Positions 1 through 64,000 of a DNA stretch of 64,000 nt are shown here, piece by piece. Made by a program: the position numbers and the translations under genes. Under the pieces are notes generated by a model that did no database searches, had not been told where the DNA came from, and was given only the letters and a program-made list of their open reading frames with translations. This stretch comes from Dactylosporangium siamense. Lineage in GTDB: Bacteria; Actinomycetota; Actinomycetes; Mycobacteriales; Micromonosporaceae. How positions within the stretch are numbered: the first letter of the stretch is position 1; each line of letters begins with the position of its first letter. The stretch lies in contig NZ_BONQ01000038.1 in the NCBI RefSeq assembly GCF_016862795.1, positions 25,792 to 89,791 on the forward strand, in the 5' to 3' direction.

Positions 1-649
1 GCAGGGTCCGGCCGATCATCGCCAGGACGACCTCGTCGAAGTCGAGGCCGCCGAGATCGTCCCGGCCGTCGACGGCGAGGACCTCGAAACCCTCCCTGGT
101 GCGGGCCACGACGCTGCCGTCGAACGTGCCGGCGCCCAGGTCGTACACCACCACGGCGGAGCCGACCGGCACCAGGTGGCGCAGCACCCGCACGAAGTAG
201 GTCGCGGCCGCCACCGGCTCCGGCACCAGGGTCGCGTCGGGGAGCTCGGCCGCCCGCACCGCCGCCGCGAGGGCCTTGCGCCGGGTCGAGGCCCAGTTGG
301 CCGGGTGGGTGACGGTGATCGTGGCGGGTGGTCCGCCGGCGGTCCGGACGAACTCGGCGCGCACCCGCTGGAAGACGGCGACGAGCAGGTCGTGGACCGG
401 CACCTCCTGATCGCCGAGGAACACCTGCCCGTCGTCGATGCGGCGCTTCGGGTTGGGCTCGAAGCTGGCCGGCGCGCGGCGGGCGCTGTGCACGGCGTCG
501 CGGCCGACGACGACCTCGCCGCCCTCGAAGAACGTCGCGGACGGCAGCAGCGGCGTGCCGTCGAAGAGCAGGGGGCGGGCCCGGCCGTCGGGCCACCGCG
601 CCACGGCGACGGTGTGCGACGTGCCGAAGTCCACGCCCAGGGCCACCAT
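1..649 (-). CDS. Hsp70-family (DnaK-like) ATPase domain protein, C-terminus cut by window edge
   Basis: The first 216 residues of an Hsp70/actin-fold protein are visible; the gene runs off the left edge. Seen: phosphate-1 motif GVDFGTSHTVAVARW just after the start, a TVTHPANW segment, then EPVAAATYFVRVL and the second phosphate motif VVYDLGAGTFDGSVV, followed by LGGLDFDEVVL. These are the ATP-binding signatures of the Hsp70 N-terminal domain. The ATG at 649 is preferred because GVDFGT follows almost immediately. It starts 17 nt after the DUF6232 gene, so the two are probably co-transcribed. Actinobacterial proteins of this type often carry a non-chaperone C-terminal region, which cannot be seen here, so it should not be called DnaK. 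Confidence 0.85.
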   Translation of the reverse strand, partial: MVALGVDFGTSHTVAVARWPDGRARPLLFDGTPLLPSATFFEGGEVVVGRDAVHSARRAPASFEPNPKRRIDDGQVFLGDQEVPVHDLLVAVFQRVRAEFVRTAGGPPATITVTHPANWASTRRKALAAAVRAAELPDATLVPEPVAAATYFVRVLRHLVPVGSAVVVYDLGAGTFDGSVVARTREGFEVLAVDGRDDLGGLDFDEVVLAMIGRTL

Positions 650-666
650 GCCCGGAATCCTAAGGG

Positions 667-1137
667 TTAGGCGGACTGCTCGACCGCCCGCTGTAAGGCT
701 CGGTAGATCTGCCCGAACTTCGGCGAGTCGGTGGTCGAGTAGATCATCGAGTCGCCGGAACGGGTCCGGACCCAGATCTCGTGCACGCCCTTGCCGTGGT
801 CGTGCGCCCGGTCGAGCAGGTCGAGCAGGCCTTCGACGCTGAACGCGACGATCCCGCCGATCACGATGATGCCGAGGATCCCGCCGGCGACGTACATCGT
901 GGAGTCCGGCCCGTCGAAGTCGATCCGCCGCGCGGCCATGCCCGCCGCGATGAGCAACCCGATGATCAGCAGGATCGCGCCGCCGCGGGTGGCGAGCATG
1001 TAGACGCCGCGCACCAGCCGGCCGGATCGACTGTGCCAGATGTAGCTGAGGGTCTCCAGCGGATACCACGTGTCATCGACGCGCACACCGTCGGAGCTGA
1101 TGTGCACCACGTGGTCGCGGTAGTACGTGGTTGCCAT
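667..1137 (-). CDS. DUF6232 family small membrane protein
   Basis: A 156-residue protein beginning MATTYYRDHVVHISSDGV. Its N-terminal third resembles the DUF6232 family (short beta-rich region with a WYPLETLSYIW-like strand). Two hydrophobic segments follow at about residues 49-67 and 80-103, then a charged cytosolic C-terminus containing a GDSMIYSTTD segment. The family has no established biochemical role. It lies just upstream of the Hsp70-like gene in the same direction and is divergent from the enoyl-CoA hydratase; the 62-nt gap must hold both promoters. Family assignment is from recalled sequence character, not a search. Confidence 0.7.
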   Translation of the reverse strand: MATTYYRDHVVHISSDGVRVDDTWYPLETLSYIWHSRSGRLVRGVYMLATRGGAILLIIGLLIAAGMAARRIDFDGPDSTMYVAGGILGIIVIGGIVAFSVEGLLDLLDRAHDHGKGVHEIWVRTRSGDSMIYSTTDSPKFGQIYRALQRAVEQSA

Positions 1138-1199
1138 GGCATCTCAGACGGTACGCCGGAATACGCTGCGGGCAACGACAACGACGTTGAGGAGACACT

Positions 1200-1973
1200 G
1201 TGGGCGACAGCAGGCTGGTCCGGCTGGAGATCGAAGACGGTATCGGCACGATCCGGCTGGACCGTCCGCCGGTCAACGCGCTGAACATCCAGATCCAGGA
1301 GGAGCTGCGCGAGGCGGCCGCCGCCGCGACGGCGGACCCTGATGTGCGGGTCGTCATCCTGTACGGGGGAGACAAGGTCTTCGCGGCCGGCGCCGACATC
1401 AAGGAGATGGCCGGCATGGGCTACTCCCAGATGGCCGCCAGGGCCACCGCGCTCACCGGCGCGTTCGACGCCGTGGCCCGCATCCCGAAGCCGGTCGTCG
1501 CGGCGATCAACGGGTACGCGCTCGGCGGCGGCTGCGAGCTCGCACTGACCGCCGACTGGCGCGTCGCGGCCGAGGACGCGACCCTGGGCCAGCCGGAGAT
1601 CACTCTCGGCATCATCCCCGGCGCGGGCGGCACGCAGCGGCTGGCGCGGCTCGTCGGGCCGGCCCGGGCCAAGGATCTGATCATGTCCGGACGGTTCGTC
1701 AAGGCCCCCGAGGCGCTGTCGATCGGCCTGGTCGACAAGGTTGTCCCGCCGTCGGAGGTGTACGCGGCCGCGAAGGCTCTCGTCGAGCCGTACGTGCATG
1801 GCCCGGCACACGCGCTGCGCGCCGCGAAGCTCGCCGTCGACGGCGGCCTCGACATGGACCTCGCCTCCGGCCTGGCGTGGGAGAGCCAGCTGTTCGCGGC
1901 ACTGTTCGCCACGGAGGACAAGACCGAGGGCATGGCCGCGTTCGTGGAGAAGCGCAAGCCGAACTTCAGTTGA
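1200..1973 (+). CDS. Enoyl-CoA hydratase/isomerase family protein
   Basis: A 257-residue crotonase-fold protein, normal for the family. It would hydrate 2-enoyl-CoA esters to 3-hydroxyacyl-CoA in beta-oxidation or related acyl-CoA pathways. Seen: the CoA/oxyanion motif AAGADIKEM near residue 65, and the second oxyanion segment [19 protein letters not shown] followed by [20 protein letters not shown], which contains the catalytic Glu pair of hydratases. This supports hydratase rather than isomerase, but substrate length is not readable. GTG start at 1200 with GAGGAG at 1189-1194, spacing 5. It is monocistronic and convergent with the ABC ATPase gene. The 3-hydroxyacyl-CoA dehydrogenase at 61508 could be its pathway partner. 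Confidence 0.92.
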
Positions 1974-1988
1974 CGCTTTGGAGGGTCG

Positions 1989-2771
<783 letters not shown>

Positions 2772-2850
2772 GGCCCAATCCAACCACGTCCCTGCGCTGG
2801 CACGGGCCCGGCCCCCCATTCCATGGACAAAAGCCGTATCGTGCGCGGGG

Positions 2851-3912
2851 ATGAGTGCCGTACTGGAAATCGCCGGTCTGGTGAAGACCTACCAGACGCT
2901 GTTCGGCAAGCCGCGCGTCGCACTGGACCACCTCGACATGGAGGTCCACCAGGGGCAGATCCACGGGTTCCTCGGGCCCAACGGATCCGGCAAGAGCACG
3001 ACGCTCAAGACCCTGCTCGGCCTGTTGCGCGCCGACTCGGGGCACATGCGCATCCTCGGCCAGCCGGTCCCGAGGGCGCTGCCGCAGGTCGTGTCGCGGG
3101 TCGGCGCGATCGTCGAGGCGCCGGCGTTCTTCGGCAACTTCACCGGCCACAAGACGCTCCTGCTGCTCGCCAGGGCGGGCGGCGTGCCGAAGCAGCGCGT
3201 CGACGTGGTGCTGGACCAGGTCGGCCTCGCCAACCGCGCCGAGGACCTGGTCAAGACCTACTCCCTCGGTATGAAGCAGCGCCTCGCGGTGGCCTCGGCC
3301 CTGCTGAAGGACCCCGAGCTGCTGATCCTCGACGAGCCGAGCAACGGCCTCGACCCGGCCGGCATCCGCGAGATGCGCGACCTGCTCCGCGAGCAGGCCG
3401 ACCGCGGCGCGACCGTGGTCATCTCCAGCCACATCCTCGCCGAGATCCAGCAGATCTGCGACTCGGTCACGATCATCTCCCGGGGCCGCCGGGTCGCCGC
3501 CGGGCCGGTGTCGGAGGTGCTCGCCGCCAACGACCGAGGCACCTACCGGGTCCGCGTCGACGACCTGCGGCGGGCCGCGCAGATCCTCGCCGACGCCGGC
3601 GCGCAGATCACGGTCTCCGGCGACCAGATCGTCGTGCACGACCTCGCCGATCCGGCCTGGATCTCCCGCGCCCTCGGCCTGCACGACCTGTGGGTGCGCG
3701 AACTGGCACCCGTCGCGCAGCTGGAGGACGCGTTCCTCACCCTGACCGGCGGCGGCCCGCGGCGCGGGCAGTTCCGGCCGGTCGACAACTCGGAGTGGCC
3801 GCATCCGTCGCATGACGCGCCGCCTTTGCACGACGCGCCTGCTTTTCATGACGGGCCCCAGCGGTCCACCGAGATCACCGGCCAGATCATCGAGAACGGA
3901 CGGCAGGCATGA
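2851..3912 (+). CDS. ABC transporter ATP-binding protein (drug/lipid exporter type)
   Basis: A 353-residue ATPase of the CcmA/DrrA type. Seen: Walker A GPNGSGKSTTLKTL, Q-loop region GAIVEAPAFFGNFTGHKTL, signature YSLGMKQRLAVASALL, Walker B LLILDEPSNGLDPAG and switch His SSHILAEIQQ. After the nucleotide-binding domain come about 85 further residues and a short tail with HDAP repeats (SHDAPPLHDAPAFHDGP, about residues 317-335). The ATG at 2851 gives the family-typical N-terminus; much longer in-frame upstream sequence is antisense to the neighbouring gene and is rejected. Its TGA overlaps the ATG of the permease gene (ATGA at 3909), indicating translational coupling. It probably powers export with that permease; the cargo is unknown. 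Confidence 0.93.
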   Translation: MSAVLEIAGLVKTYQTLFGKPRVALDHLDMEVHQGQIHGFLGPNGSGKSTTLKTLLGLLRADSGHMRILGQPVPRALPQVVSRVGAIVEAPAFFGNFTGHKTLLLLARAGGVPKQRVDVVLDQVGLANRAEDLVKTYSLGMKQRLAVASALLKDPELLILDEPSNGLDPAGIREMRDLLREQADRGATVVISSHILAEIQQICDSVTIISRGRRVAAGPVSEVLAANDRGTYRVRVDDLRRAAQILADAGAQITVSGDQIVVHDLADPAWISRALGLHDLWVRELAPVAQLEDAFLTLTGGGPRRGQFRPVDNSEWPHPSHDAPPLHDAPAFHDGPQRSTEITGQIIENGRQA

Positions 3913-4907
3913 CCGCGCTGCTGCGGGCCGAGTGGACCCGCCTGTTCAGCCGCCGGGTCACGCTGGTGACCCTCGTGCTCATCGCGACCCTGCTCGCGTT
4001 CCTGACGTTCGGCTTCACGCTGACCCGCAGCGACCCGACGGCCGAGGAGGTCCGCGTCGCCGGCCAGCGCGCCGAGGCGGCCGCGATCCTCTACGACCGT
4101 AACGTCGCGCTGTGCGAGGCCGTGCAGAGCGGCACGCAGTCCGCGCCGGCCGGCGTGGACTTCCCGCGCGGCTGCGACTACGGCGCCCGCCCCACCGCCG
4201 ACTCGCTGCTCGAGTTCGGCTTCTCGTTCGCCCGCCAGTGGCCGCAGCTGTTCACGACCGCGGCGATCGTGCTCACGGTCGCCGGTTTCGTGCTCGGCGC
4301 GTCGTTCGTGGGCGTGGAGTGGAGCTCCGGCGGCATGCTCAACCTGCTCCTCTGGGCGCCCCGCCGCTGGGCGGTGCTGGCCGGCAAACTGATCGCCGTC
4401 TGCGCCGGGATCGCCCTGGTGTCGGTGGTGTACCTGGCCGCCTGGACCGGCGCGTTCGTGGCCGTCGACGCCCTCGGTGACTCGGTCAGCGTCATGACGT
4501 TCGGGGACTGGGCCTCGCTGGTGATCACCGCGGTCCGCGTGGCCCTGCTGGCGATGGCCGGCACCGCCCTGGGCTTCGCGATCGCCTCGATGGGCCGGCA
4601 CACGTCGACCGCGCTCGGGGTCGGGATCGCCTACCTGCTCATCTACGAGCTGGGCGGCATCATCCTCTTCCAGCTGATCGGCGGCACCGACTACTCGGCG
4701 AGGTACCGGCTGTCCAGCTGGGTTTCGGCGTGGATGAACAAGTCGTACGCGTTCGAGAGCAACCCGGCGTACTGCGACGACAAGGGCTGCGTCCCGGCCG
4801 CCACCACGCAGCTGGGCAGCTGGCCGCAGGCCGGTGTGGTCATCGCGCTGGTGGTGGCGGTCCTGCTGGCGGGCGCGTTCGCGACGATGCGGCGGCGCGA
4901 CACCTGA
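3909..4907 (+). CDS. ABC-2 type transporter permease
   Basis: A 332-residue membrane protein with about six hydrophobic segments: near residues 17-36, 115-135, 158-183, 205-226, 236-256 and 303-323. A long extracytoplasmic loop sits between segments 1 and 2 and contains cysteines (AVQSGTQSAP...RGCDYGA). A second cysteine pair lies in the last loop (YCDDKGC). This layout is that of ABC-2 exporter permeases used with CcmA-like ATPases. It is coupled to the upstream ATPase by an ATGA overlap. It ends 10 nt before a strong bidirectional hairpin. Substrate unknown; the loop cysteines may form disulfides outside the membrane (inference). Confidence 0.88.
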   Translation: MTALLRAEWTRLFSRRVTLVTLVLIATLLAFLTFGFTLTRSDPTAEEVRVAGQRAEAAAILYDRNVALCEAVQSGTQSAPAGVDFPRGCDYGARPTADSLLEFGFSFARQWPQLFTTAAIVLTVAGFVLGASFVGVEWSSGGMLNLLLWAPRRWAVLAGKLIAVCAGIALVSVVYLAAWTGAFVAVDALGDSVSVMTFGDWASLVITAVRVALLAMAGTALGFAIASMGRHTSTALGVGIAYLLIYELGGIILFQLIGGTDYSARYRLSSWVSAWMNKSYAFESNPAYCDDKGCVPAATTQLGSWPQAGVVIALVVAVLLAGAFATMRRRDT

Positions 4908-4916
4908 CCTCCCTTT

Positions 4917-4973
4917 CCATGATCCGGAAGATCTCGTGTACCCAGGGGGTGCACAGGATCTTCCGGATCATGG
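4917..4973. terminator. Bidirectional hairpin, copy 1 of a palindromic repeat
   Basis: CCATGATCCGGAAGATC at 4917-4933 is perfectly repeated in inverse at 4957-4973, and the inner TGTACCC/GGGTGCA also pairs around an AGG loop, so nearly all 57 bases fold. It lies between the convergent permease and ROK genes and would serve both. Its core recurs at 7805-7860. Confidence 0.75.
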
Positions 4974-4979
4974 CGTGCG

Positions 4980-6152
4980 TCAGGCCGTGTCGCCGAACAC
5001 CTCTTCGCGGACGGCGTCGAGGCCGGTGAGGATCGCGCCGTTGAGCACCGGCTCGCTGGAGACCTCGGTGGCCACGACCCGTGGCGACACCACGGCGATC
5101 GCGGCGACCTCGTGCTGCACCCGCTGCGCCAGGTCGGCGCCGCCGGCCTGGCCGATCTCACCGGCCAGGACGACCAGCTCCGGGTCGAGCACCAGCCCGA
5201 CCGACGCCACCCCGAGGGAGATCCGGCGGGCCAGCTCGTCCAGGAAGGGGCTGCCGGCCGTGCCGGCGGCGATGGCCGCCCTGATCGCCTCGCCGGCGCC
5301 CGCGGCCTTGAACCCGTGGGACCTGGCGACCGTCTTGACCGCCGCCGCGTCGGTGAGCATCCGGAAGCCGCTCTTCGCCCGGCGCGACGCGTCGCGGCTC
5401 ACCTGCGTGCCCGCCACCGGCAGGTAGCCGATCTCGCCGGCCGCGCCGACGCTGCCACGGTGCAGCCGGCCGCCGAGGACGACGGCGGTGCCGACGCCAC
5501 GGTCCAGCCAGACCAGCACGAAGTCCTTCGCGCCGAGCGCGGCGCCGCTGTGCTGCTCGGCGATGGCGGCGAGGTTCACGTCGTTCTCGAAGGCGACGGG
5601 GCGCCCGAGGTCCTCGCGCAGCGCCGTGAGCAGCCCCCGGTGCCAGCGCGGCAGGTCCCAGGCAAACGTGATCTCGCCGCTCTTCGGGTCGACCAGGCCC
5701 GGCGTGCCGAGCACGATCCTGCGGATGCGGTCGATCGGCGCGCCCGCCTCGCCGGCCGCCTCGACGACGGCGGCGTGCACGACCTTGACCGGGTCGTCGC
5801 CCTCGCCGATCGACACGTCGGTGCGACCGACGATCCTGCCCGTGATGTCCGCCACGCCGGCCACGACGTGCTGCGGGCCGGCCTCGACGCCGACGACGTA
5901 GGCGGTCGAGGGGACCACGGCATACATCTGGGCGTTGGGTCCGCGGCCGCCGGCCTGCTCGCCGACGCGTGCCACGAGCCCCCGCTCCTCGAGGCGTTCG
6001 ACCAGCTGGGACGCGGTGACCTTGGACAGCCCGGTCAGCTCGCCGAGCTGCGCGCGGGTCAGTGGACCCTTGCTGAGCAGCAGCTCGAGCGCGGCGCGGT
6101 CGTTGAGCGCGCGCAGCAACCTAGGGGTGCCGGGAAGACGAGCAGAACTCAT
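4980..6152 (-). CDS. ROK family transcriptional regulator
   Basis: A 390-residue protein with an N-terminal winged helix (about residues 14-60, containing LTRAQLGELTGLSKVTASQLV) and a ROK sugar-kinase-fold domain (VAGVADITG, LGTPGLVD, ENDVNLAAIAE, GVGTAVVLGGRLHRGSVGAAGEIGYLPV). The usual ROK zinc motif with clustered cysteines after the GEIG segment is absent; GTQVSRDASRR stands in its place, suggesting a regulator that does not need that metal site. ATG at 6152 is preferred, with AGGGG about 11 nt upstream; GTG at 6164 would overlap that site. It is divergent from the GH3 glycosidase gene, so an amino-sugar or muropeptide-derived ligand is likely (inference). An inverted repeat in the shared promoter is a candidate operator. 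Confidence 0.92.
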   Translation of the reverse strand: MSSARLPGTPRLLRALNDRAALELLLSKGPLTRAQLGELTGLSKVTASQLVERLEERGLVARVGEQAGGRGPNAQMYAVVPSTAYVVGVEAGPQHVVAGVADITGRIVGRTDVSIGEGDDPVKVVHAAVVEAAGEAGAPIDRIRRIVLGTPGLVDPKSGEITFAWDLPRWHRGLLTALREDLGRPVAFENDVNLAAIAEQHSGAALGAKDFVLVWLDRGVGTAVVLGGRLHRGSVGAAGEIGYLPVAGTQVSRDASRRAKSGFRMLTDAAAVKTVARSHGFKAAGAGEAIRAAIAAGTAGSPFLDELARRISLGVASVGLVLDPELVVLAGEIGQAGGADLAQRVQHEVAAIAVVSPRVVATEVSSEPVLNGAILTGLDAVREEVFGDTA

Positions 6153-6173
6153 GGTGACGAACACCCCTAGTAT

Positions 6174-6190
6174 TTAAGAAACTTTCCTAT
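6174..6190. promoter_or_regulatory. Candidate ROK operator in divergent promoter
   Basis: TTAAGAAACTTTCCTAT contains GAAA-C-TTTC with partly matching flanks and lies in an unusually A/T-rich stretch 22 nt upstream of the ROK start. Actinobacterial ROK repressors such as CsnR are known to use GAAA/TTTC-type palindromes. Assignment is inference. Confidence 0.5.
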
Positions 6191-6327
6191 TAGATTGCCT
6201 CGGGCAACGTATACCGGAAAGCGTACGGTCACACCACCCATACGACCTACGCACAACTGGTCAAGATGCTCCTACGATCGTGGATAGCGCAACAGTCTCG
6301 CACTGCTCGCGCTGAGGGGGGACTACC

Positions 6328-7791
6328 GTGTCGAACGATCCAGGACTCCGCCGGCTGGCGCTGGGCACGCTGCTCGGCGCATTCCCGGGTGCACAGGCCC
6401 CGGCCTGGGCCGTCGACCTGGTCGCCGAGGGGATGGCCGGACACCTGCTGTTCGGCTACAACATCGTGGACCGTGACCAGGTCGCCGCGCTCACCGCCGG
6501 CCTGCACGCCGCCCGCGACGGCGTCCTCATCGCCATCGACGAGGAGGGCGGCGACGTCACCCGCCTGGCACACCGGCTCGGCAGCCCGTATCCGGGCAAC
6601 GCCGCCCTCGGCGCGCTCGGCGATCCGGCGATCACCCGCCGGGTGTACCGCACCATCGGCGCCGAGCTCGACCAGCTGGGGCTCAACCTCAACCTGGCAC
6701 CCACGGTCGACGTCAACACCGCCGACGACAACCCGATCATCGGCACCCGCAGCTTCGGCGCCGACCCGCACCTCGTCGCCGCGCACACCGCCGCCGCCGT
6801 GCTCGGCCTGCAGAGCGCCCGGGTGGCCGCCTGCGCCAAGCACTTCCCCGGCCACGGCGCCACGCTCGCCGACTCGCACCTCGAGCTGCCGACGGTCGAC
6901 ATCTCCCTCGACGAGCTCCGCGGCCGCGAGCTGCCACCCTTCGTCGCCGCCGTCGAGGCGGGCGCCAAGTCGATCATGAGTGCGCACATCCGCGTACCCA
7001 CCCTGACCGGCGACGCTCCGGCAACCTTCAGCAAGGCCGTCCTCGTCGACCTGCTCCGGACCGAGCTCGGCTTCACCGGCGTCGTCGTCACCGACGCCCT
7101 GGAGATGCTCGGCGCCGCCCGCTACGCCGGCAGCACCCAGGCCGGTGCCGTCCTCGCCCTCGCCGCCGGCGCCGACCTGCTGTGCATCGGCGCCGACGTC
7201 GATCTCGAACTGACCCTGGCGTGCGTCGACGAGATCGTCACCGCCGTCCAGGACGGCCGCCTGCCGCTCGCCCGGCTGGAGGAGGCCGTCGCCCGCGTCC
7301 AGGCCCTGTCCGACTGGACCCGCCAGGGCGACCGCACCGACCGGGAGGAGCCCGGGCTCGGGTACCCGGCCGCGCTGAGCGCCGTGCGCGTCGAGGGCTC
7401 CGTCGACCGCCCGCTCAGCAGCGCCGATGCCCCGCTGATCGTCCAGCTGGAATCGGAGTCGTCGATCGCCGCCGGCCGTGTCCCGTGGGGCCTCGGCCCG
7501 CACGTCAACGGCACCGAGCAGATCCGCGTGGTGGCCGAGCAGGCCGCCCCGGACGAGCTGCGCGCCCAGGCCGGCACCCGCCCGATCGTCGTCGTGGGCC
7601 GCAACGTCCACCGCCTGCCCGGCGCCCGCACCCTGGTCGACGCCCTGGCCGCGACCCACCCGGTCACCGTCGTCGAGATGGGCTGGCCGTCCTCCTGGCG
7701 CCCCACGGGCGCCCGCGCCTTCATCACCACCTGGGGCGCCAGCCACGCCAACGGCCGCGCCGCCGCCGAAACCCTGGGCCTGGCCGCCTAA
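6328..7791 (+). CDS. Glycoside hydrolase family 3 protein, beta-N-acetylhexosaminidase (NagZ-like)
   Basis: A 487-residue GH3 protein. Seen: IAIDEEGGDVTRL, the N-acetylglucosaminidase-defining motif KHFPGHGATLADSHLELP (about residues 171-188), whose DSH histidine serves as general acid/base in the NagZ subgroup, and VVTDALEML, whose Asp is the nucleophile. The last 150 residues form a smaller alpha/beta domain. No signal peptide is visible, so action is cytosolic, on GlcNAc-containing oligosaccharides or muropeptides. GTG start at 6328 with GAGGGGGGA upstream. It is divergent from the ROK regulator, which probably controls it. It ends before a strong palindrome. Confidence 0.92.
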   Translation: MSNDPGLRRLALGTLLGAFPGAQAPAWAVDLVAEGMAGHLLFGYNIVDRDQVAALTAGLHAARDGVLIAIDEEGGDVTRLAHRLGSPYPGNAALGALGDPAITRRVYRTIGAELDQLGLNLNLAPTVDVNTADDNPIIGTRSFGADPHLVAAHTAAAVLGLQSARVAACAKHFPGHGATLADSHLELPTVDISLDELRGRELPPFVAAVEAGAKSIMSAHIRVPTLTGDAPATFSKAVLVDLLRTELGFTGVVVTDALEMLGAARYAGSTQAGAVLALAAGADLLCIGADVDLELTLACVDEIVTAVQDGRLPLARLEEAVARVQALSDWTRQGDRTDREEPGLGYPAALSAVRVEGSVDRPLSSADAPLIVQLESESSIAAGRVPWGLGPHVNGTEQIRVVAEQAAPDELRAQAGTRPIVVVGRNVHRLPGARTLVDALAATHPVTVVEMGWPSSWRPTGARAFITTWGASHANGRAAAETLGLAA

Positions 7792-7804
7792 CCCCTTCCA
7801 TGCT

Positions 7805-7860
7805 CCGTGATCCGGAAGACCTCGTGCACCCCTGGGTACACGAGGTCTTCCGGATCACGG
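7805..7860. terminator. Bidirectional hairpin, copy 2 of a palindromic repeat
   Basis: A 22-bp perfect inverted repeat: 7805-7826 (begins CCGTGATCCGGAAGACC) against 7839-7860, with an extra CCC/GGG pairing inside. It lies between the convergent GH3 and glutamate dehydrogenase genes and shares the TGATCCGGAAGA...CTCGTGYACCC core with the hairpin at 4917. Confidence 0.78.
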
Positions 7861-7865
7861 AAGGG

Positions 7866-10800
7866 TCAGGCGGCGGAGGCTCGGACCAGGGTGCGGATCT
7901 GGCGGAGGAGGACGGAGAGCGCGGCGAGGTCGCCGGGGGACTCGCCGAACTCGCCGATGGCGTTGCGGGTGCGGGCGATCGACGTGGCGTTGCTCTGCTC
8001 CCACTCGTCGACGCGGGCCTCGGCGTCGTCGGAGGGGGCGGTGCCGTTGAGCACCTCGGCGGTCAGGGCCGCGAGCGCCGCATACAGGTCGTAGCGCAGC
8101 GCCATGCGGGCCAGGGTCTGCCAGCGGTCCTCGCGGGGCAGGTCGGAGATCTTCGACAGCAGGTCGTCGATGCGGAAGCGCTCCGACAGCACGTAGTAGA
8201 CCGTGGCGACCTCGTTGACGTCGCGGCCGGTCTGGGAGGCGACCTCGACGATGTCGAGCAGGCCGAAGCCATACATGATGCGGGTGGTGAGCTCGGCCAG
8301 CTCGTCCGGAAGGCCAAGCTCGCGCAGCTGGACGGCGTTGGCGTGCAGGGCCTCGCGCTCGCGGCCCCGGAAGAGGGTGTCGAGCTCGCCGAGCAGGCGC
8401 GAGATGCCGGGGCGCAGCCGGGCGATCTCGCCGGGCACGTCGATCGGCAGGCGGCGGTTGGAGACCAGCCAGCGCACCGCACGGTCGAGGAGGCGGCGGA
8501 TCTCCAGGTAGACCTCGGTCTGCGACTCGGTCGGGATCTGGTTGTCCAGGACCTCGACGGCGGTGCGCAGCGCGTTGAGCCCATACACCTCGCGGATGAC
8601 GACGGAGGCGCGCAGGACGTCGGCCGAGCCGGCGCCGGTCTCCTCCGACGCGCGGTGGAAGAACGACGTGCCGCCCCGGTTGACGGCCTCGTTGACCACG
8701 GCCGTGGTGACGATCTCGCGGCGCAGCGGGTGCTCGGCCATCGCCTCGACGAACCGATCGCGCAGCGCGGTCGGGAAGTAGGCGACGAGCACCTCGTTGG
8801 TCCACTCCTCGTCGGGCAGGCCGGAGTCGAGGATCTCGTGCTCGAGGACGATCTTCACGTAGGACAACATGACCGCGAACTCGGGTGAGGTCAGGCCGAC
8901 GCCGAGCGCGGCGCGGGAGTCGAGCTCCTCGTCGGTCGGCAGCCCTTCCAGGGCCCGGTCGATCTGCCCGCGCTTCTCGAGATCGGCGATGAGCCGCTTG
9001 TGCACCGGCAGCAGCGACCGGGACTGGGCGCGGGCGTTGCCCAGCGCGGTGGCCTGGTCGTAGTTGTCGCGCAGGACCAGGTCGCCGACCTCGTCGGTCA
9101 TCTGGGCCAGCAGCGGGTTGCGGTCGGCCTGGTCGAGCTGACCGGCGGCGACGGCCCGGTCGAGCAGGATCTTGATGTTGACCTCGTGGTCGGAGCAGTC
9201 GACGCCGGCGGAGTTGTCGATGAAGTCGGTGGCGATGTGGCCGCCGCCGAGCGCGAACTCGATCCGGCCGCGCTGGGTCAGGCCGAGGTTGCCGCCCTCG
9301 CCGACGACCTTGACGCGCAGCTCCCGCCCGTTGACCCGCAGATAGTCGTTGGCCTTGTCGCCGACGTCGGCGTGCGACTCGCTGGTGGCCTTCACGTAGG
9401 TGCCGATGCCACCGTTCCAGAACAGGTCGACGGGGGCCGCGAGGATCGCGTGCATCAGCTCGTTGGGCGTCAGCGAGATCACCGACGACGGGATGCCCAG
9501 CGCCGCCTTCGCCTCCGACGTGAGCGGGATCGACTTCGCCGTCCGTGGGTAGACCCCGCCACCGGTCGAGATGATCGACTTGTCGTAGTCGTCCCAGGAC
9601 GAGCGCGGCAGGTCGAACAGCCGCCGCCGCTCCTCGAACGACGCCGCCCGGTCCGGCGTGGGGTCGATGAAGATGTGCCGGTGGTCGAAGGCCGCGACCA
9701 GCAGGATGTGCCGAGAGAGCAGCATCCCGTTGCCGAAGACGTCGCCGGACATGTCGCCGACGCCGACGACGGTGAAGTCGGTGGTCTGCGTGTCGACGCC
9801 CAGCTCGCGGAAGTGCCGCTTCACCGACTCCCAGGCGCCCTTGGCGGTGATGCCCATCTTCTTGTGGTCGTAGCCGGCCGAGCCGCCCGAGGCGAACGCG
9901 TCGCCGAGCCAGAACCCATACCTCACCGAGATCTCGTTGGCGATGTCCGAGAACGTGGCGGTGCCCTTGTCCGCGGCGACGACGAGATACGGGTCGTCGG
10001 GGTCGTGCCGGACCACGTCGGCGGGGGCCACGACCTTGCCGCCGTCGAGGTTGTCGGTGACGTCGAGCAGGGCGGAGATGAACAGCTGGTAGCAGGCGAC
10101 GGCCTCGTCACGGTCGCCCGGCACCTGCTTGAGCACGAAGCCGCCCTTGGCGCCGGTCGGCACGATCACCGCGTTCTTCACCATCTGGGCCTTGACCAGG
10201 CCGAGGATCTCGGTGCGGAAGTCCTCGCGCCGGTCGGACCAGCGCAGCCCGCCCCGGGCGACCGCGCCGAAGCGCAGGTGCACACCCTCGAACCGCGGCG
10301 AATACACGAAGATCTCGAACTTCGGCCGCGGCGCCGGCAGGTCGGGGATCGACTGCGGGTCGAGCTTGAACGCCGTGTAGGACTTCGGTCGCCCGGCCTC
10401 GCCCCGCTGGAAGAACGACGTCCGCAGCGTCGCCTGGATCAGCATCAGGAACGAGCGCAGGATCCGGTCCTGGTCGAGGCTGGTCACCTCGTCGAGGTCG
10501 GCGTGGATGGCCGTGACCAGCTCCTTGGTCTGCACCGCCCGGCTGTCCTCGGACAGCTGCAGCCGCGGGTCGAACCGGGCCGCGAACAGCGCGACGAGCT
10601 TGGAGGCGATCGCCGGATACTGCAGCAGCGTCGACTCCATGTAGTCCTGCGAGAACACCGTGCCGGCCTGGCGCAGGTACTTCGCATAGGCCCGGAGCAC
10701 GACCACCTCACGCCAGGTGAGGCCGGCCTTGATGACCAGGGTGTTGAACCCGTCGACCTCGGCCTCGCCGCGCCAGGTGGCGGAGAACGCGTTCTCCAGG

Positions 10801-12725
10801 TGCGGCCGGACCTCGGCGATCGCCCGCGAGTCGGCGGGCAGCTGCAGGCCGAAGTCGTAGAGGTAGATCGTGCCGTCGACGCGGTGCATCTCATACGGCC
10901 GCTCGTCGGTGACCCGCACGCCGAGGGAGTGCAGCACCGGCAGGACGGCGGAGAGGATCATCGGCTCGCCGTAGCGATACACCTTGAACCGGATGTCCGA
11001 CTCGTCCTGGCGGCGCCGGTAGACGTGCATGACGAGCTGGCCGGGCTCGTCGAGCAGCTCCAGCTTCGCGACGTCCTTCACCGCCTCATACGGCGTGTGC
11101 TCGTCCTTGTAGGTCTCCGAGATCGCGCCGCCATAGCGCTGGTACAGCAGCTTCGCCTGGTGCTCGTCGTCGAGCTTGCGCTCCAGGACGAGGCGGAAGT
11201 CGTCGTCCCAGAGGCGGGTGGCCTCGGCGAGCCGCTCGGTCAGGTCGTCGACGTCGACGTCGCCGGGCGGGTTGCCGGGCTCGGTGCGCACGATGAAGTG
11301 GACCCGCGCGAACTTCGACTCGCTGACCCGGGTCGTGTAGTCGACGCCGATGCCGTTGAGCTCCGCGAGGAGGATCTGCTGGATGCGCAGCCGGTTGGCG
11401 GTGGTGAACCGGTCCCGGGGCAGGTAGACCAGGCACGAGATGAAACGGCCGTAGGCGTCGCGGCGCAGGAACAGCCGCAGCTGCCGCCGCCCGGCCAGGC
11501 GCAGCACGCTCATCGCGGAGCGGTACAGCTCGTCGGTGGTGATCTGGAACAGCTCGTCGCGCGGATAGGTCTCCAGGGTCTCCATCAGGTCCTTGCCGGA
11601 GTGGGAGCGCGGCGAGAGGCCCGAACGCTCCACCACCTCGGCGACCTTGCGCTTGACCACCGGCAGGTCCCGCACGCTGGTGCGGTAGGCCGCGGACGAG
11701 AACAGCCCCAGGAAGCGCTTCTCGCCGGTCACGTTGCCGTCGGCGTCGAACTGCTTGAAGCCGATGTAGTCCAGGTAGGCCGAGCGGTGCACGGTGGCCC
11801 TGGAGTTGGCCTTGGTGATGATCAGCAGCCGCTTCTCGAGGGCCTTGGCATACGCCTCGGCGGTCATCGAGCTCAACATCCGCGGATGCGGCTGGTCGGC
11901 GCGCAGGATGCCCAGGCCGGTGCCGAGGACGGCCTGCAGCAGGTCGTCGCCGTTGTCGCCCTTGATCAGCTTGTATTGCCGGAAGCCCAGGAACGTGAAG
12001 TGGTCGTCGGCGAGCCACCGCAGCAGCTCGACGGAGTCGGTGATGTCCTTGTCCGGCACTGGCAGCTGCGCGCTGCCCAGCTCGTCGGCGAGCGCGAGCG
12101 CCTGGGTGCGCATCTTCGGCCAGTCCTCGACCGCTTCGCGCACGTCGTTGAGCACGCGGGCCAGGTCCGTGCGGACCGTCTCCAGGTCCTGCTCGTCGCG
12201 GATGCGGTCGATCTCGATGCGGATCCAGCTCTCGACGATGTCGCCGGGGGCGGCGTCCTCGGGCTCGAGGCCGACCCGGACCCCCTCCAGGGCGCCCAGC
12301 GGCTGGCGGCGCACCACGACGAGCGGGTGGACGAGCAGGTTGACGTCGAGATTGCGCGCCGACAGGGCACTGGTCACGGAGTCGACCAGGAACGGCATGT
12401 CGTCGGTGACGATCTCCAGAGATGTGCCGCCGGTCACACTGAGCCCCAACCGGAGCTTCAGCTCCCCCGGGACCCGCTGGCCGGCGAGCTCCAGGTGCGA
12501 CGCCGTGGCCGCGACCATCTTCGACACCTGGCAGCTGGCCAGCTCCTCGTCGGGAACGAGTCGCCAGTAGTGCGCGACCAACTCGGGATCGACGTCCTGC
12601 GCGGCGGCCAGGACCACCGCTTCGGCGACGAGGTGCTCAGCGTTGGGCACTGGCTGCGTTAACTCGTCGTCCTCGATCGCTGGCTCGGCGACCGCAGTGC
12701 GCACCGTTGCCGTGGGCCGGTTCAT
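7866..12725 (-). CDS. gdh: NAD-specific glutamate dehydrogenase, 180-kDa class
   Basis: A 1619-residue protein, the length typical of the large NAD-GDH class described in Streptomyces and mycobacteria. It converts glutamate to 2-oxoglutarate and ammonia with NAD+. The long N-terminal half holds ACT-like regulatory segments (for example TSLEIVTDDMPFLVDSVTSAL near residue 100). Catalytic signatures lie in the middle: GLRWSDRREDFRTEILGL, then VPTGAKGGFVLK near residue 855. The nucleotide-binding part has GEGGNLGLTQRGRIEFAL and DNSAGVDCSDHEVN near residues 1140-1175. A helical C-terminal domain of about 390 residues follows. ATG at 12725 with GGGGAG upstream. The gene is alone in its direction, divergent from the PBP gene. 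In this class activity is controlled allosterically through the N-terminal region; in mycobacteria FHA protein GarA is involved (known). Confidence 0.96.
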   Translation of the reverse strand: MNRPTATVRTAVAEPAIEDDELTQPVPNAEHLVAEAVVLAAAQDVDPELVAHYWRLVPDEELASCQVSKMVAATASHLELAGQRVPGELKLRLGLSVTGGTSLEIVTDDMPFLVDSVTSALSARNLDVNLLVHPLVVVRRQPLGALEGVRVGLEPEDAAPGDIVESWIRIEIDRIRDEQDLETVRTDLARVLNDVREAVEDWPKMRTQALALADELGSAQLPVPDKDITDSVELLRWLADDHFTFLGFRQYKLIKGDNGDDLLQAVLGTGLGILRADQPHPRMLSSMTAEAYAKALEKRLLIITKANSRATVHRSAYLDYIGFKQFDADGNVTGEKRFLGLFSSAAYRTSVRDLPVVKRKVAEVVERSGLSPRSHSGKDLMETLETYPRDELFQITTDELYRSAMSVLRLAGRRQLRLFLRRDAYGRFISCLVYLPRDRFTTANRLRIQQILLAELNGIGVDYTTRVSESKFARVHFIVRTEPGNPPGDVDVDDLTERLAEATRLWDDDFRLVLERKLDDEHQAKLLYQRYGGAISETYKDEHTPYEAVKDVAKLELLDEPGQLVMHVYRRRQDESDIRFKVYRYGEPMILSAVLPVLHSLGVRVTDERPYEMHRVDGTIYLYDFGLQLPADSRAIAEVRPHLENAFSATWRGEAEVDGFNTLVIKAGLTWREVVVLRAYAKYLRQAGTVFSQDYMESTLLQYPAIASKLVALFAARFDPRLQLSEDSRAVQTKELVTAIHADLDEVTSLDQDRILRSFLMLIQATLRTSFFQRGEAGRPKSYTAFKLDPQSIPDLPAPRPKFEIFVYSPRFEGVHLRFGAVARGGLRWSDRREDFRTEILGLVKAQMVKNAVIVPTGAKGGFVLKQVPGDRDEAVACYQLFISALLDVTDNLDGGKVVAPADVVRHDPDDPYLVVAADKGTATFSDIANEISVRYGFWLGDAFASGGSAGYDHKKMGITAKGAWESVKRHFRELGVDTQTTDFTVVGVGDMSGDVFGNGMLLSRHILLVAAFDHRHIFIDPTPDRAASFEERRRLFDLPRSSWDDYDKSIISTGGGVYPRTAKSIPLTSEAKAALGIPSSVISLTPNELMHAILAAPVDLFWNGGIGTYVKATSESHADVGDKANDYLRVNGRELRVKVVGEGGNLGLTQRGRIEFALGGGHIATDFIDNSAGVDCSDHEVNIKILLDRAVAAGQLDQADRNPLLAQMTDEVGDLVLRDNYDQATALGNARAQSRSLLPVHKRLIADLEKRGQIDRALEGLPTDEELDSRAALGVGLTSPEFAVMLSYVKIVLEHEILDSGLPDEEWTNEVLVAYFPTALRDRFVEAMAEHPLRREIVTTAVVNEAVNRGGTSFFHRASEETGAGSADVLRASVVIREVYGLNALRTAVEVLDNQIPTESQTEVYLEIRRLLDRAVRWLVSNRRLPIDVPGEIARLRPGISRLLGELDTLFRGREREALHANAVQLRELGLPDELAELTTRIMYGFGLLDIVEVASQTGRDVNEVATVYYVLSERFRIDDLLSKISDLPREDRWQTLARMALRYDLYAALAALTAEVLNGTAPSDDAEARVDEWEQSNATSIARTRNAIGEFGESPGDLAALSVLLRQIRTLVRASAA

Positions 12726-12931
12726 CGGTCTGTTCTCCCCTCACCCACGACGCTGTGGGTTGTCCCGCACAGCCTAAGACGTACCCCCGACATTTCTGAT
12801 CGGCGCATACCCCGGCAACCGGTTCAGCAGCGTCGGTTACCCGATCGACCAGTACGCCCCTATACCAATTGTCCAACTTTTCCGATCTTGGGGCGTGCGG
12901 ATCGTGGCTTTCATGACGCAGAATCGCCCCC
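12726..12931. other. Divergent intergenic region, gdh / PBP
   Basis: These 206 nt must hold both promoters. An A/T-richer core near 12855-12890 (CCTATACCAATTGTCCAAC) gives a TGGTATAGG extended -10-like element on the minus strand for gdh, but no convincing -35. The PBP start has no clear ribosome site. Confidence 0.35.
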
Positions 12932-14821
12932 ATGGCCGTTTCATTTCGTCGCATGATCGCCCTCCTCGCCGGGCTGACGCTGCTGGGCGCCCTCCCGGCC
13001 TGCTCCAGCAAGCCACCGGACGACGCGCTGAAGACGTTCCTCGCCGCGTGGGAGCAGGGCAACATCGCCGGGATGAAGTTCGTGGGCACGGACGGCAAAG
13101 CGCTCAGCGGCGACGCGGCGCAGAAGCTGTGGACCACGGTCGCCGGCGACCTCGCCGCGACGCCGCCCAAACTGGCCATCAAGGGCTCGCCGGCCGTCAA
13201 GAAGGACGAGGCCAGCGCCGTGGTGACGGTCAAGTGGCCGGTCTTCGGGTCGACCTGGGAGTACGACACCACGGTCAGCGCGAAGCGCGTCGACAAGCAG
13301 TGGACCGTCGTCTGGGGCGCCAAGACCATCAACCCGACCCTGGAGGCCACGGACAAGATCGCGGTGCGCAAGTCGGCGGGTCCCCGCGGCAGCATTCTCG
13401 ACGGCGCCGGCCAGCCGATCGTGAGCAGCAAGCCAGTGGTCATCGTCGGCATCCAGCCACGCTCGGTCACCGACATCAACATCGTGACGAAGAACCTCGG
13501 CGACGCGTTCGCCGCGGCGAAGGTCCAGGTCGACCTGTCCGGCCTGCCGAACAAGGTGAAGGCCGCGAAGCCCGACGCGTTCGTCGAGGTCGTGACGCTC
13601 CGCAAGGAGGTCTACGACACGATCGCCAACAAGCTCAACTCGACGCCCGGCGTCGTCACCCGCAACTCGACGCAGACGCTCGGTCCCTCGGCCCAGTTCG
13701 CCCGGGCCCTGATCGGCACGTCCGGCGAGGTGACCAAGGAGATCATGGACAAGAACCCCGGCAAGTACAAGGTCGGCGACGTCGTCGGCCTGTCCGGGCT
13801 GCAGCAGCGCTACGACACGGACCTGCAGGGCAAGCCGGGCGTCTCCGTCGTGGTGCCGATGCCCACCGGCACCCCGGACAAGAAGCTCTTCAGCACCGAG
13901 GCGGCACCGGGCGCGGCGATCAAGCTCACCCTCGACGTCAACATCCAGAACGCGGCCGAGGCGGCCCTCGCCCTCGACACCCGCCGTTCCGCCCTCGTCG
14001 CGATCCGCGTCAGCGACAACTCGATCGTCGCGGTCGCCAACGGCCCCGGCGCGGCCGGCAACAACTTCGCGCTGGTCGGGCAGACCCCGCCCGGCTCGAC
14101 GTTCAAGGCGATCACCGCGCTCGGCGTGCTCGACAAGGGCACCACCGGCGAGACCGTGGTCCCCTGCCCGAAGAACCTCACCGTCGACGGCCGCACGTTC
14201 AAGAACTCCCACGACATGGAGCTCGGCAACGTCCCGCTCCGGGTCGACTTCGCGAAGTCGTGCAACACCGCGTTCGCGTCCCTCGCCCCGCAGCTCGCCC
14301 CGGACGGCCTCGCGAAGACCGCGCAGAGCGTCGGCATCGGCATCCCGTGGGACCTCGGCGTCGACGTCTTCACCGGCAAGGTCTCCGCGAACGGCTCCAA
14401 GTCCGAGCAGGCCGCGGCCGCGTTCGGGCAGGGCACCACGCTCTCCTCGCCGGTCGCGCTCGCCGGCGCCGCCGCCGCCATCGCCCGCGGTCAGTGGAAG
14501 CAGCCGCAGCTCGTGCTCGACCCCGCCCCGAAGAGCCCGGCGGCCGACGGCCCGCAGCTCAACCAGGCCTCCCTGGACGCGTTGCGGCAGATGATGCGCG
14601 AGGTCGTCACCGCCGGCACCGCCGACCAGCTCAAGAACCTCCCCGGCGACCTGCGGGGCAAGACCGGCACCGCCGAATACGACAACGACCCGGCGCACAC
14701 CCACTCCTGGTTCATGGGGTACCGCGGCGACATCGCCTTCTGCGTCTTCGTCGAGAACGGCGGCGCCAGCACCGCGGCGGCCGTCCCGATCGCCGGGAAG
14801 TTCTTCCAGACCATCGGCTGA
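12932..14821 (+). CDS. Class B penicillin-binding protein with NTF2-like N-terminal domain
   Basis: A 629-residue D,D-transpeptidase that cross-links peptidoglycan outside the membrane. It begins with a signal/anchor (RRMIALLAGLTLLGALPACSS), whose LPAC could be a lipobox. An NTF2-like (MecA_N type) domain at about 35-145 precedes a dimerisation domain. The transpeptidase motifs are all present: SxxK at Ser389-Lys392 (GSTFKAITAL), SxN at Ser443-Asn445 (KSCNTAF) and KTG at 577-579 (GKTGTAEYDND). The architecture resembles actinobacterial MecA/PBP2a-like low-affinity PBPs. ATG at 12932 gives a proper signal sequence, though the ribosome site is weak. It ends at a strong hairpin. Confidence 0.94.
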   Translation: MAVSFRRMIALLAGLTLLGALPACSSKPPDDALKTFLAAWEQGNIAGMKFVGTDGKALSGDAAQKLWTTVAGDLAATPPKLAIKGSPAVKKDEASAVVTVKWPVFGSTWEYDTTVSAKRVDKQWTVVWGAKTINPTLEATDKIAVRKSAGPRGSILDGAGQPIVSSKPVVIVGIQPRSVTDINIVTKNLGDAFAAAKVQVDLSGLPNKVKAAKPDAFVEVVTLRKEVYDTIANKLNSTPGVVTRNSTQTLGPSAQFARALIGTSGEVTKEIMDKNPGKYKVGDVVGLSGLQQRYDTDLQGKPGVSVVVPMPTGTPDKKLFSTEAAPGAAIKLTLDVNIQNAAEAALALDTRRSALVAIRVSDNSIVAVANGPGAAGNNFALVGQTPPGSTFKAITALGVLDKGTTGETVVPCPKNLTVDGRTFKNSHDMELGNVPLRVDFAKSCNTAFASLAPQLAPDGLAKTAQSVGIGIPWDLGVDVFTGKVSANGSKSEQAAAAFGQGTTLSSPVALAGAAAAIARGQWKQPQLVLDPAPKSPAADGPQLNQASLDALRQMMREVVTAGTADQLKNLPGDLRGKTGTAEYDNDPAHTHSWFMGYRGDIAFCVFVENGGASTAAAVPIAGKFFQTIG

Positions 14822-14827
14822 CCCACA

Positions 14828-14866
14828 GCACGCGGCCCCACTCGCCAGCGGCGGGTGGGGCCGTGC
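14828..14866. terminator. Strong bidirectional terminator hairpin
   Basis: GGCCCCAC at 14834-14841 pairs with GTGGGGCC at 14855-14862, extended outward by GCAC/GTGC and inward by TCG/CGG around a CCAGCGG loop. It fills the 45-nt gap between the convergent PBP and ureohydrolase genes. Confidence 0.8.
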
Positions 14867-17182
14867 TCATCGCTGCTTCGGTGTTCGCTCTTCGTCCGGT
14901 GTACGCGCGGCAGGCACCACATCCGTCAACGGCGACTCGGGCGGCTCCACAGGCTCACGGGGGGTCCGGCTCTGCGCCGGCACGAACGGCACGGCACCCT
15001 CCCGGTCCTGGCCGGGCGCGTCGTCCGCCGAGGCCGCGCGGCGGGCGAGGCGACCCGAGGCCGGCGGTCCGGAGGTCGGCGCGAGCGTCAACGCCAGCCG
15101 GGGCGCGCGGCGGCTCTTGCGCCCGGCCCGCCCGAACGGCAGCGCCCCGCCACCCTCCTCGGCGGCCGGCTCGGCGGCGGTGCCCTGGTCGGTGGGCCGG
15201 TCCAGGCCGGTGGACGGCTCACTCACCGCGTCCGGCCCGCCGACGGTGACCCAGCCGTCGTCCGCGGCGGGCGCCACGTCGTCGAGGTCGATCGGCTTGC
15301 GGGTGGTGATACCGATCACAGCCCCGCGGCTGTACGCGGGAAGCCGGGGCGTCTCGGCCTGCCCCGCCCGACCGGTGCCCCGGTCCGCGGCGAGGTCGAC
15401 CACCGCGCCGGTCCGCGTGTCGACCCAGGCGACGGGCGGCAGCTCCAGGTCATGATCCTCGGCGGCCTCGCCCGGCACGCCGGCGGAGGCATCGACCAAC
15501 GACCCGGCGAGATCGGGGAACGCCGCCGGGTCATCCACCGGGTCATCCACCGGCTCGTCCTGCGGCTCACCCGGACGGCCGGCCATCGAGCCGTCAGCAC
15601 CGCCGTCCGACAGGTCGGCAGGAAGACCGGCCGCAGCCTCGGCGGGAAGGCCCGCCGCGTCGGCAGGAAGGCCCGCCGCGTCGGCGGGAAGGCCCGCCGC
15701 GTCGGCGGGAAGCTCGTCCGGATCGGTGGGAAGCTCGTCCGGATCGGCGGGCTCACCCTGCGAGGCGGCATCGGAGCCGGCCGCCGGATCGGTGACCTGG
15801 CCGGCCGGTTCGTCGCCGGCCGGACCAGCGGCCCATTCGGCGTCGGCACCGTCAGCGGGGTCACCGGTCGGGTGATCGACGGCATCGCCGGACGCCACGG
15901 CAGTCGCCTCGTCCGCCGGCCCGTCAGCCTCCTCGTCGGCCGGCTCGAACACCGGCGCGAAACCAAGCTCCGACACCGGCACGGGCTCCGACACCGGCGA
16001 CGAGGCAGGCTCCGACACCGGCACGGGCTCCGACACCGGCGCGACGGCAGGCTCGGACACCGGCGCAACAACAAGCACCGGCACCGGCACCGGCACTTCC
16101 GGCACGGGCACCGGCGCGACGGCAGGCACCGGCACGGGCTCGGACACCGGCATGGGCGTAAACCCCGGCGCACCGGCGGCCGGGGCGTGCAGCGGAGGCG
16201 CACCGGCGGGCGGGGCATGCAGCGGCGGGGCGGACACCACCGGGGTGAGGTCGGCGGCGGCCAGGGCGGAGGACGTCACGAGGGGCTCGAGGCCGGCGAC
16301 GAGGACGTCGGTGACCTCCCGGGCGTACTGCCCGTCGGGGTCGTAGTCGGGGTCGAAGACGGTGACCTGGACACCCACGCAGCGAGGGTCGGACACCAGC
16401 CCGCTGAGCAGGATCTCCAGCTCCCGGTAGGCGATCCCGCCCACGTCGGGGGCGTCGACCGCCGGCATGACCGCCGGGTCGAGCACGTCGACGTCGACGT
16501 GGACCCAGAAGCCGGCGCAGTCGCGCAGCTGGTCGCGGGCCCACTGCGCGGAGCGGGCCGCGCCGTGGGAGCGCAGCTCCGGCACCGCGCGGGCGACGAT
16601 GCCGGCCGCCTGCAGGTCGAGGCGGTATTCGTCGTGGGTGCGGATGCCGAGCAGGACGACGTCGACGTCGCGGAAGTAGGGCCGGCGCTGCTCGATCGAG
16701 GCGAGATTGCTCTGGCCGCGGCCGGTGGCCAGGGCCAGGGCCTCCCCGCCGGCGGCCCCGACATAGGACGCGTTGCCCTCGTGACGGAAGTCGGAATGCG
16801 CGTCGACGTAGACCAGGCCGACCCGGCCGGCGAGGTCGGCGGAGTACCGCCGCATCGCCAGGCCGGCGCCGAGCAGGATCGAGCAGTCGCCGCCGAGGAC
16901 GACCGGGAAGTCGCCGGCGGCGAGGACGGCGCCGATCCGGTCGGCCAGCCGGCGGATGAACACCGCGATCTCGTCGGCCTGGGCGACGCCGTCGCCGGGC
17001 TGCCAGCCGGCCGGGTCGTAACGCGGCGGGGTGATGCACCCCGCGTCGCGGGCGCCCAGCCGGGCCAGCAGGCCGCTGTCGCGCAGGGCGCCGGGAGCTT
17101 TCGCGCAGCCGGGGACCGAGGTTGCGGTCGGTGGCCGCAACCCCAGGTTGCTCGGTGCGTCGACGACGGCGATCCGGCGCAT
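14867..17182 (-). CDS. Arginase/agmatinase-family ureohydrolase with long low-complexity C-terminal tail
   Basis: A 771-residue protein. Residues 1-305 form a complete arginase-family domain: VVLGGDCSILLG with Cys100 where most members have a metal-binding His; DAHSDF with Asp127, His129 and Asp131; and VHVDVDVLDP with Asp230 and Asp232. It would hydrolyse a guanidino compound or related amide (arginine, agmatine, guanidinobutyrate and others are possible). Residues from about 310 on are disordered, Pro/Glu/Ala/Asp-rich, with PVSEPVPV-type and LPADAAG-type repeats, and end in a basic patch (FGRAGRKSRRAPRLALTLAP). The family is usually about 300-330 residues, so the tail is an addition. The true start is ATG 17182, 12 nt after the co-chaperone gene; longer N-terminal extension would overlap that gene. 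The two are probably one transcript. Confidence 0.85.
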   Translation of the reverse strand: MRRIAVVDAPSNLGLRPPTATSVPGCAKAPGALRDSGLLARLGARDAGCITPPRYDPAGWQPGDGVAQADEIAVFIRRLADRIGAVLAAGDFPVVLGGDCSILLGAGLAMRRYSADLAGRVGLVYVDAHSDFRHEGNASYVGAAGGEALALATGRGQSNLASIEQRRPYFRDVDVVLLGIRTHDEYRLDLQAAGIVARAVPELRSHGAARSAQWARDQLRDCAGFWVHVDVDVLDPAVMPAVDAPDVGGIAYRELEILLSGLVSDPRCVGVQVTVFDPDYDPDGQYAREVTDVLVAGLEPLVTSSALAAADLTPVVSAPPLHAPPAGAPPLHAPAAGAPGFTPMPVSEPVPVPAVAPVPVPEVPVPVPVLVVAPVSEPAVAPVSEPVPVSEPASSPVSEPVPVSELGFAPVFEPADEEADGPADEATAVASGDAVDHPTGDPADGADAEWAAGPAGDEPAGQVTDPAAGSDAASQGEPADPDELPTDPDELPADAAGLPADAAGLPADAAGLPAEAAAGLPADLSDGGADGSMAGRPGEPQDEPVDDPVDDPAAFPDLAGSLVDASAGVPGEAAEDHDLELPPVAWVDTRTGAVVDLAADRGTGRAGQAETPRLPAYSRGAVIGITTRKPIDLDDVAPAADDGWVTVGGPDAVSEPSTGLDRPTDQGTAAEPAAEEGGGALPFGRAGRKSRRAPRLALTLAPTSGPPASGRLARRAASADDAPGQDREGAVPFVPAQSRTPREPVEPPESPLTDVVPAARTPDEERTPKQR
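15615..15750 (-). repeat. 21-nt in-frame tandem repeat encoding LPADAAG units
   Basis: A 21-nt unit (GGCGGGAAGGCCCGCCGCGTC on the plus strand, one base shown per codon position) recurs about four times, then grades into two degenerate copies encoding LPTDPDE/LPADPDE. It lies inside the tail of the ureohydrolase gene, keeps frame, and looks like recent slippage expansion. Confidence 0.75.
15966..16160 (-). repeat. Degenerate 18-24-nt repeats encoding PVSEPVPV units
   Basis: Units built on GGCTCCGACACCGGC recur across this stretch, in frame, and encode the Pro-Val-Ser-Glu-rich part of the ureohydrolase tail. The copies are imperfect but preserve reading frame and composition. Confidence 0.7.
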
Positions 17183-17193
17183 CCCGCCCCGGC

Positions 17194-18075
17194 TCAGAAG
17201 AGCGCGCTCGCCAGCGCCCGGCGGGCCTTGGCGACCGCGGGGTCGTCGGGCCCCGCGACGGTGAACAGCGAGACGAGGTGCTTGCGCACCGTCTCGCGTT
17301 CGTCGCCGGGGGTGCGGCGGACAAGGTCGATGAGGCGCTTGTAGGCGAGGTCGGCCTGGCCGGTCAGCACCTCGATGTCGGCGGCGAGCAGCTGGGAGGC
17401 GAGATCGTCCCCGGCCGCCGCCAGGACGGCCGCGGCGTCCAGCCCGGAGGTCCGGCGCAGCAGGGCGACCTGGGCGAGGCCGGACTCGGCGATCGGGTCC
17501 GCCGGCGTGTCGGCCAGGATCTGCTTGTATGCCACCTCGGCACCGTCGAGGTCGCCGTCCATCAGGGCGTCGTCGGCGGACAGCAGGCGCGGGTCGTCGC
17601 CGTGCTGGACCTCGACGCCGGCGGCCTTGAGGACCGCGTCGATCCACTGGCGCAGGTGGGTCTCGGGCAGCATCTGGTTGAACGCGTCGACGGGCTGCCC
17701 GCCGACGATCGCGACGACGAACGGGATGCCCTGGATGCGGAACATCTGGGCCAGCCGCGGGTTGGCCTCGATGTCGACGCGGCCGAGCAGCCAGGTGCCC
17801 TCACCGTCGCCGGCGAGCTTCTCCAGCAGTGGCGAGAACTGCTGGTGCGGCTGGCTGCCCTCGACGTAGAAGTCCAGGACGACCGGGGTGGTGACCGAAC
17901 GCTGCAGGACGGCGTCCTGGAAGTTGGTCTCGGTGGCATCGAACACGAACGCGGAGCTCGGCGCGGCGGCAGGCTGAGCAGATCGCTGCGCCGCGGCCTG
18001 ATTGCTCCGGGCCAGGGCGCCGAGGTCCACCGCCCCGCGGGTGAAGATCGACTGGGTCTGCCTTGGGTCGCTCAT
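17194..18075 (-). CDS. Thioredoxin-fold co-chaperone (CnoX/YbbN-like) with TPR-like C-terminus
   Basis: A 293-residue protein. Residues about 45-150 form a thioredoxin-like domain (VVLDFYVEGSQPHQQFSPLLEKLA ... RVDIEANPRLAQMFRIQGIPFVVAIVGGQPVDAF). The redox motif CxxC is replaced by SQPH, so it is not an oxidoreductase, as is usual in the YbbN group. The C-terminal half is helical and TPR-like (about 165-290). The family holds unfolded clients for chaperones (known for E. coli CnoX). The ATG at 18075 starts MSDPRQTQSIFTRGAVDLGAL, a family-typical N-terminus; an upstream ATG at 18132 is rejected. It is followed at 12 nt by the ureohydrolase gene. Confidence 0.88.
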   Translation of the reverse strand: MSDPRQTQSIFTRGAVDLGALARSNQAAAQRSAQPAAAPSSAFVFDATETNFQDAVLQRSVTTPVVLDFYVEGSQPHQQFSPLLEKLAGDGEGTWLLGRVDIEANPRLAQMFRIQGIPFVVAIVGGQPVDAFNQMLPETHLRQWIDAVLKAAGVEVQHGDDPRLLSADDALMDGDLDGAEVAYKQILADTPADPIAESGLAQVALLRRTSGLDAAAVLAAAGDDLASQLLAADIEVLTGQADLAYKRLIDLVRRTPGDERETVRKHLVSLFTVAGPDDPAVAKARRALASALF

Positions 18076-18079
18076 GGAG

Positions 18080-18952
18080 CTAGTTTTGCACGTGCCCCAA
18101 GTGGTCCGCCGCAAGTGACCGGTCGGATCCACCCGCCACCAGTGTGACGGCGCCGTCGATGTGCTCCACGGTGAAGAGGGTGCCGGGCGGGAAGTCGCCG
18201 AGGACCTCGGGCGGCAGCTGGACCGTGCCGTCGCCGGCGACCACGGCGAAGTCCTGGCCGTCGCGGCCCTCGGCGCCGACGCGGCCGTCGCGGATGGTCA
18301 CGGCGCGGCCGAGGCGGGTGCCGACGTCGCCGTCGTGGGTGACGACGACGATCGTGGTGTTGCGCTCCTGGTTGACCGTCTCGAGGGCCTCGAGGACCTC
18401 GTCGCGGCCGGCGGTGTCGAGCTGGCTGGTCGGCTCGTCGACGAGCAGCAGGCCGGGCCCGGCGGCGATGCCGACGGCGAGCGCGGCGCGCTGGCGGGCG
18501 CCGGGCGCGAGCTCCTCGATCCGGGAGCGGCCGAGGCCGGGCAGGCCCACCAGGTCCAGGATGCGGTCCGGGTCGTCGAGCTTGATGCCCTCGGTGCGGG
18601 CGGCGCGCCGCTGGGCCAGCCAGATGTTGCGGTGCAGCGTCGCGTAGGGCAGCAGGTTGCGGGCGGCGCCCTGCAGCACCACGCCGATCTCGGTGCCGCG
18701 GAGCCGGGCGATCTCACCGTCGGACAGCTTGCCCATGTCGTAGGTGCCGATGTTGACCCGGCCGGCCGACGGGCGCATGAGCCCGGCGAGCAGCGCGATC
18801 AGCGTCGACTTGCCGGAGCCGGACGGCCCGACCAGGGCCAGGGTCTCCCCCGGCCCGATCGACAGGTCGACACCGGCGAGGGCCACGACGTCGCCCGCCT
18901 CGGCCCGGTAGATGTGCACGACCCGCCGGCAGGCCACCGCCAACCCGTTCAT
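18080..18952 (-). CDS. ABC transporter ATP-binding protein with AbrB-like C-terminal domain
   Basis: A 290-residue ATPase for FtsX/MacB-type permeases. Seen: Walker A GPSGSGKSTLIALL, signature LAPGARQRAALAVGIA, Walker B LLLVDEPTSQLDTAG, and switch His VVTHDGDVGTRLG. After the standard domain ends (VTIRDGRVGAEG, about residue 230) comes a roughly 55-residue extension, AGDGTVQLPPEVLGDFPPGT followed by FTVEH and DGAVTLV, whose pattern matches a swapped-hairpin AbrB/SpoVT-type barrel. ATG at 18952 has AGGGGA 7 nt upstream. It follows the permease gene at 18966 by 13 nt and is its likely motor. Confidence 0.87.
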   Translation of the reverse strand: MNGLAVACRRVVHIYRAEAGDVVALAGVDLSIGPGETLALVGPSGSGKSTLIALLAGLMRPSAGRVNIGTYDMGKLSDGEIARLRGTEIGVVLQGAARNLLPYATLHRNIWLAQRRAARTEGIKLDDPDRILDLVGLPGLGRSRIEELAPGARQRAALAVGIAAGPGLLLVDEPTSQLDTAGRDEVLEALETVNQERNTTIVVVTHDGDVGTRLGRAVTIRDGRVGAEGRDGQDFAVVAGDGTVQLPPEVLGDFPPGTLFTVEHIDGAVTLVAGGSDRSLAADHLGHVQN

Positions 18953-18965
18953 GAGCAGTCCCCTT

Positions 18966-21900
18966 TTATCGCTGTCTGGTCGCGGCACGGAGTCGGGCAC
19001 CGGCGAGGAGGGCCACGCCGGCGAGGGTCAGCACGGCCGCCGCCCAGGCGACGGCCACCGGGAGCGGCGACGGCCAGATCGGCACCGGGAAGGTGTCGGG
19101 GTCGTCGGTGAACACCGGAAGATGTTCGCGCACCAGGAGCCAGCTTGCCAGAGCGGCGAACGGCCCGATGACCGCCGCGGTGCCGACCAGCGCCAGGTAG
19201 CCGTTGGCGGACGCGTCCCGGCGGGCCACGCCCTGCGCCCGCAGGGCCCGCAGCTCGCCGCCGCGGCGCTGCCGGTCCAGGGCGGTGACGAGCCACATCG
19301 CGCCACCGGCGAGCAGGACGGCGAGGCTGGCCGCGAGCTCGTGGAAGCGCAGCGCGACCGCCGGCCCCTGCTCGTCGAGGGCCGCCCGCAGCGGGCCGAT
19401 CCGCTGGTCGGACATGACGCGCAGGCCCTGCGCCTCGACCCGGGCGAGGATGTCGGCGGGAGCCTTCGCGTTGAGCCAGATCTGCGGGCTGATCGTGTCC
19501 GCGCCGCCGGAGGAGAGCCGCTCGGCGTAGTCGAGGTCGACGATGCCGCCCTTGGACCCCATGCGGGGGACCTGGTCGACCTCGCCGGCCGTCTTGACGA
19601 CGATCCTGGACCCGTCGAAGCCCGCCATGTGATCGCCCATGCCGGCGGCCCGTGCCATGACGACCGGCATCGGCACCGGCGCGTCCGTCGGCATGAGCGT
19701 GAACGCGACGTCGGCGCCCTTGTACCCGGACACGTCCATGCGCAGCCCGCCGTCGGCGGAGGTGAGCTCGGGCACCATCAGCACGGGACCGGGGGTCTCC
19801 GGGACCCGCCACTGCTCGCCGTCGCTGAAGTCGGTGATGGTCTCGCCCCGCTGGGCCATGGAGTGCAGGGTGATCGTGGCGTCGAAGCCGCGGTCCTCCG
19901 GCTGCCTGATCCGCAGCGCGGCGAGGCGGCACTTGTTCACGCACATCGGGAGGTTCCTGATGTACGTGCGGCGGCCCAGCTGCGGCGCGCCGAAGTCGAC
20001 CTCGCCCGCGGCCGACCCGTCCAGCGGGATCACGACCATGACGAACCTGACCCGGAACGCGTCGACGAGCTTGTTGACGGTGATGTCGAGGGTCACGTCC
20101 TTGTTGTCCACGATGATGCTGTCGCGGGGGACGTCGGGGCGCAGCAGGGCGGCGGCCTCGGCGGCGGTGAGCCGGGAGTCGTTCCACAGCGCGACCTTGG
20201 CGAGGCGTTCGCTGTCGACGCCGAGCACCCGCGGGACCGCCGGGTCCTCCGACTTCGGCAGCATCGCCGTGGCCATGGCGAAGTCGCCGGCAGGATCCAG
20301 CGCCCGGACCTTGCTGAGCAGCTCGGTGCGGCTGACCGGCTCGACGGTGAGGATCCGGTCGGCGCCGAGCTCGACCCGGATCCGCAGGTCACGGTTGTCG
20401 TCGGAGGCGGTCGCCGCGGTCGCCGCGAAGCAGGCGAGGGCGATCGCGACCACGAACAGGGCGAGGGTGCGCTGGCTGCCCGGGCGGCGGGCCATCGCAT
20501 ACGCGGCGAGCGTCGGCCCGATCCGGCCACGGCGCAGGGCCCGCCGGCCGTTGCGTTCGGCGAGGGGCAGCACGCCGCGGGCGGCGAGCAGGCCGAACGC
20601 GATGACCACCAGCGACGGTCCGAAGATCGCGAAGCCGGTGAGCCCGCCGTCGCCCTCCCGCAGTTGCAGCACCGCGACGACGGCGAGGACCACCACGGCC
20701 ACCTCGAACACCGGCGCGCCCCAGCGGGACAGCCGGCTGGGCACGTTGCGGAGCAGGTCGATGGTCTTCTTGGCGAGCTCGGCCCGCTGGGCGAGGACCG
20801 CCGCGGCCACGGCACCGGCGACGGCGACGGCGGCCCACAGGTTGGCGCCCTCCGACAGCGGCACGTCGCCGCTGGAGCCCAGCAGCAGCCAGGCGGCGAG
20901 CCGGACGAGGTAGTGGCCGAGGACGAAGCCGGCGGCGGCGCCGAGGAGGATCGGCACGATGCTCTCGCCCGCGGCGAGCCACCAGCGGCGCGGGAAGGTG
21001 ACCCCGCGCAGGGACATCAGGCCGAGCTCGAGCCGGCGTTCGGCGGTCGCCGAGGCGACCGCGACGAACAGCACGAACCAGCACAGCAGCACGAGCGGCA
21101 CCGCGCCGACCGGCACGACCTGGGCGACCAGGCTCCGGTCGTGCTCGATGCGGCTCAGCAGGTGCGGTAGGTCCGCCTTGACCGTCGGCGACCCGGACAG
21201 GCCGGCGAGCTGGGCCCGGCCGCTCTCGATGGCGGCGTTGACCGCGACCAGGCTGTCGCCGGTGATCGCGGCGTGGTCGATGACGACGTCGAGGGCCTGC
21301 CGCTCGGTCAGGCGCTCGATCGACTCCAGCGAGAGCCGGTTGGCGAGGACCGGGGCGGTGACGCGCCGGGCGGACGGCCGGTCGTCGAAGTAGCCGAAGT
21401 CCGCCCAGTACTGCTCGGTCGCGTCGATCGGCTCGTACGCGCCGACGACCGACATCGTCGTGGGCTTGCCGAGCGGCACCCACTCCTGGCCCTCGGCGTC
21501 GAACGTGCCCCAGTCGACGCCCAGGACGGCGCCCACCTTGATCTTGAGCTGGTCGAGCGTGGGCTTGCTGAGGATGATCTCGCTCTGGCTGATGAAGCAG
21601 CGGCCCTCGACGACCCGGACGTGCGCGCACGCGTCGTCGCGGTACACGAACCGCGGCGCGATCGCTTCGACGCCCTCCACGGGGCTCTGCACGTAGGCGT
21701 TGGTCTCGGCGCTGAAGACGGTCGAGAAGCCGGGGAAGACGAAGACCTTCGGGGCGAGGTCCTCGAAGGCCCGGTCGCCGGCCTTCGTCTCGCGGCGGGC
21801 CTGCACGACCAGCTCGTTGACGGGCGCGGCGGCGACCTCGCTCGCCACCACGGCACGGTCGGCGGTGGTGATGTAGACGGGCGCGCTCACCGCGGCCGCC

Positions 21901-21980
21901 ATGGCGAGCATGGCCAGGACGAACGCGGTGACGGCCTGCCCGGGCCGGGCCCGGATCATCGACAGCACGAGCCCGATCAT
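18966..21980 (-). CDS. FtsX-like ABC transporter permease, paralogue A1
   Basis: A 1004-residue permease with about ten membrane segments: one at the N-terminus (residues 15-38), a block in the middle (about 285-520, containing VPLVLLCWFVLFVAVAS) and three at the C-terminus (about 880-1000). Two large extracytoplasmic domains separate them. This is the MacB/LolC-related layout with two FtsX domains. Conserved extracytoplasmic cysteines: Cys118 and Cys128 (DDACAHVRVVEGRCF) and a second pair in CVNKCRLAALRI near 680. Start ATG 21980 overlaps the stop of the upstream permease gene (ATGA) and aligns with the paralogues' first residues. Such proteins typically work on lipids, peptides or lipoproteins at the envelope; the cargo here is unknown. 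Confidence 0.88.
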   Translation of the reverse strand: MIGLVLSMIRARPGQAVTAFVLAMLAMAAAVSAPVYITTADRAVVASEVAAAPVNELVVQARRETKAGDRAFEDLAPKVFVFPGFSTVFSAETNAYVQSPVEGVEAIAPRFVYRDDACAHVRVVEGRCFISQSEIILSKPTLDQLKIKVGAVLGVDWGTFDAEGQEWVPLGKPTTMSVVGAYEPIDATEQYWADFGYFDDRPSARRVTAPVLANRLSLESIERLTERQALDVVIDHAAITGDSLVAVNAAIESGRAQLAGLSGSPTVKADLPHLLSRIEHDRSLVAQVVPVGAVPLVLLCWFVLFVAVASATAERRLELGLMSLRGVTFPRRWWLAAGESIVPILLGAAAGFVLGHYLVRLAAWLLLGSSGDVPLSEGANLWAAVAVAGAVAAAVLAQRAELAKKTIDLLRNVPSRLSRWGAPVFEVAVVVLAVVAVLQLREGDGGLTGFAIFGPSLVVIAFGLLAARGVLPLAERNGRRALRRGRIGPTLAAYAMARRPGSQRTLALFVVAIALACFAATAATASDDNRDLRIRVELGADRILTVEPVSRTELLSKVRALDPAGDFAMATAMLPKSEDPAVPRVLGVDSERLAKVALWNDSRLTAAEAAALLRPDVPRDSIIVDNKDVTLDITVNKLVDAFRVRFVMVVIPLDGSAAGEVDFGAPQLGRRTYIRNLPMCVNKCRLAALRIRQPEDRGFDATITLHSMAQRGETITDFSDGEQWRVPETPGPVLMVPELTSADGGLRMDVSGYKGADVAFTLMPTDAPVPMPVVMARAAGMGDHMAGFDGSRIVVKTAGEVDQVPRMGSKGGIVDLDYAERLSSGGADTISPQIWLNAKAPADILARVEAQGLRVMSDQRIGPLRAALDEQGPAVALRFHELAASLAVLLAGGAMWLVTALDRQRRGGELRALRAQGVARRDASANGYLALVGTAAVIGPFAALASWLLVREHLPVFTDDPDTFPVPIWPSPLPVAVAWAAAVLTLAGVALLAGARLRAATRQR

Positions 21981-24943
21981 GGCGTCTTCCATCCATCGGC
22001 GAAGTAGGGCAGGACATCGCCGATGTAGGCGCGGATGAGCACGACGAGCAGCAGCCCGACGAGGATCGAGACGCCGACGAGGATGAGGTACCCCTCGACG
22101 GCCACCCGTTGCACGACGCGGGCGGGCGCGCCCTGGATCCGCAGCGCGTTGAGCTCCGCCGCCCTGGGCCGGCGCTCGACGGCGGCGACCACCGTGGCGG
22201 CGCCGATCGCGAGCGCGACCCCGATGACCGCCGACAGCAGCATGAACTGCAGCGTCAGCGGCGGCCCGAAGGACGCGTAGCGGGCCGCGACGGTGTCGAT
22301 GGACTCCTCGCCCTGCACGATCAGCCCCTGCTGCCGCAGCCGGTCGACGATGTCGCGCGGCGCGCCGGGTGCGAGCCAGACCTGCAGCGACTCGCCCGCG
22401 CCGAAGTCGGCGCCGAGCCGGTCGGCGTATTCGAGGTCGACGAGCACGCCCTGGTCACCGAGGCGGGGCAGACGGGTCGCCGTGCCCACGATGCGCTCGG
22501 AGATCGACGCCGAGCCGTAGGTGACCCGCTGATCGCCGGCGATGCGCTGCTGCAGCCGCTTGGCCCGGATCGTGGCGATCGGCGCGGGCGTGTCGATCGG
22601 GTAGACGCCGGCGTCGGACGCCGGGCCGGGCCGCAGCGGTGCGACCCGCAGCAGCAACCCGGCCGCGGTCGGCGTGACGATGAGGTTGGGTGGCGCCGGG
22701 GAGACGGCGAGGCGCCATCGGGTCCGGTCGGCCAGGGCGTCGGCGCCGAGGACCGGCGATCCGGCTGACAACCCGCGGACGGTGACGTCGATGCCGGGGC
22801 GCGCGGCGAAGAACACCTTCTGGTCGAGGGTGCTCTGGGTGATCGCCAGGGAGCTCAGCCGGCACCCGGGCGCCGTGGTGCAGGCGGGCACCTGGGCCTT
22901 GAGCACCGCGGCGCCGGCCACGAGCGGACCGACGCGGGCCACCAGCCGGTCGCCCTTGGGGTCGGCGAGCACCGCCTCGAAGAACAGCGTCCGGCCCGAC
23001 TCGGGCGCGGTCATCACCACGTCCAGGTCGAACGTCAGCTCGCCGCCGGTGACCATGACCGGGGCCGGCGCCCCGGGGTGCAGCGCGGCGGCGGCCTGCT
23101 CGGCGGTCATCCCGTACTCAGGGCGCCAGGTGGCCACGGCGGGCAGGCGCGGGCTGTCCACGAGCAGGACCCGGTCCTGGCCGGAGCGCAGCGACTGCAC
23201 GGCCGCCATCGCCTGCTTGCCGGACGGATCGGCGGCACGGACCGCGTTGAGCAGGGCGAGCCGGTTCTCGGCGCGGACGGTGAGCACCCGGTCGGCGCCG
23301 ACCTCCAGCTCGGCCCGCGCGCGCCCGGCGTGCTGCCCGGCATTCCAGGTGAGGAACGACGTGCCGAGCAGCGCGACCGTCACGATCATGAGCGCGGCGA
23401 GCCGGTGCACACCGGGGCGACGGGCCAGGTAGATGGCGGTGAGCGCACGGGCCGGGCGGCCGTGCCGCAGCGCGCCCTCGACCAGCCGGCCGGCCACCGC
23501 CGTGATCGCCCGGGACGCGACCAGCGCGAAGGCCAGCGCGGCGAGGCCGGGTGCCAGCAGGGCGAGCCCCGCCGCGTCGCCGGAGGCGCGGTGCTTCACC
23601 TGGTACACCGCGATCCCCGCGATGATCACCAGCACCAGGTCGAACAGGTCCCGCCACGCCCGGGCCTTGCCCGGGGACTGCCGCAGCAGCTCGGCGACCG
23701 TCGCGCCCAACGAGCGCCGCTCGGCGAGCAGCGCGGCCAGCAGCGCGCCGACCACGGCGACGACCACCGCGCCGACGGACAGCGTCGCGGCCTGCGAGAC
23801 GACCGCGGGGTCGTCGATCGCGCCGGTGACCGCGGTCGCCACCAGATACCCCAGCGGCAGCCCGAGCACCGCCCCGACCAGCATCGGCACCGCGCTCTGG
23901 CCGCCGACGAGCGCCCAGGTGCGGCCGCGGGTCGCGCCGCGCAGCTTGACCAGGCCGACGTCCGGGCGGCGTTCGTCGCCGGTGTACTTCACCGCCAGGT
24001 ACAGCGCGAACCAGCACAGCAGGAGCAGCTGGAACGCGCCCACGGGGACACCGAGGCTGAGCAGCCGCCGGTCCCGCTCGACCCGCTCCACGGTGGAGTA
24101 GATGCTGGTGTACATGGTGAGCCGGTTGTTGGCCGCCTTGACCGTCGCCGCGTCGAGGAACGCGCGGACCTCCGACGGGGTGTTGTCCACGAAAAGCTTC
24201 GGCTCGGCGACCATGTCGACGACGAAGCGCAGCTTCTCGGGCTTCATCTGGTCGAAGACGGCCGGGCCGGCGAGGATCGCGTCGTCGACCGGCTCGGTGA
24301 TCTCCGGCGGCGCGCCGGTGGGCAGGTCGACCGCGATGAGCTGGGGGTTGCTGCTCCAGAACGGGTCGACCGGGTCGACCGGCCGGTAGATCCCGACGAC
24401 GGTGAGCTGGGCCGACCCGAGGACGTTGGTCGCCTCGTAGGAGACCGTGTCGCCGGGTTTGGCGCCCAGCCAGTGGGCGGTGCGGTAGCTGAGCATCACC
24501 TCGTTCGCGGCGGTGGCGCAGCGCCCCTCGATCGTGGCGTGCTCGCACGCGCCGGTGCGCAGCATCAGCGGGGAGTCGGTCTCGCGCCGCACGCCGACCG
24601 CGCTGCCGTTGTTCTGCGGCGCGGCGGCCAGCAGCGAGCCGACGAGGTAGGCCCCCGTGTAGGTGGTGAACCCGCCCAGCTCCACGACCGACTGGGTGAG
24701 CAGGGCGTTGGCCTCCAGGTGCGCCGCGACGGAGCCACCCTCGATCGCACCCTCGCCGACCGTCTCGAGGGCCCGCTCCTGGATCGGCGCGGACTCCACA
24801 TGGCGGGTGGCGATGCGTTCGGTGGACGCCAGGACGTACCAGGGCGCGGCGGCCGCGGCGGCCGCGGCGAGCGTGCTCAGCAGCAGCAACGTCATCGCCT
24901 GCGTCCGCCGGGCCCGCAGCGCTGCGAGCACGAGTGCCAGCAA
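21977..24943 (-). CDS. FtsX-like ABC transporter permease, paralogue A2
   Basis: A 988-residue permease, paralogous to the one at 18966, with the same ten-segment arrangement. The cysteine motifs are conserved: Cys133/Cys142 (TGACEHATIEGRCA) and CTTAPGCRLSSLAI near 690, and the shared membrane motif LLLLCWFALYLAVKY. I place the start at TTG 24943: GGGGGAGGGG lies directly upstream and the resulting MLALVLAALRARRTQAMTLL aligns residue for residue with the start of A1. The ATG at 25006 would add 21 unconserved residues. It is coupled to A1 by an ATGA overlap. Probably a heterodimer of A1 and A2 with the ATPase at 18080 (inference). Confidence 0.86.
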   Translation of the reverse strand: MLALVLAALRARRTQAMTLLLLSTLAAAAAAAAPWYVLASTERIATRHVESAPIQERALETVGEGAIEGGSVAAHLEANALLTQSVVELGGFTTYTGAYLVGSLLAAAPQNNGSAVGVRRETDSPLMLRTGACEHATIEGRCATAANEVMLSYRTAHWLGAKPGDTVSYEATNVLGSAQLTVVGIYRPVDPVDPFWSSNPQLIAVDLPTGAPPEITEPVDDAILAGPAVFDQMKPEKLRFVVDMVAEPKLFVDNTPSEVRAFLDAATVKAANNRLTMYTSIYSTVERVERDRRLLSLGVPVGAFQLLLLCWFALYLAVKYTGDERRPDVGLVKLRGATRGRTWALVGGQSAVPMLVGAVLGLPLGYLVATAVTGAIDDPAVVSQAATLSVGAVVVAVVGALLAALLAERRSLGATVAELLRQSPGKARAWRDLFDLVLVIIAGIAVYQVKHRASGDAAGLALLAPGLAALAFALVASRAITAVAGRLVEGALRHGRPARALTAIYLARRPGVHRLAALMIVTVALLGTSFLTWNAGQHAGRARAELEVGADRVLTVRAENRLALLNAVRAADPSGKQAMAAVQSLRSGQDRVLLVDSPRLPAVATWRPEYGMTAEQAAAALHPGAPAPVMVTGGELTFDLDVVMTAPESGRTLFFEAVLADPKGDRLVARVGPLVAGAAVLKAQVPACTTAPGCRLSSLAITQSTLDQKVFFAARPGIDVTVRGLSAGSPVLGADALADRTRWRLAVSPAPPNLIVTPTAAGLLLRVAPLRPGPASDAGVYPIDTPAPIATIRAKRLQQRIAGDQRVTYGSASISERIVGTATRLPRLGDQGVLVDLEYADRLGADFGAGESLQVWLAPGAPRDIVDRLRQQGLIVQGEESIDTVAARYASFGPPLTLQFMLLSAVIGVALAIGAATVVAAVERRPRAAELNALRIQGAPARVVQRVAVEGYLILVGVSILVGLLLVVLIRAYIGDVLPYFADGWKTP

Positions 24944-25027
24944 GGCCCCTCCCCCGTGGTCAAGGTCGTTCGTAGGAAGACCAACCGGGGAGGGGACCGG
25001 TTGCATCTCGATTCGGTAACCGCGTCC

Positions 25028-26701
25028 TTAGAACCGCGCCGGCTCGCGGTAGATGCCCCATTCGTCCTTCAACGCGCCGCAGATCTCGCCGAGGGTCGCC
25101 TCGGCGCGGCACGCGTCCAGCATCGCCGGGATCATGTTGCCGCCCGTGCGCGCGACCGCCACCATCTCGGCGATCCGCTGCTCCACCAGGGCCTTGTCGC
25201 GTCCGGCCCGGCGGGCGCCGAGCAGCTTGTTCTGCTCGATCTCGACCTCGTGCGAGACCCGCATGATGTCCAGCTCCCGGGTCAGCGAGCCGGTGTGCAC
25301 GTTGACGCCGACGACCCGCTTGTCGCCCTTCTCGACGGCCTGCTGGTAGACGAAGGCGCTGTCGGCGATCTCCGACATGAACCAGCCGTCCTCGATGCCG
25401 CGCAGGATGCCGGCGGTGATGGTGCCGTCGCCGCCCAGATCGCGGATCCGCTGGAAGATGGCCTCGGCCTCGGCCTCGATGCGGTCGGTGAGGTCCTCGA
25501 CATACCAGGAGCCACCGAGCGGATCGGCGACGTTGGTGATGCCCGTCTCCTCCATCAGCACCTGCTGGGTCCGCAGGGCGATCTCGGCGGCCTCGTCGGT
25601 GGGCAGCGCCAGGGTCTCGTCCAGGGCGTTGGTGTGCAGCGACTGGGTGCCGCCGAGGACCGCGCTGAGCGCCTCGACCGCGGTGCGGACCACGTTGTTG
25701 TAGGGCTGCTGCGCGGTGAGCGACACCCCGGCGGTCTGCGTGTGGAACTTGAGCCAGAGCGCCTTCTCGCTGGTGGCGCCGTACACGTCGCGCAGCCAGC
25801 GGGCCCAGATCCGGCGTGCGGCGCGGAACTTCGCGATCTCCTCGAAGAAGTCGATGTGCGCGTCGAAGAAGAAGCTGAGACCGGGCGCGAACGCGTTGAC
25901 GTCCAGGCCCCGCGACTGGCCGAGCTCCACGTAGCCGAAGCCGTCGGCGAGCGTGTACGCCAGCTCCTGCGCGGCGGTCGAGCCGGCCTCACGGATGTGG
26001 TAGCCGGAGACGGACAGCGGCTTGTAGCGCGGGATCTCCTTGCCGCAGAACTCCATCAGGTCGCCGATGAGGCGCAGGTGCGGCTCGGGCGGGAAGAGCC
26101 ACTCCTTCTGCGCGATGTACTCCTTGAAGATGTCCGTCTGCAGGGTGCCGTCCAGCACCCGCAGGTCGGCGCCCTGGCGCTCGGCCGCCACCAGATACAT
26201 GCAGAACACCGGGACGGCCGGCCCGGAGATGGTCATGCTGGTGGTGACGTCCGCGAGGGGGATGCCGTCGAACAGCACGTCCATGTCGGCGGCCGAGTCG
26301 ATGGCGACGCCGCAGTGGCCGACCTCGCCGAGCGACTGCGGCTCGTCGGAGTCGCGGCCCATCAGGGTCGGCATGTCGAAGGCGACGGACAGGCCGCCGC
26401 CGCCCGCGCCGAGCAGCATCTTGTAGCGGGCGTTGGTCTGCTGGGCGTTGCCGAAGCCGGAGAACTGCCGGATCGTCCAGGTGCGGCCGCGATACCCGGT
26501 CGGGTGCAGCCCCCGCGTGTAGGGGAACTCACCGGGCCAGCCGATGCGCTCGAAGCCCGGCACGTCGGCACCCTCGGGCGGGCCGTAGACCGGGTCGACC
26601 GGGGTCCCGGACAGGGTGGTGAAGTCGGCGTCGCGCTTGCGGGCGTCGTCGTAGCGACGCTGCCAGCGGGCGCGGCCATCGGCGATGTCGTGGGCGTCCA
26701 T
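25028..26701 (-). CDS. icmA: Isobutyryl-CoA mutase large subunit (acyl-CoA mutase family)
   Basis: A 557-residue methylmalonyl-CoA-mutase-type TIM barrel without a B12-binding domain, the size of IcmA (about 566) rather than MutB. The specificity residues match isobutyryl-CoA mutase: Phe80 (TIRQFSGFGN) and Gln198 (IFKEYIAQKE), where methylmalonyl-CoA mutase has Tyr and Arg. Other hallmarks: FDMPTLMGRDSD, GYHIREAG, FHTQTAGVSLTAQQPYNN, LHTNALDETLALP, and the C-terminal EWGIYREP. The enzyme interconverts butyryl-CoA and isobutyryl-CoA with adenosylcobalamin bound on a separate small subunit, IcmB, which is not in this window. ATG 26701 is the family-typical start. It is probably controlled by the operator at 26772-26789. 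Confidence 0.88.
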   Translation of the reverse strand: MDAHDIADGRARWQRRYDDARKRDADFTTLSGTPVDPVYGPPEGADVPGFERIGWPGEFPYTRGLHPTGYRGRTWTIRQFSGFGNAQQTNARYKMLLGAGGGGLSVAFDMPTLMGRDSDEPQSLGEVGHCGVAIDSAADMDVLFDGIPLADVTTSMTISGPAVPVFCMYLVAAERQGADLRVLDGTLQTDIFKEYIAQKEWLFPPEPHLRLIGDLMEFCGKEIPRYKPLSVSGYHIREAGSTAAQELAYTLADGFGYVELGQSRGLDVNAFAPGLSFFFDAHIDFFEEIAKFRAARRIWARWLRDVYGATSEKALWLKFHTQTAGVSLTAQQPYNNVVRTAVEALSAVLGGTQSLHTNALDETLALPTDEAAEIALRTQQVLMEETGITNVADPLGGSWYVEDLTDRIEAEAEAIFQRIRDLGGDGTITAGILRGIEDGWFMSEIADSAFVYQQAVEKGDKRVVGVNVHTGSLTRELDIMRVSHEVEIEQNKLLGARRAGRDKALVEQRIAEMVAVARTGGNMIPAMLDACRAEATLGEICGALKDEWGIYREPARF

Positions 26702-26771
26702 CGGGTGTCGGCGCTCCTCGAAAAGCTCGGTGTGATCGGGGTGTCCGTCTCACCGTCGATGGTATGCGCTT

Positions 26772-26789
26772 CCTGAACGATCGCTCAGG
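26772..26789. promoter_or_regulatory. Candidate TetR-type operator upstream of icmA
   Basis: CCTGAACGATCGCTCAGG is an almost perfect palindrome (CTGA-n-CGATCG-n-TCAG), 71 nt upstream of the mutase start. A TACCAT -10-like hexamer lies just downstream on the minus strand, so a bound repressor would overlap the promoter. Closely similar motifs lie upstream of the thiolase/epimerase, ccr and hydroxyacyl-CoA dehydrogenase genes. Confidence 0.62.
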
Positions 26790-26813
26790 AGGGTGGGTGA
26801 ACTCCCACCCTCC
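26788..26813 (-). terminator. Terminator hairpin after the Asp23/Gls24 gene
   Basis: GGAGGGTGGG at 26788-26797 is the perfect inverse of CCCACCCTCC at 26804-26813 with a 6-nt loop, 11 nt beyond the Asp23/Gls24 stop. It abuts the icmA operator and separates the two transcripts. Confidence 0.75.
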
Positions 26814-26823
26814 GTCCCATGAC

Positions 26824-27504
26824 TTATGCCGCCGACGCCTCGACGGACTCGGGCAGCTTGTCGCTGACGTGCACGTCGTCCACGACGATGTCCACCGAGG
26901 TGACCTCGAGGCCCAGCAGGTTCTCGACCGCGCCGATGACGTTGGCGCGGACCTTCTCGGCCACGGAGTACAGCACGAAGCCGTACTCGATCACGAGCGT
27001 GACCCGCACGGCGGCGGAGGTGCCCTCGAGCCGGACGCTCACGCCGCGGTTGCCCTGCTCGCGCTCGTCGTCGCCGAGGCCGATCCGGTCCCGGACGGAG
27101 GCGAAGACGCGGGCGACGTCGCCGCCCAGGTCGTAGACACCGGGCACCTCGCGGGCGGCGATGCCGGCGATCTTCTCGACCACCTCGTCGGCGATGGTGG
27201 TGGTGCCCCGCTCGGCGGCGAGCTCGGCGTTGTTGCGCAGCCGGTCGACGACCTGCGAGGCGATCCGCCCGGACGCGGCGGCGGTCGTCGAGGCGAACTC
27301 CCCGACCCGGTCGGCCGTGGTCGAGGCGAACTCGCCGACCCGCTCGGCGGTGTCGGAGGCGAACGCGCTGACCCGCTCGCCGGTGGTGGCGGTGCCCGCC
27401 ACGGAGCCCGGGGCGGCCGGCTCGATCGAGAGTGCGTCGCCGGTCATGTCCGGGTCGTCCACGTCGGTGCGCTGCGCGGGGAGGCCCGCGGTCACGTCGG
27501 TCAT
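26824..27504 (-). CDS. Asp23/Gls24 family envelope stress response protein
   Basis: A 226-residue protein whose C-terminal 130 residues match the Asp23/Gls24 domain (VEKIAGIAAREVPGVYDLGG ... GVSVRLEGTSAAVRVTLVIEYGFVLYSVAEKVRANVIGAVENLLGLEVTSVDIVVDDVHV). The N-terminal part has short repeats of the type RVGEFASTTAD (about residues 45-80) and is probably flexible or helical. Members sit at the cell membrane and respond to envelope or alkaline stress; the molecular role is unclear. ATG 27504 has TAGGGGAG upstream. It is flanked by hairpins on both sides, so it is probably a single-gene transcript although surrounded by same-strand genes. Confidence 0.9.
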   Translation of the reverse strand: MTDVTAGLPAQRTDVDDPDMTGDALSIEPAAPGSVAGTATTGERVSAFASDTAERVGEFASTTADRVGEFASTTAAASGRIASQVVDRLRNNAELAAERGTTTIADEVVEKIAGIAAREVPGVYDLGGDVARVFASVRDRIGLGDDEREQGNRGVSVRLEGTSAAVRVTLVIEYGFVLYSVAEKVRANVIGAVENLLGLEVTSVDIVVDDVHVSDKLPESVEASAA

Positions 27505-27526
27505 CTCTGTACTCCCCTAGGTCGGT

Positions 27527-27556
27527 GGCCGAGCGCGAGCGTACTCGCGCCCGGCC
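27527..27556 (-). terminator. Hairpin terminator after the ABC operon
   Basis: GGCCGAGCGCGA at 27527-27538 pairs with TCGCGCCCGGCC at 27545-27556 (one mismatch, 6-nt loop). It lies 14 nt beyond the stop of the ATPase gene at 27571 and upstream of the Asp23/Gls24 ribosome site. Confidence 0.7.
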
Positions 27557-27570
27557 AACGCTGGGAGAAC

Positions 27571-28221
27571 CTAACGGACCAGTTGGGCGATCCCGTCGGA
27601 GAGGTGCAGCTCGCGGTCGCAGGCGGCGGCCGCCTCCGGGTCGTGGGTGGCGAAGACGACCGCCGCGCCGCGGCGGGCCTCCTCCTGCAGGAGCTCCATG
27701 ACCTTCTGCCGGTTGGTGGAGTCCAGCTCGCTGGTCACCTCGTCGGCGAGCACCACGGCGCCGTGCAGGGCCAGCCCGCGGGCGATCGCGGTGCGCTGCT
27801 GCTGACCGCCGGAGAGCTCCTCGACCAGCTGGTCGGCCTGGCCGGCGAGGCCGAGCCGCTCCAGCGACGACACGGTCGCCCGGCGGGCGTCGGCCGGGGC
27901 CGACCCGCCGGCGATCATCGCCACCTGGATGTTCTCCTGCGCGGTGAGGATCGCGGCGAGCCCGTTGTCCTGCGGGATCAGCACGACCTTCTCGGCCACC
28001 GCGTGGTCGCGGTCGCGCAGCGGCGTGCTGTCCACGGCCACGGTCCCGGCCGCCGGCTTCAGCAGCCCCGCCATCGCCCACAGCAGCGTCGTCTTGCCGG
28101 CCCCGGACGGGCCGGTGACGGCGAGGATCTGCCCTGGGGAGACGATCACGGACACGTCGCGCAGCACCGGATGGTCCCGCTCGTACGCCACCGTGACGCT
28201 GTCGACCGTCAACGTCTTCAC
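27571..28221 (-). CDS. ABC transporter ATP-binding protein (short, MacB/LolD type)
   Basis: A 216-residue ATPase with Walker A GPSGAGKTTLLWAM, signature LSGGQQQRTAIARGLAL, Walker B VVLADEVTSELDSTN (a Val in place of the usual Pro of DEPTS), and switch His FATHDPEAAAACD. It lacks the AbrB-like tail of the other two ATPases of this region. GTG start at 28221 overlaps the stop of the preceding ATPase gene (GTGA), so it is translationally coupled. It may pair with the permease at 29084 or energise another system. The Pro-to-Val change after the catalytic Glu does not remove a catalytic residue. Confidence 0.88.
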   Translation of the reverse strand: MKTLTVDSVTVAYERDHPVLRDVSVIVSPGQILAVTGPSGAGKTTLLWAMAGLLKPAAGTVAVDSTPLRDRDHAVAEKVVLIPQDNGLAAILTAQENIQVAMIAGGSAPADARRATVSSLERLGLAGQADQLVEELSGGQQQRTAIARGLALHGAVVLADEVTSELDSTNRQKVMELLQEEARRGAAVVFATHDPEAAAACDRELHLSDGIAQLVR

Positions 28222-29087
28222 TGCATGTCCTCCAACATCTGTGACGACAACCCGGACCCGGCCGGCACCAGCAGCACCGTGCCGTCGGGCTGCGGCTCGA
28301 CCCCGACCAGCGAACCGGGCGGCAGCAGGCGCAGCGCCTCCTGCGGCAGGTGCACCGTACCGTCGCGACCGACCACCGCGTAGTCCTCTCCGCGGCGGCC
28401 TTCGGCGCCGACCCGGCCGTCCCGGATGGTGACGGTGCGACCCATCCGGTGGCCGACGTCCGGGTCGTGCGTCACGACGACCACCGTCGTGCCGGCCCGG
28501 CGGACCGCGTCCAGGGCGTGGAGCACCTCGTCGCGGGCGTGCGTGTCGAGCTGGCTGGTCGGCTCGTCGGCGAGCAGCAGTCCCGGCCGGGCGGCCAGCC
28601 CGACGGCGAGCGCCAACCGTTGACGCTCACCAGGAGAGAGTCGCTGCGGCCGCTGCCGGTTGCGTCCCCGTCCGTTCAGACCGACGGTGGCCAGCACCTC
28701 ACGTGGGTCCGGCAGCTGCCGGCGCCGCCCGCCGGGGATGCCGCGCTGGGCGAAGCGCACGTTCTGCTCCGCGGTCAGGTAGGGCAGCAGGTTGCGCGAG
28801 GCACCCTGCAGCACCACCCCGACGTCGGTGGCGCGCAGCTGCTGCAGCTCGGCCGCGGTGGCCCGGGCCAGGTCATGCGTGCCCACGCTGACCCGGCCCG
28901 CCGACGGCGGCAGGAGGCCGGCGAGCAGCGACAGCAGCGTCGACTTGCCCGACCCGGACGGGCCGAGCAGGGCGACCGACTCGCCCGGGGAGATGTCGAG
29001 GTCGACCCCCGACAGGGCCACGACGTCGTAGCCCTCCAGGCGGTAGATGTACACCAGCCCCCGGCACGTCACCGCAAGCCCGCTCAC
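28218..29087 (-). CDS. ABC transporter ATP-binding protein with AbrB-like C-terminal domain
   Basis: A 289-residue paralogue of the ATPase at 18080. Seen: Walker A GPSGSGKSTLLSLL, signature LSPGERQRLALAVGLA, Walker B LLLADEPTSQLDTHA, switch His VVTHDPDVGHRMG. The C-terminal extension from about residue 230 (GRDGTVHLPQEALRLLPPGS, then VGVEP and DGTVLLVP) repeats the AbrB-like pattern seen in the other ATPase. GTG 29087 overlaps the stop of the permease gene (GTGA). Longer in-frame sequence upstream runs antisense-like inside the permease gene and is rejected. Likely motor for the permease at 29084. Confidence 0.87.
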   Translation of the reverse strand: MSGLAVTCRGLVYIYRLEGYDVVALSGVDLDISPGESVALLGPSGSGKSTLLSLLAGLLPPSAGRVSVGTHDLARATAAELQQLRATDVGVVLQGASRNLLPYLTAEQNVRFAQRGIPGGRRRQLPDPREVLATVGLNGRGRNRQRPQRLSPGERQRLALAVGLAARPGLLLADEPTSQLDTHARDEVLHALDAVRRAGTTVVVVTHDPDVGHRMGRTVTIRDGRVGAEGRRGEDYAVVGRDGTVHLPQEALRLLPPGSLVGVEPQPDGTVLLVPAGSGLSSQMLEDMQ

Positions 29088-32000
29088 TGTGCACCGTCCC
29101 GCAGTCGTTCCGGCGTGGCGCGGCCCATCAGGCGGAGCACCATCAGCACCACCGCCAGAAGACCGCCCACGATGACGGCGACCGCCACGGGCAACGCGCC
29201 CATGCCGAGCCGCAGGGTGAAGGGCTCGGCGACCCCGACCGTGACGAGCGGGATGCCGGGCAGCATCACCATCGCGCCCACCAGCCCGGCGGCGAGACCG
29301 ACGACGAGCGGCAGGCCGAGCAGCGCCCGGTACTCCCGGAACACCGCCCGGCGCAGCTGCCCGGCGCGCACCCCGGCCACCCGCAGCGCGGCGAGCTCGT
29401 AGAGGCGGGCCCGGACCCCGACGTACGCGGTGAGCAGCACCACGCCGATCGCGAGGAGGATCGCCGCGCCACCGGCGAGCAGGTAGAGCCACAGCCCGAG
29501 GGCCGGTGCGCGGCGGGCCAGCTGCGCGAGCTGCCCGTCGATGGTCTCGGTGCGCAGCACCTGCACCCCGGCCGCGGCGAGCCGCCGGTCGAGGTCCGCG
29601 GGTGCGGCGGAGGAGGCCCACACCTCGTAGCGCAGGGTGGCGTTGTCGGCGAGGCTGGCGCCGCGCTCGGCCATCCGGGTGGCGTAGTCGAGGTCGAAGA
29701 GCACCCCGCGACGGCCGGCCCGGGGCAGCTCCGTGGCGTGCGCCGCGACCGTGAACGGCTGCGGCTGGTCGGAGAACCCGGGCAGTTTGAACGTCGCCGC
29801 GGCCGCGTCGTCGGTGGGCGCGCCACCGGCGAGGACCGCGGGCAGCGCCTCGGGCGTGTCGACGTGCTCCACGACGGCGTCGGCGGGGTCGCTGCCGGCG
29901 ACGTCGACGCCGAGCGCCGCGCCGGACCGGACGGTGACCTGCGCGCCGCCGGTGGACAGGCGCGGCCGCCAGCGGCCGGCGAGGTCGAAGCCCGCCGTGA
30001 GGGGCGCGCCGTCGGTGCTCAGGCCGCGGACGGCGACGCTGACCGCGAAGGGTTCGCTGCCGCCGGCGGCCCGCCCGATGGCCAGGCCGACGAGCCGGCA
30101 GCCGGTCGCGCAGCCGGTGAGGGCCGCGTGGTAGGACTTCGTGCCCTTCCCCAGGCCGCCGAGCGGCACCGTGCGGGGCGGCTGCCCGGGCGCGGCGACG
30201 ATCGCGGCGACCCGCAGCGCCGGTTTGGCCGGCAGCGCGTCGACGGAGATCTCGGCGGCGAGGTCCTTGCCCACCCGCAGCGGCGCGGCGACGTTCGGGT
30301 GCAGCCGCGCGGCCAGGTCGCCGACCTCGGCCCGGGAGTGCCCGCGCCAGACGGCGACGTCCGCGAACCGGCCGGACTGCACCCCGATCAGCTCGACCGG
30401 GACGTTGTCGAAGCGCTGGCTGGCCCGCACGACGGCCATGGCGTGACCGCCGGGGTCGGCCTTGTCGACCGCGGCCTCCAGCGCGGCGGGGTGGTCGGCG
30501 GCGACGGTGAGGACCCGCTGCGCGCCGACGGTGTCGTCGGCGGCGTCGCGGCGGGCCTGCGCGGCGGCGTCCCACGCGGTCGCGGCGAACGTCAGCAGCG
30601 CCACCGCGACCGTGACCACGACGACCAGCCGCTGACCGCCGGGACGGCGGGACAGCTGCGCGGCGGACAGCAGCGGCACGATCCGGCCGCGGCGGCGGGC
30701 GATCCGCAGCCGGGCCTGCGACCACAGGCCGAGCAGCCGGGCCGCGGCGATGCCGAGGACGACGGCGAGCAGCGGCGGCGCCAGCAGTGCCAGGGGTGAG
30801 CCGCGGTCGTTCACGGCGGCGGCGAGGCTGGCCGCGGCGAGCGCCACGACGACGCCGTCCGCGACGCCGGCCCGCCAGCCACCCCGCTCGGGGACGCGCC
30901 GCAACAGACCCAGGACCGGCCGGGCCAGGGTCTGCCGGCCGGCCAGGAGGGCGGCGGCCAGGCCCGCGACCAGGGCCAGGCCCGCGGCGGCGAACACCGG
31001 CCAGCGCACCTCGACCCGGACGCCGTCGGCGAGCAGCGCCCCGGCGGCGGCCTGCACGAGCAGCAGGCCGGCGGCGATCCCGACGGGCACCGCGGCGGCG
31101 GTCAGCAGCAGCACCTCACCCAGGCCGAACCTGGCGGCCCGCCCGGCCGGATAGCCACGAAGCTTCGCCAGCGCGATTTCCGGCGCCCGTTCCTCGGTCA
31201 GCGACGCGACGAGCAAAAAGAGCACAAACCAACACAAAAGCAGCAATGGTACGGCGATGACCGGCGCTGTCCGTCCGATGCTGGACTGGTCGGTGTCGAT
31301 GTCGCGAAGGACCGCCGGGAGGGTGGTGGTCACCTCGAGCTCCTCGCCCCGCAGCCGGTCACCCAGGATCTGGATGCCGTCGCGGAGCCCGGCGACGTCG
31401 TCGAGCCTGATCCGGTCCGCCCGCAGCGGGTATTCCAGCCGGGTCGTCAGGGTCGCCGCGCGGTCCAGGCGCAGGTCGTCCTCGGTCATCGAGAACACGG
31501 CGTCGACCGTGGAATCGCTGGCGCTGAAGTAGGAGGTGCGGCCCCAGTACGCGGCGTCGCCGTCCTTCGGGGTGTAGACGCCCCGGATCGTGAAGGTCTT
31601 GTCATGCCCGCCGGTCGCCGGCCCCATGCGGACGGTGAGCCGGTCGCCGACCTTCAGGTTCTGGGCCGTGGCGGTGCGCCGGCTGACCGCGATCTCGCCC
31701 GGGTTGTCCGGGCAGTCGCCGTCGATCGTGAGGTGATAGCAGGCGTTGTCGCGGTACGCGAGCCGGCCGCTCACGTCACCCACCGCGATCTCGGTGTCGA
31801 TGGCCGCGACCGGCAGGTCGAGCCGGTCGGCGAGCAGCTGGTCCTTGGCGAGCGCGGTGTTCATGGCCAGCCGGATCTCGGCGAGGTCCTTGAACGCGGC
31901 GCTGTCTGCGGTGCCCTTTGCCCCGACGGTCAGCCCGGTCGCGTCGGTGGACGCGGCGGACAGGCCATCGGTGAGCACGGACTGCTGCGCGGCACGGCTG

Positions 32001-32113
32001 TACGCGGGTGCGAGCACGGCCGCCGTGGTCGCCGTCACGGCGAGGAGGAAGACCACGAACGACCGGCCGGCCCGGTATCTGATGCCACGCAGCATGACGG
32101 TCCAGGCCGTCAA
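29084..32113 (-). CDS. FtsX-like ABC transporter permease, paralogue B
   Basis: A 1009-residue permease, third paralogue of the A1/A2 family, with an N-terminal membrane segment (about 18-38), a central block (about 275-540, with VPLLLLCWFVLFLLVAS) and three C-terminal segments. Conserved cysteines: Cys125/Cys134 (RDNACYHLTIDGDCP) and CATGCRLVGLAI near 665. A TTG start at 32113 is preferred because AGGGGG lies 8 nt upstream; ATG at 32095 (MLRGIRYRAG) is possible and would still leave the first membrane segment. It is followed by two coupled ATPase genes. Cargo unknown; envelope lipid or peptide handling is the usual role of the family. Confidence 0.87.
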   Translation of the reverse strand: MTAWTVMLRGIRYRAGRSFVVFLLAVTATTAAVLAPAYSRAAQQSVLTDGLSAASTDATGLTVGAKGTADSAAFKDLAEIRLAMNTALAKDQLLADRLDLPVAAIDTEIAVGDVSGRLAYRDNACYHLTIDGDCPDNPGEIAVSRRTATAQNLKVGDRLTVRMGPATGGHDKTFTIRGVYTPKDGDAAYWGRTSYFSASDSTVDAVFSMTEDDLRLDRAATLTTRLEYPLRADRIRLDDVAGLRDGIQILGDRLRGEELEVTTTLPAVLRDIDTDQSSIGRTAPVIAVPLLLLCWFVLFLLVASLTEERAPEIALAKLRGYPAGRAARFGLGEVLLLTAAAVPVGIAAGLLLVQAAAGALLADGVRVEVRWPVFAAAGLALVAGLAAALLAGRQTLARPVLGLLRRVPERGGWRAGVADGVVVALAAASLAAAVNDRGSPLALLAPPLLAVVLGIAAARLLGLWSQARLRIARRRGRIVPLLSAAQLSRRPGGQRLVVVVTVAVALLTFAATAWDAAAQARRDAADDTVGAQRVLTVAADHPAALEAAVDKADPGGHAMAVVRASQRFDNVPVELIGVQSGRFADVAVWRGHSRAEVGDLAARLHPNVAAPLRVGKDLAAEISVDALPAKPALRVAAIVAAPGQPPRTVPLGGLGKGTKSYHAALTGCATGCRLVGLAIGRAAGGSEPFAVSVAVRGLSTDGAPLTAGFDLAGRWRPRLSTGGAQVTVRSGAALGVDVAGSDPADAVVEHVDTPEALPAVLAGGAPTDDAAAATFKLPGFSDQPQPFTVAAHATELPRAGRRGVLFDLDYATRMAERGASLADNATLRYEVWASSAAPADLDRRLAAAGVQVLRTETIDGQLAQLARRAPALGLWLYLLAGGAAILLAIGVVLLTAYVGVRARLYELAALRVAGVRAGQLRRAVFREYRALLGLPLVVGLAAGLVGAMVMLPGIPLVTVGVAEPFTLRLGMGALPVAVAVIVGGLLAVVLMVLRLMGRATPERLRDGAQ

Positions 32114-32158
32114 GATGTGCCCCCTGTGCTGGTCGAGCTGAAGGTTGACCCGCAGACC

Positions 32159-33139
32159 TTAGCGGCCGTTCGGCGCTTCGGTCATGGTCACCAGCTCTCC
32201 TGCCGCGGTGTGCGGATCCAGGTCACCGTCCGCGACCTGCCGCGCCAGGTCCGCCAGCACCGCACCGTCCCTGAGGGCTTCCATCCGGGCACGCAGCGTG
32301 CCCAGGGCGATCGCCTCGATCTCGGCGGCGGCCCGGCGCTCCCGCCGTTTCCGGAGCTCGCCGGTGTCCTGCAGGTGCTCCCGGTGCTCCGTGATCGCCG
32401 CCACGATCTCCTCGACGCCCTCGGCCCTGGCCGCGACGGCGCGCAGCACCTTGGGCCGCCACTGGCCGGGGGCCCGCTCGCCGAGGCCGATCATGCCCTG
32501 GATGTCGCGGTACGTGGCGTCGGCGCCGTCCCGGTCGGCCTTGTTGACCACGAAGATGTCGGCGATCTCCAGCACCCCGGCCTTGGCCGCCTGGATCGAG
32601 TCGCCCATGCCGGGGGCGAGCAGCACGAGGGTGGTGTCGGCGAGCCCGGCGATCTCGACCTCGGCTTGGCCGACGCCGACCGTCTCCACGACCACCGGGT
32701 CGCAGCCGGCGCCGTCGAGCACCCGCACCGCCTGCGGGGTCGCCGCCGACAGCCCGCCGAGGTGGCCCCGGCTGGACATCGAGCGGATGTAGACGCCGGG
32801 GTCGGTGGCGTGGTCCTGCATCCGGACCCGGTCGCCGAGGATCGCCCCGCCGGTGAACGGGCTGGACGGGTCGACGGCGAGCACACCGACCCGCTTCTGC
32901 TGCTTCCGGAAGATCCGGACCAGCTCGTTGGTGGTGGTCGACTTGCCCACGCCGGGCGAGCCGGTCAGCCCGATGACGTGGGCGTCGCCGGCGAACGGCG
33001 CGAGGGCCGCCGCGACCTGCGGCAGCACCTCGTCACCGTCCTCGACCAGCGACACCAGGCGCGCGACGGCGCGGGGGTCACCCTCCCGCGCCCTCGTGAC
33101 CAGCTCTGGAACGTCCCGCGATCGGCGGATACCTGTCAT
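32159..33139 (-). CDS. meaB: MeaB/ArgK-type GTPase, chaperone of B12-dependent acyl-CoA mutase
   Basis: A 326-residue G3E-family GTPase. Seen: P-loop GSPGVGKSTTTNEL, AVDPSSPFTGGAILGDRVRM, MSSRGHLGGLSAAT, VVVETVGVGQAEVEI and the guanine motif VVNKADRDGAD. These proteins gate adenosylcobalamin loading and protect methylmalonyl- or isobutyryl-CoA mutases from inactivation. ATG 33139 begins MTGIRRSRDVPELV, the family-typical N-terminus; an upstream ATG at 33226 would overlap the thiolase gene. It follows the thiolase gene by 19 nt, so the two are one transcript. In Streptomyces the same order thiolase-meaB beside mce is known (recalled). Confidence 0.93.
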   Translation of the reverse strand: MTGIRRSRDVPELVTRAREGDPRAVARLVSLVEDGDEVLPQVAAALAPFAGDAHVIGLTGSPGVGKSTTTNELVRIFRKQQKRVGVLAVDPSSPFTGGAILGDRVRMQDHATDPGVYIRSMSSRGHLGGLSAATPQAVRVLDGAGCDPVVVETVGVGQAEVEIAGLADTTLVLLAPGMGDSIQAAKAGVLEIADIFVVNKADRDGADATYRDIQGMIGLGERAPGQWRPKVLRAVAARAEGVEEIVAAITEHREHLQDTGELRKRRERRAAAEIEAIALGTLRARMEALRDGAVLADLARQVADGDLDPHTAAGELVTMTEAPNGR

Positions 33140-33158
33140 GTGTTGAATGATCGCCGCT

Positions 33159-34346
33159 TCAGGACTTCGGCACCCGGAGCAGCAGCGCGTCACCCTGGCC
33201 GCCGCCGCCGCACAGCGCCGCGGCACCGAGGCCGCCGCCGCGGCGGCGCAGCTCCAGCGCGAGCGTCAGGGCCAGCCTGGCGCCGGACATGCCGATCGGG
33301 TGGCCGAGCGCGATGGCGCCGCCGTTGACGTTGACGATCGCGGGGTCGATGCCCAGGTCGGCGGTCGACTGCACGCCCACCGCGGCGAACGCCTCGTTGA
33401 TCTCCACGAGATCAAGGTCGGCGGTGGACAGGCCGGCCTTGCCCAGGGCGTGCTTGATCGCGCTGGACGGCTGGCTGGTCAGCGAGTTGTCGGGGCCGGC
33501 GACGTTGCCGTGCGCGCCGATCTCGGCCAGCCAGGTCAGCCCGAGCTCCTCCGCCTTGGCCCTGCTCATGACGACGACCGCGCAGGCCCCGTCGGAGATC
33601 GGCGAGGACGTCGCGGCGGTGATGGTGCCGTCCTTGCTGAACGCGGGCCGCAGCTTGGCCAGGGTCTCGACCGTGGTCTCCGGCCGGATCTGCTCGTCGT
33701 CGGTGACCAGCAGCGGGTCACCCTTGCGCTGCGGGATCTCCACCGCGACGATCTCCTCGGCGAAGCGCCCGTCCTTCTGCGCGGCGGCGGCCTTCTGGTG
33801 GCTGGCCGCGCCGAACGCGTCCTGCGCCTCGCGGGTGATCCCGAGCCGGGCGACGTGCCGCTCGGTCGACTCGCCCATCGACACCTGGTCGTAGGCGTCG
33901 GTCAGGCCGTCCAGGGCCATGTGGTCCCTGATGACGACGTCGCCGTACTTGTAGCCCTGCCGCTGCCCGACCAGCAGGTGCGGGGCGTTGGTCATCGACT
34001 CCATGCCGCCGGCGACCACGATGTCGAACTCGCCGGCCCGGATGAGCTGGTCGGCCAGGGCGATCGCGTCGAGGCCGGAGAGGCAGACCTTGTTGACGGT
34101 CAGCGCCGGCACCGACATCGGGATGCCGGCGTCGATGGCGGCCTGGCGGGCGGGGATCTGGCCGGCGCCGGCGGTCAGCACCTGACCCATGATCACGTAC
34201 TGCACCTGCTCGGGCGCGACGCCCGAGCGCTCGAGCGCCGCCTTGATGGCGACACCGCCGAGCTTGGTGGCGGGAAAGTCCTTGAGCGCACCGAGCAGTC
34301 GCCCCATCGGCGTGCGGGCGCCGTTGACGATCACCGATTGAGTCAT
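33159..34346 (-). CDS. Acetyl-CoA C-acetyltransferase (thiolase)
   Basis: A 395-residue thiolase that condenses two acetyl-CoA to acetoacetyl-CoA or runs in reverse. Catalytic residues are visible: nucleophile Cys88 ([10 protein letters not shown]), His349 ([12 protein letters not shown]) and Cys379 (LCGGGGQG). The [13 protein letters not shown] loop is typical of the biosynthetic/acetoacetyl type. ATG 34346 is chosen because GGAAGG lies 8 nt upstream and [13 protein letters not shown] is the family start. It is the first gene of a thiolase-meaB unit and divergent from the epimerase gene; the candidate operator at 34389-34404 lies between them. Confidence 0.94.
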
Positions 34347-34388
34347 CGGGAGGCCTTCCGAGAGATGGTTCACATCGCACCGTCGCGA

Positions 34389-34404
34389 CTGAACGATTAC
34401 TAGG
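34389..34404. promoter_or_regulatory. Candidate acyl-CoA-gene operator between thiolase and epimerase genes
   Basis: CTGAACGATTACTAGG matches the icmA-side site (CTGAACGATCGCTCAG) at 12 of 16 positions, with the left half identical. It sits centrally in the 73-nt divergent promoter region and could control both directions. Confidence 0.5.
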
Positions 34405-34419
34405 GTTCAGACTATCGCC

Positions 34420-34896
34420 ATGACCTCCTCCGACCCGCAGTTGGATATCTCACCCGTCGGCATCCTGCGCATCGACCACGTCGGTATCGCGGTCGCGGAT
34501 CTCGACGTGGCGATCGAGTTCTATGCCCGCGTCTTCGGCATGCGCGTCGTGCATGAGGAGACGAATGAGGAGCAGGGTGTGCGCGAGGCGATGCTGTCGG
34601 TCGGGCCGGCCGACGACGGCGGTCGCCTGCAGCTGCTCGCCCCACTGAGCCCGGCCTCGACCATCGCGAAGTTCCTGGACCGCAGCGGTCCGGGCCTCCA
34701 GCAGCTCGCGTACACGGTGACCGACATCGATGCCACGAGCGCCGAGCTGCGCTCCCGCGGCGTGCGGCTGCTCTACGACGAACCGCGCCGCGGCACGTCG
34801 GATTCGCGCATCAATTTCGTGCACCCGAAAGACGCCGGAGGCGTACTCGTGGAGCTGGTGGAGCCGTCCCGAGCAGCTTCGAGCAACCACTCCTGA
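34420..34896 (+). CDS. Methylmalonyl-CoA epimerase-like VOC protein
   Basis: A 158-residue vicinal-oxygen-chelate protein in the place where Streptomyces has methylmalonyl-CoA epimerase. Seen: RIDHVGIAVADLDVAIEFY, NEEQGVREAMLSVG, LQLLAPL, DEPRRGTSDSRINFVHPKD and GVLVELVEP. The metal ligands His20, Gln71 and Glu145 align with those of the epimerase (His12, Gln65, Glu141 in the propionibacterial enzyme). The fourth ligand, normally in GLHHIA, is missing: the sequence reads GLQQLAY at 92-98. It may be a Gln-liganded subgroup, or act on ethylmalonyl-/methylmalonyl-CoA differently. ATG 34420 lacks a clear ribosome site. It precedes ccr in the same direction. Confidence 0.82.
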   Translation: MTSSDPQLDISPVGILRIDHVGIAVADLDVAIEFYARVFGMRVVHEETNEEQGVREAMLSVGPADDGGRLQLLAPLSPASTIAKFLDRSGPGLQQLAYTVTDIDATSAELRSRGVRLLYDEPRRGTSDSRINFVHPKDAGGVLVELVEPSRAASSNHS

Positions 34897-34932
34897 ACCG
34901 CCCAGTGGACTTCTTCACAGGCCGGTTCCTGA

Positions 34933-34948
34933 TTTAGCTACCGTTCAG
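34933..34948. promoter_or_regulatory. Candidate acyl-CoA-gene operator upstream of ccr (inverted orientation)
   Basis: The minus strand reads CTGAACGGTAGCTAAA, matching the icmA-side motif CTGAACGATCGCTCA at 12 of the first 15 positions. It lies about 106 nt upstream of the ccr start and just ahead of the structured leader. Confidence 0.48.
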
Positions 34949-34961
34949 TAACGTCCGGGTC

Positions 34962-35029
34962 AGGGCATCGAGATGTGTTGCCGATCCCCATAGGCACCCC
35001 GCTTTCCGGGGTCCCACCCTTGATGCCTT
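34962..35029 (+). promoter_or_regulatory. Structured 5' leader of ccr (possible cis-acting RNA)
   Basis: AGGGCATCGA at 34962-34971 pairs with TTGATGCCTT at 35020-35029 over ten positions (two G-U pairs) and encloses a perfect hairpin ACCCCG-CTTTC-CGGGGT at 34996-35012, plus a smaller GCC...GGC pairing at 34980-34995. The Shine-Dalgarno sequence TTAGGAG at 35041-35047 follows. The fold resembles a small junction; no known riboswitch class was recognised. Confidence 0.45.
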
Positions 35030-35053
35030 CATCCCTGACGTTAGGAGCCACCG

Positions 35054-36403
35054 GTGCAGCAGATCCTCGACGCGATCATGCAGGCGGAAGGTGCCGCGGA
35101 CCCGGCGGCCGAGCTGCGCGCCGTGGCCGGCCTGCCGGTGCCCTCGTCGTATCGCGGCGTGGTCGTGCGCGCCGACGAGACCGACATGTTCGACGGCCTC
35201 GCCACCCGCGACAAGGACCCCCGCAAGTCCCTGCACGTGCAGGAGGTCCCCACCCCCGAGGTCGGCCCCGGCGAGGCGCTGATCGCGGTCATGGGCAGCG
35301 CGGTCAACTACAACACCGTCTGGACCTCGATCTTCGAGCCGGTCTCGACGTTCGGCTTCCTGCAGCGGTACGGCCGGCTCAACGACCTGTCGAAGCGCCA
35401 CGACCTGCCCTATCACGTGGTCGGCTCGGACGCCGCCGGCGTGGTGCTCAAGGTCGGCCCGGGCGTGAGCAAGTGGAAGCCGGGCGACGAGGTGGTCGCG
35501 CACTGCCTGAGCGTCGAGCTCGAGGACGCCACCGGCCACGACGACACGATGCTCGACCCGCAGCAGCGGATCTGGGGCTTCGAGACCAACTTCGGCGGCC
35601 TCGCCGAGCTGGCCCTGGTCAAGGCCAACCAGCTCATGCCGAAGCCCACCCACCTGTCCTGGGAGGAGGCGGCCTGCCCCGGGCTGGTCAACTCCACCGC
35701 CTACCGGCAGCTGGTCTCCCACCACGGCGCGCAGATGAAGCAGGGTGACACCGTCCTCATCTGGGGCGCGTCCGGCGGCCTCGGCTCCTACGCCACGCAG
35801 TTCGCCCTCAATGGCGGCGCGACCCCGATCTGCGTGGTGTCCAGCCCGCAGAAGGCCGACCTGTGCCGGGCCATGGGCGCCGAACTGGTGATCGACCGCT
35901 CGTCGTACACCTTCTGGAAGGACGAGCACACCCAGGACACCGCGGAGTGGCGCCGGTTCGGCGCCGAGATCCGCGCCCTGACCGGCGGCGACGACCCGGA
36001 CATCGTGTTCGAGCACCCCGGCCGCGAGACCTTCGGCGTGAGCGTCTACGTCGCCAAGCGCGGCGGCACGATCGTCACCTGCGCCTCGACCTCAGGGTTC
36101 ATGCACCAGTACGACAACCGGTACCTCTGGATGAACCTCAAGCGCATCGTCGGCAGCCACTTCGCCAACTACCGCGAGGCATGGGAGGCGAACCGGCTCA
36201 TCGCGCTCGGGCGGATCCATCCGACGCTGTCGCGCGCGTATCCACTGGACCAGACCGGCCAGGCCGCGCACGACGTGCACCGCAACGCGCACCAGGGCAA
36301 GGTCGGCGTGCTCTGCCTGGCACCCACCGAGGGCCTCGGCGTCCGCGACCCCGAGCTGCGCGCCCGGCACGAGCCGGCGATCAACCGCTTCCGGAACCAG
36401 TAA
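35054..36403 (+). CDS. ccr: Crotonyl-CoA carboxylase/reductase
   Basis: A 449-residue medium-chain reductase that carboxylates crotonyl-CoA reductively to ethylmalonyl-CoA (or reduces it to butyryl-CoA) with NADPH. The CO2-pocket residues of carboxylating members are present: Asn85 (GSAVNYNTVW), Phe176-Glu177 (IWGFETNFGG) and His369 (VGSHFANYREAWEANRL). The Rossmann motif is IWGASGGLGSYATQFAL. This supports a real Ccr rather than a plain quinone reductase. GTG start 35054 with TTAGGAG 6 nt upstream. It lies beside epimerase, thiolase and MeaB, consistent with ethylmalonyl-CoA/butyryl-CoA metabolism and supply of polyketide extender units. Regulation may involve the upstream operator and leader. 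Confidence 0.95.
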   Translation: MQQILDAIMQAEGAADPAAELRAVAGLPVPSSYRGVVVRADETDMFDGLATRDKDPRKSLHVQEVPTPEVGPGEALIAVMGSAVNYNTVWTSIFEPVSTFGFLQRYGRLNDLSKRHDLPYHVVGSDAAGVVLKVGPGVSKWKPGDEVVAHCLSVELEDATGHDDTMLDPQQRIWGFETNFGGLAELALVKANQLMPKPTHLSWEEAACPGLVNSTAYRQLVSHHGAQMKQGDTVLIWGASGGLGSYATQFALNGGATPICVVSSPQKADLCRAMGAELVIDRSSYTFWKDEHTQDTAEWRRFGAEIRALTGGDDPDIVFEHPGRETFGVSVYVAKRGGTIVTCASTSGFMHQYDNRYLWMNLKRIVGSHFANYREAWEANRLIALGRIHPTLSRAYPLDQTGQAAHDVHRNAHQGKVGVLCLAPTEGLGVRDPELRARHEPAINRFRNQ

Positions 36404-36493
36404 CCGCGTTCCAGAGACTCCGCGACGGGACGGTCACAACGATGTGGCCTCCCGCCGCGGTTTATTTTGCCCGGAACCGGCAGAACGCCCACG

Positions 36494-36537
36494 TCACCCG
36501 GGGTGAAACCGGTCTCCACCGGCTCACCGTTCGGTGA
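36494..36537. promoter_or_regulatory. Two palindromes downstream of ccr / upstream of the FilP-like gene
   Basis: TCACCCGGGGTGA (36494-36506) and TCACCGTTCGGTGA (36524-36537) are both perfect inverted repeats with tiny centres and share the TCACC half-site. They lie in the 286-nt gap before the FilP-like gene and look like operators rather than a terminator. The rest of that gap shows no gene. Confidence 0.45.
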
Positions 36538-36689
36538 CCTTGAAGTGGCCGGACGGCTAGTCGACACGCCGACAAAGCGTGACAAAAACGTGGCGTGTCC
36601 TGCCACGGTGAAGTTGACCTTGTGACCATCTCGGATGAGTGCCGCTGCACCCTTGCGAAAGCCCCCCCGTGGTCTGCAAGTATGTGCCA

Positions 36690-37937
36690 ATGCCCCAGCA
36701 GCAGTCCTCGGTTGACTTCTTTCAGAACGGCTCGGATCACGAAGAGCTGAGTGTCGTCCTGCGCGGTTACGACCGTGCGCAGGTCGACGCCAAGCTGCAG
36801 CGGATCAACGCGCAGCTCCAGCAGGCCAACCAGGCTCGCGAAGAGGCCGAGGGTCGCCTCGCCGAGTCCCAGCGGCGCATCCGTCAGACCGAGCAGCGGC
36901 TCGGCACGATGGAGCAGAAGCTGAGCGACACGAACAAGCAGCTGGAGGAGAACAACCGGCCGACGCTGTCGGGGCTGGGCACCCGGGTCGAGCAGATCCT
37001 GCGGCTCGCCGAGGAGCAGGCCAACGACCACCGGGGCGAGGCCAAGCGGGAGTCCGAGGGCATCAACTCCGCCGCCCGGCTCGAGGCTCGCGAGATCACC
37101 GACAAGGCGCGGGCCGAGTCCGCCGCCATGAAGGCGACCGCTGAGCGCGAAGCCGGCAACCTGCGCACCGCCGCCGAGCGCGAGGCCGCCGAGGTCCGGG
37201 TCCAGGCCCGGCGCGAGGCCGACACGCTGCGCGCCGACGCGGAGCGCGAGACCAAGCAGCTGCGCACGGCCACGGCGCACGAGGTGGCCGAGCTGAAGGC
37301 GACCGTCGAGCGCGAGGTGGCGACGCTGCGGGCCACCGCCGAGCGGGAGATCACCCAGCTGCGCGCCAAGGCCGCCCGCGAGGCGGAGGAGAAGCGCGCC
37401 GAGGCGACCAAGCTGCTCACCGACGCCCGGGACAAGCGCGACAAGGACCTGCAGTCCCTGGCGCTGGAGATCGCCGAGCGGCAGGAGAAGGCCGAGCGCG
37501 ACGAGTCCGCCCGCCACGCCTCCGCGGTCGCCGCGACCCAGAAGCTGGTCGGCGAGGCCGAGAGCCGCGCCCGGGCCGCCGAGGACCGGGCCAAGGAGAT
37601 CGAGCAGCGGGCCGAGGCCCGCCGGGTCGAGTCCGAGCGCAGCGCCGCCGAGACCCTCGAGAAGGCCAAGAACCTGTCGGAGAAGACGGTCAACGAGGCC
37701 CGCGCCGAGGCCCACCGTCAGCTCAGCGAGGCTCGCGCCGAGGCCGAGGAGACCACTCAGCGGGCCCGGCGCGAGGTCGAGGACCTCACCCGCCAGAAGG
37801 ACGCGGTCACCTCGCAGCTCGGTCAGATGCTCTCCGGCCTCGCCGGGATCATGCCGTCGGTCCAGCCGCCGCAGCAGGGCGGCCCGGCCGACGCCAAGAA
37901 GGCCAAGTCCGGAGACGGCGACAAGGTCTCCGCCTGA
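36690..37937 (+). CDS. FilP/DivIVA-like coiled-coil protein
   Basis: A 415-residue, almost entirely coiled-coil protein. The N-terminus carries the DivIVA-like motif SVVLRGYDRAQVD (RGY at 25-27), then a break GLGTRVEQILRLAEEQA near 94-110 that matches the corresponding segment of Streptomyces FilP, followed by long Ala/Glu/Arg heptads to residue 370 and a Pro/Gln-rich tail. FilP forms cytoskeletal filaments near growing poles (known in Streptomyces). ATG 36690 is chosen to give MPQQQSSVDFFQNG just before the motif; there is no strong ribosome site, and an upstream ATG at 36639 is rejected. It sits beside a second such gene and the mce-thiolase-meaB group, as in Streptomyces. It may previously have been called 'cellulose-binding protein' in related genomes. 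Confidence 0.85.
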   Translation: MPQQQSSVDFFQNGSDHEELSVVLRGYDRAQVDAKLQRINAQLQQANQAREEAEGRLAESQRRIRQTEQRLGTMEQKLSDTNKQLEENNRPTLSGLGTRVEQILRLAEEQANDHRGEAKRESEGINSAARLEAREITDKARAESAAMKATAEREAGNLRTAAEREAAEVRVQARREADTLRADAERETKQLRTATAHEVAELKATVEREVATLRATAEREITQLRAKAAREAEEKRAEATKLLTDARDKRDKDLQSLALEIAERQEKAERDESARHASAVAATQKLVGEAESRARAAEDRAKEIEQRAEARRVESERSAAETLEKAKNLSEKTVNEARAEAHRQLSEARAEAEETTQRARREVEDLTRQKDAVTSQLGQMLSGLAGIMPSVQPPQQGGPADAKKAKSGDGDKVSA

Positions 37938-38058
37938 CGCTCGCGGGGCGCGGTGATCAGACCGCTTCTCGATCATTCACGGGGAGTTCGATCGCACGTC
38001 CCGTCATGCGCGGTGGGTAATTGCGCGTGGCGGGACGTTGCGTGTGAGGATGGGTGTT

Positions 38059-40170
38059 ATGTCAGACGGCGACCTCTTCGACACGGGCCCGGGCGGCGTC
38101 TCTTCAGAGCCCGACTTCGAGACCGCACTGCGTGGCTACAACCGCGGCCAGGTCGACAAGTACTGGACGCAGTCAGAGAACGAGATCCATGCCCTGAAGC
38201 TGGAGAACGAAGAGGTCTGGGGTCAGGTCCAGGCGCTCGCGTCACAGGTTCAGGACCTGCAGATGGAGCTCGCCGACCTGCGCCGGCGCGGTCCTGTGGG
38301 CGACGTCTCGTTCCGGCACCTGGGCGCCCGGGTCGAGCAGATCCTCGGCCTCGCCGAGGACCAGGCCGAGTCGATCCGCGCCAATGCCGTCCAGGACATC
38401 TCCGGCCTGCGCGCCGAGGCCGAGCGACTGCTCTCCGACGCCCGCGGCCGCGCCGCCAAGGCCAACGAGGACTTCGAGCTCGCCCTCGGCGCCCGCCGTG
38501 CGGAGGAGGAGCGCTCGGTCACGGAGCGTCGCGCCGCCCTGGAGGCGGAGACCCGGGCGATCGAGGAGCGGGCCGCCGCAGGACGCGCCGAGGCCGAGCG
38601 GATCGTCGCGCACGCACACGCCGAGGCGCAGCGCATCACGGCCGGCGTCACCGCCCAGCTCGAGCAGGCCCGCCTCCAGGCGGAGCAGGAGCTGCAGGCG
38701 CTGCGGGCCGGCGCCGAGCAGCACTCGACGCAGGTCCGCGCCCAGGCCGACCAGCACGCCGCCGCCGCGCAGCAGCACGCGACGGCCCTCACGACCCAGG
38801 CGCAGCAGGAGGCCGCCGCGCTCCTCGCGCAGGCGCAGGAGCAGGCCGCCACCCTGACCGGCCAGGCCCAGGCTCAGGCCGACGCCGTCACCGCCCAGGC
38901 CCAGGCCCAGGCAGCGGCGGTCACCGCGCAGGCCCGGCAGGAGGCCGAGTCGGTCACCGCGCAGGCCCAGCAGGCCGCCGCGGCCGTCGCGACCAAGGCG
39001 GAGGAGGCCGCGGCCACCGTCGCCGCGCAGGCCGAGCAGCACGCCGCCACCGTCACCGCCCAGGCGCGGGAGACGGCCGCAACCGTCGCCGCGCAGGCGG
39101 AGCAGGCCGCGACCGCCGTCACCGAGCAGGCCGCCGCGCAGGCGAAGGCCATCGCCGACACGGCGGTGTCGAAGGCCGAGGCCGCGGCCGCCGAGGCGCA
39201 CGCCGCCGCCACCGACGCCCACCAGAAGCGCACCGACGAGGCGGCCCGGAAGGCCGGCACCGAGGCCGCCGCCGCCCGCGCCGCGATCGAGCAGGAGCTG
39301 GCCGACCTGCGCGTCGCCCACGACGCCGAGCTCGCCGAGCTGCGTGCCACGGCGGAGCGGGAGCTGGCCGAGGCCGGCACCGCGGCGAAGGCCGAGGCCG
39401 ATCAGCTCCGCGCCACCGCGCAGCGCGAGGCGGACGCGGTGCGGTCCGAGGCCGCCGCCGCTGCGACCGCCGCCGAGGCCGACGCCACGAAGGCCACCGC
39501 CGACGCCACCGCCGACGCCACCGCCGACGCCACCAGGGCCGCCGAGGCCTCCGCGCAGGTCACGAAGGCCACCGCCGAGGTCGCGGCCGTCACGGCGAAG
39601 CTCACCGAGGCGGAGGCCCGGCTGGCCGAGGTCCAAACGCAGGAGGCCACCCTCCGCGAGCGGCTCAAGGACGCCACCACGGCCGAGGCCCGCCTGGCCG
39701 AGCTGCGCGAGCAGGAGGCGGCGCTGACCGAGCGGCTCGCCGCGACCACCACCGCCCAGGACGGCCAGGAGCAGCGGGAGCGGGACGTCACCGCGACCGA
39801 GGCGCGCCTCGCCGAGCTGCGCGAGCAGGAGACGGACCTGACCACGCAGGTCGCGGCCGCCGAGGCGCGCCTGGCCGAGCTGCGGCAGCAGACCGTCGAC
39901 GCCGAGGCGCTGAGCGAGAAGGTCGCCGCGGCCGAGGAGCGGCTGCGCCAGGCCGAGGAGCAGGCCGAGACGGCGCAGCAGCGGGCCCAGGAGATCGACG
40001 AGCTCGCGACCGCCGCCGGGACCGAGGCCGCCGAGCGTGCCGCGCAGACCGTCGCGGAGGCCGAGCAGGCCGCCGAGACCATCCGGGAGACCGCCCGCCG
40101 GGACACGGAGGCCGCGCCGGCGGCGAGCACGACCAACGGCAACGGCAAGGTGAAGGTCTCCGCGGAGTAG
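38059..40170 (+). CDS. Scy/FilP-like long coiled-coil polarity protein
   Basis: A 703-residue protein, paralogous at its start to the previous gene: FETALRGYNRGQVDKYW with RGY at the same positions 25-27, and LGARVEQILGLAEDQA near 95-110. The middle (about 240-385) is very Ala/Gln-rich with hendecad-like units of the type AAAVTAQAQ, and the rest is further coiled coil (ARLAELREQE repeats near 530-620). Streptomyces Scy, a scaffold for polar growth, is twice as long, so this is a shorter counterpart or a second FilP-type protein. ATG 38059 follows GAGGATGGG; an upstream GTG at 38038 is less likely. No membrane segment. Confidence 0.82.
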   Translation: MSDGDLFDTGPGGVSSEPDFETALRGYNRGQVDKYWTQSENEIHALKLENEEVWGQVQALASQVQDLQMELADLRRRGPVGDVSFRHLGARVEQILGLAEDQAESIRANAVQDISGLRAEAERLLSDARGRAAKANEDFELALGARRAEEERSVTERRAALEAETRAIEERAAAGRAEAERIVAHAHAEAQRITAGVTAQLEQARLQAEQELQALRAGAEQHSTQVRAQADQHAAAAQQHATALTTQAQQEAAALLAQAQEQAATLTGQAQAQADAVTAQAQAQAAAVTAQARQEAESVTAQAQQAAAAVATKAEEAAATVAAQAEQHAATVTAQARETAATVAAQAEQAATAVTEQAAAQAKAIADTAVSKAEAAAAEAHAAATDAHQKRTDEAARKAGTEAAAARAAIEQELADLRVAHDAELAELRATAERELAEAGTAAKAEADQLRATAQREADAVRSEAAAAATAAEADATKATADATADATADATRAAEASAQVTKATAEVAAVTAKLTEAEARLAEVQTQEATLRERLKDATTAEARLAELREQEAALTERLAATTTAQDGQEQRERDVTATEARLAELREQETDLTTQVAAAEARLAELRQQTVDAEALSEKVAAAEERLRQAEEQAETAQQRAQEIDELATAAGTEAAERAAQTVAEAEQAAETIRETARRDTEAAPAASTTNGNGKVKVSAE

Positions 40171-40283
40171 TCGAAAGTCCCTGTGCGCCGGGTGCAGAAA
40201 GCCGACACTCGGGTTGAGGACGTGGTGACGGATCACGTATCGTCCGCGGGTCTGCGCGGCGAGTCACGTACAGGGGGATCAGT

Positions 40284-41639
40284 GTGAGCAGCACGGAGCA
40301 GGTGCAACGAGACCGCCCCGGACGCCACACCGCTCCCCCGGCTTCGCCACGCCGGATCAGCGGTCGCATCATCGCGATCGGCGTGGCGGCCGTGCTCGTG
40401 GTGGGCGCCGGCATCTTCGCCGTCGTGCAGCTCACGGACGGCGGCGCACAGAGCCAGCCGGGCACCGCCGACGAGAAGGCCACCGTCATCAACACCGACG
40501 GCGCGGTCGTCGACGGGCAGCAGCTGACCACGGCGCTGCACATCAAGGCGAACAACGTCAAGGTGATCAACTCGACCGTGCGGCACAAGGGCACGGTGGC
40601 GATCCGGGTGTTCCCCGGCGTCACCGGCACCGTCGTGCAGAACACCGAGGTGTTCTGCGAGGCCAAGGGCATGGTCGGCGTCGGCAACGGCGGTTACACC
40701 GCGACGAAGGTGAAGGTCCACGGCTGCGGCACCGGCTTCCAGCACTACGCCGGCGCACCGGCGGTGGTCACGGACTCGACGGTCGACGACCAGCCGTACA
40801 AGGTGAGCTACGCCTTCTCGGAATCCGGCAAGAAGCACCCGACGGCCGGCGCCGGTCTCGTCGCGGGCCCGGTCAAGGCCACGAAGCCCTGGCCCGGCCC
40901 CGACAACACGGGGGTGCCGGCCGGGACGGAGCTCACCCCGTACACGGGGAGCTACGTGATCACGGAGCCCGACACGGTCATCGACGGGAAGATCCTCACC
41001 GACTGCGTCGAGATCAAGGCGAAGAACGTCACGATCAAGCGGTCGAAGATCAACTGCAAGAACGAGGGCGGGATGATCATCCGGGTCTTCGACGAGCTCG
41101 TGACCGACGCGAGCGTGCTCATCGAGGACAGCGAGATCACCGGTGACGGCGAGGGGCTCGGCATCGGCTTCGGCCACTACACGCTGCGCCGCGTCAACAT
41201 GCACACCCTCAACGAGGGCCCCCGGGTCTCCGACGGCGCGGTGGTCGAGGACAGCTGGATTCACGGCCTGGTCTTCACCGACGAGAAGGACCACCAGGAC
41301 GTCCTGCAGACGACCGGCGGCACCGGCATGATCGTGCGGCACAACACCCTCGAGGCGTTCAACCCGACGACCAACGACCCGTTCAACGCGGGCTTCCAGC
41401 TCGGCTCGGAGACCGTGGACCTGATCGACCTGCTCGTCGAGGACAACCTGTTCACCGGCGGCAACTACACGGTGAACCTGCGGCCGGACACCAAGGCGAA
41501 CAAGGTCGTCTTCCGCAACAACGTGTTCGTGCAGAACAGCCGCTACGGGCCGGCCTCCAACGAGGACCTCCCAGGCGTCACCTGGGAGGCCAGCAACGTG
41601 TACCTCGACGGCGGCAAGCCCGTCACGCACGGGCCCTAG
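40284..41639 (+). CDS. Membrane-anchored right-handed beta-helix protein with internal duplication
   Basis: A 451-residue protein with a basic cytosolic N-terminus, one membrane segment (about 29-50) and an extracytoplasmic parallel beta-helix. Two homologous halves are visible: AVVDGQQLTTALHIKANNVKV with AIRVFPGV, and TVIDGKILTDCVEIKAKNVTI with IIRVFDEL. The halves are joined by a Pro/Gly linker (KPWPGPDNTGVPAGTELTPY) that is typical of secreted actinobacterial proteins of this kind. The fold is common in polysaccharide lyases and epimerases, but no catalytic residues can be assigned. GTG 40284 with GGGGGA 6 nt upstream. It marks the edge of the polysaccharide locus and may act on the exported polymer (inference). 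Its TAG overlaps the stop of the convergent deacetylase gene. Confidence 0.75.
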   Translation: MSSTEQVQRDRPGRHTAPPASPRRISGRIIAIGVAAVLVVGAGIFAVVQLTDGGAQSQPGTADEKATVINTDGAVVDGQQLTTALHIKANNVKVINSTVRHKGTVAIRVFPGVTGTVVQNTEVFCEAKGMVGVGNGGYTATKVKVHGCGTGFQHYAGAPAVVTDSTVDDQPYKVSYAFSESGKKHPTAGAGLVAGPVKATKPWPGPDNTGVPAGTELTPYTGSYVITEPDTVIDGKILTDCVEIKAKNVTIKRSKINCKNEGGMIIRVFDELVTDASVLIEDSEITGDGEGLGIGFGHYTLRRVNMHTLNEGPRVSDGAVVEDSWIHGLVFTDEKDHQDVLQTTGGTGMIVRHNTLEAFNPTTNDPFNAGFQLGSETVDLIDLLVEDNLFTGGNYTVNLRPDTKANKVVFRNNVFVQNSRYGPASNEDLPGVTWEASNVYLDGGKPVTHGP

Positions 41640-42265
41640 AAGGTCACCACGGACTTGGTCACGGTGTACGCCTCGGCGTAATGGGACCGGCACTCCATGC
41701 CGCGGATCCGGGCCAGACCGAGGAACACCTCGTCGTCCCACCAGTCGCGGGCCTTCTGCGACGGGAAGTGCTGGTGCAGCAGCGCGACCTTGCGCCGGCC
41801 CTGTTCGGCCGTGAGCGGCACGTAGGTGGTGCGGCGGGACAGGTCGCCGTCCCATTTCGGGATCTCGTAGTGCATGACGAGGGAGTCCCGGAACGCGGTC
41901 GAGGCGAGTGAGCCGAGCAGCCGGTGGTCCTGGTGCGCGTCGTCGGTCGACGGCGCGAGGACCAGGTCCGGGGTGCCGAGGCGGGCCGCCGCCTCGACGA
42001 TCTCCTTGGTCGCGTTCCAGTGCGCCGGCAACCGCCCGTCGGGCAGGTCGTGCAGGTGGAACGTGACCGTGCCCTGCGACAGGAACGCTGTCGCGGCCGC
42101 GCGTGCCTCGGCCTGGCGGTCCGGTACCCCGGTCGCCAGGACGTAGTCGACGCGCACCCCCGCGGGCAGGGACAGCAGCAGCCCGCCGGCGGCGATCTCG
42201 ATGTCGTCCGGGTGGGCACCCAGGGCGACAACGGACCGCACGCCGGCCAGCGAGAACTCGATCAT
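41636..42265 (-). CDS. PIG-L family (LmbE-like) deacetylase
   Basis: A 209-residue zinc deacetylase. Seen: VVALGAHPDDIEIAAGG, with the His-Pro-Asp-Asp motif that holds zinc and catalytic base, and HQDHRLLG with the other histidine ligands. Family members remove N-acetyl groups from GlcNAc-containing lipids, sugars or thiol precursors. Here it probably edits a sugar of the locus. ATG 42265 overlaps the stop of the cytidylyltransferase gene (ATGA), so it is translationally coupled; a longer start would run into that gene. The stop codon overlaps that of the convergent beta-helix gene by sharing CTAG. Confidence 0.88.
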   Translation of the reverse strand: MIEFSLAGVRSVVALGAHPDDIEIAAGGLLLSLPAGVRVDYVLATGVPDRQAEARAAATAFLSQGTVTFHLHDLPDGRLPAHWNATKEIVEAAARLGTPDLVLAPSTDDAHQDHRLLGSLASTAFRDSLVMHYEIPKWDGDLSRRTTYVPLTAEQGRRKVALLHQHFPSQKARDWWDDEVFLGLARIRGMECRSHYAEAYTVTKSVVTF

Positions 42266-43074
42266 GCGCGCTGCGTCGGGACCAGGGACGGGCGGCGGGT
42301 CGAGTCCCACAGCATCCACGGGCAGTTGCCGTGGTTGTAGGCCTCCTCCATCTCCGCGCGGTCCTTGAACGTGTCGACCGCGCGCCAGAACCCGTCGTAC
42401 TGCTGGGCGAGCAGCTTCCGATCCGGGATGAGCCGGTCGAAGGCGTGCGGCACCATGTCCTCGCCGTCGCGCAGGACGTCGAAGATCTCCGGCCGCATGA
42501 TGAAGTAGCCGCCGTTCTCCCAGGTCATCAGGTCGCGGAAGTCCCGGACCCGCGACACCGACCCGTCCTCGGACATCTCCAGGATGTGGTGCGTGGAGAC
42601 CGGCGGCACGGCGAGCATGCTGACCGCCGCGGCGGACTCCCGGAAACGCTCCACCATCTCCGGCAGCGGCGCGTCGGTCAGCGTGTCGGCGTAGTTGGCC
42701 AGGAACATCGGCTCGTCCTCGACGTACTTGCGCACGCGCATGAGCCGCTCACCGATCGTGGCCTTGAGGCCGGTGTCGATGAAGGTGATGTTCCAGTCGG
42801 TGATGTCGGTCGAGAAGAGCTGCACGTCGCCGTTGCCGCCGACGAGGGTGAAGTCGTTGGACAGCGTCTCGTCGTAGTGCAGGAAGTAGTCCTTGACGAC
42901 GGCCGCGCCGTAGCCGAGGGCGAGGACGAAGTCGGTGTGTCCGAAGTGGGCGTAGTAGCGCATGACGTGCCACAGCAGCGGACGGTCGCCGATCATCGCC
43001 ATCGGCTTGGGCACGTTGCTGGTGCCCTCGCGCATCCGCATGCCGAGACCACCGCAGAACAGGACGACCTTCAC
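42262..43074 (-). CDS. rfbF: Glucose-1-phosphate cytidylyltransferase
   Basis: A 270-residue nucleotidyltransferase. MKVVLFCGGLGMRMREGTSN and VPKPMAMIGDRPLLWHVMRYY are typical of RfbF, which makes CDP-glucose, the first step to CDP-linked dideoxy and branched sugars. ANYADTLTD and GGYFIMRPEIFDVL also match the family. No CDP-glucose 4,6-dehydratase is present in the window. It is the middle gene of a three-gene minus-strand unit (methyltransferase - rfbF - deacetylase) with short gaps, so the products probably act on one sugar. An alternative is a related UTP-using enzyme. Confidence 0.88.
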   Translation of the reverse strand: MKVVLFCGGLGMRMREGTSNVPKPMAMIGDRPLLWHVMRYYAHFGHTDFVLALGYGAAVVKDYFLHYDETLSNDFTLVGGNGDVQLFSTDITDWNITFIDTGLKATIGERLMRVRKYVEDEPMFLANYADTLTDAPLPEMVERFRESAAAVSMLAVPPVSTHHILEMSEDGSVSRVRDFRDLMTWENGGYFIMRPEIFDVLRDGEDMVPHAFDRLIPDRKLLAQQYDGFWRAVDTFKDRAEMEEAYNHGNCPWMLWDSTRRPSLVPTQRA

Positions 43075-43080
43075 AACAAA

Positions 43081-44313
43081 CTACTCCTCGACGTCGAGTG
43101 CCGGGATCGGGTAGACCAGCTTGCCGCCCCACTCACGCACGTAGGACAGCTGCGCGCTGATCTCGGTGCGCAGGTTCCACGGCAGGACCAGGACGTAGTC
43201 GGGCCGGTCGGCGGCGATGCGCTCCGGCGCGTGGATCGGGATGTGGGTGCCCGGCAGGAACATGCCCTGCTTGTGCGGCGACCGGTCGACCGTGTATTCG
43301 AGCAGGTCCTCGCGGATGCCGCAGTGGTTGAGCAGCGTGTTGCCCTTGCCCGGGGCGCCGTAGCCGACGACCCGCTTGCCCTCGGAGCGCGCCTTCATGA
43401 GGAAGTCGAGCAGGTCGCGCTTGATGGTGAAGACCTCGTCGGCGAAGCCCTGGTGCCCCTCGAACGTGTGCAGGCCGGCCGTGGCCTCGGCGTCGAGCAC
43501 GGCCTTGACGGCCACCGAGGGTTCACCCGCGGTCTCACTCCGCTGGGCGTGCACGCGCAGCGACCCGCCGTGGGTGCCGAGCTCCTCCACGTCGACGACG
43601 GTCAGCCCGCCCTTGGCGAGCGCCCGCGACGCGGTGAGCAGCGACAGGTACTGGTAGTGCTCGTGGTAGATCGTGTCGAACTGCCGGCGCTCGATCAGGC
43701 GGAGCAGGTGCGGGAACTCCAGCGTGACCAATCCGTCCGGTTTGACCAAGTTCGCCAATCCCTGACTGAAGCCGATAATGTCCGGAATGTGGGCATAAAC
43801 GTTATTTGCCGCGACCAGATCTGCACGACCGTATTGTGCCGCGACCGATTCGCCGGTTTCCGGCCCGAGAAAGCAGACCTCGGTGCGGATCCCCTTTTCG
43901 CGGGCCACCGCCGCGACATTTCCGGCTGGCTCAACGCCGATCACGGGAATACCCGCGGCCACAAAGTGCTGCAGAAGGTACCCGTCATTACTGGCCACTT
44001 CGGCGACCAGGCTCTCGGCCGTAAGGTTGAGCTTCTCGATCATCGCGACCGAGTACTGCCGGGCGTGCTCCACCCAGGATGATGAATAGGAGGAGAAGTA
44101 GAGGTAGTCGGAAAAGATCTCCTCACCCGCGACGTACGCCGGGAGCTGCACCAACAGACACTCAGCGCAGGTGCGCACGTGCAGCGGGTAGAACGTTTCC
44201 GGAGCGTCGACCCGGTCCGCGGGCACGTAGCTCTCACACAAAGGTGACATACCAAGGTCGACGAAGGTCTCAGTCAGCTCGGCGCCACAGAGCCGGCACG
44301 AGACAACGGGCAT
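43081..44313 (-). CDS. C-methyltransferase-type SAM-dependent methyltransferase (NDP-sugar)
   Basis: A 410-residue protein with the three-part layout of NDP-hexose C-methyltransferases (TylCIII/NovU type). It has an N-terminal zinc finger (Cys6, Cys9, Cys49, Cys52), a SAM domain with EVASNDGYLLQHF near 90 and a C-terminal domain with GYGAPGKGNTLLNHCGI. Such enzymes methylate C3 or C5 of 4-keto sugars. ATG 44313 with GGGGGG upstream. The N-terminal half (about 43730-44110) has clearly lower GC and more A/T-ending codons than the C-terminal half, suggesting recombination. It leads a unit with rfbF and the deacetylase and is divergent from the epimerase gene. Confidence 0.88.
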   Translation of the reverse strand: MPVVSCRLCGAELTETFVDLGMSPLCESYVPADRVDAPETFYPLHVRTCAECLLVQLPAYVAGEEIFSDYLYFSSYSSSWVEHARQYSVAMIEKLNLTAESLVAEVASNDGYLLQHFVAAGIPVIGVEPAGNVAAVAREKGIRTEVCFLGPETGESVAAQYGRADLVAANNVYAHIPDIIGFSQGLANLVKPDGLVTLEFPHLLRLIERRQFDTIYHEHYQYLSLLTASRALAKGGLTVVDVEELGTHGGSLRVHAQRSETAGEPSVAVKAVLDAEATAGLHTFEGHQGFADEVFTIKRDLLDFLMKARSEGKRVVGYGAPGKGNTLLNHCGIREDLLEYTVDRSPHKQGMFLPGTHIPIHAPERIAADRPDYVLVLPWNLRTEISAQLSYVREWGGKLVYPIPALDVEE

Positions 44314-44343
44314 GCGTCCCCCCAAAATAATCGTTGGCGCTAG

Positions 44344-44366
44344 GCTCCCAGCTATACCGCGGGAGC
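44344..44366. promoter_or_regulatory. Inverted repeat in the divergent promoter of the sugar genes
   Basis: GCTCCC at 44344-44349 and GGGAGC at 44361-44366 flank an 11-nt centre containing CTATA. It lies 31 nt upstream of the methyltransferase start in a 216-nt gap that is A/T-richer than the surrounding genes. It is a candidate operator; no other feature was recognised in this gap. Confidence 0.4.
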
Positions 44367-44529
44367 ATGATGTGGACGCGTCAGCCTAAGGCAGAATCCA
44401 AGCCAAGAAGCTAGCGGTCACAGATGACTGCGGTTCAACGTCAGAGTAAGAAGTCCGACACACCACCGAGGGCACTTTCGGTCCCTCTTAGACTCGCCTT
44501 CCACCCGCCGAGCGTTCGGGAGCTTTGCC

Positions 44530-45558
44530 ATGCGCGTACTCGTCACTGGTCACGACGGATATATCGGCAGCGTGCTGGTGCCGATACTCCGCCAGGCCGG
44601 GCACGAGGTGGTCGGTCTGGACACGGGGTTGTTCGCGGACTGCGTGCTCGGGCCGGCGCCGGAGGAGGTCAAGACGCTGCGCGTCGACCTTCGCGACGTC
44701 GAGCCATCCCACGTCACCGGGTTCGACGCGGTCATGCACCTCGCGGCGCTGTGCAACGACCCGCTGGGCAACCTCAACCCGGACCTGACGTATGACGTCA
44801 ACCACCGCTCCACGATCCGCCTGGCGAAGGCCGCGAAGGCGGCCGGGGTGCAGCGGTTCCTCTTCTCGTCGTCCTGCTCGCTCTACGGCAAGGGCGCCGA
44901 CGACACCCCGCTGGACGAGACGGCCGGCTTCCAGCCGGTGACGCCCTACGGCGAGTCGAAGATCCTCTCGGAGCAGGGCCTGCTGGAGCTCGCCGACGAC
45001 GACTTCTCGCCGGTGTTCCTGCGCAACTCCACCGCCTACGGGTTCTCCCCCCGGCTGCGCGGCGACCTGGTCGTCAACGACCTCGCCGCGCACGCGCTGC
45101 TCACCGGGCAGGTCCGGCTGCTGTCCGACGGCAAGGCGTGGCGGCCCCTGGTGCACATCGAGGACATCTCCGCCGCGTTCCTGGCGTTGCTGGAGGTCGA
45201 CCGGGACCGGGTGCACGCCAAGGCCTACAACATCGGCAAGAGCACCGAGAACTACCTGATCCGCGACGTGGCGACGCTCGTGTCGGAGGTGGTCCCGGGC
45301 AGCGAGGTCACCTTCGCCGAGGGCGCCGGCACGGACCTGCGCAACTACCGGGTCACCTGCGACCTGATCGCGGCCGAGGTCCCCGAGTTCCAGCCGAAGT
45401 GGACCGTCAAGCTCGGCGTCGAGCAGCTGATCGAGCAGTACCAGCGGCACGGCCTGACCATCGAGCAGTTCGGCAGCGAGACCCACCAGCGGATCAAGCG
45501 GATCAAGGCGCTGATGGCGGCCGGCAAGCTCGACAACAACCTGCGGTGGGTGGCATGA
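44530..45558 (+). CDS. NAD-dependent epimerase/dehydratase (NDP-sugar)
   Basis: A 342-residue extended short-chain dehydrogenase. Seen: NAD motif VTGHDGYIGSVLV, HLAALCNDPLG, the catalytic triad region FSSSCSLYG and YGESK, and RNSTAYGFSPRLRGDLVVND. This subgroup, with SSCSLYG and YGESK, commonly sits in surface-polysaccharide clusters as NDP-sugar epimerase or dehydratase; the exact reaction cannot be read. ATG 44530 gives the canonical N-terminus. Its stop overlaps the ATG of the next methyltransferase gene (ATGA at 45555). It is the first gene of the long plus-strand polysaccharide run. Confidence 0.88.
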   Translation: MRVLVTGHDGYIGSVLVPILRQAGHEVVGLDTGLFADCVLGPAPEEVKTLRVDLRDVEPSHVTGFDAVMHLAALCNDPLGNLNPDLTYDVNHRSTIRLAKAAKAAGVQRFLFSSSCSLYGKGADDTPLDETAGFQPVTPYGESKILSEQGLLELADDDFSPVFLRNSTAYGFSPRLRGDLVVNDLAAHALLTGQVRLLSDGKAWRPLVHIEDISAAFLALLEVDRDRVHAKAYNIGKSTENYLIRDVATLVSEVVPGSEVTFAEGAGTDLRNYRVTCDLIAAEVPEFQPKWTVKLGVEQLIEQYQRHGLTIEQFGSETHQRIKRIKALMAAGKLDNNLRWVA

Positions 45559-46739
45559 GCGCCGACCGTCTCTGCGACGCCTGCGGCGAGGAGCGGCTGG
45601 TCCCGTTCGCCGACCTCGGTGACATCCCGGTCCTGTGCGGGGTGCACTGGGAGGCGCACGGCGACGCCGTCGCGTCACCCGTCGGCAAGATGGAGCTGGC
45701 GCACTGCCCGCGCTGCGCCTATGTGCGCAACATCGCATTCGAGCAGGACAAGCTCGTCTACGACACGACGATGGACACCAACCTGCACTTCTCCCCCGCC
45801 TTCCAGCGGTTCTCCGCGGACCTGGTGCAGAGCCTCAGCGAGCGGTACGACCTGAGCGGCAAGCTCGTGCTCGACATCGGCTGCGGCCAGGGCGAGTTCC
45901 TCAAGGAGCTCACCCACGTCGGCGGCGCCACGGGCGTGGGCTACGACGCGATGTACGCGGGCGAGATCGGCACCAACGGCGCGACCACGTTCCACAGCGG
46001 GCTCGCCCCACGCGGCAAGGGCCTGCCGGCGTACGACTTCTTCACCTCGCGGCACTGGTTCGAGCACCTCGACGACCCCCACGAGTTCCTGGTCGACCTG
46101 CGGGAGCAGGCGAAGGGTCGCGAGGTCTTCGGCTACGTCGAGGTCCCCGACGCGGTGTACGACCTCGCGACCGCCGGCTGGGAGGTCATCTACCCGCACG
46201 TGTCCTACTTCGACGCGTACTCCCTCGCCAGCATCTTCGGCCGGGCGGGCTGGACGGTCGAGTCGACGGGGACGCTGTTCTCGGGGATGTTCCGCTACAT
46301 CGAGGTGTCGGCCAACCGGCCCCGCGCCGGCGGTCACGTCGCGCACACCGGCGAGCTGCCGTCGATGCGGGCCCGGGACAAGCAGCTCGCGGCGATCGCC
46401 GGCTTCGCGGAGCGGCACCACGCCGAGCGGGAGCGCTGGCGCACCACGATCGCGCAGCTCAACACCGACGGCGCCCGGCCGGTGCTGTGGGGCGCGGGCT
46501 CGCGCGGTGTGCAGTTCCTGACCCTCGCCGACCGCGAGCTGGGCCTGCACGGCGTCGTCGACCTCAACCCGCGCAAGTGGGGCCGGTTCCTGCCGGTCAC
46601 CGGGCACCGGGTGGACCCGCCGTCGACGCTGACCACGCTGCAGCCGAAGGCCGTGGTGATCACCAACCCGGCGTACAAGGAAGAGATCGCCAAGTCCCTC
46701 GCCGACCTCGGCGTGACCGCAGAGATTCTGGTGGCCTAA
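45555..46739 (+). CDS. Class I SAM-dependent methyltransferase, C-methyltransferase family
   Basis: A 394-residue protein with an N-terminal zinc finger (Cys7, Cys10, Cys51, Cys54), SAM motif VLDIGCGQGEFLKEL near 105, TSRHWFEHLDDPHEFL, and a C-terminal domain with VLWGAGSRGVQFL. It is related in layout to the gene at 43081 but divergent in sequence, with the classic DIGCG motif rather than ASNDG. It probably methylates an NDP-sugar made by the preceding epimerase. ATG 45555 overlaps the upstream stop; its own stop (46737-46739) is followed immediately by the next ATG at 46740. Confidence 0.85.
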   Translation: MSADRLCDACGEERLVPFADLGDIPVLCGVHWEAHGDAVASPVGKMELAHCPRCAYVRNIAFEQDKLVYDTTMDTNLHFSPAFQRFSADLVQSLSERYDLSGKLVLDIGCGQGEFLKELTHVGGATGVGYDAMYAGEIGTNGATTFHSGLAPRGKGLPAYDFFTSRHWFEHLDDPHEFLVDLREQAKGREVFGYVEVPDAVYDLATAGWEVIYPHVSYFDAYSLASIFGRAGWTVESTGTLFSGMFRYIEVSANRPRAGGHVAHTGELPSMRARDKQLAAIAGFAERHHAERERWRTTIAQLNTDGARPVLWGAGSRGVQFLTLADRELGLHGVVDLNPRKWGRFLPVTGHRVDPPSTLTTLQPKAVVITNPAYKEEIAKSLADLGVTAEILVA

Positions 46740-47702
46740 ATGCCCAGGGTGTCCATCGGCATGACGACGTACAACGTCGAGAAGTACCTGCCCCTGGCGA
46801 TCGAGTCGATGCTGGCCCAGGACTACCCGGACTTCGAGATCGTCGTGTGCGACAACCTGTCGACCGACGGCACCTGGGAGATCCTGGAGCGCTACGCCGC
46901 CAAGGACCAGCGGGTCCGGGTGTACCGCAACCCGGAGAACCTCGGCGAGGCCGGCAACTTCCGGCGGGTCGTGCAGCTGGCCCGCGGCGAGCTGTTCCGG
47001 CTCGCCGCGCACGACGACCTCGCCGCGCCGACGCTGATCAGCCGGTGCGTGGAGGCGCTCGACGCGCACCCCGAGGCGATCCTGGCCTTCCCGCAGACGG
47101 TGCTGATCGACAGCGACGGCAACGAGATCGGCCCGTGGGACGACGCCATGGACACGTCCACGCTGCGCTCGCGCGGCCGGGTCAGCTGGTATGCGCGGAA
47201 GTGGAACCTGTGCAACGAGGTCTTCGGCGTGATCCGCACCGACGTGCTGCGCAAGACCCGGCTGCTCGGGCCGTTCCTGTCCAGCGACGTGCGGATGCTG
47301 CACGAGCTGGCGCTGCGCGGCGAGTTCGTGCAGGTGCCGCAGCGGCTGTTCTTCCGCCGGATGCACGCGACCAACACGTTCGGCGCCCAGCGCGACACCG
47401 ACGAGGTGCTCGAGTGGCTGGAGCCGGGTGCGGCCAAGGGCAAGACCCGCAAGCGCAAGCCCGCCTCGGACCAGAGCCACCACACCAGGATGACCTGGGA
47501 GATCACCAAGGCGCTGATGAGCAACGAGCTGCCGGTGACCGAGCGGGCGGTGGCCACCGGCGCGTTCCTGACCTCCTGGGGCACCCGCCGCGGCCGGGCC
47601 AAGCTGGGCCGGATCCGCCGCTCGATCACCCGCACCCCGATCGCCCCGCCGCCGTGGGAACAGCCGCAGCAGCAGCCGACTGACCAGCAGCCGCAGGCCT
47701 AG
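46740..47702 (+). CDS. Glycosyltransferase family 2
   Basis: A 320-residue GT-A enzyme. Seen: VSIGMTTYNVEKYLPLAIESM, VVCDNLSTDGTWEIL and the metal-site region RLAAHDDLAAP, with HDD as the DxD equivalent. The C-terminus is Pro/Gln-rich (EQPQQQPTDQQPQA) and probably flexible. It adds one sugar to the lipid-linked repeat unit on the cytosolic side. The gene starts directly after the methyltransferase stop with no gap and is followed at 8 nt by the flippase gene. Donor and acceptor are unknown. Confidence 0.9.
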   Translation: MPRVSIGMTTYNVEKYLPLAIESMLAQDYPDFEIVVCDNLSTDGTWEILERYAAKDQRVRVYRNPENLGEAGNFRRVVQLARGELFRLAAHDDLAAPTLISRCVEALDAHPEAILAFPQTVLIDSDGNEIGPWDDAMDTSTLRSRGRVSWYARKWNLCNEVFGVIRTDVLRKTRLLGPFLSSDVRMLHELALRGEFVQVPQRLFFRRMHATNTFGAQRDTDEVLEWLEPGAAKGKTRKRKPASDQSHHTRMTWEITKALMSNELPVTERAVATGAFLTSWGTRRGRAKLGRIRRSITRTPIAPPPWEQPQQQPTDQQPQA

Positions 47703-47710
47703 GAGTCCGC

Positions 47711-49339
47711 ATGAGTCAGAGCGTCGACCGTACCGTCGATCCGCTCGACCGCACCGTCGACCTTGACAGCACCGTGGAGATCAGCGCGCTGACCTCGGCC
47801 GGTGTACCCGCCGGCGGGTACACCGTCCCGGCGCCGGAGGAGGACGCCGAGGAGGCGCCGCGCAAGCGGCTCAAGTCCGCGATCTTCTGGTCGTACGCGC
47901 TGACCGCGGGCCGCCTGGGCACCACGACCATCGTCACGTTCGTGCTGGCGAAAATGCTGGGCCCGCACGCGCTGGGCGTCGTCACGACCGCGCTCCTGTT
48001 CGTGATGATCACGCAGATGCTGCTCCAGCAGACCCTGCTCACCACGATCATCCAGCGGGAGAAGCTCGACCCCGACCACCTCGACGCCGGGTTCTGGCTG
48101 GTCATCGGCGGCAGCCTCGCGCTGACCGGGATCGCCGCCGGCCTGGCACCGCTGTGGGCGTCGTTCAACGACCAGCCGCAGCTCACGAGGCTCTGCATCG
48201 CGCTGACCCCGATGATCCTGCTGCAGGGCCTGACCGTGGTGCCCGAGGCGATCCTGCGCCGGAAGATGACCTTCCGGCCGCTCGCCATCCGCACGCTCGT
48301 CGCGACCGCGGTCGGCGGCGTGGTCGGCATCGCCATGGCGTTCGCCGGCTACCAGGCCTGGGCCCTCGTCGCGCAACAACTGGTGACCGGCGCCGTCGGG
48401 GCGGCCGTGCTGTGGACCGTCACCGACTGGCGCCCCCGCTGGCGGCTGCCGCGCCAGGCGGCCAAGGACCTGTGGGGCTTCTCGTCGCAGACCGCGCTCG
48501 GCGGCGTCGGCGTGTTCCTCGCGATCCGCATGGACGTGCTGGTGATCGGTAAGTTCTTCGGCGCGAACGCGACCGGCCTCTACCGCATCGCGCAGCGCCT
48601 GCCCGACATGCTGACCGAGGTGACCAGCCGGTCGCTGCAGCAGGTGTCGCTGCCGGAGCTGGCCCGGCTGCAGAAGAAACCGGTGGAGCTGGGCGACCGC
48701 CTCGCCAAGATGCTGCACGTGTCCGCCGTGACGGGGCTGCCGGCGCTGGGCATCCTCGCCGCCACCGCGAAGCCGCTCGTCGCGCTGCTCGGCCCCGAAT
48801 GGTCGCCGGCCGGGACCGCCATGCAGCTGCTGTGCATCGTCGGCATCGTCAACGTGTACGGGGTGCTGCTCGGCCCGGCCCTGCAGGCGGTCGGGCGCCC
48901 CGGCATCAACACCGCGCTGTCCTGGGTCCAGCTCGCGGTCGGCGTCACCACCTTCTACTTCATCGGGCAGTGGCTCAACGGCTCCCAGGACGACCGGGCG
49001 CAGGTCGCCGCGATCGCGATCGGCATGGCCGCGGTCGAGCTGTCGATCACGATCCTGATGATGTACATCACCTTCGCGCGGGTGCTGAAGGTCAGTTCCT
49101 GGCAGATCCTCGGTCCGACCATCCCGGCGTTCCTCGCCGGCTCGGCGGGCTTCCTCATCCCCTTCTTCATCGACCGGTTCGGCCTGATCAGCGGGCCGTG
49201 GCTGCTGAAGTTCGTGGTTTACGGCGTGCTGGCCACGGGCATCTCCGGCGGTCTGCTGCTCGCCCTGGACACCCGGACCCGGGGGATGGTCATGCGGAAG
49301 GTTCAACCCTTGCTGGAAAAGAAGTTCGGAACGAAGTAG
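47711..49339 (+). CDS. Wzx-type polysaccharide flippase (MOP superfamily)
   Basis: A 542-residue membrane protein with about 12-14 hydrophobic segments from residue 58 on, and motifs of the polysaccharide_synt/Wzx family (LLQQTLLTTIIQREKL, FGANATGLYRIAQRLPDMLTEV). It moves undecaprenyl-linked repeat units across the membrane. A cytosolic N-terminal tail of about 55 residues carries DRTVDPLDRTVDLDSTVEI; Thr15-x-x-Leu18 and Thr21-x-x-Ile24 resemble FHA-binding phosphothreonine sites. In mycobacteria the flippase MviN is controlled in this way (known). ATG 47711 follows AGGAG. Confidence 0.9.
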   Translation: MSQSVDRTVDPLDRTVDLDSTVEISALTSAGVPAGGYTVPAPEEDAEEAPRKRLKSAIFWSYALTAGRLGTTTIVTFVLAKMLGPHALGVVTTALLFVMITQMLLQQTLLTTIIQREKLDPDHLDAGFWLVIGGSLALTGIAAGLAPLWASFNDQPQLTRLCIALTPMILLQGLTVVPEAILRRKMTFRPLAIRTLVATAVGGVVGIAMAFAGYQAWALVAQQLVTGAVGAAVLWTVTDWRPRWRLPRQAAKDLWGFSSQTALGGVGVFLAIRMDVLVIGKFFGANATGLYRIAQRLPDMLTEVTSRSLQQVSLPELARLQKKPVELGDRLAKMLHVSAVTGLPALGILAATAKPLVALLGPEWSPAGTAMQLLCIVGIVNVYGVLLGPALQAVGRPGINTALSWVQLAVGVTTFYFIGQWLNGSQDDRAQVAAIAIGMAAVELSITILMMYITFARVLKVSSWQILGPTIPAFLAGSAGFLIPFFIDRFGLISGPWLLKFVVYGVLATGISGGLLLALDTRTRGMVMRKVQPLLEKKFGTK

Positions 49340-49347
49340 GAGCGGTC

Positions 49348-50658
49348 TTGCTGTTCGACGAATCCAACCGCCTGCGCCCCCTCGCGCACGCGGTGATCCC
49401 CGGTGGTGCGCACACCTACGCGAAGGGCGACGACCAGTTCCCCGAGGAGTCGCCGGGCTTCATCGTCCGGGGCAGCGGGTGCCACGTCTGGGACGCCGAC
49501 GGCAACGAGTTCGTCGAGTACGGGATGGGGCTGCGCTCGGTCACGCTCGGCCACGGGTACGCACCGGTCGTCGAGGCCGCGGCCCGGCAGATGGCGCAGG
49601 GGTTGAACTTCAGCCGCCCGGCGACGATCGAGCTGACCGCCGCGGAGCGGTTGCGGACCGCGCTCGGCGTGCCCGACCGGATGGTGAAGTTCGCGAAGAA
49701 CGGCTCCGACGTCACGAGCGCCGCGGTGAAGCTGGCCCGCGCGTTCACCGGGCGGGACCTCATCGCGATCTGCGCCGACCACCCGTTCTTCTCCACCGAC
49801 GACTGGTTCATCGGCACGACCGGCATGCCCGGCGGCATCCCCGGCGCGATCCGTGACCTGACCGTCCGGTACCGCTACAACGACCTGGCGAGCGTCGAGG
49901 CGCTGGTCGCCGAGCACCCCGGGAAGATCGCCTGCCTCGTGCAGGAGGTCGAGACGACCGAGCCGCCCGCGCCGGGCTTCCTCGCCGGCCTGCGGGCGCT
50001 GTGCGACCGGCACGGCATCGTGCTGATCATCGACGAGATCATCACCGGGTTCCGCTGGCACCTGCGCGGCGCGTCGCACGTGCACGGCGTCCAGGCGGAC
50101 CTGACCAGCTACGGCAAGGCGCTCGGCAACGGCTTCGCGGTCGCCGCGCTCGTCGGCCGGGCCGACATCATGGCGCTCGGCGGCCTGCGGACGGATCAGG
50201 AGCGGGTCTTCCTGCTGTCCACCACGTACGGTGCCGACACGCACACCCTGGCCGCGACGATGGCGGTCCTCGACGTGTACGAGCGGGAGCCGGTCATCGA
50301 GCACCTGCACCGGCAGGGGCGGCGGCTCGCCGAGGGGGTCACGGCGGCCGCCGCGGCGCACGGGCTCCAGGACTTCGTCGGCGTGGCGGGCCGCGACAGC
50401 AACCTCATCTACCTGACCAGGGACGCCGACGGCGAGCGGTCCCAGCCGTTCCGGACCCTGTTCCTGCAGGAGCTGATCCGCCGCGGCGTGATCGCCCCCT
50501 CGTTCGTGGTCAGCTACTCGCACACCGACGCCGACATCGACCGCACCATCGAGGCGGTCGACGGCGCCCTGGCCGTCTACGCGAAGGCGCTGAGCGACGG
50601 CGTCGAGGCGTACCTGGTCGGCCGCGCCGTGAAGCCCGTCTTCCGCCCTTACGTCTGA
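49348..50658 (+). CDS. Class III PLP aminotransferase (glutamate-1-semialdehyde aminomutase-like)
   Basis: A 436-residue PLP enzyme. Seen: IPGGAHTYAKGDDQFPE, VWDADGNEFVEYGMGL, KNGSDVTSAAVKLARAFTG, IIDEIITGFRWHLRG and the PLP Lys257 in SYGKALGNGFAVAAL. The first motif group is that of glutamate-1-semialdehyde 2,1-aminomutase, but members of this subgroup also occur in polysaccharide and antibiotic clusters as aminotransferases. Given its position, amination of a keto sugar or making an amino-acid-like substituent is more likely than haem synthesis. The start is TTG 49348 with TAGGAG 5 nt upstream; no ATG/GTG is suitably placed. Preceded by the flippase gene at 8 nt. Confidence 0.86.
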   Translation: MLFDESNRLRPLAHAVIPGGAHTYAKGDDQFPEESPGFIVRGSGCHVWDADGNEFVEYGMGLRSVTLGHGYAPVVEAAARQMAQGLNFSRPATIELTAAERLRTALGVPDRMVKFAKNGSDVTSAAVKLARAFTGRDLIAICADHPFFSTDDWFIGTTGMPGGIPGAIRDLTVRYRYNDLASVEALVAEHPGKIACLVQEVETTEPPAPGFLAGLRALCDRHGIVLIIDEIITGFRWHLRGASHVHGVQADLTSYGKALGNGFAVAALVGRADIMALGGLRTDQERVFLLSTTYGADTHTLAATMAVLDVYEREPVIEHLHRQGRRLAEGVTAAAAAHGLQDFVGVAGRDSNLIYLTRDADGERSQPFRTLFLQELIRRGVIAPSFVVSYSHTDADIDRTIEAVDGALAVYAKALSDGVEAYLVGRAVKPVFRPYV

Positions 50659-50669
50659 GGGGTACACCC

Positions 50670-51932
50670 GTGGTCGCCGTCGTCGAAGAACGGGAAGCAG
50701 CGGTCAAGGGCGGTATCCGCCCACCGGTGAAGGCAGTCCTCGTCGTGGGCGCCCTGGTCGCCGGGACGGCCGCCTCGATCCTGCGGCAGCCGGGGCCCGG
50801 CGCGCTGGACACGATCTGGGCCGAGGACGGCGAGATCTTCCTGACCCAGGCCGTGCGCGACGGCGCCGGGGCGTTCACCACCTCCTACGCTGGCTACTAC
50901 CACCTCGTCGCCCGCCTCGTCGCCGGGGTCGCCGCGCTGCTGCCGCCCTCGCAGGCCGCGGCCGCGCTCGCCATCGGCGCGGCGTTCGTCACGACGGTCT
51001 TCGCGATCGCGGCGTATGCCCTCAGCGGGGAGTACATCTCCTCGACCGTGGGCCGGCTGGTCGTGTCGGTGCCGGTCGTGGCGCTGCCGATGGCGCAGGG
51101 CGACGTGCTGAACTCCCCCGCGAACCTGCACTGGACCGGGCTCTACGTGCTGTTCTGGTTCCTGCTGTGCCGGCCCACCTCGACGACCGGCAAGGTGCTC
51201 AGCTGCGCCGGGATCGTGCTCGTGGTCGGCAGCGACATCCTCACCGGCGTCTACCTGCCGCTCGTGGCGTTCGTCCTGTGGTTCCACCGGGACCGGTACG
51301 CCGTGGTGAAGGCGGTCGCGTTCGCGGTGCCCTTCGCGGTGCAGGTGCTCGGCCTGCTGACCGGGGCGAGCGAGCGGGAGGGCCTGGCGCCGGACCCGGT
51401 GCGGGCGGTGACCGGCTTCGTGCTGCGCGCGGTGCCCACGGCCCTGTTCGGCGAGCGGTGGGTCGGCCAGTCGATCAGCACCCGCGGCCTGCTCTTCGGT
51501 GCGCTCGCGTGGCTGCTCATCGGCGCCGTGCTGATCCTGGCGCTGCGCAAGGTCGTGCGTCCACGCTGGACACTGGTGATCGCGGCCGGCGCGCACAGCG
51601 CGCTGGTCTACCTCGCGCCGGTCGCGCTGAGCGGCATCGCCACCCCCCGCTACAACGTGGCGCCGGCACTGCTGCTGCTGGTGACCCTCGTCGCACTGCT
51701 CAACGACGTGATCGGCGTGCGGGTCCTCGCGGCGCTGCTGCTGGTGGTCTGCGCGGTGAACTTCCGGGTGGACAACGCCCGAGCGGACGGGCCGGACTGG
51801 CACACCGGGTTACAAAGGGCTGAGACGGCCTGCGCGGCCGATCCAGCCGGCACCGCGACGGTCGAGGTGACCCCGCTCGCGGCACCCGGATGGCACGTTG
51901 CGCTGCCGTGTGACTATGTCGACAGAAAATGA
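50670..51932 (+). CDS. Polytopic membrane protein, possible GT-C-type glycosyltransferase
   Basis: A 420-residue protein with about ten membrane segments, the first at about residues 19-38. The first outside loop contains DTIWAEDGEIFLTQAVRDG, an acidic motif reminiscent of the catalytic loop of GT-C enzymes that use polyprenyl-linked donors. A C-terminal outside tail carries two cysteines (ETACAADPAG and ALPCDYVDRK). I do not recognise a named family. GTG 50670 has TGAGGGG 7 nt upstream. It could decorate the polymer on the outside or act in its assembly (inference). The cluster's AT-rich break follows. Confidence 0.65.
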   Translation: MVAVVEEREAAVKGGIRPPVKAVLVVGALVAGTAASILRQPGPGALDTIWAEDGEIFLTQAVRDGAGAFTTSYAGYYHLVARLVAGVAALLPPSQAAAALAIGAAFVTTVFAIAAYALSGEYISSTVGRLVVSVPVVALPMAQGDVLNSPANLHWTGLYVLFWFLLCRPTSTTGKVLSCAGIVLVVGSDILTGVYLPLVAFVLWFHRDRYAVVKAVAFAVPFAVQVLGLLTGASEREGLAPDPVRAVTGFVLRAVPTALFGERWVGQSISTRGLLFGALAWLLIGAVLILALRKVVRPRWTLVIAAGAHSALVYLAPVALSGIATPRYNVAPALLLLVTLVALLNDVIGVRVLAALLLVVCAVNFRVDNARADGPDWHTGLQRAETACAADPAGTATVEVTPLAAPGWHVALPCDYVDRK

Positions 51933-52349
51933 CCCCGTAGCAATGCGGGCATCGTCGGACAAGCAATTATCAGGCGAACTATGATCCACTCCAGAGTTAA
52001 AGCCTGAATTTCCTCGACCGTTCGGCCAGGCTTGCCTGGCGGAACGACGGAGGTCGTTGCACCACGGAACGAGATTCATGTTTAGCAGCCCGCAGGTACG
52101 CTGAGCTGCGCAACAGGAGATCACTTCTGTCCGTTTCGCAACATTAGTACCATATTTGTATTTCGTGTTTTTTGTTGTCATTGAACGCGCGAAGCGGCAT
52201 TTCATGTTCCGTTAAAAGAGGCATGTAAAGAATGCGACACGGCGAGATTGCCAGTGCCCACTTGCCTCCTACACGCGTTATCCGCCAGTGTCGCTAGGCG
52301 ACTGCCAAGGGGGCGCCGCGATGATTATTCTCCGGGAGCAGGGTCGGTC
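51933..52349. other. A/T-rich non-coding island inside the polysaccharide locus
   Basis: A 417-nt gap with GC far below its surroundings, especially 52130-52240 (runs such as TACCATATTTGTATTTCG). It contains a 28-nt near-perfect palindrome at 52019-52046 and a second hairpin AACGAC/GTCGTT at 52043-52058. No open frame here has actinobacterial codon bias. It probably holds the promoter of the second half of the locus; it may also be a recombination scar. Confidence 0.6.
52019..52046. promoter_or_regulatory. 28-nt near-perfect palindrome (operator-like)
   Basis: CGTTC-G-GCCAGGC-TT-GCCTGGC-G-GAACG: all positions pair except one G:G. The 2-nt centre is too tight for an RNA hairpin loop, so a dimeric DNA-binding protein site is more likely than a terminator. 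It lies about 300 nt upstream of the oxidoreductase gene. Confidence 0.5.
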
Positions 52350-53357
52350 ATGAAGGTTGGCGTCATCGGCTGTGGTTACTGGGGAGCGAAGCACGTCAGG
52401 GTGCTCTCATCGCTCCCCGAGGTGTCACTGGTCGTCGCTATCGACGCACAGACGGAGCGGATCGAGCCGTTGCGCCGGATGTATCCGAGCGCGCTCTGCG
52501 TCACCAGCCTCGACGAGGTGATCGACCTCATCGACGCCGCGATCATCGCCACACCCCCGCGCTCGCACGCCCCGCTCGCCAAGCGGCTGCTCGCCGCCGG
52601 CAAGCACGTCATGGTCGAGAAGCCGATGACCGCCTCGACCGAGGAGGCCCGCGAGCTCATCGCGATGGCCGACGAGGCCGGGCTGACCCTCGCCACCGGG
52701 CACACCTTCGAGCACAACGCGGTGGTCAAGCACCTGCGCGACATGGTCGCCGCCGAGGAGCTCGGCAAGATCTACTACATCGACACCGCGCGGCTGAACC
52801 TCGGCCTCTACCAGCCCGACGTCAACGTCGTCTGGGACCTGGCGCCGCACGACATCTCGATCATCAACATGGTGCTGGACAGCACGCCGACCGCGGTGAG
52901 CGCCTGGGGCGCCAGCCACGCCGGCACGCCCTTCGAGGACGTCGCCTACTTGCGGCTGGAGTACGGCGCGATCGGCGCCACCGCGAACATCCACGTCAGC
53001 TGGCTCGACCCGTCGAAGGTGCGCCGCGTGACGGTGGTCGGCAGCCAGCGCATGGCGGTCTACGACGACATGCTCGACGAGGGCCGGCTGCGCATCTACG
53101 ACAAGGGCGTCCAGGGCGCCCCGCTGGACGGCACCGTGCCGATGTCGTACCGCTACGGCGGCATCACCGCGCCGCACATCCCGATGACCGAGCCCCTCGG
53201 CGAGGTCGACCGCGACTTCGTCCAGTCGGCGCTGTCCGGCCGCACCCCGCAGGTCGACGGCCGCCGTGGCCTCGCCGTCGTGGAGGTGCTCGAGGCCGCG
53301 GCCGAGTCGATGGCCACCGGCCGCACGGTCGAGATCTCCCAGCCCGCCAACGTCTGA
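52350..53357 (+). CDS. Gfo/Idh/MocA family sugar oxidoreductase
   Basis: A 335-residue NAD(P)-dependent oxidoreductase. Seen: VGVIGCGYWGAKHVRVL, AAIIATPPRSHAPLA, EKPM with catalytic Lys91, GHTFEHN and WDLAPHDISIINMVL. Close relatives in surface-polysaccharide clusters oxidise C3 of UDP-GlcNAc(A) and hand the 3-keto sugar to a DegT aminotransferase, as WbpB does for WbpE in Pseudomonas. The next gene is exactly such an aminotransferase, 45 nt downstream. ATG 52350 is preceded by GGGAGCAGGG. The long A/T-rich gap upstream suggests its own promoter. Confidence 0.9.
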   Translation: MKVGVIGCGYWGAKHVRVLSSLPEVSLVVAIDAQTERIEPLRRMYPSALCVTSLDEVIDLIDAAIIATPPRSHAPLAKRLLAAGKHVMVEKPMTASTEEARELIAMADEAGLTLATGHTFEHNAVVKHLRDMVAAEELGKIYYIDTARLNLGLYQPDVNVVWDLAPHDISIINMVLDSTPTAVSAWGASHAGTPFEDVAYLRLEYGAIGATANIHVSWLDPSKVRRVTVVGSQRMAVYDDMLDEGRLRIYDKGVQGAPLDGTVPMSYRYGGITAPHIPMTEPLGEVDRDFVQSALSGRTPQVDGRRGLAVVEVLEAAAESMATGRTVEISQPANV

Positions 53358-53402
53358 CCCGTCCTCTCCTCGAACGACCCGAAACGAAAGGACCCCACGT
53401 CC

Positions 53403-54542
53403 GTGCGCATCCCGTTCAATGACCTCGCCACACCGCACGCGTCGATCGTCGAGGACGTCGTCGCGGAGGTGCGCGCGCTGGCCGGCAACTCCCGCTTCAT
53501 CGGCGGGCCGGCCGTCGAGGCCTTCGAGCAGGACTTCGCGGCGTACTGCCGCACCACGCACGCCGTGGGGGTCGCCAACGGCACGGACGCGATCGAGCTG
53601 ACGCTGCGGGCGCTCGGTATCGGCGGCGGCGACGAGGTCCTGGTGCCGGCCAACACGTTCATCGCGACCGCCTCCGCCGTCGCGGCGACCGGCGCCACCC
53701 CCGTCTTCGTCGACGTGGACCCCGTGAGCCTCCTGGTCACGCCTGCCTCGCTGGAGGCCGGCAAGACCGAGCGGACCGCCGCGGTGATCCCGGTGCACCT
53801 CTACGGGCACATGGTGCCGCCGGCCGACGTGCTGCCGTTCGCGGCCAGGCACGGGCTCGCCGTGATCGAGGATTCCGCGCAGGCACATGGCGCCAACGCG
53901 CCGGCTGCCGCCCAGAATGAGGCTCTGGATGAGAAGGTGCGGGCCGGGTCCTACGGCGTCGCTGGAACCTTTAGTTTTTATCCGGGCAAGAACCTCGGCG
54001 CCTGGGGCGACGGCGGAGCGGTGGTGACCGACGACGCGCAGCTCGCCTCGCGGATCCGGTCACTGGCCAACCACGGCCGGTCCGAGGGGACCGATCACTA
54101 CGAACACCGCTACATCGGGCGCAACAGCCGGCTCGACGCGTTGCAGGCGACCGTCCTGCGCCGCAAGCTGGCCGACCTGGACTCAGCCACCGGGCAGCGC
54201 CGGCGCGTCGCGTCGGTGTACGCGGAGGCACTCGCCGCGCACGGCATCCCACTGGTGGCACCGCTGCCCGGGGTGGACAGCGCATGGCACCTGCTCGTCG
54301 CGCGGGTGCCGGGACGCGAGGCGGTCCGGCGCCTGCTGGACGAGGCCGGCATCGGCACCGGGGTCCACTACCCGGTTCCTTGCCACCGGCAACACGCATA
54401 CGCTACCGACCAGACCGTCAGCCTTCCGGCGGCCGAGCAGGCCGCCGCCGAGATCCTCTCCCTTCCCTTCTTCCCCCACCTGCGGGACGAAGAGGTCGCC
54501 TACGTCGCGGACCACCTCGCCAAGGCGATCGCCGCGCTCTGA
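53403..54542 (+). CDS. DegT/DnrJ/EryC1/StrS-family sugar aminotransferase
   Basis: A 379-residue PLP enzyme that aminates a keto sugar. Seen: FIGGPAVEAFEQDFAAYC, GVANGTDAIELTLRALG, PANTFIATASAVAATGATPVFVD, VIEDSAQAHGA and the PLP Lys196 in FSFYPGKNLGAWGDGGAV; then NHGRSEGTDHYEHRYIGRNSRLD. The pattern is that of 3-keto sugar aminotransferases (WbpE/QdtB group). The GTG start at 53403 has AAAGGA about 10 nt upstream. It follows the oxidoreductase and precedes the initiating transferase, so the two together probably make a 3-amino sugar for the repeat unit. No cognate N-acyltransferase is in the window. Confidence 0.92.
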   Translation: MRIPFNDLATPHASIVEDVVAEVRALAGNSRFIGGPAVEAFEQDFAAYCRTTHAVGVANGTDAIELTLRALGIGGGDEVLVPANTFIATASAVAATGATPVFVDVDPVSLLVTPASLEAGKTERTAAVIPVHLYGHMVPPADVLPFAARHGLAVIEDSAQAHGANAPAAAQNEALDEKVRAGSYGVAGTFSFYPGKNLGAWGDGGAVVTDDAQLASRIRSLANHGRSEGTDHYEHRYIGRNSRLDALQATVLRRKLADLDSATGQRRRVASVYAEALAAHGIPLVAPLPGVDSAWHLLVARVPGREAVRRLLDEAGIGTGVHYPVPCHRQHAYATDQTVSLPAAEQAAAEILSLPFFPHLRDEEVAYVADHLAKAIAAL

Positions 54543-54599
54543 TTTCCGTCAGCTCGCTCGTTCGTTGTCGCACCAACGCACAGTGAGGAGGTGTCGCTG

Positions 54600-55478
54600 T
54601 TGACCGCATCACAGGCCGTCGACGCTGCACTGAACACCACGCCGTCCTCGGCTGACTCGGCTGAGGACGCGTCCGATGACGCCACCGTCGTGATCTCGTC
54701 CCTGCCCCAGCCGGACACCGCGCCCATCGGCGGCGAGCTCGAGATCCCCGACGACGCCACCGTCGAGATCCCGATGCCGCAGCGGGTCCTGCGCAAGGTC
54801 GGCAGCGGCTGGGGCCTGATCCAGGGGCACCGCGAAGGCCGCTCGCTCATCCCGAAGCGGTCGCTGCGGCAGCTCGCGGAGGGTCTCGTCGCCCTGGCGA
54901 TCCTCGCCGCACTGTCGCCGGTGCTGCTCGTGGTCGCGCTCGCGGTCAAGTGGACCAGCGAGGGACCGATGCTGTTCCGGCAGGAGCGCCTCGGTCTGCA
55001 CCGCAGCACGTTCAAGATCATCAAGTTCCGCACGATGAGCAACAAGAACAGCGACGCGCAGCACCGCGAGTTCGTCAAGAAGATGCTCACCTCCGACGAC
55101 GACGTCGACGGCGGCGAGCAGGGCGTCTACAAGCTGGTCAACGACCCGCGGATCACGCCCATCGGCGGCTTCCTGCGGCGCACCAGCATCGACGAGCTGC
55201 CCCAGCTGTGGAACGTCGTGCGCGGCGAGATGTCCCTCGTCGGCCCGCGGCCGGTCCTCGCCTGGGAGGCGGACCTGTTCCCGCCGGAGGCGGAGCGGCG
55301 CTTCGCCTGCCGGCCCGGCATGACCGGCCTGTGGCAGGTGTCCGGCCGCAGCACCCTGGACTTCAAGGCCGCCCTCGAGCTCGACGTCGTATACGTCGAG
55401 AAGAAGTCGGTCTGGTATGACATCTCGATCCTCTGGCGCACGGTCGGAGTGGTCTTCAACCGATCGGTGGCACGGTGA
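54600..55478 (+). CDS. Initiating sugar-1-phosphate transferase (monotopic phosphoglycosyl transferase)
   Basis: A 292-residue enzyme that transfers a sugar-1-phosphate from an NDP-sugar to undecaprenyl phosphate, the first step of repeat-unit assembly. Seen: one hydrophobic re-entrant segment (about residues 92-113), LFRQERLGLHRSTFKIIKFRTM, TSIDELPQLWNVVRGEMSLVGPRP and RPGMTGLWQVSGRS. Unlike WbaP/WcaJ it has no four-helix N-terminal domain, only an acidic flexible tail with DDATVVI and DDATVEI (Thr29 and Thr54), which resemble FHA-binding phosphosites. TTG 54600 is chosen because GAGGAG lies 9 nt upstream; GTG 54591 abuts that site with no spacing. Confidence 0.9.
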   Translation: MTASQAVDAALNTTPSSADSAEDASDDATVVISSLPQPDTAPIGGELEIPDDATVEIPMPQRVLRKVGSGWGLIQGHREGRSLIPKRSLRQLAEGLVALAILAALSPVLLVVALAVKWTSEGPMLFRQERLGLHRSTFKIIKFRTMSNKNSDAQHREFVKKMLTSDDDVDGGEQGVYKLVNDPRITPIGGFLRRTSIDELPQLWNVVRGEMSLVGPRPVLAWEADLFPPEAERRFACRPGMTGLWQVSGRSTLDFKAALELDVVYVEKKSVWYDISILWRTVGVVFNRSVAR

Positions 55479-55518
55479 GCAATCCAGTCGCCGCTCGTCG
55501 TAAGGGCAGGGTGGCTCA

Positions 55519-56790
55519 GTGAAGGATCCGCGACTCCACGTCGTGATCGCGGTGGCGAATCTGCCGGTCGAGCGGGACCGGCGGGTCATCCGCGAGGTCA
55601 AGGCCCTGGAGGCGGCGGGCTACCGGGTCACGGTGATCTGCCCCCGGGGCGTCTCGAAGATCACGCAGGTGCCGGGCACCGTCGACGCGAAGGTCCGCTC
55701 GTACAAGATGTACGAGTCCTCCGGCGGCGCGGTCTCCTTCGCCGTCGAGTTCGCCTGGTCGTTCGTGTGCATCGGCTGGCACCTGATGGCCGCGGTGATC
55801 CGCGACAAGGCCGTCGCCGCCCAGGTCTGCAACCCGCCGGACGTCTTCTTCCCGCTCGCGCTGCTGATGCGGATGCTGGGCCGGCCGTGGGTCTTCGACC
55901 ACCACGACCTGTCCCCCGAGGTGTACCAGGCCCGCGGCGGCCGCCCCGGCTCGCTGCTGGACAAGGTGCTGCTGCGCTTCGAGAAGTGGTCGCAGCGCGC
56001 CGCCTCGGCGGTCGTGTCCACCAACGAGTCCTACCGCGAGCTCGCGATCAGCCGTGGCGGCTGCGACCCCTCCCGGGTGGTGGTGGTCCGCAACGGGCCG
56101 TCGGCGTCCGAGGTCAAGCCGGTCGCCTCCGCTCCCGCCGAGATCGACGACCACACCATCGTCTACCTGGGCGTCCTCGGCGCGCAGGACGGCGTCGACA
56201 ACGCGATCCTGGCCGCCGAGCGGCTGGTCGACCTGCGCGGCCGGCTCGGCTGGCGCCTCGTCGTCGCCGGTGACGGCGAGTGCCTGGAGAGCCTCAAGGC
56301 GCTGACCGTGGAGCGCAAGCTCGAGGACGTCGTGGAGTTCACCGGCTGGCTCGGCGTCGAGGAGATCGACCGGCTGCTGCGCACCGCTTCCGTCGGATTA
56401 CAGCCAGATCCTCGCAGCGCGCACGCCGAGGTGTCGACAATGGCCAAGACCGTCGAATACCTCGCCCGGGGACTGCCGGTCGTCGGTGTGGACATGCGGG
56501 AGACCCGGCGCAGCGCCGGTGACGCCGGGGTCTACGTCGAGCACGGCACCCCCGAGGAGTTCGCCGGCGCCCTGCACCGACTGCTGGACGACCCGGTGGC
56601 ACGTGCGTCGATGCGCAACGTCGCGCTCGCGCGGTTCCGCAACACCTTGGCCTGGGAACACCAGGCGGCGGCTTATGTCCGGCTATGGGACGAGTTGCTG
56701 TCCACCCGCCGTGAGAGGTACAAAGCGGGGTCGGCGATCATTCGACAAGCCGCACCCGCAGACGTCAGTCAGGCAGAGCAACGACAGTGA
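55519..56790 (+). CDS. Glycosyltransferase family 4
   Basis: A 423-residue GT-B enzyme. Seen: VANLPVERDRRVIREVKALEAAGYRVTVICPRG, FDHHDLSPEVYQARGG, VVVRNGPSASEVKP, IVYLGVLGAQDGVDNAI and the C-terminal donor-site region SAHAEVSTMAKTVEYLARGL followed by PVVGVDM, with the E(x7)E-like spacing of GT4. It adds a sugar to the lipid-linked intermediate at the cytosolic face. GTG 55519. It follows the initiating transferase, so it is a candidate for the second sugar (inference from order). The gap to the chain-length gene is 54 nt. Confidence 0.9.
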   Translation: MKDPRLHVVIAVANLPVERDRRVIREVKALEAAGYRVTVICPRGVSKITQVPGTVDAKVRSYKMYESSGGAVSFAVEFAWSFVCIGWHLMAAVIRDKAVAAQVCNPPDVFFPLALLMRMLGRPWVFDHHDLSPEVYQARGGRPGSLLDKVLLRFEKWSQRAASAVVSTNESYRELAISRGGCDPSRVVVVRNGPSASEVKPVASAPAEIDDHTIVYLGVLGAQDGVDNAILAAERLVDLRGRLGWRLVVAGDGECLESLKALTVERKLEDVVEFTGWLGVEEIDRLLRTASVGLQPDPRSAHAEVSTMAKTVEYLARGLPVVGVDMRETRRSAGDAGVYVEHGTPEEFAGALHRLLDDPVARASMRNVALARFRNTLAWEHQAAAYVRLWDELLSTRRERYKAGSAIIRQAAPADVSQAEQRQ

Positions 56791-56844
56791 TGCGCGCAAA
56801 TGAATACCGCCCGACCGGCGACCGCGCTTGTGTGAGGGGATGAC

Positions 56845-57840
56845 GTGGACCTCTGGGATCTCGCCAAGCTGATGGGTCGACGCTGGTATCTCATGGCGCC
56901 GATGATCATCTTGACCCTGGCCGCGACCAGCTGGGCGCTGCTCACCATCAAGCCCGACTACACCTCGACCGGTCAGATCATGCTGATCCCGCCGGCCGAC
57001 CGCACCCCGTTGACACCTGCCGAGCTGCAGTCGACCAACACCTGGGTCGAGGTCGGCGAGGACATCATGGCCAAGGCCCTGTCGATCTCGCTGAACACCA
57101 ACCAGACCCACAAGGAGATCGAGGGCGAGGGCTTCTCCTCGAGCTTCGAGGTCGCCGCCGAGGACCGCTCCAGCATCCTCACCGTGACCGCGACCGCGAC
57201 CACCGCCGCCGCCGCACAGGCGACCGTGCAGCGCCTGCAGAAGCAGATCACCCGCGAGGTCGACGAGATGCAGGCGCGCTACAAGCCCAAGGCGGGCCGC
57301 GCGATCAGCACCCAGGTCCTCGACGCCGGCGACACCATCGAGGTCGTCTCCTCGAAGGTCAAGCGCGCCGCCGTCGTCATCATCGGCGTCGGGTTGCTGC
57401 TCACCGCCGCGGTGACCATCGTCGGTGACAACATCCTGCGCCGCCGGGCCCGCGCCCAGGCACTGCGCCGCCAGCAGGCCGGCGACCTCGAGTCCGGCGA
57501 CGACGCCGACGTCATAGCCGACACCGACCGGTCGCCCGGCGGTCGCGTCAACGGGACGGGCAAGGCGGCCAACGGCAGCGAAGTCGTCGCGAAGCAGGAC
57601 GAGACGGCCGTGATCACCGTCGGCCGGATCAAGAGCACCGTGGCGAGCAACAACGGCAACGCCAATGCCAACGCCGCCGGGCCCGGCCTCACGGTGGCGT
57701 ACCGGCAGGCCGAGGTAGCCCCGGACGACGACCGGCGCGGGGTCGAGCCCGACGACGCGACGATCATCCTGCCGCTGGGCAACACGCCGTGGGCCGGCCG
57801 GGAGGGTCGCGACAAGGACGCTGAGGCGCGCAACCGTTGA
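56845..57840 (+). CDS. Wzz/YveK-type chain-length determinant protein
   Basis: A 331-residue protein with membrane segments at about 15-35 and 172-194 enclosing an extracytoplasmic domain of about 135 residues, the Wzz-type layout. There is no fused tyrosine kinase and none is encoded nearby. A cytosolic tail of about 135 residues is Asn/Ala/Asp-rich and disordered, with QDETAVI (Thr254) and PDDATIIL (Thr306) that resemble FHA-binding phosphothreonine motifs. It likely sets polymer length with the ligase/polymerase gene, which it overlaps (TTGA). GTG 56845 with GAGGGGATG upstream. Confidence 0.85.
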   Translation: MDLWDLAKLMGRRWYLMAPMIILTLAATSWALLTIKPDYTSTGQIMLIPPADRTPLTPAELQSTNTWVEVGEDIMAKALSISLNTNQTHKEIEGEGFSSSFEVAAEDRSSILTVTATATTAAAAQATVQRLQKQITREVDEMQARYKPKAGRAISTQVLDAGDTIEVVSSKVKRAAVVIIGVGLLLTAAVTIVGDNILRRRARAQALRRQQAGDLESGDDADVIADTDRSPGGRVNGTGKAANGSEVVAKQDETAVITVGRIKSTVASNNGNANANAAGPGLTVAYRQAEVAPDDDRRGVEPDDATIILPLGNTPWAGREGRDKDAEARNR

Positions 57841-59324
57841 CCTCCAGCACCGTGGCGGGCGAGAGCCGCACGCGTAGCCAGGCGCCACCCGCTGCGGTGG
57901 CGCCGGATGACCTGCGGATCTTCAAGCGCAAGCCGAAGCGGAAACGGGTCCAGGGTTACCGCCCGTCGCCCGACCTGCTGCCGGTCCTGATCGACGAGCG
58001 CACCTACGCCTCGCGCCGGCGGCGCAGCCACATCGACGCCGCGTCGCTGCTCGTCCTGGTCGTGATCCTGATCCAGCTGCTGCCGTCCCGACTGGTCGTG
58101 CCGGACCTGACCTCGGTCGGCCGGCCCGGCCTGCTGATCGGCCTGCTGCTGGCCGTCTGGTGGATGCTGTCCAAGCTGCACCCGCGCCTGGCCATGATCG
58201 GCCCGCAGCCGATGCGGTGGGCGTTCGTGGTCTACGCGCTCACGCTGCTGCTGTCCTACGCGGCCGGTCAGTTCCGTGGCCTGCCCGTGCTGGAGGCCAA
58301 CTCCGCCGACCGGGCCCTGCTCGGCGCCCTGGCGTTCATGGGCATCGTCTTCATGACCGCCGACGGCGTGCCGACCCGCGAGCGCCTCGACGACGTGCAG
58401 CGGGTCCTGGTCTACTGCACCGGGATCAACGCCCTGCTGGGCATCCTGCAGTTCGTCACCAAGAAGGACCTCACGCAGAACATCGTCATCCCCGGCCTGA
58501 CCCTGCAGGGCGAGCTGGTCGGCCTCGCCGACCGCGGCGGCGGCGGCCTCATCCGGGTCGCCGGCACCACGGGGCACTTCATCGAGTTCAGCGTGGTCAT
58601 GGCGTTCGCGGTGCCGCTGGGCATCCACTACGCCCGCTACGCCAAGACGAAGCTCGAGCGCCGGATCTTCCTCGTCGCGACGCTGCTGATCGCCGGATCG
58701 ATCCCCCTCGCGCTGTCCCGCACCGGCATCCTCGCCGTCGGCATCGCCCTGCTGTGCATGTGGCCGGCGTGGAGCTGGCGCTTCCGCTTCAACGTCGTGG
58801 TCATCAGCCTGGGCCTGCTGGGCGTGCTGTCCGTGGTCCGGCCCGGCCTGCTGGGCACGCTGCGGTCCCTGTTCAGCAACGCCGAGGACGACCCGAGCAT
58901 CAAGGGCCGCACCGACGACTACGCCATCGTCTTCCAGTACGCCTCCGAACGGCCCTGGCTGGGCCGTGGCACCGGCACGTTCATTCCCGAGCTGTACCGC
59001 TACCTGGACAACCAGTGGCTGATGACGCTCATGAACAACGGCTACCTCGGCATCGCCGGGATGGTGGTGCTGCACTTCTCCGGCGTGTTCCTCGCGATCA
59101 TCGCGTTCCGCCGGGCGGAGAATGAGGTCGACCGTCACCTGTGCGCGGCCATCTCGGCCGTCCCGCTCATCGCGGCCCTCACCGGCCTCACGTTCGACTC
59201 GTTCTCGTTCAGCACCTTCGTGGTCGTGCTCGCCCTGCAGCTCGGCGCCGCCGGCGCGATGTGGCGCTTCACGCACCCGGCCCGCACCACCCGCGGCGCC
59301 GCCGTCGGCGCTCTCCAACGCTGA
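57837..59324 (+). CDS. O-antigen ligase/polymerase (Wzy-like)
   Basis: A 495-residue membrane protein with about 11-12 hydrophobic segments after a basic cytosolic N-terminus (FKRKPKRKRVQGYRPSP). The large outside loop near residues 345-400 carries IKGRTDDYAIVFQYASERPW and LGRGTGTFIPELY, matching the Wzy_C/O-antigen ligase domain. It would polymerise repeat units or ligate the polymer to its acceptor. Start codon is TTG 57837, overlapping the TGA of the chain-length gene (TTGA), so translation is coupled; a GTG at 57852 is an alternative. It is followed at 14 nt by a glycosyltransferase gene. Confidence 0.9.
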   Translation: MTSSTVAGESRTRSQAPPAAVAPDDLRIFKRKPKRKRVQGYRPSPDLLPVLIDERTYASRRRRSHIDAASLLVLVVILIQLLPSRLVVPDLTSVGRPGLLIGLLLAVWWMLSKLHPRLAMIGPQPMRWAFVVYALTLLLSYAAGQFRGLPVLEANSADRALLGALAFMGIVFMTADGVPTRERLDDVQRVLVYCTGINALLGILQFVTKKDLTQNIVIPGLTLQGELVGLADRGGGGLIRVAGTTGHFIEFSVVMAFAVPLGIHYARYAKTKLERRIFLVATLLIAGSIPLALSRTGILAVGIALLCMWPAWSWRFRFNVVVISLGLLGVLSVVRPGLLGTLRSLFSNAEDDPSIKGRTDDYAIVFQYASERPWLGRGTGTFIPELYRYLDNQWLMTLMNNGYLGIAGMVVLHFSGVFLAIIAFRRAENEVDRHLCAAISAVPLIAALTGLTFDSFSFSTFVVVLALQLGAAGAMWRFTHPARTTRGAAVGALQR

Positions 59325-59338
59325 ATCTGGAGTTTTCG

Positions 59339-60160
59339 GTGATCTCAGTCGTCATCGCCGCCCACAACGAGGCGGCGGTCATCGGACGCTGCCTCGACGG
59401 CATCCTCGCCCCCGACATCGACATCACCGTGGTCGCCAACGGGTGCAGTGACGACACGGCCGCGATCGCCGCGAGCCGCCCCGGCGTCCGCGTCATCGAC
59501 CGCCCCGAGCCGGGCAAGTCGGGCGCCTTGAACGCCGGCGACGCGGTCGCCACCGGCTTCCCCCGCATCTACCTGGACGCCGACATCCCGCTGACCGCCG
59601 CCGATCTGCGGGTCTTGGCGGCCTTTTTGTCCGAGACGCCCGGCCTGCTCGCCGCCACCGCGCGCCGGGCCCTGGACACCCGCCGGCGCCCGCTGCTGGT
59701 GAAGGCGCACAGCGCGATCAACGGCCGGCTCCCCGCGTACCGCGACGCGCTCTACGGCCGTGGCGTCATCGCACTGTCCGCCTCCGGCCGGGCGAGGTTC
59801 GACACCTTCCCCGAGGTGGTCGCCGACGACCTGTTCCTCGACGGCCTCTTCGGCCCCGGCGAGAAGGCCGAGACGCCCGCGGTCGTCGCCGTCGTCGAGA
59901 CGCCCCGCCGCACTTCGGATCTCGTGAAGCGTTTGGCCAGGGTACGGGCGGGTAACGCGGCTCTGCGCGCCGCGGGTGCCGCCCGTCCGGCGGCGCGCTC
60001 CTCGTGGTTGCGCGACGTGGTCGTCCCGAGGCCCTGGCTTCTGCCGGCGGCGGTGGGCTACGTTGCGCTCACCGTTGCCGCGTCGCGCGCCGCCCGCCGC
60101 CGCGACGTCGGATGGGGCCACGACACGTCCACCCGCGGAGCAGTCGGAGCACAACAGTGA
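59339..60160 (+). CDS. Glycosyltransferase family 2
   Basis: A 273-residue GT-A enzyme. Seen: VISVVIAAHNEAAVIGRCLDG, VVANGCSDDTAAIAA, RPEPGKSGALNAGD and the metal site IYLDADIPLTAADL. A C-terminal hydrophobic segment (about 232-252) may anchor it. The EPGKSGALNAG motif is found in family-2 enzymes using large substrates or chitin/cellulose-synthase-like folds, but the protein is short. GTG 59339 with CTGGAG 6 nt upstream. Its stop overlaps the next GTG (GTGA). Sugar specificity is unknown. Confidence 0.87.
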   Translation: MISVVIAAHNEAAVIGRCLDGILAPDIDITVVANGCSDDTAAIAASRPGVRVIDRPEPGKSGALNAGDAVATGFPRIYLDADIPLTAADLRVLAAFLSETPGLLAATARRALDTRRRPLLVKAHSAINGRLPAYRDALYGRGVIALSASGRARFDTFPEVVADDLFLDGLFGPGEKAETPAVVAVVETPRRTSDLVKRLARVRAGNAALRAAGAARPAARSSWLRDVVVPRPWLLPAAVGYVALTVAASRAARRRDVGWGHDTSTRGAVGAQQ

Positions 60161-61128
60161 GCCTTGATCCAGTCGTCAGCGTCGTCCTCGTCTCGTACAA
60201 CACCCGCGAGCTGACGCTCAAGAACCTCGCGGGCCTGCAGGCGGCCACCGCCGTGCCGATCGAGATCATCGTGGTCGACAACGCCTCGACCGACAACTCG
60301 GCGGCGGCGATCGGCCACGCCTACCCCGAGGTGCGCGTCCTGCGCCAGCCGGAGAACCTCGGCTTCGGCAACGCGGTCAACCTCGGCGCCGCACGCGCCA
60401 CCGGCCGCTGGATCCTGCTGATCAACCCGGACACCGAGCCGGTCGGCGACGTGATCCGCACCCTGGTCGAGTTCGCCGGCAGCCACCCCGAGAACCGCAT
60501 CTACACCGGCCGGACGCTGCGCGCCGACCACACCGACGACGGCCACTCCGTGCACGCGCTGCCCAGCCTGTGGGGCTACACCTGCTTCGCCACCGGCCTG
60601 TCGTCGCTGCGCCGGCAGTCGGCGCTGTTCAACCCCGACGAGCTGCCCGGCCTCGACCGGGCCATCGGCGGCGAGGTGCCGGCCGTGTCCGGTTGCCTGC
60701 TGCTCATCGACCGGCCCCTCTGGCAGCAGCTGGGCGGCTTCACCCCGGACTACTTCATGTACAGCGAGGACATCGACCTCAGCGCCCGCGCCCGCGACCT
60801 GGGCGCCCGCCCGGTCCTCGTCCCGGAGGCGCAGCTGCTGCACGTCGGCGGCGCCGCCTCCAGCACGGTCAACAAGCGGATCATGGTGCTGCGGGGCAAG
60901 ACCACGTTCGTCCGCCTGCGCTGGTCGCCCGGCCGGGCGAAGGTTGCCCGGCTGCTCATTTCCGCCGGGGTACTGCTCCGCGCCGCCGGCGGGGCGAGCT
61001 GGCGCGAGGTATGGCGCCAGCGGGCGACGTGGCTGGCCGGCTGGCCCGCGCCGGGCGGCGCCGCGGTCATCCCCGCGCAGGCCGTGCCGTCCGAACCGGC
61101 GGCCACCCGGTCGGGTTCTCAGCCGTAG
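60157..61128 (+). CDS. Glycosyltransferase family 2 (rhamnosyltransferase-like)
   Basis: A 323-residue enzyme. Seen: VSVVLVSYNTRELTLKNLAGL, VVDNASTDNSAAAIG, RQPENLGFGNAVNLGAARATG and LINPDTEPVGDV, then GCLLLIDRPLWQQLGGFTPDYFMYSEDIDLSARARDLG, the acceptor-site pattern of WbbL/rhamnosyltransferase-type GT2 proteins. It is the last gene of the polysaccharide run. GTG 60157 overlaps the preceding stop. Its final codons and TAG lie in the first copy of a 20-bp triplicated repeat. Confidence 0.9.
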   Translation: MSLDPVVSVVLVSYNTRELTLKNLAGLQAATAVPIEIIVVDNASTDNSAAAIGHAYPEVRVLRQPENLGFGNAVNLGAARATGRWILLINPDTEPVGDVIRTLVEFAGSHPENRIYTGRTLRADHTDDGHSVHALPSLWGYTCFATGLSSLRRQSALFNPDELPGLDRAIGGEVPAVSGCLLLIDRPLWQQLGGFTPDYFMYSEDIDLSARARDLGARPVLVPEAQLLHVGGAASSTVNKRIMVLRGKTTFVRLRWSPGRAKVARLLISAGVLLRAAGGASWREVWRQRATWLAGWPAPGGAAVIPAQAVPSEPAATRSGSQP

Positions 61129-61167
61129 GTCGGGTTTCTCAGCCGTAGGTCGGGTTTCTCAGCCGTA
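61110..61167. repeat. Three tandem copies of a ~20-bp unit spanning two convergent gene ends
   Basis: GTCGGGTTTCTCAGCCGTAG occurs three times in a row (61110-61128 lacking one T, 61129-61148, 61149-61167). The first copy carries the TAG of the plus-strand glycosyltransferase gene; the third carries the TGA of the minus-strand gene at 61159. The middle copy is non-coding. Confidence 0.88.
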
Positions 61168-61488
61168 CCGTGGGGCGCTGCGGCTGCGCTGGATGTTCGG
61201 CGTGCGCCGCTCGCGGGCGCGCCAGCAGCCGGTGTGCCAGTGCCGGCGGTCGGCGAGGTCGCCACGGCCGTCGGCCGGCCAGGACACCAGGTGCGGCACA
61301 CCCGGGGCGATCTCCTGGTCACAGCCGGGGCAGCGGTACGCCTTCGTCGCGGCGCTGGCCGGAATGTTGCGGACCTGCCACTCGCCGTCACTCCACGTCT
61401 GCACTCCTTCGACGCCGCGCTTGACCCGTTCGAGATCGATCGGCTCGGGCGCGGCGTCGCGGCGGACGTGATTGCGACGTGGGCTCAC
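61159..61488 (-). CDS. Small conserved hypothetical protein with Cys/His metal-site pattern
   Basis: A 109-residue protein beginning MSPRRNHVRRDAAPEPIDLERVK. The central part has YRCPGCDQEIAPG and, 20 residues later, RHWHTGCWRARERR, so a CxxC...HxHxxC pattern that could bind zinc. The ends are basic. Similar short proteins, often labelled 'ATP/GTP-binding protein' without evidence, are widespread in actinobacteria; no P-loop is visible. It is convergent with the polysaccharide run and lies 19 nt upstream of the hydroxyacyl-CoA dehydrogenase gene's far end, on the same strand. Function unknown. Confidence 0.68.
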   Translation of the reverse strand: MSPRRNHVRRDAAPEPIDLERVKRGVEGVQTWSDGEWQVRNIPASAATKAYRCPGCDQEIAPGVPHLVSWPADGRGDLADRRHWHTGCWRARERRTPNIQRSRSAPRYG

Positions 61489-61507
61489 ACTTCCAGCGTA
61501 CCGATGA

Positions 61508-63292
61508 TCACCGCTTGGAGTAGTCGCGGAACCCGCGGCCCACTTTCCGGCCCAGGTAGCCGGCGGTCACCAGGTGCTCCAACAGCGGCGCGGGGGCGAA
61601 GCCGGGCTCGCGCAGCTCCAGGTACAACTCCCGCTGGATGGCGAGCGAGACGTCCAAGCCGACCACGTCGAGCAGCTCGAACGGCCCCATCGGGTAGCCA
61701 CAGCCGAGCTTCATCGCGTAGTCGATGTCGTCCGCGGTCGAGTACGACGCCTCGACCATCTTCACCGCGTCGTTGAGATACGGGAACAGCAGCGCGTTGA
61801 CCACGAACCCGGACCGGTCGGCGCACACCACCGCGTGCTTGGCGAGGGCCCGGCACACCTCGGTCGCGGTGTTCACGGTCGCGTCCGACGTCCGGATCGT
61901 GCGGACCACCTCGACCAGCCCCATCACCGGCGCCGGGTTGAAGAAGTGCAGCCCGATCACGTCCGCGGGGCGCTCGGTCGCGACCGCGCACTCGATCACC
62001 GGCAGGCTCGACGTCGTCGTGGCGAGCACGACCCCCGGCTTGCAGATCTCGTCGAGCGAGGCGAACAGCGCCTTCTTCACCGACAGCTCCTCGACCACCG
62101 CCTCGACCACCAGGTCGACGTCATTCAGGTGGTCGATCGTCGCGGACCACGTGACCCGCCCGATCGCGGCGTCCCGGTCCCGCTCGGTGAGCTTGCCCCG
62201 CACCACGCCCTTGTTGAGGCTGGTCTTGAGCCGCTCGCACACCTGCGCGGACTTCTCCGCGCCCCGGGTCACGGACACGACCTCGAACCCGGCCTTCGCG
62301 AACACCTCGATGATGCCCGTCGCCATCGTGCCGGAGCCGACCACGCCCACCTTCGCGATGTGCGTCGGCCTGCCGCTGTCGTTGCTGGTCGCCGGCGTGA
62401 GCTCGTCGGCCACGACGACCGGCGACCCCGGCTTCTCGTACGTGTAGAACCCCCGCCCCGACTTCCGCCCGAGCAGCCCGGCCGTCACCATCTGCTTGAT
62501 CAGCGGCACCGGCGCGTGCCTGCGGTCCCGGCCGCCGCGCCGGTACATGGTGTCGAGGATCTCGTACGCCGTGTCGAGCCCGATCAGATCCATCAGCGCG
62601 AGCGGCCCCATCGGCAGCCCGCACCCGAGCTTCATGGCCGCGTCGATGTCCTCGCGGGTCGCGTAGCGCGCCTCGACCATGGAGACGGCCTGGTTGAGAT
62701 ACCCGAACAGCAGCGCGTTGGCGATGAACCCGGCCCGGTCCGTGATCGTCACGTCCACCTTGCCGAGCCGCTCGCACAGCGCCTCGATGTCGGTGACCAC
62801 GTCCTGCGACGTCACCACCGTGCGCACCACCTCGACCAGCTTCATGATCGGCGCCGGGTTGAAGAAGTGCATGCCGATGACCTGGTTCGGCCTGGTCGTG
62901 GCCACCGAGATCTCCGTGACCGACAGGCTGGAGGTGTTGGTCGCGAGAATCGCCTCGGGCTTGCAGACCCGATCCAGCTCGGCGAAGATCCGCTGCTTGA
63001 GGTCCAGGTGCTCGGGCACCGCCTCGATCACCAGGTCCACCTCGTGCAACGCGTCCAACCCCACCGCGAACGTGACCCGCCCGAGCAGCGCGTCCCGGTC
63101 GCCGGCGGACAGCTTGCCCTTGGCGACGGCCCGGTCGAGCGACCCGCGCATCGTCACCTCACCCCGGTGCAGCGCCACATCACTGATCTCGACCGCGGTG
63201 ACGGCCACCCCGCTGCGGGCGAAGACCTCGACGATGCCGGCGCCCATGGTGCCCAGCCCGACCACACCCACGGAACCAAACTCGCGCCCCAT
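61508..63292 (-). CDS. 3-hydroxyacyl-CoA dehydrogenase, tandem duplicated (two full domains)
   Basis: A 594-residue protein made of two complete 3-hydroxybutyryl-CoA dehydrogenase units. Unit 1 (about 5-290): VGVVGLGTMGAGIVEVF, NTSSLSVTEI, VIGMHFFNPAP with the catalytic His, and C-terminal LMDLIGLDTAYEIL. Unit 2 (about 313-594): VGVVGSGTMATGIIEVF, TTTSSLPVIE, VIGLHFFNPAP and LLDVVGLDVSLAIQ. They oxidise 3-hydroxyacyl-CoA (or reduce acetoacetyl-CoA) with NAD(P). Such double proteins are known in actinobacteria. ATG 63292 with GGGAGG 7 nt upstream. The motif at 63303-63320 lies just upstream and ties it to the acyl-CoA genes at 25-36 kb. Confidence 0.94.
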   Translation of the reverse strand: MGREFGSVGVVGLGTMGAGIVEVFARSGVAVTAVEISDVALHRGEVTMRGSLDRAVAKGKLSAGDRDALLGRVTFAVGLDALHEVDLVIEAVPEHLDLKQRIFAELDRVCKPEAILATNTSSLSVTEISVATTRPNQVIGMHFFNPAPIMKLVEVVRTVVTSQDVVTDIEALCERLGKVDVTITDRAGFIANALLFGYLNQAVSMVEARYATREDIDAAMKLGCGLPMGPLALMDLIGLDTAYEILDTMYRRGGRDRRHAPVPLIKQMVTAGLLGRKSGRGFYTYEKPGSPVVVADELTPATSNDSGRPTHIAKVGVVGSGTMATGIIEVFAKAGFEVVSVTRGAEKSAQVCERLKTSLNKGVVRGKLTERDRDAAIGRVTWSATIDHLNDVDLVVEAVVEELSVKKALFASLDEICKPGVVLATTTSSLPVIECAVATERPADVIGLHFFNPAPVMGLVEVVRTIRTSDATVNTATEVCRALAKHAVVCADRSGFVVNALLFPYLNDAVKMVEASYSTADDIDYAMKLGCGYPMGPFELLDVVGLDVSLAIQRELYLELREPGFAPAPLLEHLVTAGYLGRKVGRGFRDYSKR

Positions 63293-63302
63293 CGCACGAC
63301 CT

Positions 63303-63320
63303 CCCTAACGACCGCTCAGG
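63303..63320. promoter_or_regulatory. Candidate acyl-CoA-gene operator upstream of the hydroxyacyl-CoA dehydrogenase
   Basis: CCCTAACGACCGCTCAGG matches the icmA-side site CCTGAACGATCGCTCAGG at 15 of 18 positions. It begins 11 nt upstream of the start codon and overlaps the ribosome site region, so binding could block transcript elongation or initiation. Confidence 0.55.
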
Positions 63321-64000
63321 TTACTGGCGAGTCTCCCATGCCACCCCCACCCAGCGCCCTGTGGGATTTCTGGCTGTGCTGGCCGGGGGCTGCGCCACCC
63401 CGCAGCCCCTCATGCTCGCTGCGCTCACACAGCCGCGCGTTCCGCGTTGGCTGGGATCGCGTATACGCGCCCATCCCGTGGCCGGCCGCCCGCGGTCCAC
63501 CTGCCACCACATCCGCCCCACGATCCGTGCCCGTTTGCAGGGCTCCCCGACGGGCGGGCCACCATGATCGAAGGTGCGCACCGGTCGCCCCGATGACCAC
63601 GGAGCGCCTTCGATCATCGCTCCATGATCGAAGGCGCGGGTCGGGACGGAAGGGCGGAGCGGGCGAACGAAGATCGCCGCCCGAACCGCGCGAAGCGATG
63701 GCAACAGCGACCGGGCCACAGCGATCGGTAGCAGCGACCGAGCAGTGCGTCATGTTCGGGGTGCGGGGCCGAGTCGAACACCGTCCGGTGCGGGACCGTT
63801 GTCGTGATCACGGGCATTTCGATGGCACCTGGGCCTGGCGAAGTTCCAGCGTGAGCGCAGCGATGAACCATGAACGAACCTCGACCGAAGCTGGACGGAT
63901 CGGGCTGTCGCTGCCCGCTGACCGGCGAGGGCGGCAATCGGCAGTGGCCGGCACCCGGCAACCCGGCGAGCTGCCACGAGCCGACGCCTCCGGCGGCAGA
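63321..64000. other. 680-nt region without a convincing gene
   Basis: Open frames here are short, rich in Arg/Pro/Ser, and lack ribosome sites and family motifs. Three copies of CATGATCGAAGGYGC-type sequence (63563, 63604 inverted, 63623) are present. The right-hand part, 63700-64000, shows nothing recognisable; a gene may begin beyond the window. Confidence 0.55.
63604..63637. repeat. Palindromic stem-loop, with a third copy nearby
   Basis: GCGCCTTCGATCAT (63604-63617) and ATGATCGAAGGCGC (63624-63637) form a perfect 14-bp stem with a CGCTCC loop. A further direct copy, CATGATCGAAGGTGCGC, lies at 63563-63579. It may be a dispersed repeat or a terminator of a gene outside the window. Confidence 0.65.

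Follow-up and report, generated by a model that had tools for sequence, protein, structure and literature searches.

A shared palindromic motif at acyl-CoA promoters of Dactylosporangium siamense and a candidate TetR-family regulator

Introduction

Control of ccr is known from Methylobacterium extorquens, an alphaproteobacterium, in which the TetR-family regulator CcrR acts as an activator of this gene. Ccr and methylmalonyl-CoA are a source of polyketide building blocks. Judged by titles, papers found under crotonyl-CoA carboxylase or CcrR do not describe a regulator of ccr in actinobacteria. According to a review, the TetR protein AccR of Streptomyces avermitilis binds a 16-nt palindrome and represses accD1A1-hmgL-fadE4 along with further short-chain acyl-CoA genes (PMC10933834). 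The mycobacterial protein BkaR (Rv2506 / MSMEG_4718) is reported with a 16-bp palindrome, autoregulation and an accD1 operon that serves branched-chain keto-acid metabolism (PMC3920632). FasR of Mycobacterium tuberculosis is presented as a TetR protein that long acyl-CoA releases from DNA (PMC7382501).

Here we analyze a 64-kb stretch of the Dactylosporangium siamense genome (64,000 nucleotides, the window). A preliminary description of this window had proposed that a palindrome shared by the promoter regions of icmA, a thiolase/epimerase pair and ccr marks one acyl-CoA regulon.

Results

Four acyl-CoA promoters of D. siamense are preceded by a common palindrome which is kept among relatives. 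We refer to this putative 16-letter operator as motif A (CTKARCGNYCGTTMAG; consensus CTKARCG-N2-CGTTMAG). The icmA site (26773..26788, minus strand, read CTGAGCGATCGTTCAG) is 71 bp from the start of icmA (25028..26701, minus strand), which encodes an acyl-CoA mutase large subunit of 557 aa (NCBIfam TIGR00641, E 5e-196). A site with one degenerate half (34389..34404, minus strand) lies between the divergent genes of a thiolase, acetyl-CoA acetyltransferase (33159..34346, minus strand; TIGR01930 above cut-off), and methylmalonyl-CoA epimerase (34420..34896, plus strand; TIGR03081 above cut-off). The crotonyl-CoA carboxylase/reductase gene ccr (35054..36403, plus strand; TIGR01751 above cut-off) is preceded by motif A at 34933..34948 (plus strand, TTTAGCTACCGTTCAG). 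The site at 63304..63319 (minus strand, read CTGAGCGGTCGTTAGG) is separated by 11 bp from the start of hbd (61508..63292, minus strand), which encodes a double 3-hydroxybutyryl-CoA dehydrogenase of 594 aa with two matching stretches for each of NCBIfam NF005875 and NF004474.

The three sequences on which the preliminary description was based are all present at the positions given there, and the first of them, CCTGAACGATCGCTCAGG before icmA, is indeed a near-perfect palindrome. With up to three mismatches, CCTGAACGATCGCTCAGG has three matches in the window against 0.12 expected; two are both strands of the icmA site and the third is 63303-63320. Neither the half-site CTGAACG (7 found, 8.0 expected) nor the degenerate motif at up to three mismatches (14 found, 13.0 expected) is enriched in the window, so that the sites at 34389 and 34933, judged from the window by itself, could be chance resemblances; on this evidence only the icmA site exceeds chance. 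A matrix for motif A was assembled from 19 sites in genomes other than D. siamense, with ccr promoters left out; the consensus used to search for these sites had been modelled on the window, and the orthologous promoters were chosen by the analyst. In the window this matrix ranks 26773, 63304, 32158, 34933 and 34389 as 1 to 5 (26.0, 21.3, 18.6, 17.0 and 13.8), with the next place at 7.3. Ranks 1, 4 and 5 indicate that the likeness earlier described as shared half-sites is real, with the qualification that one half at 34389 is degenerate. All four places named at that time are among the top five, but the site at 32158 had been missed.

This additional motif A-like site (32158..32173, plus strand) overlaps the stop codon of meaB; the downstream open reading frame of ABC transporter permease type (29084..32113, minus strand) begins 44 bp away if it has a TTG start, and otherwise 62 bp away. 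Relatives of the permease with 44-59% identity were found in loci L025, L041, L048 and L049. Of four further loci in which the permease has a long match, only Catellatospora (L041) shows a comparable site at the equivalent place, and it is uncertain whether the permease gene belongs to the regulon.

The expectation that genome scans would place the motif upstream of acyl-CoA genes was borne out in four relatives, where 10 of the 11 places within one mismatch of CTTARCGRYCGTTCAG are ahead of acyl-CoA genes and the eleventh is within a coding frame. It held only in part for the 12.7-Mb D. siamense genome: 8 of the 16 best places (at most one mismatch) precede acyl-CoA, branched-chain amino acid or TetR genes, but the remaining 8 have no clear regulon gene. 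At up to two mismatches, motif A has 139 matches in this genome versus 81 for a control pattern, and in one relative (G002) the control pattern with 23 matches is above motif A with 14. Further motif A sites in D. siamense precede ilvE, an acetoacetate-CoA ligase gene and an acyl-CoA dehydrogenase gene. A first-pass pattern, TGAACGNNCGNTCA, was discarded as a blend of several palindromes; with the exception of icmA, the neighbours of its exact matches that were scanned are unrelated genes. A sigma-70 scan around the thiolase, epimerase and ccr genes found no sigma-70-like promoter, so a repression geometry is unsupported by that scan, and we do not claim the -35/-10 hexamers spotted by eye at ccr, where the scan gave no promoter.

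Conservation upstream of orthologues had been suggested as a check of the regulon; it proved strong and speaks in its favor. Among Micromonosporaceae relatives, motif A with at most two mismatches was detected before icmA in 19 of 19 promoters read, in the thiolase/epimerase gap of 22 of 24 relatives and before hbd in 14 of 16, with no match of the reversed control pattern at any of these promoters; many Micromonospora rows are near kin and not independent. Genes in these loci were called with a simple script using GC by codon position, and their starts are approximate. The families of Planosporangium, Hamadaea, Catelliglobosispora, Catellatospora and Actinophytocola were checked individually; for other genera the usual placement was used.

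An unlinked TetR gene, which the preliminary description had anticipated, was found on another contig than the window (G000:C84:36706-37329, equivalent to L170:6707-7330; here the C84 gene), and motif A (CTTAACGACCGTTCAG) is present in its promoter, 32 bp ahead of the start. The product has a TetR helix-turn-helix and a related C-terminal domain (PF00440, 63.0 bits; PF17932, 35.9 bits); its score with NCBIfam NF050111 (SACE_7040 family) is 228.9 bits, below the curated cut-off of 250 bits. The neighbourhood consists of leucine-breakdown-type genes: a biotin carboxylase gene adjoins the C84 gene, two tandem motif A sites precede accD approximately 6 kb on, and an acyl-CoA dehydrogenase gene is also present, with HMG-CoA lyase in the cluster of relatives. 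Motif A is located ahead of the C84-type gene in D. siamense, Planosporangium, G058 and G024, and at accD of this cluster in L229, L230 and L231; two of the orthologues with the motif in front, of 74-75% identity, belong to other families, and one of their loci has four sites within 7.7 kb. It was not found in the C84-type gene promoters of L180-L183, nor within 300 bp of seven out of seven Micromonospora-type orthologues (two from Micromonospora and five from one genus of the family), and autoregulation therefore does not seem to be general. In one Micromonospora genome another TetR gene lies next to the accD site; it was rejected as the motif A regulator, because a different protein is encoded there in L151, L229 and L231.

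All four orthologues with motif A in front have the recognition helix YHHFAGKE. The 20 orthologues with a YRHF helix form another branch of the C84-family tree, and 19 of these 20 have palindromes with a GTTA-type half (operator types were assigned to the tree by eye), so that helix and site type change jointly between the two branches. In this tree, 34 orthologue rows are set apart from two paralogues with support of 100/99, and L199-L201 fall inside the orthologue group. A YHHF instead of a YRHF helix would be in line with the altered outer base of motif A compared with relatives having GTTA-type sites. The correspondence is imperfect, since BkaR and AccR operators start with GTTA rather than CTTA and the G024 site is mixed, with outer bases A and G. 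The site in front of the C84 gene does not have the form GTTA-N8-TAAC, and we therefore call its product an operator-shifted relative instead of classing it as AccR or BkaR. This joint change of helix and operator within one repressor family, with the catabolic neighbourhood retained, provides a compact example of how operator specificity can evolve.

The ccr site is more complex than first described. The motif A register is present as proposed, but a different palindrome which had gone unmentioned, motif B (GTTACYGNNCRGTAAC), overlaps it 4 bp out of register (34937..34952, plus strand, GCTACCGTTCAGTAAC; rank 1 in the window with the B matrix, 22.8). This nesting of two palindromes at ccr is a new observation. 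A weak B-like palindrome (63320..63335; B matrix rank 2, 14.1) also abuts the hbd motif A site. Of 26 ccr promoters from Micromonosporaceae, 24 reach a motif A score of at least 10.8, and all reach a motif B score of at least 17.9. Motif A is absent at ccr in L025 and L026, the nearest relatives by ccr, and its register in Salinispora scores only 10.8. The identical 4-bp offset was detected before a probable ethylmalonyl-CoA mutase gene in D. siamense, three Micromonospora, Catellatospora and Hamadaea; at the Salinispora mutase gene the A register is absent. In the ccr promoters of Hamadaea and Catellatospora the two motifs are separate. When B sites were simulated, an A register as good as that at ccr arose with a frequency of 9e-5, or 2e-4 with uniform flanks.

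Of 25 non-Streptomyces loci outside the family, 23 have motif B at ccr with a score of at least 11.9; seven of the 25 supplied ccr sites to the B matrix, and excluding them the count is 16 of 18. The matrix comprises 15 sites, one of which, from L081, has an erroneous first letter. In other actinobacterial families ccr has motif B nearly alone, and at several loci the thiolase/epimerase and hbd genes have motif B instead of A. Among the hbd promoters of Micromonosporaceae, a single one of 16 has motif B (up to three mismatches). In Actinophytocola and at other loci (L208 and relatives) ccr has a TetR gene upstream.

The foremost candidates for the motif B regulator are TetR proteins of FasR type, to which the data point weakly; the D. 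siamense orthologue of fasR is at G000:C21:24536-25120. Of 13 fasR orthologues with DNA available on the 5' side, 8 have motif B (score at least 12) in front; none of the 3 from Micromonosporaceae does, and 3 of 17 paralogues do as well. The B matrix gives the DNA from the M. tuberculosis FasR crystal a score of just 2.3, no match, and inspection of one Micromonospora genome by eye gave no close pair of a TetR_N match and motif B (up to two mismatches) among the matches listed.

Discussion

We consider it most likely, with a probability of about three in four, that motif A is the operator of one TetR repressor which is related to AccR, BkaR and PccD and encoded by the C84 gene, and that at ccr it is nested with motif B. 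The proposal of one regulator for the whole set is supported by conservation, by the matrix ranking and by a TetR gene that carries the site; from these sequences we infer binding, repression and the ligand of the C84 protein. The motif A set resembles branched-chain amino acid and short-chain acyl-CoA catabolism. The C84 repressor would sit on the icmA, thiolase/epimerase, hbd and ccr promoters as well as on the leucine-breakdown-type cluster, and would leave them as an acyl-CoA ligand accumulates. At ccr, dimers on motif A and motif B, displaced by 4 bp, may either stack or compete with each other. Two acyl-CoA sensors would then act on ccr and on the probable ethylmalonyl-CoA mutase gene, the sensor for motif B being tentatively a FasR-type TetR protein.

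One simple alternative is that the shared letters are a chance likeness in promoter DNA with no common regulator. The background-level counts of CTGAACG and of the degenerate motif in the window agree with this, but the cross-genome matrix ranking and the conservation at orthologous promoters contradict it, making it very improbable. Another possibility is one regulon governed by a different TetR protein, with the C84 gene merely as a target. Such genomes are rich in TetR genes (72 PF00440 matches in one 6.6-Mb Micromonospora genome), one of them lies beside an accD site, and the Micromonospora-type copies of the C84 gene lack motif A. However, the protein beside accD is not the same among loci, motif A accompanies the C84-type gene or the accD of its cluster in the genomes and loci named above, and on the C84-family tree a switch of helix goes along with a switch of operator type; we find a different regulator quite unlikely.

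The ccr site might also be a FasR-type operator of motif B only, its likeness to motif A being incidental. The presence of B in every Micromonosporaceae ccr promoter, its near-solitary occurrence in other families, and the missing or low-scoring A register in L025, L026 and Salinispora would fit. This reading has a small but real chance of being right, and it is opposed by the rarity of such an A register in simulations, by the repeated 4-bp nesting at the mutase gene and by the Hamadaea and Catellatospora promoters, in which A and B occur apart.

Returning to the C84 protein as the motif A repressor, the occurrence of motif B in place of A in other families suggests that control passed from B to A within Micromonosporaceae and that both motifs stayed in place at ccr and the mutase gene. 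A bolder version is that the whole acyl-CoA set moved from motif B (FasR-type) to motif A (AccR/BkaR-type, altered helix), and that the nested operators of ccr and the mutase gene, both central to the ethylmalonyl-CoA pathway, with mutually exclusive sensors, represent a live hand-over intermediate and a two-input gate; we put this forward tentatively, at somewhat less than an even chance. With a regulator and its sites predicted, and a further input overlapping at ccr, the control of this gene can now be tested directly.

Comparison with known systems

FasR differs from the proposed repressor in that it activates fas-acpS. The site reported for PccD of Saccharopolyspora erythraea, T/ATGACGG/CTGT/CTGT/A, is unlike motif A. 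The BkaR-type proteins of L199-L201 have 43-44% identity to the C84 TetR protein and a YRHF helix; the upstream DNA of L200 and L201 matches a BkaR site published in PMC3920632 over its 16-bp core, and the BkaR core as given there, GTTA(N)T(N4)A(N)TAAC, differs from motif A. AccR is similar in that the kinds of genes named as its targets also surround C84-type TetR genes. Its published operator is GTTAA-N6-TTAAC, in contrast to CTKARCG-N2-CGTTMAG here, and, compared with the AccR targets named in the review, the predicted motif A set adds icmA, thiolase/epimerase, hbd and ccr.

Conservation of motif A

The three palindromic sequences that the preliminary description had placed before icmA, thiolase/epimerase and ccr were found at those positions in the window, and the near-perfect palindromy of the first was confirmed: 3 window matches have up to 3 mismatches to it against 0.12 expected, the third being the already named site at 63303. 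Within the window the half-site CTGAACG alone was not in excess (7 found, 8.0 expected), and neither were matches to the degenerate motif with no more than 3 mismatches (14 versus 13.0); comparison with other genomes was therefore needed.

In and around 80 ccr loci, promoter DNA of icmA, thiolase/epimerase, hbd and ccr was compared; the loci include a Micromonosporaceae set of 26 (L025-L049, L073), for which counts cover readable promoters only. The Dactylosporangium siamense genome comprises 12.7 Mb in 296 contigs; by ccr its top named relatives are Planosporangium, Micromonospora and a Dactylosporangium assembly, which places it in Micromonosporaceae. The consensus, motif A, is CTKARCGNYCGTTMAG, a putative 16-bp operator; Micromonospora promoters carry mostly CTTAGCGATCGTTCAGG at icmA, CTTAACGATTGTTCGG in the thiolase-epimerase gap and CTTAGCGGCCGTTCA at hbd. 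Conservation upstream of orthologues in Micromonosporaceae, at up to 2 mismatches, held for icmA (19/19), thiolase/epimerase (22/24; missing in L025 and L026) and hbd (14/16; missing in L026 and L047). A backwards control pattern gave 0 at each of these promoters, and first-order shuffles 0.2-0.5%. The remaining intergenic gaps of these loci contain such a match in 7 of 162 cases; five are icmA promoters with a differing predicted start, and the other two are both in L041, where one precedes an ABC permease gene and the other lies in the ccr upstream region.

A symmetric matrix built on 19 sites, all from other genomes, ranked the known sites at the top of the window and added one: 26773 (score 26.0), 63304 (21.3), 32158 (18.6), 34933 (17.0) and 34389 (13.8), with only 7.3 for the sixth-best position. 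The 32158 site, absent from the preliminary description, shares bases with the meaB stop codon and is followed 44-62 bp later by an ABC permease-type gene. Of 4 further loci in which a long stretch matches the permease, Catellatospora alone shows a site at the equivalent place; no permease match was found within the available DNA of the Micromonospora loci in the ccr set. Between meaB and icmA lies an ABC transporter-type operon (window 27571-32173) preceded by a motif A-like site; the same holds for its Catellatospora counterpart (L041:6850). The hbd product (window 61508-63292; 594 aa) matches 3-hydroxybutyryl-CoA dehydrogenase twice, as a tandem fusion that is nearly full length in relatives as well.

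In whole-genome scans most places in the relatives lay before acyl-CoA genes, and half of those in D. siamense before acyl-CoA, branched-chain amino acid or TetR genes. A scan of four relatives for CTTARCGRYCGTTCAG, allowing 1 mismatch, gave 11 places: 10 lie before acyl-CoA genes (icmA 4, accD 4, hbd 1, a 3-hydroxyacyl-CoA dehydrogenase gene 1) and the eleventh is inside a coding frame. Places with 2 mismatches take in thiolase/epimerase, ccr, ilvE (checked in two genomes), biotin carboxylase (two) and acyl-CoA dehydrogenase (one). Motif and control totals at that level are 19 vs 12, 14 vs 23, 21 vs 15 and 15 vs 6 (the control outnumbers motif A in relative G002), so single matches mean little. 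The D. siamense scan with the consensus gave 16 places at up to 1 mismatch. Eight precede icmA, hbd, a TetR gene, accD (two in tandem), ilvE, and an acetoacetate-CoA ligase and an acyl-CoA dehydrogenase gene whose divergent neighbors are a TspO gene and a UDP-sugar dehydrogenase-type gene, respectively. The other eight lie elsewhere: the 32158 site, a place ahead of a citrate synthase gene yet within a predicted frame, places ahead of phospholipase A2 and amino acid permease genes, one 141 bp ahead of an acetyltransferase gene, two within predicted frames, and one that has no gene start close by. Allowing 2 mismatches raises the count to 139, the control pattern giving 81. On this comparative evidence, the predicted acyl-CoA regulon is real.

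A second motif nested in the putative ccr operator

Promoters of ccr outside Micromonosporaceae carry a different palindrome of 16 bp, GTTACYGNNCRGTAAC, here called motif B. Genome-wide it occurs 10, 7, 10 and 3 times at up to 1 mismatch (control 0, 0, 1, 1), and 11, 8, 8 and 12 times with a slightly looser pattern (control 0, 1, 1, 8); D. siamense has 75 matches at up to 2 mismatches versus 40 for the control. Neighboring genes encode acyl-CoA dehydrogenases, thiolases and an aldehyde dehydrogenase, together with many unrelated genes. Motif B palindromes were also seen near DUF6230 genes in D. siamense (L105, G000:C83:183477) and Micromonospora (L210, G002:C47:18136), and in front of 4Fe-4S protein genes in two Micromonospora genomes (L206:1565-3016, L223:1-1441).

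Scoring up to 400 bp upstream of ccr with both matrices, we found motif B at 17.9 or more in 26/26 Micromonosporaceae, and at 11.9 or more in 23/25 of the remaining non-Streptomyces loci, where Frankia accounts for both misses, and in 2/29 Streptomyces. Motif A scored at least 10.8 in 24/26 Micromonosporaceae (misses L025, L026) and at least 10 in 1/25 non-Streptomyces and 1/29 Streptomyces loci outside the family. In the window the two form a putative nested operator, A at 34933-34948 and B at 34937-34952. When B sites are simulated with random flanks, an A register of at least 17.0 arises at a rate of 9e-5. The ccr site is richer than the preliminary description supposed. In Hamadaea and Catellatospora ccr promoters A and B are separate.

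Two Micromonospora genomes carry CTAAGTTACCGTTCAGT (A 11.8) ahead of a mutase gene that is separated from ccr by 17-22 kb. The product of this gene shares 69-71% identity with the mutase whose gene immediately follows ccr in three Streptomyces loci, and hence is probably ethylmalonyl-CoA mutase. We examined this gene in seven more genomes. In D. siamense GTAAATTACCGTTCAGTAAG (A 10.6, B 21.5) lies just before an ATG with the same 4-bp offset, which recurs in a third Micromonospora (A 8.3), Catellatospora (A 10.3) and Hamadaea (A 19.5). Only B is seen in Salinispora and Saccharothrix, and in Planosporangium neither motif is clear (B 10.0).

Outside Micromonosporaceae, strong B sites (at least 12) in DNA upstream of genes lie mostly before ccr, thiolase/epimerase, hbd or divergent neighbors, in loci chosen around ccr. 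Within the family, at up to 2 mismatches, motif B was found at 0/24 thiolase/epimerase and 0/16 hbd promoters, both of which have A; ccr has both, and icmA has A plus B in 8/19. The simplest reading would be that motif A took over a gene set formerly read through motif B.

FasR is the leading candidate, and no more, for the putative reader of motif B. A FasR-like gene is prominent among TetR genes beside B sites, in two Geodermatophilus genomes; its product scores 244.7 bits against NF053731 (cut-off 330). Among 14 orthologues at 57% identity or more, 13 with upstream DNA, motif B (at least 12) precedes 8/13, from Geodermatophilus, Pseudonocardia, Actinophytocola, Saccharothrix and three Streptomyces, versus 3/17 paralogues. 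It was found upstream of 0/3 Micromonosporaceae orthologues and not at the Frankia copy, and no close orthologue was found in G002, a Micromonospora genome with B sites. The three Streptomyces genomes have a B site at fasR and none at ccr, and the DNA crystallized with FasR scores poorly with the B matrix (2.3). At several loci outside Micromonosporaceae a TetR gene lies upstream of ccr (L051:8808-9413, L063, L058, L104, L083); these proteins show kinship to the FasR type and to the C84 type described below over a short stretch only.

A candidate regulator of motif A

An unlinked TetR gene of the kind that the preliminary description anticipated was found on contig C84 of D. siamense (C84:36706-37329; 207 aa; PF00440, PF17932), with CTTAACGACCGTTCAG 32 bp in front. 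Behind it lie a biotin carboxylase gene and, about 6 kb beyond, accD with two tandem motif A sites and an acyl-CoA dehydrogenase gene. The cluster of family relatives also holds an HMG-CoA lyase gene and hence resembles one for leucine breakdown. The nearest NCBIfam family is SACE_7040 (228.9 bits, below the 250 cut-off), and a relative at E 1e-20 is encoded by 45 of the 61 genomes covered from the order. This C84 protein is probably the regulator of the motif A regulon, whose promoters it would bind and repress until a predicted acyl-CoA ligand releases it.

Upstream of three orthologues we found TCTAACGATCGTTCAG (Planosporangium), CTGAACGGCCGTTCAG (G058, 75% identity) and ATTAACGACCGTTCAC (G024, 74%). 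Orthologues of 43-55% identity have mostly palindromes with a GTTA-type half; in L200 and L201 the 16-bp core is as in Mycobacterium tuberculosis bkaR, whose core site is printed in PMC3920632. A tree of orthologues splits into two branches (support 92/94 and 90/92), 14 all with YHHF and 20 all with YRHF in the recognition helix. Among YHHF orthologues with a site, C begins at least one half-site in 3/4, where the YRHF branch starts with G; the two half-sites of G024 start with A and G, yet other sites of that locus start with C. This mixed site, like the control count in G002, slightly lowers our confidence. We infer that the histidine-for-arginine swap may have caused the operator change.

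Motif A was found within 300 bp of the TetR gene in 0/7 Micromonospora-type orthologues (2 from named genomes, the other 5 of a single genus in the family), which counts against autoregulation; 5 of these 7 have a B-like site (2 or 3 mismatches) in its place. In such Micromonospora-type copies (L173-L176, L241) the B-like palindrome lies 33-57 bp upstream of tetR, as if the two regulators were wired in series. Motif A was likewise not seen upstream of four further YHHF orthologues (L180-L183). TetR matches akin to the C84 family, several in pairs, also occur in G000:C110:53507-53998 and similar long open frames (about 400-580 aa), an arrangement reminiscent of the double TetR repressor Mce3R (PDB match).

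A literature search covering mainly open-access papers returned no paper whose title concerns such a regulator. According to the sources consulted, the same class of branched-chain and short-chain acyl-CoA genes is controlled by BkaR (PMC3920632), AccR (review PMC10933834) and PccD (PMC11596240). The C84 protein is like these in gene setting, but its site does not have the operator form of those systems, and so we call it a putative operator-shifted relative of BkaR, AccR and PccD.
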